Source of the DNA: a virus
Direction: 5' to 3' (one strand)
IMG/VR virus record: IMGVR_UViG_3300043499_000039
Span: 1 to 29,715 of that record
Length of the DNA: 29,715 bases
Positions within the stretch are counted from its first letter, which is position 1. Every line of letters begins with the position of its first letter. The notes below the pieces were generated by a model. That model was not told the origin of the DNA and searched no databases. It saw nothing but the letters and a program-made list of their open reading frames with translations. Position numbers and translations under genes: made by a program. Positions 1 through 29,715 of the stretch are shown piece by piece.

Positions 1-2
1 GT

Positions 3-263
3 GAGAGACTTGATGACCACCCTGAAGAGTTCACGCCCGGAGCGCTTCTTGAAATGGTTAAAACACTGGCTGATCGAACGGGGTTCGCCCCCACCACCAA
101 AAGCTTGAACATGAATGTGGACTTGAATTCATTCGCGGATAAGCTCCAGGCGGCGAGGAAACGCGCTGAGCGGCCCCAGCACAATCAAGCCTTAACAATC
201 GAGGTCAAGCAAGTCCCCGCTCCTACCGACAGCAGCCTGCTTGGCCGCGAGCCGGAGGATTAG
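3..263 (+). CDS. Probable small terminase subunit, C-terminal part (5'-truncated)
   Basis: This reading frame is open to the left edge, so only the last 86 codons are present and the true start lies outside the window. The visible part has an amphipathic helix (PEEFTPGALLEMVKTLADRTG), a Thr/Ser linker and a charged helix rich in Ala, Arg and Lys, and it ends SSLLGREPED. The helix-ADRTG-xxPT-K pattern, and the position just before the large terminase (with one small gene between), fit the C-terminal region of small terminases, which recognise the packaging site and feed DNA to the motor. The DNA-binding N-terminal half is not visible, so the call rests mainly on position and a family impression. 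An unrelated small phage protein is possible. A hairpin overlaps its stop codon. Confidence 0.5.
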   Translation, partial: ERLDDHPEEFTPGALLEMVKTLADRTGFAPTTKSLNMNVDLNSFADKLQAARKRAERPQHNQALTIEVKQVPAPTDSSLLGREPED

Positions 264-278
264 AAATGATTCTCCGGC
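251..278 (+). terminator. Hairpin overlapping the stop codon of the first gene
   Basis: GCCGGAGGAT at 251-260 pairs with ATTCTCCGGC at 269-278 (10 bp with one G-U) around an 8-nt loop that holds the TAG stop. It is followed by ACTTTTA, a weak T run. It could be a weak terminator or a 3'-end stabilising structure. Confidence 0.4.
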
Positions 279-324
279 ACTTTTACCCCCTCCAAGGTTG
301 TTCGCGAGCCGGCCTTGGTAACTC

Positions 325-354
325 GAGGGCGTCCGCATAACGCCCTCTCTTTTT
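325..354 (+). terminator. Intrinsic (rho-independent) terminator
   Basis: GAGGGCG at 325-331 pairs perfectly with CGCCCTC at 341-347 around a 9-nt loop, followed by TCTTTTT at 348-354. This is the classical stem plus T-tract arrangement. The T tract ends only four bases before the Shine-Dalgarno of the next gene, so there is no room for a promoter between terminator and gene. Downstream expression would need read-through, antitermination or a regulated structure switch. Confidence 0.75.
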
Positions 355-357
355 AAC

Positions 358-362
358 AGGAG
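358..362 (+). promoter_or_regulatory. Shine-Dalgarno of the Acb2-like gene
   Basis: AGGAG lies 5 nt before the ATG at 368. It is a strong site and supports this small reading frame as a real gene. Confidence 0.7.
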
Positions 363-367
363 TTAAG

Positions 368-586
368 ATGAGCTTAGGTTCCGATCGAGTTCGTGAAGGC
401 TTCAATCCATCCAACGATAACTTGGTCGATAAGATCAAGCGTTACACGGCCGATTTGATTGACCTCTGTAACGCCGAGAACGACAAGCACGATGACCCGG
501 AGAAGGGTCGGCTGTTGTCCTTGGCAATGACACACTACGAAGATGCAGCGATGTGGGCGGTCAAGGCCGTCACGACACCGAAGTGA
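368..586 (+). CDS. acb2: Acb2/Tad1-hairpin family protein (DUF7681-like), putative anti-CBASS cyclic-nucleotide sponge
   Basis: This 72-aa protein has a short N-terminal segment (SDRVREGFNPS) and two predicted helices: VDKIKRYTADLIDLCNAEN (residues ~20-38), then a D-P-E-x-x-R turn and LLSLAMTHYEDAAMWAVKAVT (residues ~49-69). The I-K-x(3)-A-x-L-I-D-L pattern, followed by A-x-T-H-x-E-x-A-x-M-W-A-V-K-A-x-T-x-P, is the one I know from the Acb2/Tad1-hairpin family. Characterised members are small phage proteins that oligomerise and sequester cyclic di- and trinucleotide signals of CBASS defence. Length fits the family (about 60-95 aa). A strong Shine-Dalgarno precedes it, and the large terminase starts 6 nt after its stop with a poor ribosome site, suggesting coupling. 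The sponge role is inferred from family membership; ligand-binding residues were not verified. Confidence 0.66.
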   Translation: MSLGSDRVREGFNPSNDNLVDKIKRYTADLIDLCNAENDKHDDPEKGRLLSLAMTHYEDAAMWAVKAVTTPK

Positions 587-592
587 TAATCA

Positions 593-2134
593 ATGCTTGC
601 TAAGATCGAAGACCCTCAGAAAGAGATGGCCGACGCACTTGCTCGCTACACCAACGATCCAGTTGGTTTCGTCGCTTGGGCTTTTCCTTGGGAAGCGCCG
701 GAGACGGAGTTGGAACGGTTTAAAGGGCCGGAACAATGGCAGCTGACGGTCCTTGAGGGGATTCGGGATGGCTTGCTCACAGCGAACCAAGCCATCCAGC
801 TTGCTATTGCTTCCGGTCACGGCGTCGGTAAGAGTGCGTTGGTTGCGTGGATCATTCTTTGGTCTTTAACCACCTTCGAGGATTGTCGCGGGGTCGTTAC
901 AGCTAACACCGAAACGCAGCTGAAGACGAAGACGTGGGCCGAGCTGACGAAGTGGCACCGGCTGTTTATGGGCCGTGAACACTTCAAGATGACAGCCACT
1001 GCAATCTATAACACCGGCCCTGACCGCGAACGAAGCTGGAGGATTGACTTGATCGCTTGGTCGGAGCGGAGCACGGAAGCGTTCGCTGGACTGCATAACA
1101 AGGGCAAGCGGATTCTGGTGATCTTCGATGAGGCCTCGGCTATTCCAGATGTGATCTGGGAGACGACTGAAGGCGCGCTGACGGACAGTGATACACAGAT
1201 CGTGTGGATGGTCTGCGGAAACCCAACTCGTAACTCCGGCCGGTTCCGCGAGTGCTTCGGCCGCTTCCGCTATCGCTGGAAGACGTTCGAGGTCGACTCC
1301 AGAACAGTCAGCATCACGAATAAAGAGCAATTCAAACGATGGGTCAGGGACTATGGCGAAGACAGCGACTTCGTTCGAGTTCGCGTCCGCGGAGTGTTCC
1401 CGCGAAGCGGGTCGATGCAGTTCATCGGGCTTGACACAGTTGAAGCTGCCACTCAGAGAGAGCTACCGTCAAGAGCCTCGCCATTCGAGCCGTTTATTAT
1501 TGGAGTTGACGTTGCTCGCTTCGGTGACGACGCCAGCTGCATCGCGTTCCGCAAGGGAAGAGACGCTCGAACAGTTGAGCCTATCATTCTGAGAAACGTC
1601 GATACGATGCAACTCTCGGGGAGGGTCGCCGATGTCTTTTCGCAGTATAAGGCGGACGCAGTATTCGTGGACGGCGGCGGAGTGGGAGGTGGTGTTGTTG
1701 ACCGTCTTCGCCAGCTGCATGTCCCTGTCTTCGACATCCAATTCGGAGGGAAGAGCGACCGAACAGATCTTGAGGAGGGTGCAAGAAGTGCTAACAAACG
1801 ATCAGAGATATGGCACTCAATGAAGAAGTGGCTTGAGATCGGCTGCTTGCCGAACGAAGGTCAGTTCATGCAACAATACAGAGAAGAGTTGCCTGGACCT
1901 GAGTACGGCTTCAACATCCGAGATGAAATTCAGCTGGAACGCAAAGAGGATATGAAGCGACGGGGCTACGCTTCGCCCGACTTGAGCGACGCCCTTGCCC
2001 TTACCTTCTCTTATCCTGTGATGCCGAGCATTTATGCTGGGGGCGAGCACGCACAGTTCCGGTCGAAGCAGCCAATGGCTGAAGGTGTTGACTACGACCC
2101 CTTCACGAACAGGGCGATTGGAATCAGCGCGTGA
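593..2134 (+). CDS. terL: Terminase large subunit (packaging ATPase and nuclease)
   Basis: At 513 aa this is normal length for a large terminase. The N-terminal motor has Walker A SGHGVGKS (74-81), Walker B LVIFDE with the catalytic Glu (175-180) and a coupling motif CGNPT (209-212). The C-terminal RNase H-like nuclease has acidic residues in GVDVARFGDD (Asp306), VFVDGGG (Asp360) and DLSDALAL (Asp466). It docks on the portal, translocates DNA into the procapsid and cuts the concatemer. The ATG at 593 is taken as start; the Shine-Dalgarno is weak, so translation is probably coupled to the preceding small gene. An internal ATG at 626 is a less likely alternative. The stop overlaps the next gene as GTGA. 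Packaging mode (headful or cohesive end) cannot be read from this alone. Confidence 0.96.
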   Translation: MLAKIEDPQKEMADALARYTNDPVGFVAWAFPWEAPETELERFKGPEQWQLTVLEGIRDGLLTANQAIQLAIASGHGVGKSALVAWIILWSLTTFEDCRGVVTANTETQLKTKTWAELTKWHRLFMGREHFKMTATAIYNTGPDRERSWRIDLIAWSERSTEAFAGLHNKGKRILVIFDEASAIPDVIWETTEGALTDSDTQIVWMVCGNPTRNSGRFRECFGRFRYRWKTFEVDSRTVSITNKEQFKRWVRDYGEDSDFVRVRVRGVFPRSGSMQFIGLDTVEAATQRELPSRASPFEPFIIGVDVARFGDDASCIAFRKGRDARTVEPIILRNVDTMQLSGRVADVFSQYKADAVFVDGGGVGGGVVDRLRQLHVPVFDIQFGGKSDRTDLEEGARSANKRSEIWHSMKKWLEIGCLPNEGQFMQQYREELPGPEYGFNIRDEIQLERKEDMKRRGYASPDLSDALALTFSYPVMPSIYAGGEHAQFRSKQPMAEGVDYDPFTNRAIGISA

Positions 2135-2217
2135 GGCACATCGAAGCTGATAAGTTTTTGGTGGGGACGGTCTTGATCCTGATACTTTTGCTCGTCGTTT
2201 GCGGAGTGTCAAAATAA
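2131..2217 (+). CDS. 28-aa single-span membrane peptide
   Basis: GTG at 2131 overlaps the terminase stop (GTGA) and the stop TAA at 2215-2217 overlaps the ATG of the next gene (TAATG). The 28-residue product begins MRHIEADK and continues as one uninterrupted hydrophobic stretch, roughly residues 9-25 (Phe, Leu, Val, Ile, one Cys), ending GVSK. Precise overlaps on both sides and a clean charged-then-hydrophobic layout argue for a real gene, though ribosome binding is weak (GGA about 9 nt upstream). A single-span peptide could be a small holin-type or other membrane-active protein, but no family is recognised. It could also be a chance frame kept open by the overlap. Confidence 0.45.
   Translation: MRHIEADKFLVGTVLILILLLVVCGVSK
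2203..2206 (+). promoter_or_regulatory. Shine-Dalgarno that decides the start at 2217
   Basis: GGAG lies 10 nt before the ATG at 2217. An in-frame TTG at 2199 lies upstream of this site and is not supported, so 2217 is the preferred start. Confidence 0.5.
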
Positions 2218-2678
2218 TGGCGATACAGCTTGGACAGCCGGTTGTCTTTAGACCTGGCACGGCCTTCGAAGAGAGGTGGGGACCGGGACAATACCTCTCG
2301 GGAATGGTCACGAGCATTACTGGTGGCGAGGCCTCACTGATCGTTTGGCCCGCTGGAGAGTATCCACCTTATTACGAGCTGCGTGTCAGTCGAGACGATG
2401 CCCTAGCAAAGCCCCGCACATGGACGCCCTCGGTCAGTGACACGTCTGCCCTCCCTGAGGCTCCTTCAGATGGTCAGATCTACGGCCGCCGGAATCAGGC
2501 TTGGACGCCCGTAATTACTGGTGGATCTGGTGGTGGTGTCTCTGCTATCGTTATCTCCGATACTGTGCCTGCACAGCCTCTCGAGGGAATGGCGTGGCTG
2601 GACACCACCATCAACAACTTCTTCATCTATCAACAAGGTGTTTGGGTCGAGCCCGCTCACCTGAACCCTGTTCCGTAG
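2217..2678 (+). CDS. Tail-fibre-associated structural protein, 153 aa
   Basis: Residues ~1-65 look like a small beta domain (PVVFRPG, GMVTSITGG, SLIVWPAG, YYELRVSRD). Residues ~83-99 carry DGQIYGRRNQAWTPV, a motif common in phage fibre proteins. Residues ~111-145 (ISDTVPAQP, then GMAWLDTTINNFFIYQQGVWVE) are a degenerate copy of a module that appears twice in the next gene. The Gly/Ser linker at ~102-108 separates them. It is probably a short fibre, fibre adaptor or fibre-tip partner. It starts inside the stop of the membrane peptide (TAATG), and the main fibre gene follows after 9 nt. No enzymatic motif is seen. The structural role is inferred from shared modules and position. Confidence 0.6.
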   Translation: MAIQLGQPVVFRPGTAFEERWGPGQYLSGMVTSITGGEASLIVWPAGEYPPYYELRVSRDDALAKPRTWTPSVSDTSALPEAPSDGQIYGRRNQAWTPVITGGSGGGVSAIVISDTVPAQPLEGMAWLDTTINNFFIYQQGVWVEPAHLNPVP

Positions 2679-2687
2679 GACACTGAG

Positions 2688-4724
2688 ATGGCAATCCAGT
2701 TTCCAATCAACCCGCAGCAAGGCCAACAGTACACTCCTGCTGGTATTCCGCTGACGTGGCAGTACGACTCAGGACGACACGCCTGGAGAGTGCTTCGCTC
2801 GGCCGCAAGCTGGAATGAGATTGGTGGGAAACCAGCTACGTTCCCGCCGTCTGCTCACTCACACATCATCGCAGATGTTACTGGTCTGCAAGATGGATTG
2901 AACCTGAAGCAGGACTCGAGTGCGAGAGGCTTCCCGAACGGTTACGCCTCGCTCGATGGAAATGGCCTCGTTCCAACAAGCCAACTGCCTCCACTTAGCG
3001 AGACTGATTGGAACCAGATCGAGAACAAGCCGAGCGAGTTCCCACCCTCTGCTCACTCTCATCCCGTCGCCCAGATCAGCGACAGCTCGAGCGTTGGCCA
3101 GCAACTCGTCCGCTCACCCACGGCTCAGGATGCGAGGAATGTGATTGGGGCCATTGGGCCTGATGACAACGCTCGAGTTAAGGTTAAGCTTGCTGGCGTC
3201 TCGATGGGGATCAGACGAGCGATCAACTTTATCGAGGGCCTGAATGTAACGCTAGCTGTGGCGGATGATGCTGTTAATGAAGAGGTGGATGTAACGATTA
3301 ACTCGTCTGGTGGAGGCGGTGGTGGAGCCTCGATCCTCGTTAGTGAGACTAAGCCCGTTGCACCAGCTGACAATACGATGTGGCTCGACTCAGCGACAGG
3401 CATCACTTACATCTACTACAACGATGGAGGTGGACATCAGTGGATCGAGCCGCTCCCCTACATTCCTGCGCAGCCAGCCGCTTACACAAAGATAGTCTTC
3501 CCTGTCGCACCAGTCAACGATCAAGCCTTCACTGCGTATGCGGGGGCGGTCTGGAAGTGGTCATCGGTGAGAGGTGTTTGGTACGCTGCGCAAACGGCCA
3601 GTCAGTCTTATACGAAGGCTGAGGCGGACACTAAGTTCGTCGATATTGTCGGCGATACTATGACGGGGGCGCTGACACTGAGTGGCAACCCGACCGCTCC
3701 ACTCCAAGCCGCCACTAAACAGTACGTCGACAGCAAGGCTCCGATCATCGTAAGCGACACTCCACCACCCACTCCGCTTGACAACACGCTATGGTGGGAA
3801 AGTGATACTGGCATTCTTTATCTCCGCTATAATGATGGCGTAGGCCCTGTTCAGTGGGTCCAGGCGGTTGCGACACCAGTGCTCGATACGTCAGCGCTTG
3901 TTAAAAAAGCTGGCGATACGATGACTGGTAACCTGGTGATCAGTACACCAGCTGGCAATGCATCACTTACTTTAAATAGTGGTATCAGCAATATCGAGAT
4001 TGGCAGGATGGATGGCGTTGCCAGCACTCCATTCATTGATTTCCACTCAGGTGCAGCGGTTACTGACTTCGATGCTCGATTGATTGCGAGTGGAAGTGGC
4101 GCTGCAGCCGAGCTTAAGTTAGATGGCGGAAACTTTGTGCTGCCCCGCGATCCTACGTCAGGGCTTCACGCTGCCACCAAGCAATACGTCGATCTCAAGA
4201 CATCAAATAGGCAACGCTTCACTTTAGACGGACTCAACTTAATTGACATTCCAGTTCCTGCGAATGCTGTTGCAGCGCGATTAAGTGGTTCGGCTTATTT
4301 TGCGGGAGCGGGCTCGACGTATCCTATGATACAGCTGAGTACTTCGGCCGGAGTGTTTATTAACTCAGTAGGGGGCTATGTCTTTAGTGGGAATCAGTTT
4401 ACTGCTTATCCAGCTGCAGCTTGGGCCTATTATACTAATAATGCTTCTATTGCAGGTTTCTTTTTGGTGCAAACTCAAGATAATAGCGGACTTCCTTTCA
4501 CCTGGGATGGGATGATGCAGGTTAAGAGAAAAGCCGTAGGAAATTATTTTTCAGGTGACTTCATATCGAGAGGTTATAACAATGCAACTGGACACGGGAT
4601 ATTTACTCTCAATAACCGTTGTCAGACTCCAGGCACCGGTCTTAGTGTCTTAGCTATTCGTTTTATCCTGTATAGCGGCACCCTCTTCGATACTAACAGT
4701 GTTCTCATTGTGGAGTGGCTGTAA
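2688..4724 (+). CDS. Tail fibre protein, 678 aa, modular
   Basis: The protein is a chain of fibre modules. N-terminal FPINPQQGQQYT with TWQYDS and W at ~33 is a beta module also found in the next gene. Two HSH repeats follow (PPSAHSHIIADVTGL ~53-67 and PPSAHSHPVAQISD ~119-132). A Gly-rich linker lies at ~208-214. Two copies of a W/Y-rich module span ~217-253 (SETKPVAPADNT, YIYYNDG, QWIE) and ~354-391 (SDTPPPTPLDNT, YLRYNDG, QWV). GDTMTG occurs at 322 and 409, and AATKQYVD at 341 and 495. Residues ~505-678 form a different, probably beta-rich C-terminal domain encoded by visibly more AT-rich DNA, likely the receptor-binding tip. It should act at the virion surface in host recognition. The stop overlaps the next start (TAATG). 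Confidence 0.85.
   Translation: MAIQFPINPQQGQQYTPAGIPLTWQYDSGRHAWRVLRSAASWNEIGGKPATFPPSAHSHIIADVTGLQDGLNLKQDSSARGFPNGYASLDGNGLVPTSQLPPLSETDWNQIENKPSEFPPSAHSHPVAQISDSSSVGQQLVRSPTAQDARNVIGAIGPDDNARVKVKLAGVSMGIRRAINFIEGLNVTLAVADDAVNEEVDVTINSSGGGGGGASILVSETKPVAPADNTMWLDSATGITYIYYNDGGGHQWIEPLPYIPAQPAAYTKIVFPVAPVNDQAFTAYAGAVWKWSSVRGVWYAAQTASQSYTKAEADTKFVDIVGDTMTGALTLSGNPTAPLQAATKQYVDSKAPIIVSDTPPPTPLDNTLWWESDTGILYLRYNDGVGPVQWVQAVATPVLDTSALVKKAGDTMTGNLVISTPAGNASLTLNSGISNIEIGRMDGVASTPFIDFHSGAAVTDFDARLIASGSGAAAELKLDGGNFVLPRDPTSGLHAATKQYVDLKTSNRQRFTLDGLNLIDIPVPANAVAARLSGSAYFAGAGSTYPMIQLSTSAGVFINSVGGYVFSGNQFTAYPAAAWAYYTNNASIAGFFLVQTQDNSGLPFTWDGMMQVKRKAVGNYFSGDFISRGYNNATGHGIFTLNNRCQTPGTGLSVLAIRFILYSGTLFDTNSVLIVEWL
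4712..4715 (+). promoter_or_regulatory. Shine-Dalgarno that decides the start at 4724
   Basis: GGAG lies 8 nt before the ATG at 4724, which itself sits in TAATG with the upstream stop. A GTG at 4715 would begin inside this site and is rejected. Confidence 0.55.
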
Positions 4725-5584
4725 TGGCACTCAACTTCCCATCTTCACCTACAGTCGGTGATCTTTATCCGACTCCAGCACAAGTGGGCGTGCCACAGTA
4801 TAAGTGGGATGGGACGAGCTGGGTTGCACAGACGATACCGGACGCGCCGACTTACGTTAAGAAGGCCGGCGACACGATGACCGGCCAACTTATAGTTAAC
4901 TATGTCAGCCCGCACATTATTTTACAGAGAACAGCAGTTGGAGAGTTAGCTAGTATCACCTCCATGATAGGGGCTTTGCCTCGTTGGGATGTAGCTATTG
5001 GTGACACCCAGGCGGAAAGTGGTGGCAATGTTGGATCAAACTTTGGTATTCACTACTTCACTGACGCGGGTGATTATGTTGGACAGGCGCTTGGGATTAG
5101 CAGGGCTGATGGGCTTGTTGTTCTGAAGGGCAATCCAACTGGACCACTTCACGCGGCCACTAAGCAGTACGTCGATGCTGCGGCCAGCTCTTTCCCGGTT
5201 GGAACCTTGATGCTGTTTGTGCAGACGGCCGCACCAACAGGCTGGACAAAGTTAACGCTGCACAATGACAAGGCCTTGCGTATTGTTTCTGGAACAGCGG
5301 GAACAGGCGGTGTGCTTGGCTTTGCAGGGACGTTTGGTAGGACTTCAACAGATCCAATTACTCCTAACACAGCCAACATGGCCTATCACAATCATCAAAC
5401 TTATGGCTACACTCTTAATCCAGGTGGTGGCCCTGGCGGCTTCCACCACGAGCCTTCTGACGGCAACGGTCTCAACGCCTACGGCGCTGTCTTCGATGTA
5501 GCGGCTGGTGGTGGCGCTGCGTTTGCTATGGGCATAGACCTTCGTGTTCAGTATGTTGATGTTATCATAGCACAGAAGAACTGA
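4724..5584 (+). CDS. Second tail fibre protein with tail-collar-type C-terminus, 286 aa
   Basis: N-terminal LNFPSSPTVGDLYP and YKWDGTSW (residues ~3-33) match the opening module of the preceding fibre. GDTMTG at 49-54 and AATKQYVD at 144-151 are shared with it. After residue ~157 the sequence changes to a collar-type fold: PVGTLMLFVQTAAPTGW, then LRIVSGTAGTGG, an HNH triplet at 222-224 and a C-terminal LRVQYVDVIIAQKN. This ending is typical of short-tail-fibre or fibre-tip proteins, where HxH motifs can bind metal in the trimer. The gene is coupled to its neighbours through TAATG upstream and TGATG downstream. It is likely a second receptor-binding fibre or an accessory tip. The family assignment is good; the receptor is unknown. 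Confidence 0.82.
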   Translation: MALNFPSSPTVGDLYPTPAQVGVPQYKWDGTSWVAQTIPDAPTYVKKAGDTMTGQLIVNYVSPHIILQRTAVGELASITSMIGALPRWDVAIGDTQAESGGNVGSNFGIHYFTDAGDYVGQALGISRADGLVVLKGNPTGPLHAATKQYVDAAASSFPVGTLMLFVQTAAPTGWTKLTLHNDKALRIVSGTAGTGGVLGFAGTFGRTSTDPITPNTANMAYHNHQTYGYTLNPGGGPGGFHHEPSDGNGLNAYGAVFDVAAGGGAAFAMGIDLRVQYVDVIIAQKN

Positions 5585-5907
5585 TGGACACTGAGAAACC
5601 AAGAGCGTCGGGCACATTGAAGTGTCCATTGTGGCAAAGGCCGATGAAGCTTGTTTGTCACACTTGTGCGTTGTGGGTGCATGTGAGAGGGAAGCATCCG
5701 CAGAGTGAGGAGATGGTCGATCACTGGAATTGTGCGCTTGCTTGGATGCCTCTGTTGATGATTGAGAACTCACAACAACAGAGGGCAACAGGGGCGGCGG
5801 TCGAAAGCTTCAGGAATGAAGTAGTGAGTGCTAATCAATCGCAGCGAGAACAGTGGAACGCACTTGTAAACGGGAGGCAACATGCGCTTGACGATCATTC
5901 CAAGTGA
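5584..5907 (+). CDS. Small cysteine-rich phage protein, possible zinc-binding
   Basis: The 107-aa product carries Cys14, Cys25, Cys28 and Cys50 in LKCPLWQRP, LVCHTCALW and HWNCALAW, with nearby His27, His33, His38 and His47. The spacing C-x10-C-x2-C-x21-C suggests one metal site. The rest is a Gln/Asn-rich helix. Similar small proteins with a CPLW and CHTC layout and an IEN-Q motif occur beside tail-fibre genes in many podoviruses and siphoviruses, but I know no function. It starts in TGATG with the fibre gene, and the next gene starts inside its 3' end (26-nt overlap). A fibre chaperone or assembly factor is possible by position only. Confidence 0.65.
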   Translation: MDTEKPRASGTLKCPLWQRPMKLVCHTCALWVHVRGKHPQSEEMVDHWNCALAWMPLLMIENSQQQRATGAAVESFRNEVVSANQSQREQWNALVNGRQHALDDHSK

Positions 5908-6178
5908 TGACATCGTTATAGTTGATGACGAAGGGAAGGAAGTAGACTGCACTCAGTTCTCGGAGCTTGAGGGCCTTAATGCAGTTCAGTGGAATGGCAC
6001 GACTGGATGGATCGAGTTCGATAACAGAGACTCGACTCCATACACTTTTAAGTGTAACGAGCCAATCGAAAGTGTTGATGCATATCAAGACGTGATTGAT
6101 GCTTGGGAAGCCGCGGAGTCAATGAAGGCTCCTGTCCCACCGAAGCTCTTAAAGCGACCGGAACCAACTGATGGTTGA
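5882..6178 (+). CDS. Conserved-type hypothetical phage protein, 98 aa
   Basis: A strong GGAGG at 5872-5876 sits before ATG 5882. The sequence reads as a small acidic beta domain (MRLTIIPSDDIVIVDDEGK, then NAVQWNGTTGWIEF) followed by a helix (SVDAYQDVIDAWEAAESMK) and a Pro/Lys tail. No family function is recognised. Proteins with this VQW-x-G layout commonly follow fibre genes in phages. Its end overlaps the next start by 8 nt. Confidence 0.65.
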   Translation: MRLTIIPSDDIVIVDDEGKEVDCTQFSELEGLNAVQWNGTTGWIEFDNRDSTPYTFKCNEPIESVDAYQDVIDAWEAAESMKAPVPPKLLKRPEPTDG

Positions 6179-6452
6179 GCAAGCAAAGACATGGCTCAAG
6201 GACAATTCCACGCTGGTCTACTTCTTGTTGGCCCAAGCCGTTGGAATTGGTGCTGCTGTGTTAAGCATGACTGCGTATATGGTGAAGTTGGAGGCAAGGG
6301 TTCAGACGCTGGAGACAAGGGGCTCGCCACATTTAGCTGTGGTCGACAACCGCTTGACGGTGTTGGAGAGTACATCCAACGAGAACAAGCGGCGACTGGA
6401 CAATGTTATCAATATCATGACTAAAGAGCTGCACATCTCACCTGCGAGGTGA
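6171..6452 (+). CDS. Small membrane protein with coiled coil, 93 aa
   Basis: A short amphipathic N-terminus (MVEQAKTWLKDNS) is followed by one clear membrane span at residues ~14-38 (LVYFLLAQAVGIGAAVLSMTAY), then a heptad-rich segment (VKLEARVQTLETR, VVDNRLTVLES, NENKRRLDNVINIM) to ~86. This is a single-span anchor with a soluble coiled coil, the reverse order of XhlA-type proteins. Possible roles are a holin/antiholin partner, an inner-membrane spanin component or an entry factor. None is proven and no lysozyme gene is adjacent. It sits directly before a two-span protein. Confidence 0.6.
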   Translation: MVEQAKTWLKDNSTLVYFLLAQAVGIGAAVLSMTAYMVKLEARVQTLETRGSPHLAVVDNRLTVLESTSNENKRRLDNVINIMTKELHISPAR

Positions 6453-6456
6453 CGTC

Positions 6457-6627
6457 ATGTCTATAGGTCTGTTGTTTTGGGTGCTCATGATCTTGTGGTT
6501 CTTCTCGTGGATCGGGACAAGGTGGGGTGGGTTGACTGGACCTTATCTCTACGCGAGTGAGCTGCTGTTCTTCATCTTGCTGTTCTTGCTTGGATGGCAC
6601 TCGTTCGGCTTCGTAATTCATGCTTAA
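6457..6627 (+). CDS. 56-aa two-span membrane protein
   Basis: ATG at 6457 lies 4 nt after the previous stop, with GAGGTGA at 6446-6452 as ribosome site. The product has two hydrophobic segments (residues ~4-20, GLLFWVLMILWFFSW, and ~33-53, LLFFILLFLLGWHSFGF) joined by a short turn TRWGGLTGP. Short two-span proteins with a W/F-rich first helix and an LLGW-xxFG ending recur in this position of podovirus genomes. It could be a holin, but the turn is short and no pore data exist. The next gene has its own strong AGGAGG site. Confidence 0.68.
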   Translation: MSIGLLFWVLMILWFFSWIGTRWGGLTGPYLYASELLFFILLFLLGWHSFGFVIHA

Positions 6628-6630
6628 CAA

Positions 6631-6636
6631 AGGAGG
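6631..6636 (+). promoter_or_regulatory. Shine-Dalgarno that decides the start at 6642
   Basis: AGGAGG lies 5 nt before the ATG at 6642. The longer in-frame start at 6594 would overlap the two-span gene and lacks such a site. Confidence 0.7.
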
Positions 6637-6641
6637 CGAAA

Positions 6642-6986
6642 ATGACGGTAGGTGTTACTGGAGTCTATAAGGCCCCAACTGATATGGCGGCCGCTGATCC
6701 ACGGGTGCTCGCAAGAGTGGGGCCTGGGACGGAGAGTGCCGCGTTGGTGACGGGAGTCAGTGCTGATGGAGCGCTTATGAGCCTCCGTGTTTTCCCTGAT
6801 CAACAAGAGGACTTCTCCATTCGAGGGATTGGGATCGTCGATGATCCAGTGATTGGGAGCTTCGTTGCAGGGGCACATCCAGAGGCTCCGCCGATCACGC
6901 GTGGTGCTGAAGGACGGAGCAAGCCAATGTTCAGCCCTGACAAGCCCGATCGTACACCTGACAACAAACACGAACGGAGGCCGTAA
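6642..6986 (+). CDS. Hypothetical phage protein, 114 aa
   Basis: Residues ~1-90 look like a compact alpha/beta protein (VARVGPGTES-like opening, ALVTGVSADGALMSLRVFPD, IRGIGIVDDPVIGSFVAGAHP). The tail after ~93 is Pro/Lys/Arg-rich and probably disordered. No catalytic motif or family is recognised. The start is fixed by the AGGAGG just upstream. The stop TAA overlaps the next ATG. Position between membrane proteins and the portal suggests a late, possibly virion-associated protein. Confidence 0.6.
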   Translation: MTVGVTGVYKAPTDMAAADPRVLARVGPGTESAALVTGVSADGALMSLRVFPDQQEDFSIRGIGIVDDPVIGSFVAGAHPEAPPITRGAEGRSKPMFSPDKPDRTPDNKHERRP

Positions 6987-7195
6987 TGTTCGGAGGCGGA
7001 GGCTCAACACCACCACCACCTAAGCCACCTCCAGTGCCGCCGCCAGCTCCTACACCAGCTGACACGAGCGTTGTTGAGGCTGGACAAAAGATCAGATCGG
7101 CCTCGAAGGCAGGGGTTGGTGCAACCATAGCAACTGGTAGCGGGGGTCTCACGACACCTGCCACTACTAGTTCTAAGTCATTGTTAGGGGATTAA
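6986..7195 (+). CDS. Proline-rich small protein, MFGG/KSLLG type, copy 1
   Basis: The 69-aa protein opens MFGGGG, then has a long proline run (residues ~8-25), a short amphipathic region (VVEAGQKIRSASKAG) and a conserved-looking end SSKSLLGD. Short proline-rich proteins ending in S/T-LLG lie just upstream of the portal in many podoviruses. The function is not known to me. It starts in TAATG with the previous gene and is followed after one base by a second protein of the same layout. Confidence 0.65.
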   Translation: MFGGGGSTPPPPKPPPVPPPAPTPADTSVVEAGQKIRSASKAGVGATIATGSGGLTTPATTSSKSLLGD

Positions 7196-7196
7196 G

Positions 7197-7406
7197 ATGT
7201 TTGGCGGAAACGACCAACAGCCGACTCCACCATCAGCTCCGATCCAACAGGCAACGACTCCAATGCCGACGGCAGCGCCGTCACAACCAGGTACTGATCC
7301 GCAGAAGATTGCGGGTCAGCTAGAAGCTAATCAAGCGAAGCCTGGGGATTTGGCAACACCTTCTCAGGATCAAGAAGACTCTAACAAGTCTTTGTTGGGG
7401 CGCTAG
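7197..7406 (+). CDS. Proline-rich small protein, MFGG/KSLLG type, copy 2
   Basis: It is also 69 aa, opening MFGGND and ending NKSLLGR, with a Pro/Gln/Thr-rich middle. The equal length and shared ends, MFGG and SLLG, suggest a diverged tandem duplicate of the preceding gene even though the middles are different. The portal starts directly after its stop. No function is recognised; a docking peptide for a virion component is one idea, by inference only. Confidence 0.63.
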   Translation: MFGGNDQQPTPPSAPIQQATTPMPTAAPSQPGTDPQKIAGQLEANQAKPGDLATPSQDQEDSNKSLLGR

Positions 7407-9101
7407 ATGAACAAGAAAACTCGCCAGGAGAGAGCGGAATGGGCGGATCAACGCTTGATCGCGATGAGAACTCCGCGCTACTCTTGGTGGGTTCACTGGA
7501 GGGAGCTGGCTAACTTCCTCTTGCCGAGGAGATACAAGTGGCTGATAACACCGAACGAGATGAGTCGAGGAACGCAACTGAACACAGGTATTATCGACTC
7601 TACAGGTACAATTGCCGCTCGGGTGTGTGCGGCTGGTATGATGAGCGGAATCACCTCACCTACGAGGCCCTGGTTCCGTCTGGGGATCGAGGGACTGCAA
7701 CTGAACGACTCGTCGAACCCAGCGTCACTGTGGCTTGCTGAGTGCGAGAAACGATTGCTTAAAGTCTTCGCGGAGTCAAACTTCTACAATGCTATGGCTA
7801 CTTTGTATCTTGATCTTGTTGTGTTCGGTACAGGTGTTTCGATTTGCTACGAGGACTACGAGAACGTGGTCCGCTTTTACAACCCTTGTGCGGGCGAGTA
7901 TTATCTTGAGGCGGGTCCGACTTATGAAGTGGATACGCTCGCAAGAGAGTTCACGATGACCGTTAAGCAAGTTGTACAGGAGTTCGGACTGGAGAATTGT
8001 TCGGAGTCGACGAAGAAAGCTTACGCGCAACCAGGAGGTCGGACTCAAGAGATTGTTGTTTGTCATCTGATTGAGCCGAATGATGGCAGTGAAAGACAAA
8101 AGTGGAAGTACATGGAGCTGTATTGGGAGAGGGGCAATACAGCGGAGGGGCCGCTCCGGTGGAGTGGATACAATGAGTGGCCTGTCATTGCTCCTCGCTG
8201 GGACCTCGTCTCGAACGATGTTTATGGCAGATCACCTGCTATGGATGCTCTTGGGGACATCAAACAGCTGCAACAGGAGACAAAGAGGAAGGGACAGGCG
8301 ATTGACAAGATGGTTAATCCGCCAATGCTCGCTGATGTTCAGCTTCGCAATCAACCGGCCTCGTTGATGCCAGGTGGTGTCACTTATGTGAGTGGCTTAC
8401 AGAACGTGGGCTACAAGCCTGTGTTCACAGTCAATCCGCCGATCAACGACTTGAAGGAAGACATTAAGGAGATTCAGGAGCGGATTAAGGTCATCTTTTT
8501 CAATGATCTCTTCATGATGATCTCTCAGCTAGACACGGTGAGGACCGCAACGGAGATAGATGCGAGACGAGAGGAAAAGTTGATTATGCTTGGCCCCGTG
8601 CTCGAGCGGTTTGAACAGGAGGCGCTTGATCCAGTGATCGAGCGGATCTTTGGGATCATGATGAGGGCTGGTTTGTTGCCGCCTCCGCCCGAGGGCCTTC
8701 TTAAGGAAGGTCAAGGATTGAATGTTCAGTACGTTTCGATGCTTGCTGAAGCACAGCGAGCGGTGTCTGCTTCAGGGATGGAGCGGGTGATGGGCTTGGC
8801 TGGTAACATCGCCGCAGCTGATCCTTCCGTGCTTGACAACATCAACGTGGATGAGTTTATGGTGGAGTATGCGGACTTGATGGGTGTGCCTCCGAAGATC
8901 TTGAGGAACCGAGATGAAGTGGCAGCTCTCCGTGCAGAAAAGCAGAAGCAACAGCAGCAAGCGGCGCTTCTTGGTCAGACTGACGCGGCGGTTAAGGGGG
9001 CGCAGGTACTTTCCAAGACGGACGTGGGCGGTGGCCAGAATGCTTTGGCCGCCATGATGGGACTTGGTGGGCCGCAATCAGGGACTGAGGTTCAACAGTG
9101 A
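7407..9101 (+). CDS. Portal protein (T7 gp8-like head-tail connector)
   Basis: The 564-aa length fits the T7-type head-tail connector family. The N-terminus has the characteristic RxPRYSWWVHWRELANFLLPRR stretch and TGIIDSTGTIAARVCAAGMMSGITSPTRPWFRL (residues ~50-91). It continues with GTGVSICYEDYENVVRFYNPCAGEYYL and a PPMLADVQL segment. The C-terminal ~40 residues are Gln/Ala-rich with a LGGPQSG end. Twelve copies should form the DNA channel at one capsid vertex, the docking site for the terminase and the adaptor. The stop overlaps the next gene as GTGA. Confidence 0.93.
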   Translation: MNKKTRQERAEWADQRLIAMRTPRYSWWVHWRELANFLLPRRYKWLITPNEMSRGTQLNTGIIDSTGTIAARVCAAGMMSGITSPTRPWFRLGIEGLQLNDSSNPASLWLAECEKRLLKVFAESNFYNAMATLYLDLVVFGTGVSICYEDYENVVRFYNPCAGEYYLEAGPTYEVDTLAREFTMTVKQVVQEFGLENCSESTKKAYAQPGGRTQEIVVCHLIEPNDGSERQKWKYMELYWERGNTAEGPLRWSGYNEWPVIAPRWDLVSNDVYGRSPAMDALGDIKQLQQETKRKGQAIDKMVNPPMLADVQLRNQPASLMPGGVTYVSGLQNVGYKPVFTVNPPINDLKEDIKEIQERIKVIFFNDLFMMISQLDTVRTATEIDARREEKLIMLGPVLERFEQEALDPVIERIFGIMMRAGLLPPPPEGLLKEGQGLNVQYVSMLAEAQRAVSASGMERVMGLAGNIAAADPSVLDNINVDEFMVEYADLMGVPPKILRNRDEVAALRAEKQKQQQQAALLGQTDAAVKGAQVLSKTDVGGGQNALAAMMGLGGPQSGTEVQQ

Positions 9102-9478
9102 GTTATGATGCGAGTGATCCGAAACAAGTCAAAGATCGGATCAAACAGCTTAGGGTTCAGGAGAACATAAAGGATGACTTACTCCGGCGGATCATGGAGA
9201 CTCGTGAAGGTCGATCCTGGTTCTTCGAGATACTCGAGAGCGCACATATCTGGAGAAGTTCTTTCTCGATCGAGGCACTTGCTATGGGTTTTGCCGAGGG
9301 GGAAAGGAATATGGGGCTTCGTCTGTTGGCTGATCTTATGCGCGCGTGTCCAGCGCGGTATATCGAGATGGTACAAGAGGCTCGAGAACTAGGTGATCTT
9401 GAGAAGTCGATAAAGCAAACGGGAGAAGGCAATGACGGATCTGACAGCTACACAGACGACACCTCCAGCGGAACCTAA
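9098..9478 (+). CDS. Bbp19-like phage protein, 126 aa
   Basis: GTG at 9098 overlaps the portal stop. The sequence contains the pattern I associate with the Bordetella BPP-1 Bbp19 family: LLRRIMETREGRSWFFEILESAHIWRSS, then AMGFAEGERNMGLRLLADLMRACPARYIEMVQEA. It is almost entirely helical with an acidic Ser/Thr tail. The family sits between portal and scaffold in BPP-1-type phages, and its exact role is not established. The scaffold gene starts inside its last 47 nt in another frame, so the acidic tail is the overlapped part. Confidence 0.78.
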   Translation: MSYDASDPKQVKDRIKQLRVQENIKDDLLRRIMETREGRSWFFEILESAHIWRSSFSIEALAMGFAEGERNMGLRLLADLMRACPARYIEMVQEARELGDLEKSIKQTGEGNDGSDSYTDDTSSGT

Positions 9479-10127
9479 GCCGGTTGGAGAGGCGACGGGG
9501 CCAGGAACAGCTAAGGCGGCCCAAGAACAACTGGAGAAGGCTAATCAAAAGCCTTCACTGCTCAACGATGAAACAGTTGATCTGGACGATGAGACGAGTG
9601 AGCGGACAGTCGACGACAAGACCGAACCAACTTCAGTTATCCCTGGAGCGTTCGATCCGACGCAGCTTAAGCTCGACCCGCAGATCGACAAGAAGAACCC
9701 AGCGTTTAATGAGTTTACTGAGATCTCCAAAAAGAGTGGGGTTAAACAGGAGGTGGCTCAGGAATATATCGACCTGTATGCTAAGACCGTCAAGGAGGCG
9801 GCTGATCGGCCGTACCAGATGTGGCGAGACACGCAAAAGGGTTGGCAAGACGAAGTTATGGCTGACCAAGAGATGGGTGGCAAGAACTTCGACGAAGTGA
9901 GGCGTGTTATTGGAAGTGCTTTGAGTGAATACGGCGATCCTGGAGTTAGGACTGCACTTGACTTTACTGGTGCGGGGAACAACCCTGCAATCATCCGAAC
10001 CTTGTTCCGTATGTCGAAAGCATTATCGGAGCCTGGGCCGGTGAGAGCGGAACCCCCACGATCAGCGAAGCCTGACAGTCCAGGCGCTGCACTGTATCCA
10101 CATCTGGTACCAAACCGAGGAGAATAA
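9432..10127 (+). CDS. Putative capsid scaffolding protein, 231 aa
   Basis: The N-terminal ~100 residues are Pro/Thr/Glu/Asp-rich and low complexity, followed by a helical segment (NPAFNEFTEISKKSGVKQEVAQEYIDLYAK), a W-rich stretch (YQMWRDTQKGWQDEV) and a C-terminal helix set (NFDEVRRVIGSALSEYGDPGVRTALDF, NPAIIRTLFRMSKALSE). This layout and its place directly before the coat protein match podovirus scaffolds, which guide shell assembly and then leave. No protease motif is seen. The ribosome site GAGAAGG precedes ATG 9432. It overlaps the upstream gene by 47 nt. Confidence 0.75.
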   Translation: MTDLTATQTTPPAEPKPVGEATGPGTAKAAQEQLEKANQKPSLLNDETVDLDDETSERTVDDKTEPTSVIPGAFDPTQLKLDPQIDKKNPAFNEFTEISKKSGVKQEVAQEYIDLYAKTVKEAADRPYQMWRDTQKGWQDEVMADQEMGGKNFDEVRRVIGSALSEYGDPGVRTALDFTGAGNNPAIIRTLFRMSKALSEPGPVRAEPPRSAKPDSPGAALYPHLVPNRGE

Positions 10128-10130
10128 ACA

Positions 10131-11174
10131 ATGCCAGTTATCGGCGCAACTGCCTTGACCCTTGCTGATTGGGCCAAGCGAGTCGACGACAACTACAAGA
10201 TCGCTACGATCATTGAGTTGTTGTCACAGACGAACGAGATCTTGGACGATATGCTTTTTGTCCAAGGCAACCTGCCGACAGGCCACCGGACGACAGTTCG
10301 AACTGGCTTGCCGGCTGCAACGTGGCGCTTGCTCAACTACGGTGTCCCAAATGGGAAGAGCACAACGGCACAGATCACTGACTCATGTGGCAACCTCGAA
10401 ACGTACAGCGTGGTTGACAAGGATATTGCTGATCTTAACGGTAATACTCCTGAGTTCCGATTCAGTGAGGTGAAGGCCTTTCTCGAAGGCATGAACCAAC
10501 AGGTGTCGGCGACAGTGTTCTACGGGAACACCTCCGTGAACCCGGAGCGGTTCATGGGACTGGCCCCGCGTTACAACACTGTCAACATCGCCAATGCTCA
10601 GACCGCAGCGAACGTCATTGATATGACGGGAACTGGTGGCACGAACACTTCGATGTGGATCGTGACTTGGGGTGCAGAGACCATCCACGGTATCTTCCCG
10701 AAAGGCAAGATGTCGGGGCTGCAACACAAGGACATGGGCGAGTGGCCAGTGAACGACGTGAACGGCAACACTTATCAAGCCTATCGTGACCACTTCAAGT
10801 GGGAGTGTGGGCTGACGGTTCGTGACTGGCGTTTCGCTGTTCGGCTGTGCAACATCGACGTGACCACACTCAGCGGAGCAACGCCTCCTGATCTGTTGAC
10901 TGGACTGATCCGTGGCTTGTATAAGCTGCCGGTCGCTTCAGCGCGGGCACAGGCGGTTCAGAAGAGTGACGCACCTTCGGTGAGTGACTCGATGGGTCGG
11001 ACTGCAATCTACTGCAACCGCACCTTACGGACTTGGCTTGACATCCAGGCCGTGAATAAGAAGAATGTCCTTCTCGACATCGCTGAGTATGATGGGAAGG
11101 TTTGCACGACGTTCAGGGGAATACCGATCAAGACCTGTGACGCCATCCTCAACAACGAAGCGAGGGTCGTCTAG
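10131..11174 (+). CDS. Major capsid protein (epsilon15 gp7 / BPP-1 Bbp17-like, HK97 fold)
   Basis: At 347 aa, this has the signatures of the epsilon15 gp7-type coat family: TLADWAKRVDD at the N-terminus, ETNEILDDM-like TNEILDDMLFVQGN, TTVRTGLPAATWRLLNYGVP, FLEGMNQQVSATVFYGN with NPERFMGLAPRYN, and a C-terminal AEYDGKVCTTFRGIPIKTCDAIL. This is expected to be the HK97-fold shell subunit. A good GAGGAGA ribosome site lies before ATG 10131. It is followed by a hairpin at 11180-11214 and then a cement-protein gene, the order known in BPP-1. In T7 a terminator also follows the coat gene, which makes the hairpin suggestive. Confidence 0.93.
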   Translation: MPVIGATALTLADWAKRVDDNYKIATIIELLSQTNEILDDMLFVQGNLPTGHRTTVRTGLPAATWRLLNYGVPNGKSTTAQITDSCGNLETYSVVDKDIADLNGNTPEFRFSEVKAFLEGMNQQVSATVFYGNTSVNPERFMGLAPRYNTVNIANAQTAANVIDMTGTGGTNTSMWIVTWGAETIHGIFPKGKMSGLQHKDMGEWPVNDVNGNTYQAYRDHFKWECGLTVRDWRFAVRLCNIDVTTLSGATPPDLLTGLIRGLYKLPVASARAQAVQKSDAPSVSDSMGRTAIYCNRTLRTWLDIQAVNKKNVLLDIAEYDGKVCTTFRGIPIKTCDAILNNEARVV

Positions 11175-11179
11175 TAACT

Positions 11180-11214
11180 GGTATGGTTGGATAAACGGTT
11201 TATCTAACCACACC
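11180..11214 (+). terminator. Hairpin after the capsid gene (copy 1 of a repeated element)
   Basis: TGGTTGGATAAA at 11184-11195 pairs with TTTATCTAACCA at 11199-11210 (12 bp, one G-U, loop CGG), extended after one A-C mismatch by GGT/ACC. There is no T tract, so it is not a textbook terminator. As DNA, GATAAAC-G-GTTTATC at 11190-11204 is also a perfect palindrome. It could be a factor-assisted terminator, an RNase processing or mRNA-stabilising site, or a protein-binding site. A near copy lies at 26492-26516. Confidence 0.6.
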
Positions 11215-11231
11215 TAACACTTGACCCGAAT

Positions 11232-11235
11232 GGAG
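11232..11235 (+). promoter_or_regulatory. Shine-Dalgarno that decides the start at 11242
   Basis: GGAG lies 6 nt before ATG 11242. The in-frame TTG at 11221 and ATG at 11230 lie upstream of this site, and family members begin at the MILD motif, so 11242 is preferred. Confidence 0.6.
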
Positions 11236-11241
11236 ACAAAG

Positions 11242-11682
11242 ATGATCTTGGACGGACTTCTGCTGTTCGACAACAACAGCGCGATTACGGCATCTGGCGT
11301 TAGCGCCAACGTGCTCGACCTGCTGAACGCGAGAGACATGGGACCCGGCTACCCGCTGGAAGTCCTCGTGCAACCGACGGAGAACTTCACTGCGACTGGT
11401 GCTGGTACGCTTCAGGTGCAGTTTCAGGGTTCGGCCGATAACTCGACCTTCACGACCTACGCTGAGTCGGCCGTGTTGACGCTTGCACAGCTTCAGGCGG
11501 GTAAGAACCCGTTCCAGATTGATGTGCCAAGCCCGAACCCGAACGATCCTCTCCCCCGTTATCTTCGGCTCAACTATCTCGTTGGTACTGGCCCGATGAC
11601 CGCTGGGAAGCTCACCGCTGGCATCATTCTCGATCGTCAGCAGAACATTGCGTACCGGCCTGGTATCGTGGTCACAAACTAA
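11242..11682 (+). CDS. Bbp16-like capsid cement/decoration protein, 146 aa
   Basis: The sequence begins MILDGLLLFDNNSAI and carries SANVLDL, RDMGPGYPLEVLV, TLQVQFQGSADNSTFTTY and PRYLRLNYLVGTGPMTAGKLTAGIILD, the pattern of the Bbp16 family of BPP-1. That protein forms a beta-jelly-roll-type trimer that clamps the shell. Length fits. It directly follows the coat gene across the hairpin gap, again as in BPP-1. The role is firm at the family level; symmetry and copy number in this virion are not visible. Confidence 0.85.
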   Translation: MILDGLLLFDNNSAITASGVSANVLDLLNARDMGPGYPLEVLVQPTENFTATGAGTLQVQFQGSADNSTFTTYAESAVLTLAQLQAGKNPFQIDVPSPNPNDPLPRYLRLNYLVGTGPMTAGKLTAGIILDRQQNIAYRPGIVVTN

Positions 11683-11715
11683 GGGCTGAGCACCAGCCAG
11701 AAAGGACGAACACAG

Positions 11716-12039
11716 ATGCCTAAGTATCGGCTTCTTGCGAAGCACTACATGAACGATCGCCTTCTCGACGAGGGGACGATTGTTGGTGACGAGACTTCCT
11801 TCACGGTGCCGGAAGGTGGGGTCACTCCAGAGATGGAGGGGCTCGACGACGCCGGGAAGGCGGAAGTGAAGAAGGTGGTGGACAACTTGACGAAGCCCAT
11901 CACCAACGCTGCCCCGCTTGGTCTGCTGTTCCTTGAGCCCGAGGTGCAGACAGCACTGACAGCGCTGGCGAAAGCTCAAGCTGGGCATGTGGGGGTAGGC
12001 ACTCAGGCGAAGCCTGCGGTCGAGCCTGCGAGGAAGTAA
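11716..12039 (+). CDS. Small head-region protein, 107 aa, unknown function
   Basis: It begins [24 protein letters not shown], a beta-type opening seen in small proteins downstream of phage coat genes, then an acidic middle ([14 protein letters not shown]) and an Ala/Lys/Pro tail. AAAGGA precedes the start. No domain is recognised. It is placed between the cement protein and a tiny basic protein, so a head-completion or minor shell role is plausible by context. Confidence 0.62.
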
Positions 12040-12040
12040 C

Positions 12041-12217
12041 ATGCCTCTGAAGAGTGGAACGTCACAGCGCGTTATCTCCAGTAATATCAAGGCGGAGAAG
12101 AACGCGGGAAAGCCTCAGAAACAGGCGGTGGCAATCGCTATGTCTAAGGCAGGGAAGAAGAAGAAAAAGGGCAAGCGCCCTCCGCCAGCCAACGCTATGT
12201 ATGGTGGCGGCTTCTAA
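12041..12217 (+). CDS. 58-aa very basic small phage protein
   Basis: ATG at 12041 follows the previous stop by one base. The product has the compact motif [18 protein letters not shown] followed by [13 protein letters not shown], then a Lys-rich run and a Pro/Gly tail ending MYGGGF. Tiny proteins with this S-N-I-K then Q-A-x-A-I-A-x-S-K-A-G pattern are widespread in phage structural regions. The function is unknown. The Lys run suggests nucleic-acid or acidic-partner binding. A GC-rich hairpin follows. Confidence 0.68.
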
Positions 12218-12222
12218 GTAAA

Positions 12223-12245
12223 GTGGGGGAGGCGTTCTCCCCCAC
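12223..12245 (+). terminator. GC-rich hairpin between head and tail genes
   Basis: GTGGGGGAG at 12223-12231 pairs perfectly with CTCCCCCAC at 12237-12245 around a 5-nt loop. It is followed by AACTTCTATG with no T run, so it may slow or partly stop polymerase, or protect mRNA ends. The ribosome site GAGGTGA of the next gene begins 9 nt later. Confidence 0.5.
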
Positions 12246-12264
12246 AACTTCTATGAGGTGATAG

Positions 12265-13065
12265 ATGGCGGACGTTACATCACTCTGTAATCAAGCGCTT
12301 GCAGTGGTTGGCACCCGTTCGAGCATCTCCGCTATTTCAGAGGAGAGTAACGAAGCGAGGGCTTGCTTACTTAGCTTTGAGCCGACACGAAAGCAGTTGC
12401 TTCGTGCAGCACATTGGGGCTTTGCTCGCGCCTATGCAAGGTTCCCTCTTATTCGAGCGCGCTTTGGAACGCCCGAGGCTGATCCAACGCTTGGCTCGCC
12501 AGTGAATGGATGGAACTCAACTTATGAACCACCCCCTCCTTGGCTTTATGCTTACGGCATTCCAGCAGACGTTTTGCTCGTCCGTTACGTCTTACCAAAT
12601 CTGGCTAATAGCCAGCCAGCTGTCCCATTTACTGGAGCAGACCCAAAGCTATTCGCCGACACGTCCTCACAAGGGCCAATGCCAAAGTTTGAGATCGCAT
12701 CAAGCACAATTCCGTTGAACCCTGCTCCAAAGAATGTAGTGCTCACGAACGTATCACAAGCTGTTATGTGTTACACGAAGGACATCACTGACACAGCGCT
12801 TTTTGACGAGTCGTTCAGTCGTGCCTTCGTTCAAGCCCTCGCCGCAATGACAGTCACCTCGTTGACGGGTGATCTGAAGATGTTAGACGCACTGACGAAG
12901 CTTGCGAACACGCATATCTTGGATGCGAGAGTGAAGAACGCGAATGAAGGCTTGAACGTGATGGATCATGTGCCTGATTGGTTGTCGGTGAGGGGAGTTG
13001 GACCGTCGATGGGGACTGGTCCGTGGATACCTGAGTACGGGCCGCTCTTTGGAGGCTCGGTCTAA
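12265..13065 (+). CDS. Tail adaptor / tubular protein A (T7 gp11-like)
   Basis: At 266 aa, it opens with SLCNQALAVVGTRSSISAISEESNEARACLLSFEPTRKQLLRAAHWGFARAY, the pattern of podovirus gp11 (P22 gp4-like) adaptors. W-rich and Pro-rich segments follow (PPPPWLYAYGIPADVLLVRY) and a helical C-terminal part (FSRAFVQALAAMTVTSLTGDLKMLDALTKLA). A dodecamer would join the portal to the nozzle. The stop overlaps the nozzle start as TAATG. Confidence 0.88.
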   Translation: MADVTSLCNQALAVVGTRSSISAISEESNEARACLLSFEPTRKQLLRAAHWGFARAYARFPLIRARFGTPEADPTLGSPVNGWNSTYEPPPPWLYAYGIPADVLLVRYVLPNLANSQPAVPFTGADPKLFADTSSQGPMPKFEIASSTIPLNPAPKNVVLTNVSQAVMCYTKDITDTALFDESFSRAFVQALAAMTVTSLTGDLKMLDALTKLANTHILDARVKNANEGLNVMDHVPDWLSVRGVGPSMGTGPWIPEYGPLFGGSV

Positions 13066-15668
13066 TGGCAGCTCCAATCATCCAGTCGTCATTTTCGGCG
13101 GGTGAACTTTCTCCGCTTATGTTTGGACGAGTCGATCTTAACAAGTATAAGATCGGCGCAGCTAAGATGCACAACTTCCTCGTTGATTTTAGAGGGGGTG
13201 CAAGTAAGCGGGCGGGAACAAGGTTTGTTGGAAAGGCACCTTACTGGAATTTAGACGTTATCTTTGTCCCTTTTATCTTCAACAATGACCAGACGTATTT
13301 ACTTGAGATAGGTCATGGTTATATCCGCTTTATAACACGAGGCGGTTATGTTGTTGATGGAGCTAATAATATTTATCAGATCACTGGTTATTGGAACTGG
13401 TATGATCTGCCGAAGCTGAAGTGGACCCAAAGCGGTGACACACTGACTCTTGTGCATCCAAACTATCAGATAATAGAGATAGTCCGTTATGGTCACACTG
13501 ATTGGCGTGGTCGAGGTTTTACGATTGGTTCTGAGGTTGGTGTGTCGGGGGGTTGTGGCCTTTCAGCATCAGCGACTGGTTATATTGATCCAGAAGCGGC
13601 CGCTTATGTTAACTATGGATATGCGATAACAGCTGTTGGAAAGGATGGTACTGAAGGATTGCTTAGTCCAATCGCCAGAATGGACAATACGCTTGATATG
13701 GCGACGCACAGAGTGACGATAAATATTACTTGGGGAACGGTTCCCGGTGCTGAGTATTACAATGTTTACAAGGCCACTTCAGGCGCTAATGCACAGATCA
13801 CTAATGGAATGAGGATGGGCTTTATTGGGAGCACTCGAGCCCAAGTCTACACTGACACGAACATTTTGCCTAACTTCACGAAGTCGCCTCCTCAACACAG
13901 AGACCCATTTACACCACTTCAGATCGTCGAAGTCACTGTGACAGCGAATGGTTCCGGCTACGACAACTTTACACAGTGCTGGATAACTGATGCAACAGGT
14001 GGTGGTGCTGTCATTACTCCAATGATTACCTACGGCGCTGTTATGGGCGTCAATGTTGAGGCTGGAGGTGGTTATTACAGTTCACCCACAGTTAATTTTG
14101 CTGATTATGGCAATGGACAAGGAGCTGCTGCGATAGCAAAGACTGGAGCACAGACAGGGACTTATCCAGGAGCTGTTAGCTACTTCCAGCAACGGCTTTT
14201 GTTCGCAGCTACGACAAACGATCCCTCAACAGTGTGGGGATCGAAGCCTGGCTCTTATCACAACTTTGACATCAGCACTCCAATCAACGATGGTGACTCG
14301 TTTGAGTTCACCCTTGCCTCACAGCAGATGAACGCTATTAAGTATATGATCCCAATGCCAGGTGGCTTGGTGATGCTCACTTCAGGTGGGGCGTGGCAGT
14401 TAAGTGGTACACAACAGTTCGCTCCAGTCACTCCGACACAAGTAATGGCGACACCTCAGGCCTTCAACGGTTGCGCTGATCTCCCACCAATAGTCATCGG
14501 CTACGAGATCTTGTTCATCCAAGTGAACGGTTCCATTGTCAGGAACCTCAGCTACAACTTCTTCGCGAACATCTACACTGGTGCGGATGTGACTGTGCTT
14601 TCGAGCCACTTGTTCTCGAACCATACGATCAAAAGCTGGTGCTATGCAGAGGAGCCCGATAAAGTTATTTGGGTTGTGAGGGATGATGGAGTGTTGCTGA
14701 GTTTAACCTTTCTAAAGGATCAGGAGGTGGCTGGTTGGGCTGTGCATAGCACCCAAGGATCGTACAGGGCTGTCGGCTGTGTTAGGGAGGGGATAAGAGA
14801 TGTAGTGTATGCTGCGGTTGAGCGGGTGCTGCCGACAGGGGAGCGGATGCTGACTATTGAGCAGTTCCAACCTCGCTTTCAACGGGCGATTGAAGACTCT
14901 TGGTTTCTTGATTGTGCCTTGTCACTCCCAATGTATCTTGGAGGTGATTCATTAGATAGCTTATCACTTTCAGACAAGAATAACGTCTATCTATACACTT
15001 CTGGTGGAGCGATCTTTAACCAAAATTGGATTGGCTATGAGATTCGTGCTGGTGGAGGCAAATTCAAAGTTCACACTGTTTACAATGCTTCTTCAATAAT
15101 GACAACGATGCTTGTCCCGCCAACAGACACTTTTGTCGTTGAAGAGTCTGGTGATCGGCATATGGCTAAGCAAGCGGCCGGGACTTGGAAAGCCTCGTAT
15201 CCTGTAAGCTCAGTTAGTGGTCTTGGCCATCTTGAAGGAATGACGGTTACTGTAGTTGTTGATGGGAAACTACAGACGGATAAGAAGGTTGTTGCTGGGA
15301 AGGTGACGCTGGATGCGCCGGGGTCGAGTGTGATTATTGGGCTTGGCTATCAGGCCGATCTCCAGACGCTTCGACTCGAGTCACAGCCAACGGTTCAGGG
15401 TCGAATGAAGAAGATACCAGCGCTGACGATCAGAGTGGCTGATACGCGCGGCTTGTCATCAGGGATGACCTTTAATACGCTGACGGAGGTGAAGGATTTG
15501 AAACCATCGGTGCTCTCAGGCGAAACGCCCTCACTCTTTTCAGGCGATCTTAGGATCGTGATGGACCCACTATGGAAAGAAGATGGACAGATCTGTATTC
15601 GATCGAAAGCTGGATTGCCCGCGAATATAGTTGCTGTTATTCCTGAGGCCACACTTGGGGATGACTGA
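13065..15668 (+). CDS. Tail nozzle / tubular protein B (T7 gp12-like)
   Basis: This 867-aa protein has the signature opening IIQSSFSAGELSPLMFGRVDLNKY followed by a KMHNFLVDFRGGASKRAGTRFVG segment, present in nearly all T7-type nozzle proteins. The middle contains PSTVWGSKPGSYHNFD and GGLVMLTSGGAWQLSG, also typical. It should form the hexameric tube at the tail end. A fibre anchor such as the 26533 gene product would be expected to attach nearby. Stop and next start overlap as TGATG. Confidence 0.92.
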   Translation: MAAPIIQSSFSAGELSPLMFGRVDLNKYKIGAAKMHNFLVDFRGGASKRAGTRFVGKAPYWNLDVIFVPFIFNNDQTYLLEIGHGYIRFITRGGYVVDGANNIYQITGYWNWYDLPKLKWTQSGDTLTLVHPNYQIIEIVRYGHTDWRGRGFTIGSEVGVSGGCGLSASATGYIDPEAAAYVNYGYAITAVGKDGTEGLLSPIARMDNTLDMATHRVTINITWGTVPGAEYYNVYKATSGANAQITNGMRMGFIGSTRAQVYTDTNILPNFTKSPPQHRDPFTPLQIVEVTVTANGSGYDNFTQCWITDATGGGAVITPMITYGAVMGVNVEAGGGYYSSPTVNFADYGNGQGAAAIAKTGAQTGTYPGAVSYFQQRLLFAATTNDPSTVWGSKPGSYHNFDISTPINDGDSFEFTLASQQMNAIKYMIPMPGGLVMLTSGGAWQLSGTQQFAPVTPTQVMATPQAFNGCADLPPIVIGYEILFIQVNGSIVRNLSYNFFANIYTGADVTVLSSHLFSNHTIKSWCYAEEPDKVIWVVRDDGVLLSLTFLKDQEVAGWAVHSTQGSYRAVGCVREGIRDVVYAAVERVLPTGERMLTIEQFQPRFQRAIEDSWFLDCALSLPMYLGGDSLDSLSLSDKNNVYLYTSGGAIFNQNWIGYEIRAGGGKFKVHTVYNASSIMTTMLVPPTDTFVVEESGDRHMAKQAAGTWKASYPVSSVSGLGHLEGMTVTVVVDGKLQTDKKVVAGKVTLDAPGSSVIIGLGYQADLQTLRLESQPTVQGRMKKIPALTIRVADTRGLSSGMTFNTLTEVKDLKPSVLSGETPSLFSGDLRIVMDPLWKEDGQICIRSKAGLPANIVAVIPEATLGDD

Positions 15669-16189
15669 TGACCGTTTATGAGAGAAGAAAAGCGACGCCT
15701 GAAGACATTGAGTTGATTCTCAAGAACCTTCGCAAGTTCTCACGGAATGAGCTTATGATCGTTGCTGATATGGAGGGGCAAGGACTTAAACAGGCGGTCG
15801 AAGGTTCAAGAGATGTTTGGTGTGGTTTTGCTGATGGGCACTTGGGTGTGATGTATGGAGTGCGGATGGTCAGCATTGTCAGCAATCATGCTTACATTTG
15901 GATGCTGACGACGGAGTTAGTTGAGAAGCATTGGGTCACCTTCGTCCGGGTAAGTGCTTTGTTTCTGGAGGAGTTGCTTGGGCAGTATGATCGACTGAGT
16001 GTTATTGCACCGCTTCGGAGTGATATAAGCCAAAGGTGGCTTCAGTACATTGGATTTAAGCAGACTGGTGTAACGAGGATGTATGGGATAAAGTTTAAGA
16101 CTTACGAGTTAACTAAAGAGGCGCTTTCGAACGAAAAGCTTACTTGGTTGAGAGGAGATGAAGGATGGCAGCCGCTATTGGCATCATAG
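15668..16189 (+). CDS. gp13-like GNAT-fold internal virion protein (DUF2833-type), 173 aa
   Basis: It opens VYERRKATPEDIELILKNLRKFSRNELMI, continues with a hydrophobic Trp/Met strand (VWCGFADGHLGVMYGV, AYIWMLTTELVEKH) and ends with a strand-helix DRLSVIAPLRSDISQRWLQYIGFKQTG. This is the acetyltransferase-like fold seen in T7 gp13-type proteins. The acetyl-CoA loop R/Q-x-x-G-x-G/A is not obvious, so it is probably structural rather than enzymatic. The last 25 nt overlap the next gene. Order gp13-, gp14-, gp15-, gp16-like matches the T7 internal core operon. Confidence 0.75.
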   Translation: MTVYERRKATPEDIELILKNLRKFSRNELMIVADMEGQGLKQAVEGSRDVWCGFADGHLGVMYGVRMVSIVSNHAYIWMLTTELVEKHWVTFVRVSALFLEELLGQYDRLSVIAPLRSDISQRWLQYIGFKQTGVTRMYGIKFKTYELTKEALSNEKLTWLRGDEGWQPLLAS

Positions 16190-16686
16190 GCGGAGTTGTT
16201 AGCGCAATCGGCGCTATGAAGCAAGGCCAAGCTCAGGCCGACGCTGCGAACTATCAAGCGCAGGTCGCGCGGAACAACGAGGTTATTGCGCTGCAACAAT
16301 CGAATCTTGCGAGACAAGATGGAGCGATCAAGGCGCAACAACAAGACTTGAAAGCAGCACAGACGCTTGGGACGCAAAAGGCGGTTTTGGGAGCGTCTGG
16401 AGTCGATATTGAAAGTGGATCATCGAGGGAAGTGATAGCGAGTCAACATGAACTGGCGCGCTTGGATGCTCTTACTGTACAATCGAACGCTGAACGGAAG
16501 GCATGGGGCTTCGATGTTGAAGCAACGAACCAAAAAGCGCAATCAGGGCTCTATCGAATGCAAGCCCAACACGCGAAAGAAGCGGGGATGCTGAACGCCT
16601 TTTCTTCGTTGCTTGGTGGCTTTGGGAAGGTCGCTGGGAAGTGGGGCGGTGGTGGAGGTGGAGGCGGCGAAAGCCTGCTCTCTTAG
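16165..16686 (+). CDS. gp14-like internal virion protein, 173 aa
   Basis: The N-terminus is hydrophobic (AAAIGIIGGVVSAIGAM), then a long Ala/Gln helix (AQADAANYQAQVARNNEVIALQQSNLARQDG and following) and a Gly-rich end (KWGGGGGGGG). A short hydrophobic leader with a long Gln/Ala helix is the hallmark of T7 gp14-type ejected core proteins that insert in the outer membrane. The gene begins inside the previous one and is followed after 9 nt by the gp15-like gene. Confidence 0.8.
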   Translation: MAAAIGIIGGVVSAIGAMKQGQAQADAANYQAQVARNNEVIALQQSNLARQDGAIKAQQQDLKAAQTLGTQKAVLGASGVDIESGSSREVIASQHELARLDALTVQSNAERKAWGFDVEATNQKAQSGLYRMQAQHAKEAGMLNAFSSLLGGFGKVAGKWGGGGGGGGESLLS

Positions 16687-16695
16687 GAGACTTAA

Positions 16696-19600
16696 ATGCC
16701 ACGATCATCATTGCTGAATGTTCCTTACACTGGACTACGTGAGGTCGAGTCAACTGCGCCTCCAAGTGCGTGGCAAAATATCAAGGTTTCTGACGAGATG
16801 TTTGGCTCTCAAGTTGGAGCCGCGTTGAAGGGGTTTGGTAATACGCTTGGTGAGCTTGGTTCAACTCTTGCTGGGATGGAGGAAAAGAATAAGGCTGAAG
16901 AGGCGACGACGCTTGCTCAGAAGTCTGATATTGATCTGATGAAAAGGATGACTATTATCCAAGATGAGTATTCACGCAAACAAGGGGCTGATGCAGCCGA
17001 TGGCTTTGATGATTATGATAAGAAAGTTAAAGATGCTATTGCCGAGTCCTCGAAGATAGGAGCAGGTAATAAGAGAGCAGAAAAGTTGATAGCGGCTAAT
17101 GGACAGCGTTATTATAAGAACGCTTGGATGAATGGCTTTAAGCATAAGACAGATCAAGTCGATAAAGATGCTGACGACACGGCTGTAGCTCGAACCAATC
17201 AGGCGATCGAAAGTGCGGCCGTTGCTCAGACTGAAGAGTCGCTTGACCATGCGATAGATGTTGTGAATGGGGCGACTCGAACAAGACAGAGAAACCCAAA
17301 GAATCTTTGGTCTGAGGAGAGGACGAAAGCTGAGATCGCGAACGTCAGTAGTACTGCGTACACGAAGTTCATCGCGAATATGGCTATCAACGATCCTATT
17401 AAGGCACAAGAGTGGTCAACGAAATATGATACTCATATAACGGATGCTGATAAGAAGATTGTCAGACAGGCTATTGATGCAGGAATTGCGAATAAGGTAG
17501 CGCCTGATGCAGCAGCTAAAGATGCGGCGGCAGGTGGTCCGATTGAACCTCCGGTCGCGAAGCCAGTTACAGGGCCTTCGACGGTGCCAGGGGCTCCAAG
17601 AGGGCCGAGAGAACCGTCACCGTTCACTTCAGTAGCACCACCTCCTGCGCCCGCGAAGCCAGGCGAGAAGAAGGTTGAGGTTGATCTTGAGGAGCCACTC
17701 AAGAAACCGGCGGGCTTAGTTGAGAAGGGGAATATTGATCTTGATAAGCGGGCAGTGCTGAAGAATAAAGATGGATCATTCAGCACCGAAAAATCTTTCT
17801 CGACTAACATTGATGGAAAGGAAGTGTTGCTTCCGACTATTATCAATGGAAAAGAGGTCTCACAAGAGGAAGCTGTTAAACACTTTAAGAAGACAGGACA
17901 GCATCTAGGCAAGTTCAATACACCCGAAGAAGCCGATGCTTACGCGGAGGCGCTCCACAAACGCCAAGAACAAAAGTATGGGCCGAAACCAGCAGAGACG
18001 AAGCCGGAGACGAAGCCAACGAAGCCTGCGCCGACAGCACCTGATCGACACAAGGTCTCTGAGCGTGAGTATCCGCCTGAATCGACGGAGATAAGCGCAC
18101 AGTCACGGACTTATGCGGTTGGGCCGACTGGAACGAGGTCTCATGCGATCCCTGGTTATCCTGTGGGGAGTGCTGAAGTTGAGCATTATGTTGTGAATGC
18201 AGCTAAGGCGAGAGGAATTGATCCTGGGACGGCTCTGGCCGTTTACTTCAGTGAGGGCTCGGCTGGTTTCAAGTCGTCGATCCCCGGAGAGAACTCTTGG
18301 GGGCCGTTTCAGCTGTATACAGGAGATGGAAAAGGAAGGACAGGGCTTGGGAATACATTCGTTGACTCAGGGCACGGTGATCCAAGTGATCCAAACAACT
18401 GGAAAAAGACTGTTGACTTTGCGCTGAACAAGGCGGTGGAAGGTGGTTGGGGGCCTTGGAACGGAGCGAAGGTGGTTGGGGTGACTGGTCGTCAAGGCAT
18501 TGCGAATGATGCTCGAGTGATTCCTGTCGGTGCTCAAGTCCATCAAGATGATCCAGACGATTACGTTGAAGAATCTACAAAACCGACGGAGATGAAAGAC
18601 CGCTCTGTTATATCTTATGCTAATCAGGTCAATCGTGGTGACTTGAATGCGAAGCCGAAAGCTGGATCGAGGGTTATCGAAGCGCAGAATGGGATCAGGA
18701 ACAAGCCGATTGATCCAGCGCTGAAGAATGCTTTTGAGACAGCTGCGACTGCAACAGGAGTGCAAATCCGTGTCACCTCTGGAGGTCAAACGCCTGACCG
18801 AGACCCAGCGAAGAAAGATCAACCTGGAGGTTGGACTGGCTCTCTGCGTCATAATCATGGCCGAGCTGCTGATGTTGATATACTTGATGAGAGCGGCCGA
18901 GTCATCACTGATAGGAATGATCCAAGGCGATTGGCATTTCTCGAGGCCGTTGCTAAGGCTGGAGCTGGTGGAATTGGTACTGGCTACATGGGCGATCCGC
19001 TCAAGGTCCATATTGGAATAACTGGAGCTTCGGGAGAGGTCGGGAAGGGCTTAGGCGTTTACTCGAGACAATCGACTCCGCAAGAGGTTGCTGCGATTGA
19101 ACGGGGGCTAAAGGCTGGAGGCGTGCTCGATCACATCAGTCCAGGATATTCTGGAGGGGCTTATGCTGGCGGCGATGGAGGCGGTCATCGAGTTCGCTAC
19201 GCTTCATTGAACACTGGAACGATGACTGACGCTTCACCTGCACCACAGTCTTATCGACCGCAGTATGCACAAGCGACAGGTGCTGATGGAGCGACTGTTG
19301 TTACCTCGACTGGAGCAAAGACTTGGGGGCCAGTTACAGCTGAGACACCACCAGCGGAGATTGAGGCGCGACTGAAAGAAGCAAGAGATAAGCAAAACGC
19401 GGCTGGATGGAATCATGCTGCTATTAGTGCTTATGAGCATGAGTTCAAAGGAAATTGGGAAAAGGCGAAACAACAAAAGGCTTTTGTTTTGAAAGAGGCG
19501 GATACAGAAATCTCGAAAGCGGTTCAAGGCTTTCCTGAAAAAGGGGTGCCGAGGGCAAAAAGCTTCAAGGATATTACTGATGATCCGAAGCTGGCAGCGA

Positions 19601-20292
19601 AAGTGGAGATTTTACAACAGAATAATCCTGAGAGAGTTGAACACTTTAGACGTGAAGTGTTACGTTTGAACTCGACAGGGAAGGGACGGAGTGCGACTCC
19701 TGAAGACAGAGAAGCGTTCATTGGCTATATGGGGATGTCGAGGTCAAATCCAGAGGAGTTTGTGAAGCTGAAACTCTCTGAAATCGACATAGATGATCGA
19801 CACCGAGATCAACTGATCACACGACAGATTCAACTGAATGAAGGGAAGGACGCGAACTTAGAGAAGCGGATAATGGATAACGCGCTGGGTATTCCGTCAG
19901 TTAGAGCTCAGCTTCGTGTAGCTCAGATTTTGCCGCCATCTGATCGCGAGGATAAAGAGAATCCTAATGATCCTTATTACAAGTTTTCTGGAGCGCTTGA
20001 GGCCGAGATCAGTGCTTATCGAGCTGATCCGAAGAATAAAGGAGCTTTACCTGACTCAAAGTGGATTACAGACAAGACGAATGAACTCTTGAGGATAACA
20101 GGGACGGAAAAGAGTGGTGGTTTCTTTGGTCTTGGTGCTAAAGCGACGCCAACTTTTGAGTTCCAAGTTCCGAAGAAGTTTGAAGCTGAGATGACGGCAG
20201 ACTTTAAGAAGTCTGGCGAGGTTCCGACTCCACGCGCCCAACGTGAGTGGATGATTAAGAAGCGACGATCTGGTGAATTTAACTATTGGTGA
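16696..20292 (+). CDS. gp15-like internal virion protein carrying two predicted murein-hydrolase domains, 1198 aa
   Basis: Residues ~30-275 are helical with many Lys/Glu/Asp, like gp15-type core proteins. Residues 275-340 and ~430-460 are Pro-rich linkers. Residues ~345-428 hold a small domain (IDLDKRAVLKNKDGS, then LLPTIINGKEVS, HFKKTGQHLGKF, EEADAYAEALHKRQ) that recurs in phage virion proteins. Residues ~493-605 resemble a transglycosylase/lysozyme-like fold with Glu520 in AVYFSEGSAGF and SWGPFQL. Residues ~655-780 resemble an M15-type peptidase with RHNHGRAADVDI (His719, Asp726) and VHIGI (His772). The rest is helical. It should be ejected early to open peptidoglycan. AGGAGA precedes ATG 16696. 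The catalytic calls are motif-based. Confidence 0.82.
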   Translation: MPRSSLLNVPYTGLREVESTAPPSAWQNIKVSDEMFGSQVGAALKGFGNTLGELGSTLAGMEEKNKAEEATTLAQKSDIDLMKRMTIIQDEYSRKQGADAADGFDDYDKKVKDAIAESSKIGAGNKRAEKLIAANGQRYYKNAWMNGFKHKTDQVDKDADDTAVARTNQAIESAAVAQTEESLDHAIDVVNGATRTRQRNPKNLWSEERTKAEIANVSSTAYTKFIANMAINDPIKAQEWSTKYDTHITDADKKIVRQAIDAGIANKVAPDAAAKDAAAGGPIEPPVAKPVTGPSTVPGAPRGPREPSPFTSVAPPPAPAKPGEKKVEVDLEEPLKKPAGLVEKGNIDLDKRAVLKNKDGSFSTEKSFSTNIDGKEVLLPTIINGKEVSQEEAVKHFKKTGQHLGKFNTPEEADAYAEALHKRQEQKYGPKPAETKPETKPTKPAPTAPDRHKVSEREYPPESTEISAQSRTYAVGPTGTRSHAIPGYPVGSAEVEHYVVNAAKARGIDPGTALAVYFSEGSAGFKSSIPGENSWGPFQLYTGDGKGRTGLGNTFVDSGHGDPSDPNNWKKTVDFALNKAVEGGWGPWNGAKVVGVTGRQGIANDARVIPVGAQVHQDDPDDYVEESTKPTEMKDRSVISYANQVNRGDLNAKPKAGSRVIEAQNGIRNKPIDPALKNAFETAATATGVQIRVTSGGQTPDRDPAKKDQPGGWTGSLRHNHGRAADVDILDESGRVITDRNDPRRLAFLEAVAKAGAGGIGTGYMGDPLKVHIGITGASGEVGKGLGVYSRQSTPQEVAAIERGLKAGGVLDHISPGYSGGAYAGGDGGGHRVRYASLNTGTMTDASPAPQSYRPQYAQATGADGATVVTSTGAKTWGPVTAETPPAEIEARLKEARDKQNAAGWNHAAISAYEHEFKGNWEKAKQQKAFVLKEADTEISKAVQGFPEKGVPRAKSFKDITDDPKLAAKVEILQQNNPERVEHFRREVLRLNSTGKGRSATPEDREAFIGYMGMSRSNPEEFVKLKLSEIDIDDRHRDQLITRQIQLNEGKDANLEKRIMDNALGIPSVRAQLRVAQILPPSDREDKENPNDPYYKFSGALEAEISAYRADPKNKGALPDSKWITDKTNELLRITGTEKSGGFFGLGAKATPTFEFQVPKKFEAEMTADFKKSGEVPTPRAQREWMIKKRRSGEFNYW

Positions 20293-20295
20293 TGT

Positions 20296-23200
20296 ATGGC
20301 TGATGTGAATTATAGCTCAGGATTGGGGCCGCCTGCTCCAGACGACTACCTCAATCCTTATCTTCCTGAGGAGGTGAAGAAGAAAAAGCCTATCGTCTCG
20401 CTCGTTGATGCAGAGGAGAAACAGGCTAACCATGATGAAATGCTTGTTCGTTCGAGTCTCATTGGTCATCAGGACACCAATCCAGACGATTATGCTAAGT
20501 CTATAGAGACTGCTAAAAAAGTCGGAGTCCACCCTGATCTTGTTCACGTCGAGCGGGACGCGTGGGAGAAGGATAGAGTAACACAGCTCAACACAACTAT
20601 CGCCTCTGTCAACCCTGAACTGGCGAAATGGCTGTACAAAGACCCTGCAAATGTGCAGACGAGTCGCGACGATTTGCCAACGCTTGATCGACTCACTCGT
20701 TTGCTCAAGCGTGGATGGGACTCTCCAATAACACAAGTTGCAGCAGGGCCAATTCTCTCGAATTTACGGCTTATCAACGACGTAACTCAAGACGTTATAA
20801 AGGCTGGTGACGATTATAACCTCGCTTATGAGGCTCATCAGTACGGTATGGCCGCTTATAAGTATCAAGCGGGCGATGTTTCGGTGCTTCCTAAATTGCT
20901 TGAGTACGAAGCGAAACAAAAAGAGCGCCAACCTTCAGGTGCTTCTTGGGTAACAGCGACTTTCGCCGAGTTTTTGGGTGGAACCGCGGCACAGTTACCT
21001 GAAGCGGTGATGGCTTCGGCAGCGGGCGCTGGTGTTGGTGCTGTTGCAACGGCCGCGACAGGGCCTGGAGTGATTGCAGGCACTGCTACTGGTGCAACAG
21101 TCGGCTTGCTCGGCTCTTTCTCTATTCAAACTGGTCTTGCCGCCTCTGGCTCCATCTATCGTGAGCTGGATTTGATGCGAGACCCTTATGGGACGCCGAT
21201 CGACGAGTCTGTTAAGCAAGTCATGGCTATAACAGGTGGAACGCTTGTTGGTGGGTTGAACTTGGCTAGCGGAACCCTGGCAAAGAGCGCCGTTGTTGCA
21301 ACGCTGAAGAATATGGCCGCTGATGTTGGGATCAGACAAGGGATTACAGAAGCTGTAACGGCAGTAGCTCGTTATGGATACAAAGCGGCGATCCTGAATG
21401 TCGCGCAGACGCTTGCTGAGGAGCTTTCGAAAGAGATTGCACTGGAAGCGACGAATGCTGGTGGTGGCCACGTTGGAGATGAAAGAAAGTATACTGCTTT
21501 TGATACGATCTTCAATAGTCCAGAGAAAATTCAAGAGCTTGGTGCGAAAGCTGTTGAAGCTGCTGGGAAGGGCTTCTTACTTGGGAGTACACTTGGTGTC
21601 GGCCCCGCTGTTTCTCACGCTCGTATTCCAACGAAGCTTGATAAAGTCCAGATCATCGCCAACCAAAACAGGCTTGATCAAGCGCTCGAGATCACTCGAC
21701 TTAGCCGCCAGATGGAGCGTGATCCAGCTGCGATGGCTGACTTGGCTGATGGTGTTGATAAACAGCCGATCGGCATTCCGCTTGAGATTGTTGTAGCTAA
21801 TCGAAAAGCGTTCGAGTTCATTCCTGACCTCGACAAACAACTCGCGAGTGCAGAAACGACCGGAACTGAGATACAGACGACCGTCGGTCAGTATATGACG
21901 AATGTGCCGCCTGAGTTGCATCCGGAGATAAAAGACTATGTGCGGCAGGGGGATGGTTGGTCTCCGGCTGAGATGAAGGCGATCGAGGAAGCACAAAAAG
22001 CGCTCAAAGAGCATGAGAAAGCGATTGCTGATACGGCGAAAGCGGCTGAAGCGGCAGTACCACCGACAGCACCAGGAATAGGAGCACAAGTTGTTCAGGC
22101 TCTTCAACCGCTTGCTGATCAGCTTCCTGACACCATTCCCGCCCAACAGCTTAACTTGCCGGGGCTCGAGACGTCGATCCAACTTCCTGAGATACAGGTT
22201 AAGCCGAATGTCTTTCGCCGTTTGTTGACTGATCGACGAGAAGCGCCACCAATCGACTTAGCTCTCCAGAAGACGAACGAGCTTCGGCTTAAAGCGGGCT
22301 TGACAAAGATTGAGACTCCACCAACACCGGAGACACAGTTAGAGTTTAGTCTGCATCCACCTGAGCCGCACGTCTTTCCACCAACTCCTGAAGGTCCGAT
22401 TAAGCTTGGTCCAGTGAGTGAAGATGCGGTGCTGATTAAGCGAGCGAAGTCGGAGCAGACGATCCGCGAGAATCCACTCCCGAAGGAAGAAGCGGAACTA
22501 CTGTTTATTCAAGAGTTTAAAGGTCAGATCCGCGCTGTTAAGCTGAAAGAGGATCAAATCCTCGAGGCTGCGGTTAGGCGTGATCCTAAGACTATGGAAG
22601 AGTTCCATCGCTTCATTGATGAAGAAGCAAAGCGGGTTGCTCAGGTTGAGCGAGAAGCGGCGCTTAAGCATGAGGAGTCAAGAGTCGAAGGAATCTTGAG
22701 GAAAGAAGGAGAGGAAGTTGAACCGACTCGGAAGCCAGGTGAGATTACTGAAGAGGAGATGGTTTCGATCTGGGGATCGGAAAAGGTATTCAAGAGCAAG
22801 GAAGGGCCTCCGCTACCAACTCCACCGGCCGAAATCCCTGGAGTTATTGATACCAAGGTGATCCACAGCGTCGCCGATATTGCTTACTCGAATTGGGCAA
22901 CGAAGCTGATGCAGACTGAAGGTGAGGCGGTTGTTAACTCACTGGATGATCTTGATGCAAGACTGGCAGCGAGTCAAACTGGAGCGGCGATTGAGAAGCA
23001 ACGAAAGCTGATGTGGCTTTCTCCACTCTTCGAGTCGCCTAAGGCGATGGGTCTGATTGTCAAAGATTTTGCTCGATACAGCAAGCACATTCAAGAGGTT
23101 CAGCGAAAGCTCACGAAGTCTGTCTTCGACGCCGCTAACAAGATTATTCGACAGAAAGAGACTGCTCAATGGAAGGTGTGGGCGAAGGAGATTGGGCCTG

Positions 23201-26200
23201 AGGTTGCGGATGCTGTTGCGAGGAGGCCGGAGGTCTTTTTGCCTGATTACTTGATCACTGGAAAGGTAAGATTTAAGGTTGAAGGGAAGCTGCCTCCAGT
23301 TAAGTTGATCGCAGCGGATGTTGACTCGTTGTTTACGAGAGATGAACTGACAGCGATGGGGGTGAGAGAAGGTGAGAACATCAGTGATACACTACCAAGC
23401 AAGATGTTTATCAAAGACCCAACGCGGCAGATAAGTGCTGATAATCTGGCGACTGTCTTCCAGCAAGGGGATGGGAAGACGCTGATTAGAAACTTGATGG
23501 AGAATGAGAAGGCGAGAGTTGATGCTGGGGAGACGAATACTCAACGATACTCGAGGCTCGTTAATGAGGAGATCAATCGTAGATTGACTGATGAACATGG
23601 AGATATGGAACAGAATATACTTGAGAGGAGTGTCGCAGCGGCGGTTGATGTTGCTCAACTTGATGTGCTTACTGATGAAATGAAGGCGCTCTCGAATGGA
23701 GTGAGAATTGATAATGACTCGATTGTCAAGCACATTCGAACAGAGGTTGGGAAGTTGTCTGTTGAGGAGGCGTCGAGAGTCGAGCATTATCAAACACAGA
23801 CAGGAAAGTATGGGAATGCTGCTGAACAAGCGCTGCTCGCCGGTGATTACGTTAGTGCTTTCAAAGCGAAGCAAAATCAATATATGTTTCTCCTTCGAAC
23901 GCGAATGGCTGTTGAGCTGAAGCAACAACAAGCTGAAACTGGCGCAATCATGCGGAAGTACGCGAGTCGTCCAGCTGTTGATAGTGTGACGCCTGAATAC
24001 AATGCACGGATACTCGAGTTTCTTCGAGCGGCTGGAGTGAAGATTGGGCAGTCGAGAGATGATGCGACACTGAACGCTGACATCAAGTCCTTCAAAGGAA
24101 CAGGACATCTGAGTTTGAACGAGTGGATCGCTAACAGGCAAGAAAGAGGCGAGATCATCTCACAGCCAACATTCCTCGAAGAAATGAAACAGAAAGGACA
24201 GAGTGTTGAGGAGTGGAAGGCGCTTACCGTTGATCAGTTTAATGAATTCAGGACTGTTTTATCAGAGCTTGATAACGTCGGGACGGACTCTAAGTTTGTG
24301 CAAACGGTTGGAAGCAAGCTTGCACACGATCTCGTTGTTGAAAGCGTGAGAGAAAGTCTCTCTCCGAGGCTCGGTCAGCCTGAACGATATAGGACTGATG
24401 TTGAATCAGGGGTTTGGCGGGCAAAGATGAGAGGATTTGATGCAAGCCTCTTAAAGATTGAGACACTTTTGACTTGGCTTGACGCAAATGACCCTAATGG
24501 TCCGATGACTCAATACTTCTTCCGGCCCTTCAAAGAGGGTCAAGCGAAGATGGAGAAGCTTCAGGAAAAGTTCGCGAAGCAAATTCAAGAGAATGTACCG
24601 CTCCATCTTAAGCTAAAAGAAGCGACTGAAAACCGTTGGCTTACTGATGAGTATGGGAACATGATGCCGATCAAGCGGACCAATATGTTTGGGATCGCTG
24701 GATTGTTCTTTGGCAATGAGGAGTCACGAAAGAAACTGCTTGATGGTTATAAGTGGAACGAGCAAGATGTTTATGAGTATTTGCTGACGAATATGAAGTC
24801 CATTGATGATTGGCATTACCTTGATAGCATTTATAGAGTATGGGATGAACTGACTGCAGAGAAGAGTAATGTCTACAGACAGGTGAGAGGTTATGGTTGG
24901 GAGCCACCTCCAGCTATGACTTACTTTGATCGCTATGGAAATGAGAGGAAAGGCGGTTACTGGTCGATTGTTGACTCAGATTCAGATTCGACACAGTTTC
25001 GTGAGCAACAAGGGCTCGTTGATCGCAGACAATTCAATCCGTTGCCCTCGGCGACTGTTCAGCTCGAGTCGACGAAAGGGATGCTGCGACCAAGCCTTGA
25101 TTTTGAAACACTTGGTTATCGGATTAAAGAAACACTTCATGACATCTCTTTTCGTCCAGCGGTGGTGAATGCGCTTCGAATGCTCGAGGATAGACAGATC
25201 TTGGGGCTTGTTAAAGACTCTTATGGAAAGGAGTATGGCGATACTATTGAGCGCTGGGTTTCGGATATGGCTAATGATAGTGGATGGAGAGATGATATTG
25301 GGGCGACTGTAGCAACGAAGCTGTTTCGCTATGTAGGGCAAGCGGCTATTGTTCATCTTGTTGGTTTCAGTCCAGCTACTGCCATTATCCACAGTGGGTC
25401 CGCGGCCGCAAATACAGTCGGCGAATTGAAGTGGCAATCAATCTCAGCCACTTACAAAGTTGTCGGTGATACTCTATTAAAATCATCTGACATGCTCTTC
25501 AGAAATCCAAGAAATCTTGAGCTTGCGACAAACTTTGCTTGGGAAAATTCACCTGAACTTCAGTCCCGCTGGAATAAAGACAACTTCAATCTTGTGAAGG
25601 CGCTTGGACACTGGAGTAATCTTCAGACGATTCAATGGAGTTATAATCGTTGGGCTCAAAGCTTTATCTCGCTTACTGACTATATGACGGCTGTTGTTGC
25701 TTGGCACGCTCAATACACGAACTCAACAAATGATGGAAAGTCTCATGAAGACGCAGTTTTTATGGCTGACAGACTTGTTCGTGCTGCTCACGGCGGAGTC
25801 TCACAACTTGATAAAGCCGCAATCCAACGGAGTCTTAATTTAGCTCCATTCACTATGTTCTATGGTTATTTCAACCACAACTACAATCAATTCAGGCGAT
25901 TTAGTCATGAGATAAATGAAGGAACAGCTGCAACAAAACAAGAGTTTATGAACGACGAGTATGGGAAGATAGCAAAGAGGATGAGTGGACCGTTTTGGCA
26001 GGGAATGATGTATTTCGCAGCTTATGGTCTTGTGCCGGCTCTTATTCACGAGGCCGTTCGTGGCAAGGAAGAAGAAGAGTTTGATCTTCCCTCTTTCCTT
26101 GGCAAGGCTGTTCTAAGTCAAGGTGCTGGGATGGTTCCATTCTTTAGGGATTTTGCTTACTCGTTCTTGCATCCAGGAGTGCAAAGTGGTGGCATTCCCT

Positions 26201-26484
26201 TGATGCAAGTGTGGGGTGCGGCTGGTACTATTTCTCGTGGGGCGAAGAAGGTTTGGGAGGGAGAATGGCCAAAGCCTTCTGAAGCACAAGCATTGCTTAT
26301 TCCACTTAAGCTCGGTTCAAAAACCCTCGGTCGTTTTGCTGACTATATGTTCGACTCTGAGCAAGACGCTCCGAGAAATGTAAGAGAGTGGAAGAACTTG
26401 ACGATTTACGGTCAGCCGACGATGCCTGGAGTGAGACGGAAGAAAGCAAGGCCTGCACGAACAGGCCACGATTACAGACAGTGA
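20296..26484 (+). CDS. Giant gp16-like internal virion protein, 2062 aa
   Basis: This is the longest gene in the window. Its position, last in the core block, matches T7 gp16. The N-terminal ~215 residues are helical and charged. Residues ~235-335 are Ala/Gly-rich and hydrophobic (AVMASAAGAGVGAVATAATG, GATVGLLGSFSI, ITGGTLVGGLNLASG), consistent with membrane insertion. The middle (~460-1500) is long, helical and highly charged, with short Pro-rich linkers. The C-terminal part has further hydrophobic helices (AIVHLVGFSPATAIIHSGSA; MMYFAAYGLVPALI) and a FNHNYNQFRRFSHE stretch. No hydrolase motif was seen, unlike T7 gp16. The ribosome site is weak and the gene starts 3 nt after the previous stop, so coupling is likely. 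Confidence 0.83.
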   Translation: MADVNYSSGLGPPAPDDYLNPYLPEEVKKKKPIVSLVDAEEKQANHDEMLVRSSLIGHQDTNPDDYAKSIETAKKVGVHPDLVHVERDAWEKDRVTQLNTTIASVNPELAKWLYKDPANVQTSRDDLPTLDRLTRLLKRGWDSPITQVAAGPILSNLRLINDVTQDVIKAGDDYNLAYEAHQYGMAAYKYQAGDVSVLPKLLEYEAKQKERQPSGASWVTATFAEFLGGTAAQLPEAVMASAAGAGVGAVATAATGPGVIAGTATGATVGLLGSFSIQTGLAASGSIYRELDLMRDPYGTPIDESVKQVMAITGGTLVGGLNLASGTLAKSAVVATLKNMAADVGIRQGITEAVTAVARYGYKAAILNVAQTLAEELSKEIALEATNAGGGHVGDERKYTAFDTIFNSPEKIQELGAKAVEAAGKGFLLGSTLGVGPAVSHARIPTKLDKVQIIANQNRLDQALEITRLSRQMERDPAAMADLADGVDKQPIGIPLEIVVANRKAFEFIPDLDKQLASAETTGTEIQTTVGQYMTNVPPELHPEIKDYVRQGDGWSPAEMKAIEEAQKALKEHEKAIADTAKAAEAAVPPTAPGIGAQVVQALQPLADQLPDTIPAQQLNLPGLETSIQLPEIQVKPNVFRRLLTDRREAPPIDLALQKTNELRLKAGLTKIETPPTPETQLEFSLHPPEPHVFPPTPEGPIKLGPVSEDAVLIKRAKSEQTIRENPLPKEEAELLFIQEFKGQIRAVKLKEDQILEAAVRRDPKTMEEFHRFIDEEAKRVAQVEREAALKHEESRVEGILRKEGEEVEPTRKPGEITEEEMVSIWGSEKVFKSKEGPPLPTPPAEIPGVIDTKVIHSVADIAYSNWATKLMQTEGEAVVNSLDDLDARLAASQTGAAIEKQRKLMWLSPLFESPKAMGLIVKDFARYSKHIQEVQRKLTKSVFDAANKIIRQKETAQWKVWAKEIGPEVADAVARRPEVFLPDYLITGKVRFKVEGKLPPVKLIAADVDSLFTRDELTAMGVREGENISDTLPSKMFIKDPTRQISADNLATVFQQGDGKTLIRNLMENEKARVDAGETNTQRYSRLVNEEINRRLTDEHGDMEQNILERSVAAAVDVAQLDVLTDEMKALSNGVRIDNDSIVKHIRTEVGKLSVEEASRVEHYQTQTGKYGNAAEQALLAGDYVSAFKAKQNQYMFLLRTRMAVELKQQQAETGAIMRKYASRPAVDSVTPEYNARILEFLRAAGVKIGQSRDDATLNADIKSFKGTGHLSLNEWIANRQERGEIISQPTFLEEMKQKGQSVEEWKALTVDQFNEFRTVLSELDNVGTDSKFVQTVGSKLAHDLVVESVRESLSPRLGQPERYRTDVESGVWRAKMRGFDASLLKIETLLTWLDANDPNGPMTQYFFRPFKEGQAKMEKLQEKFAKQIQENVPLHLKLKEATENRWLTDEYGNMMPIKRTNMFGIAGLFFGNEESRKKLLDGYKWNEQDVYEYLLTNMKSIDDWHYLDSIYRVWDELTAEKSNVYRQVRGYGWEPPPAMTYFDRYGNERKGGYWSIVDSDSDSTQFREQQGLVDRRQFNPLPSATVQLESTKGMLRPSLDFETLGYRIKETLHDISFRPAVVNALRMLEDRQILGLVKDSYGKEYGDTIERWVSDMANDSGWRDDIGATVATKLFRYVGQAAIVHLVGFSPATAIIHSGSAAANTVGELKWQSISATYKVVGDTLLKSSDMLFRNPRNLELATNFAWENSPELQSRWNKDNFNLVKALGHWSNLQTIQWSYNRWAQSFISLTDYMTAVVAWHAQYTNSTNDGKSHEDAVFMADRLVRAAHGGVSQLDKAAIQRSLNLAPFTMFYGYFNHNYNQFRRFSHEINEGTAATKQEFMNDEYGKIAKRMSGPFWQGMMYFAAYGLVPALIHEAVRGKEEEEFDLPSFLGKAVLSQGAGMVPFFRDFAYSFLHPGVQSGGIPLMQVWGAAGTISRGAKKVWEGEWPKPSEAQALLIPLKLGSKTLGRFADYMFDSEQDAPRNVREWKNLTIYGQPTMPGVRRKKARPARTGHDYRQ

Positions 26485-26491
26485 AAGAGAG

Positions 26492-26516
26492 GGTTGGATA
26501 AACCATTTATCCAGCC
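26492..26516 (+). terminator. Hairpin after the giant core gene (copy 2 of a repeated element)
   Basis: GGTTGGATAAA at 26492-26502 pairs with TTTATCCAGCC at 26506-26516 (11 bp, one G-U, loop CCA). The left arm is identical to the one after the capsid gene, and base differences in the right arm keep the pairing. There is no T tract. It may be a factor-assisted terminator, an RNA-processing site or a protein-binding palindrome. Confidence 0.6.
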
Positions 26517-26532
26517 ATATCAGAGGTGATAA

Positions 26533-26934
26533 ATGACTCTATCCACTCAATCATCAGCCGCCACTTACTTAGGCAACGGCGCGACAACTCAGTGGGCGTT
26601 CGACTTTCCAATAATGGACTTGAGTCACGTTCAACTCAAGACCAAAGACGCAACCGGAGCGCTGAACAACATCGCGCCTGCTGATTATCAGGTGGTGGGG
26701 ATAGGCTCTCCGACTGGTGGCTACGTCGCCTATCCCCTTTCGGGCAACCCGGTTCCTCCCGGCTGGCGAGTCCGCGTTCAGCGCGTAGTCCCCCTTGTTC
26801 AACCAGTTGAGATCATCAATCAAGAAGCGTTTTATCCAGAGGTCATAGAAAGTGCTGCTGATTACGGCCGCTTCATTGATCAGCAGATGGCGCAAAGGCT
26901 CACTGATCTGGAGGCGGGCGATCTGTGGGTTTAG
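26533..26934 (+). CDS. Tail-fibre N-terminal anchor domain as a standalone protein, 133 aa
   Basis: The sequence opens MTLSTQSSAATYLGNGATTQWAFDFP and continues LSHVQLKTKDATGAL, YQVVGIGSPTGGYVAYPLSGNPVPPGWRVRVQRVVPLVQPVE, YPEVIESAADYGRFIDQQMAQRLTDLE. This is the T7 gp17 N-terminal fold that attaches fibres or tailspikes to the tail. Here it ends at ~133 aa just after the trailing helix, with no receptor-binding part. A separate fibre protein may dock on it, as with branched adaptor systems. The ribosome site GAGGTGA precedes ATG 26533. Its TAG stop shares bases with the stop of the convergent ATPase gene. The alternative is a truncated fibre remnant. Confidence 0.85.
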   Translation: MTLSTQSSAATYLGNGATTQWAFDFPIMDLSHVQLKTKDATGALNNIAPADYQVVGIGSPTGGYVAYPLSGNPVPPGWRVRVQRVVPLVQPVEIINQEAFYPEVIESAADYGRFIDQQMAQRLTDLEAGDLWV

Positions 26935-28124
26935 AAGTCCTGAGGTTTGGGTAAGGGCTTGAATGCTCGGTGCCCACTAGGAGTGAGGATGTGCTCGACA
27001 TGACCAGTCCGGACCATGAGCTGCATAAGCTTCTCGACGTTATGAGCAGGGACGCGCTCGCTCAAAAAGAGGGCTACCACACTCTCCATAACTGGCTGAC
27101 CCGTCCGCCCATTCATCTTCCAAATAAAGTGCCAACAGTCTTGGAGCGCTTGAGAATCCCCGCCCTTGAGCATGGCCCTAAAGATGTCGGGCATCAGGGC
27201 CTCGGCCTCGAGCAACCATCCGAGAGCCTCTTGGTAATGCTGGATTTCTATCACCTGCGAAGCACCCCAGGCTACCGCGCACACCATGCACAACTTCAGC
27301 AAGTGGGCGGTTCGTCTGGGAATGTAGGAGGCCAGACGGGGATGGTCGGGAGTGGGGGGACCGCCGCTGAGAACCCAAGCTACCAAGGCGGTGGAAGCCT
27401 CTTTTGAGAAGACCAGCTCACCACGGCTGTCTCCTATCAAGCGGAGATCCTTTATGAGCCCTGTTAACTCGATTTTGGCTGGTGACTCAAAAGGATTGCG
27501 TGGCTCGCTTATCCCACAGTAGACCATAATGTTTCTGGAGATAAAACCCTGATCCCAAGCACCCTCTGGCATGAATTTTCCGAGGTAAGAAGGGGTAGAG
27601 CCACACACCAGATTAAAAAAAGGCTTGGCGATTGTGATTGACAGCTCTTTTGTTCTTCGTTTCTCACTATAAGGAGTTCCGTCATAGATGTCGGTGAGAG
27701 TGGACATAAAGGCGTGCTCATAAGCTGGGAGGAGAACGCCCATCTCGCTGATTGCGGCTGTGAGTGAGTTGTAGTCTTCATAGGGTCCAGGTCCAAACAG
27801 TTGTTTACGCTTTGCTCCATCAAGCTCATCAATAAATGAGGCTCGAGTTAACGAAGACGAGCCCTTATGATGCTCTTGAAGAAAACCCCACAGCTGATTG
27901 ATGCGAGCAAGTATGATTGACTTGCCCACTCCTGGTGGTCCGATCAGCATGACGTAAAGGTTTGGGAACAGTGGTGTTCCCCTAGAGACTACCCATATCT
28001 TTCTTTCCATCGCTCCTGCGATCGCTGCTATTCCAGCCCACTTCCGGAAGATGTCTGGCGAGGCTGTTTCAGCGGTCTGTTCTACAAATAACTCTATCCA
28101 AGATCTCCCACGGCCATTTTCCAC
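26931..28124 (-). CDS. P-loop ATPase, DUF3987-like, probable replication helicase or primase-helicase
   Basis: This 397-aa protein carries Walker A GPPGVGKS (residues 62-69) after a LFPNLYVMLI strand. The opening SWIELFVEQTAETASPDIFRKWAGIAAIAGAMERKIWV and later FNLVCGSTPSYLGKF, EGAWDQGFISRNIMVYC are the layout of DUF3987-type phage ATPases, which act in DNA replication and often pair with DNA polymerase. The N-terminal 31 nt overlap the end of the polymerase gene. GTG at 28124 is the start used, and its ribosome site is weak, so coupling is likely. The helicase function is inferred from family and neighbour. It converges on the late operon and shares TTAG at the stop codons. Confidence 0.75.
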   Translation of the reverse strand: MENGRGRSWIELFVEQTAETASPDIFRKWAGIAAIAGAMERKIWVVSRGTPLFPNLYVMLIGPPGVGKSIILARINQLWGFLQEHHKGSSSLTRASFIDELDGAKRKQLFGPGPYEDYNSLTAAISEMGVLLPAYEHAFMSTLTDIYDGTPYSEKRRTKELSITIAKPFFNLVCGSTPSYLGKFMPEGAWDQGFISRNIMVYCGISEPRNPFESPAKIELTGLIKDLRLIGDSRGELVFSKEASTALVAWVLSGGPPTPDHPRLASYIPRRTAHLLKLCMVCAVAWGASQVIEIQHYQEALGWLLEAEALMPDIFRAMLKGGDSQALQDCWHFIWKMNGRTGQPVMESVVALFLSERVPAHNVEKLMQLMVRTGHVEHILTPSGHRAFKPLPKPQDF

Positions 28125-29551
28125 TTTGCGAGTCCTTGAGGGTTTTCATCTGTTTTAGGAGCCCAGTTATAGCCAGTCTTTACCTCGGCGGGGATTATCA
28201 GTGTTCTGTCCCCGCGGAGCCTCACAGGGTACTCAAAGAGCTTCATCATCTGCGGTATGACGATTGCTTCGTCTTTCTCAGGATACTGAAATAAGAGTGA
28301 ATCATGGACTTGCAACAGCAACTGTACTTTGTTAGCGCGCCATACGTTCAGCATAATTCGGTTCAGGATTTCCACGGACACGGACTGAGGTTCAAAGGCG
28401 ACCGCTTCACGTAGAGTTGACTGGTCGTTCCGCCTCCCGAAGAACCATCTCCGCATCCCCAGCATCGTCGTCAGCTGACCCTTTGATCTCAGTTCGTCTT
28501 CGACCCACTGATGCCACCTCTGGATCGCAATGAACTTCGTGAAGTAGGCCGTCTGGAAGTCCTTAATAACTTTGACTGGCATCTGGGAGTGAAACGCCAT
28601 CGTTGAAGCCTGTCCCATGTAGTTACTGCCGTGTCCGAGACGCTTTGCCATATACCGGAGCGAGTGCTGACGATAATGTGGCCGCTCGGCGATGTCTCGA
28701 TCCTTATGACGATCCCCTGTCCATCCGAGAGCTGGCATAATGCCCTTAGCAACCTCGGTATGGAGATCTCCTGACTCACACGCATCCAAGTAAGCTCCAT
28801 CTCCGAACAAGTTCCAACAAATCGCGCCGACCACTCTTGACTCAGCTTGCTCTAGGTCGATGTTCCCAAGCTTCATTCCGGGGTCAGCGATGAAGATTCT
28901 TCTGAGGCCTTCTTCAATATTTTGTAAGTTTGTTCCAGTCTCGAGGTCAGCCATTGAGCTGGAGAAGCGACCAGTTTCTGTTCCGGCAATGTTGAAGCTG
29001 GTACGCATTCGCTTGTCAGCGTCAATCCGAGTCTTAAGTACACCGATCTTTTTCTGTATCTCTCGGAGAAGAAGAATGTGGTTGACCAGCGGTTGGGCGA
29101 CGAAGTAGTTCGTGAGCTTTTCAAGTGCGCCGCGATTGACTGTCGGAACCATCTCACCAGACGCTCCTCGTCTGCGGATAGGGGGTATACAGAGTACGCC
29201 ATAAAACAGCTCCATCAGTTGTTTTGGAGAGGACCATTTGCAAGTTGTGCCGATCCCTACTTCGAGGATCACATCAAGTTGGTCACTCAAGCGTTTGACC
29301 CGCTTCTCATAGTCGATGATGAGGCGATCCCGCTCAGTTATGTCGACCAAGACACCACGAAGATTCATCTCCAGCACGGGTGCTTGTAACGCGAAGCGAA
29401 GGTTATACGTCTCTCGAGTTACGTCATCAAGCTGCTCTTTTAAGATGCTGGAGATCTCATGAGTGACACAACAGTCGAGTCCGTTGTAGACCCACTGTTT
29501 CTCCATCTCTCCCATATGAGGCGATATGTGTTCAGTCTGAACGATTTTCAT
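28094..29551 (-). CDS. Family A DNA polymerase (polymerase domain with a partial exonuclease remnant)
   Basis: This is a 485-aa protein. The polymerase motifs are TETGRFSSS (191-199), TNLQNIEE (207-214), motif A GNIDLEQAESRV (Asp232), motif B RYMAKRLGHGSNYM (Arg299, Lys303) and motif C QVHDSLLFQ (His416, Asp417). The start region WVYNGLDCCVTHE (20-32) matches the end of a 3'-5' exonuclease domain (Exo III, Tyr22/Asp26). Exo I and Exo II would lie upstream and are absent here. At the O-helix position that is Phe or Tyr in well-known members there is His307. A good GGAGG ribosome site lies before the ATG. The start overlaps the stop of the next gene upstream. This is the likely phage replicative polymerase. 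Confidence 0.94.
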   Translation of the reverse strand: MKIVQTEHISPHMGEMEKQWVYNGLDCCVTHEISSILKEQLDDVTRETYNLRFALQAPVLEMNLRGVLVDITERDRLIIDYEKRVKRLSDQLDVILEVGIGTTCKWSSPKQLMELFYGVLCIPPIRRRGASGEMVPTVNRGALEKLTNYFVAQPLVNHILLLREIQKKIGVLKTRIDADKRMRTSFNIAGTETGRFSSSMADLETGTNLQNIEEGLRRIFIADPGMKLGNIDLEQAESRVVGAICWNLFGDGAYLDACESGDLHTEVAKGIMPALGWTGDRHKDRDIAERPHYRQHSLRYMAKRLGHGSNYMGQASTMAFHSQMPVKVIKDFQTAYFTKFIAIQRWHQWVEDELRSKGQLTTMLGMRRWFFGRRNDQSTLREAVAFEPQSVSVEILNRIMLNVWRANKVQLLLQVHDSLLFQYPEKDEAIVIPQMMKLFEYPVRLRGDRTLIIPAEVKTGYNWAPKTDENPQGLAKWKMAVGDLG

Positions 29552-29715
29552 TCTCCCTCCACATAATACATCTTGTCAAAATCATTCTTGGCAACTGCAT
29601 GAGGTATTCCGTTGTAGCCACAGATGATCCAGTCTCCTTTGAAGACGGTTCTGGTTGATCCGTAAGAAGTGCGAAGGACTGTTGAGTTTGGATAGACGAC
29701 AGCCCATTCAAACTC
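29548..29715 (-). CDS. C-terminal part of a small phage protein (truncated by window edge)
   Basis: Reading the minus strand, the frame runs in from the right edge for 55 codons and stops at 29548 in an ATGA overlap with the polymerase start. The visible part includes SYGSTRTVFKGDWIICGYNG, HAVAKNDFDKMYYVEGE. The GDWII-x-G pattern followed by F-x-K-x-Y recurs in small phage proteins of unknown function. It is not an exonuclease by its visible part. The start and most of the N-terminus lie outside the window. Confidence 0.6.
   Translation of the reverse strand, partial: EFEWAVVYPNSTVLRTSYGSTRTVFKGDWIICGYNGIPHAVAKNDFDKMYYVEGE

Follow-up and report, generated by a model that had tools for sequence, protein, structure and literature searches.

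Why should a gene of the Acb2/Tad1-hairpin type, whose studied members sequester cyclic nucleotides, the alarm signals with which infected bacteria kill themselves, lie between the two terminase genes of a soil phage? Acb2 sponges are known from a limited set of cultured phages. The case considered here comes from IMG/VR record IMGVR_UViG_3300043499_000039, of which we analyzed positions 1 to 29,715 (29,715 nucleotides; hereafter the window). An earlier note on this DNA had singled out a 72-aa product as an anti-CBASS candidate and had regarded its location inside the packaging module as odd. We consider it probable (roughly 0.77) that the gene encodes a small, oligomeric, Acb2-type cyclic oligonucleotide sponge. 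It is an Acb2-family gene with a branch-specific N-terminal motif, in a place that is unremarkable for its kind.

A constrained gene between the terminase genes

The acb2-like gene occupies positions 368..586 on the plus strand, with its ATG at 368 and its stop codon at 584-586, and encodes a protein of 72 aa (MSLGSDRVREGFNPSNDNLVDKIKRYTADLIDLCNAENDKHDDPEKGRLLSLAMTHYEDAAMWAVKAVTTPK). A ribosome-binding site (AGGAG, 358..362, plus strand) lies 5 nt before the ATG. The open reading frame is placed exactly where the earlier note had put it. In the closest non-identical sequence, the near-identical contig L004, the gene differs by 10 synonymous and two non-synonymous changes under Nei-Gojobori counting (dN 0.012, dS 0.257, dN/dS ~0.05), while comparison with the more distant L005 and L006 gives a dN of ~0.1 with synonymous sites saturated. 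The acb2-like gene is a real gene under strong purifying selection.

The neighbouring genes can be assigned on both sides. Downstream, the terminase large subunit gene (TerL; 593..2134, plus strand, 513 aa) begins 6 nt past the acb2-like stop codon; its product matches PHROG phrog_2 (E 5.2e-43) and shares 44-48% identity with the TerL proteins of the epsilon15 type and of Pseudomonas phage AF. Upstream, the open reading frame at 3..263 (plus strand) is the C-terminal part of the terminase small subunit (TerS), cut by the start of the window. It is complete in L004 (2208-2825, 205 aa), where its sole phage match is the ‘putative small terminase’ of Caulobacter phage Kuura (E 2e-15), and the claimed site between terminase genes is thereby borne out. 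Further upstream of TerS, at 1280-2211 of L004, there are adjoining genes for an AAA_33 kinase-like and a dual-specificity-phosphatase-like protein.

In Pseudomonas phages AF and UFJF_PfDIW6, whose TerL proteins are ~45% identical to that of the window, the TerS and TerL genes share a few bases and nothing intervenes, whereas in the window they are spaced 329 nt apart and the interval holds the acb2-like gene and a terminator-like stem-loop. Judged from this comparison of gene order, the acb2-like gene looks like an extra gene inserted at the TerS-TerL junction. The predicted stem-loop with its T-rich tail (325..347, plus strand) lies between TerS and the acb2-like gene, directly before the ribosome-binding site of the latter, and consists of GAGGGCG-TCCGCATAA-CGCCCTC followed by TCTTTTT. 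Its sequence is identical in L003 and L004. A terminator before the gene was rejected as a general feature of the branch, since one occurs in 4/130 upstream regions, compared with 1.4% of random 150-mers. In an alternative fold of positions 325-371, a second hairpin forms whose loop contains the AGGA of the ribosome-binding site. Scanning positions 1-3000 of the window for promoters returned none (mean of 1.2 in shuffled sequences), and the stretch from the stem-loop to the acb2-like gene contains no promoter-like site.

Family assignment, fold and conserved residues

The 72-aa protein matches the Pfam family PF24729 (Acb2/Tad1 hairpin) with an E-value of 2.6e-15. Its score of 56.8 bits stands far above the curated cut-off of 27, and residues 11-69 align with profile positions 1-57 of 58. 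All 20 of 20 relatives' records likewise exceed this cut-off, and the model has no match in 14 control genomes. In viral contigs, 485 relatives were confirmed, and 152 of 50,697 phage records match, of which 146 are from Flavobacterium phages. Taken together, the profile score, the absence of matches in the control genomes, the number of relatives and the dN/dS ratio indicate that the family match is not due to chance. The protein also matches PHROG 717, a group of unknown function (E 4.5e-9), and has no match in the NCBIfam library. Its identity to solved Acb2 proteins is low, and a single-sequence phmmer search of the PDB returned chance matches only. Searched against the PDB, a profile of the branch formed by the protein and its relatives recovers T4 Acb2 (7uq2) with an E-value of 4e-4 and gives a weak match to Tad1. 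Aligned by hhalign with a classical Acb2 set of eleven proteins (T4, p26, Ps60, Rollin, Vibrio, Klebsiella, Aeromonas and others), the branch gives a probability of 96.9% over residues 18-72 (E 1.9e-10, for a single comparison). The HMM search suggested in the earlier note, together with this profile comparison, thus upholds its family assignment. Of the two motifs on which that assignment had been based, IK-x3-A-x-LIDL is literally present (IKRYTADLIDL), but the second had been slightly mistyped: the actual sequence, AMTHYEDAAMWAVKA, reads A-x-TH-x-E-x-A-x-MWAVKA. While the family is already known, attention does not seem to have been drawn before to the branch or to its adjacency to packaging genes.

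The predicted structure agrees with this assignment. An AlphaFold2 model of the monomer, built from an alignment of 32 branch members, has helices at residues 3-7, 18-38 and 44-69 with a mean pLDDT of 94, that is, a short N-terminal helix and two long antiparallel helices in a stand-alone protein of 72 aa. This is the architecture of Acb2, which consists of one short N-terminal helix and two long antiparallel helices (PMC10419184). In a Foldseek search of predicted viral structures (BFVD), Acb2/Tad1-hairpin proteins rank first (E 6.9e-5 and 1e-3), with TM scores of up to 0.86/0.91 among the best matches and of 0.82/0.91 for the match at E 1e-3, and the helical-hairpin fold expected by the earlier note is therefore recovered. 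Foldseek of the same model against the PDB gave nothing at E <= 0.001, which is uninformative because the hairpin is too short. The N-terminal beta-sheet domain of Tad1 is absent: the model contains no strands, and 17 residues precede the first helix of the hairpin.

Sixteen positions are invariant in the 32 branch sequences (G4, R7, V8, F12, N13, A28, I31, R48, A53, T55, E58, M62, W63, V65, K66 and T69), and P14 and K24 are among the nearly invariant ones. In a joint alignment, R48 corresponds to R67 of p26 Acb2 and to the Tad1 arginine in SRENACALTHVEEALMW, T55 to T4 T68 and p26 T74, K24 to p26 K26, and T69 to T4 F82. The core hairpin positions of Acb2 represented by p26 R67 and T4 T68 are thus occupied by R48 and T55 throughout the branch sample. 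We take p26 R67 to be a trinucleotide contact, and p26 K26 and Y11 to be dinucleotide contacts. The classical N-terminal motif of the dinucleotide site, KIKGYR, is absent from the branch, which carries a motif of the type RVRxxFNPS in its place. For the aromatic residue of the dinucleotide site, which is Y8 in T4 and Y11 in p26, no counterpart can be assigned securely, as the N-terminal alignment is ambiguous; the candidate is the invariant F12, which stands 12 rather than 15 residues ahead of the conserved lysine. It is possible, as judged from the alignment, that F12 in RVRxxFNPS substitutes for the Acb2 tyrosine. Because KIKGYR is replaced, the preferred ligand may differ, and the ligand specificity of the branch may not be that of classical Acb2. 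In T4 Acb2, T68M reduces binding (PMC12657230). F82 stacks against the base, and nucleotide-dependent activity, measured as Acb2-dependent activation of Panoptes, is lost in both Y8A and F82C (PMC12657218). The loss of activity in the latter two mutants ties the Acb2 fold to nucleotide binding.

The protein can be compared with several named systems. T4 Acb2 (Vs.4, PDB 7UQ2) shares the two-helix hairpin, the short N-terminal segment and the T-x(6)-MWA-[CV]-[RK]-A-V ending, in which T68 equals branch T55, but is longer (88 aa) with a longer hairpin and a GYK N-terminal motif, carries D61 in place of the invariant R48 and F82 in place of T69, and is encoded in the early/middle region of T4. The p26 Acb2 of Pseudomonas phages PaMx33/PaP2 (PDB 8H2J) shares the lysine, arginine and threonine (K26, R67 and T74, equal to K24, R48 and T55), and its short homologues of 74 aa are near the 72-aa protein in length; it differs in the N-terminus (KIKGYR-xLSxxEI, as against LGxxRVRxxFNPS in the branch) and in having MxxxRA where the 72-aa protein has MWAVKA. 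Tad1 (Thoeris anti-defence 1; PDB 7UAV, 8KBE) has R-x6-TH-x-E-x-A-x-MW in the second helix of its C-terminal hairpin, as does the 72-aa protein, which lacks the N-terminal beta-sheet domain of Tad1 (~125-140 aa) and is not expected to have its gcADPR pocket. The uncharacterized PF24729 proteins of Pasteurella phage Pmp11 and the Flavobacterium elemo phages belong to the same branch and carry the FNPS motif, although they are 44-53% identical to the 72-aa protein; that of Providencia phage PS3 also belongs to the branch (model TM 0.82/0.91). The PS3, Pmp11 and elemo proteins are annotated as hypothetical or by domain only.

Genomic placement of the relatives

We surveyed 147 loci from viral and genome contigs, from which those fetched twice had been removed and which are still partly redundant; a second viral scan contributed the best 80 of its 485 relatives. 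TerL neighbours were called by an iterated TerL profile search, so that a few may be false positives. In this partly redundant set, TerL lies within 500 bp of the branch gene in 47/147 loci and within 150 bp in 30/147, mostly downstream and on the same strand. Such adjacency (<=500 bp) was seen in 46/111 viral loci versus 1/36 loci in bacterial genomes. The adjoining TerL proteins fall into many clusters with less than 50% identity between them. In five other loci (L012, L029, L049, L005 and L008) the branch gene adjoins portal or major head genes, and in Pasteurella phage Pmp11 it directly precedes TerS-TerL. Elsewhere it is found among replication/recombination genes (L028, L034, L038 and L042), and in the Flavobacterium elemo phages it lies among early genes of this type.

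Classical Acb2 homologues are similarly varied in their placement. That of Ps60 adjoins a capsid gene, those of a Thiohalocapsa phage and Vibrio phage D53 lie between the portal and scaffold/major head protein genes, and that of Escherichia phage 716R3 precedes TerS-TerL; in T4 and Aeromonas phage 25, acb2 is among early/middle genes. Judged by these mixed neighbours in both groups, the packaging module is a site that Acb2 genes occupy repeatedly, above all in this branch, and the oddness attributed to it in the earlier note does not stand. The repeated occurrence next to TerL suggests that an anti-CBASS sponge does not have to be an early gene, a point of consequence for searches that restrict anti-defence genes to early regions.

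Two further observations come from this survey. The Rhodobacteraceae MAG CATOSB01 contributed seven contigs (L067-L073) with an acb2-like gene that is equally identical to the query in each. The neighbours are related as well, and it looks as though one genome were shared by several related prophages. In L011, residues 115-189 of a TerL-like open reading frame (6540-8849, 769 aa) match a thymidylate synthase PHROG as well, and this might be an intein inside the terminase.

Proposed function and alternative explanations

For the 72-aa protein, we infer the oligomeric state, ligand binding, timing of expression and, by homology, anti-CBASS action, and in the literature that we found, no binding or phage assay has been reported for any branch member. 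Solved Acb2 members are hexamers. The hairpin core forms a trinucleotide pocket in both Acb2 and Tad1; the N-terminal part helps to form a dinucleotide pocket. By analogy, protomers with a helical hairpin and a short N-terminal helix would assemble into an oligomer that binds cyclic oligonucleotide alarm signals, leaves them uncleaved and so prevents the activation of CBASS effectors, or of others that use these signals. The hairpin core of the trinucleotide pocket is kept (R48, T55), and the N-terminal part of the dinucleotide pocket is remodelled. Having entered the TerS-TerL junction, the acb2-like gene would probably be translated with TerL, and the sponge would be made at the start of the packaging/late block, as virion proteins accumulate. 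Phages deleted for acb2 are reported to evade CBASS via mutations in the major capsid protein (PMC10419184). This connects the alarm with virion proteins, and a sponge acting late, or at the onset of the late phase, would be coherent with it. Sponges also carry a cost, as Panoptes is triggered by T4 Acb2 (PMC12657218, PMC12657230). This cost may favour tuned specificity, and to see such a change in the altered N-terminal motif is speculation.

The proximity to virion genes would also fit a packaging or head accessory that lost, or never had, sponge function and is kept near the terminase or portal because it binds them. Branch genes are often linked to TerL, portal and major head genes, and the spacing to TerL is tight, being 6 nt here and with small overlaps or gaps in several other loci. 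However, the relatives adjoin unrelated terminase families and occur elsewhere among exonuclease, helicase and primase genes, which does not resemble the behaviour of a dedicated packaging partner; an acb2-like gene is missing from phages with a similar TerL, and R48 and T55 of the Acb2/Tad1 core have been kept. We therefore regard a packaging role as improbable. That the open reading frame arose by chance or is a decayed remnant could be argued from its shortness and from the lack of an NCBIfam match, but is rejected with near certainty on the strength of the PF24729 match, the dN/dS of ~0.05, the 485 relatives in viral contigs and the confident fold.

A narrower form of the sponge reading, overlapping with it in probability as a special case, deserves more weight than either of these, though we would put it below even odds: the protein may mainly capture a signal other than the CBASS dinucleotides, such as cyclic trinucleotides, which CBASS has in common with type III CRISPR, or some other nucleotide that fits the changed N-terminal motif. 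The core arginine of the trinucleotide type is invariant in the branch and the KIKGYR dinucleotide motif is missing; moreover, the two sites of Acb2 are independent, and cA3 and cAAG are among its ligands (PMC12043709, PMC11044969). Against this, a dinucleotide site could be rebuilt from the invariant F12 and K24, which is nearly invariant. The changed motif is in any case a natural test of the residues that set ligand choice.

The Acb2-type sponge, which we continue to prefer, could be extended to the branch as a whole, which has hundreds of relatives in viral metagenomes and few among phage records outside Flavobacterium phages. It is conceivable, although on balance doubtful, that this is a distinct and mostly environmental Acb2 branch with a rebuilt N-terminal pocket and another signal preference, which moved repeatedly to the beginning of the packaging operon in unrelated phages, and whose sponge is produced alongside the terminase and head proteins just when virion assembly sets off CBASS.

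In the rest of the window, a polyvalent protein of 2062 aa with an LPD22 domain is encoded downstream of the structural genes (20296-26484), and a DNA polymerase A gene and a DUF3987/primase-like gene (26931-29551, minus strand) converge on the structural operon.
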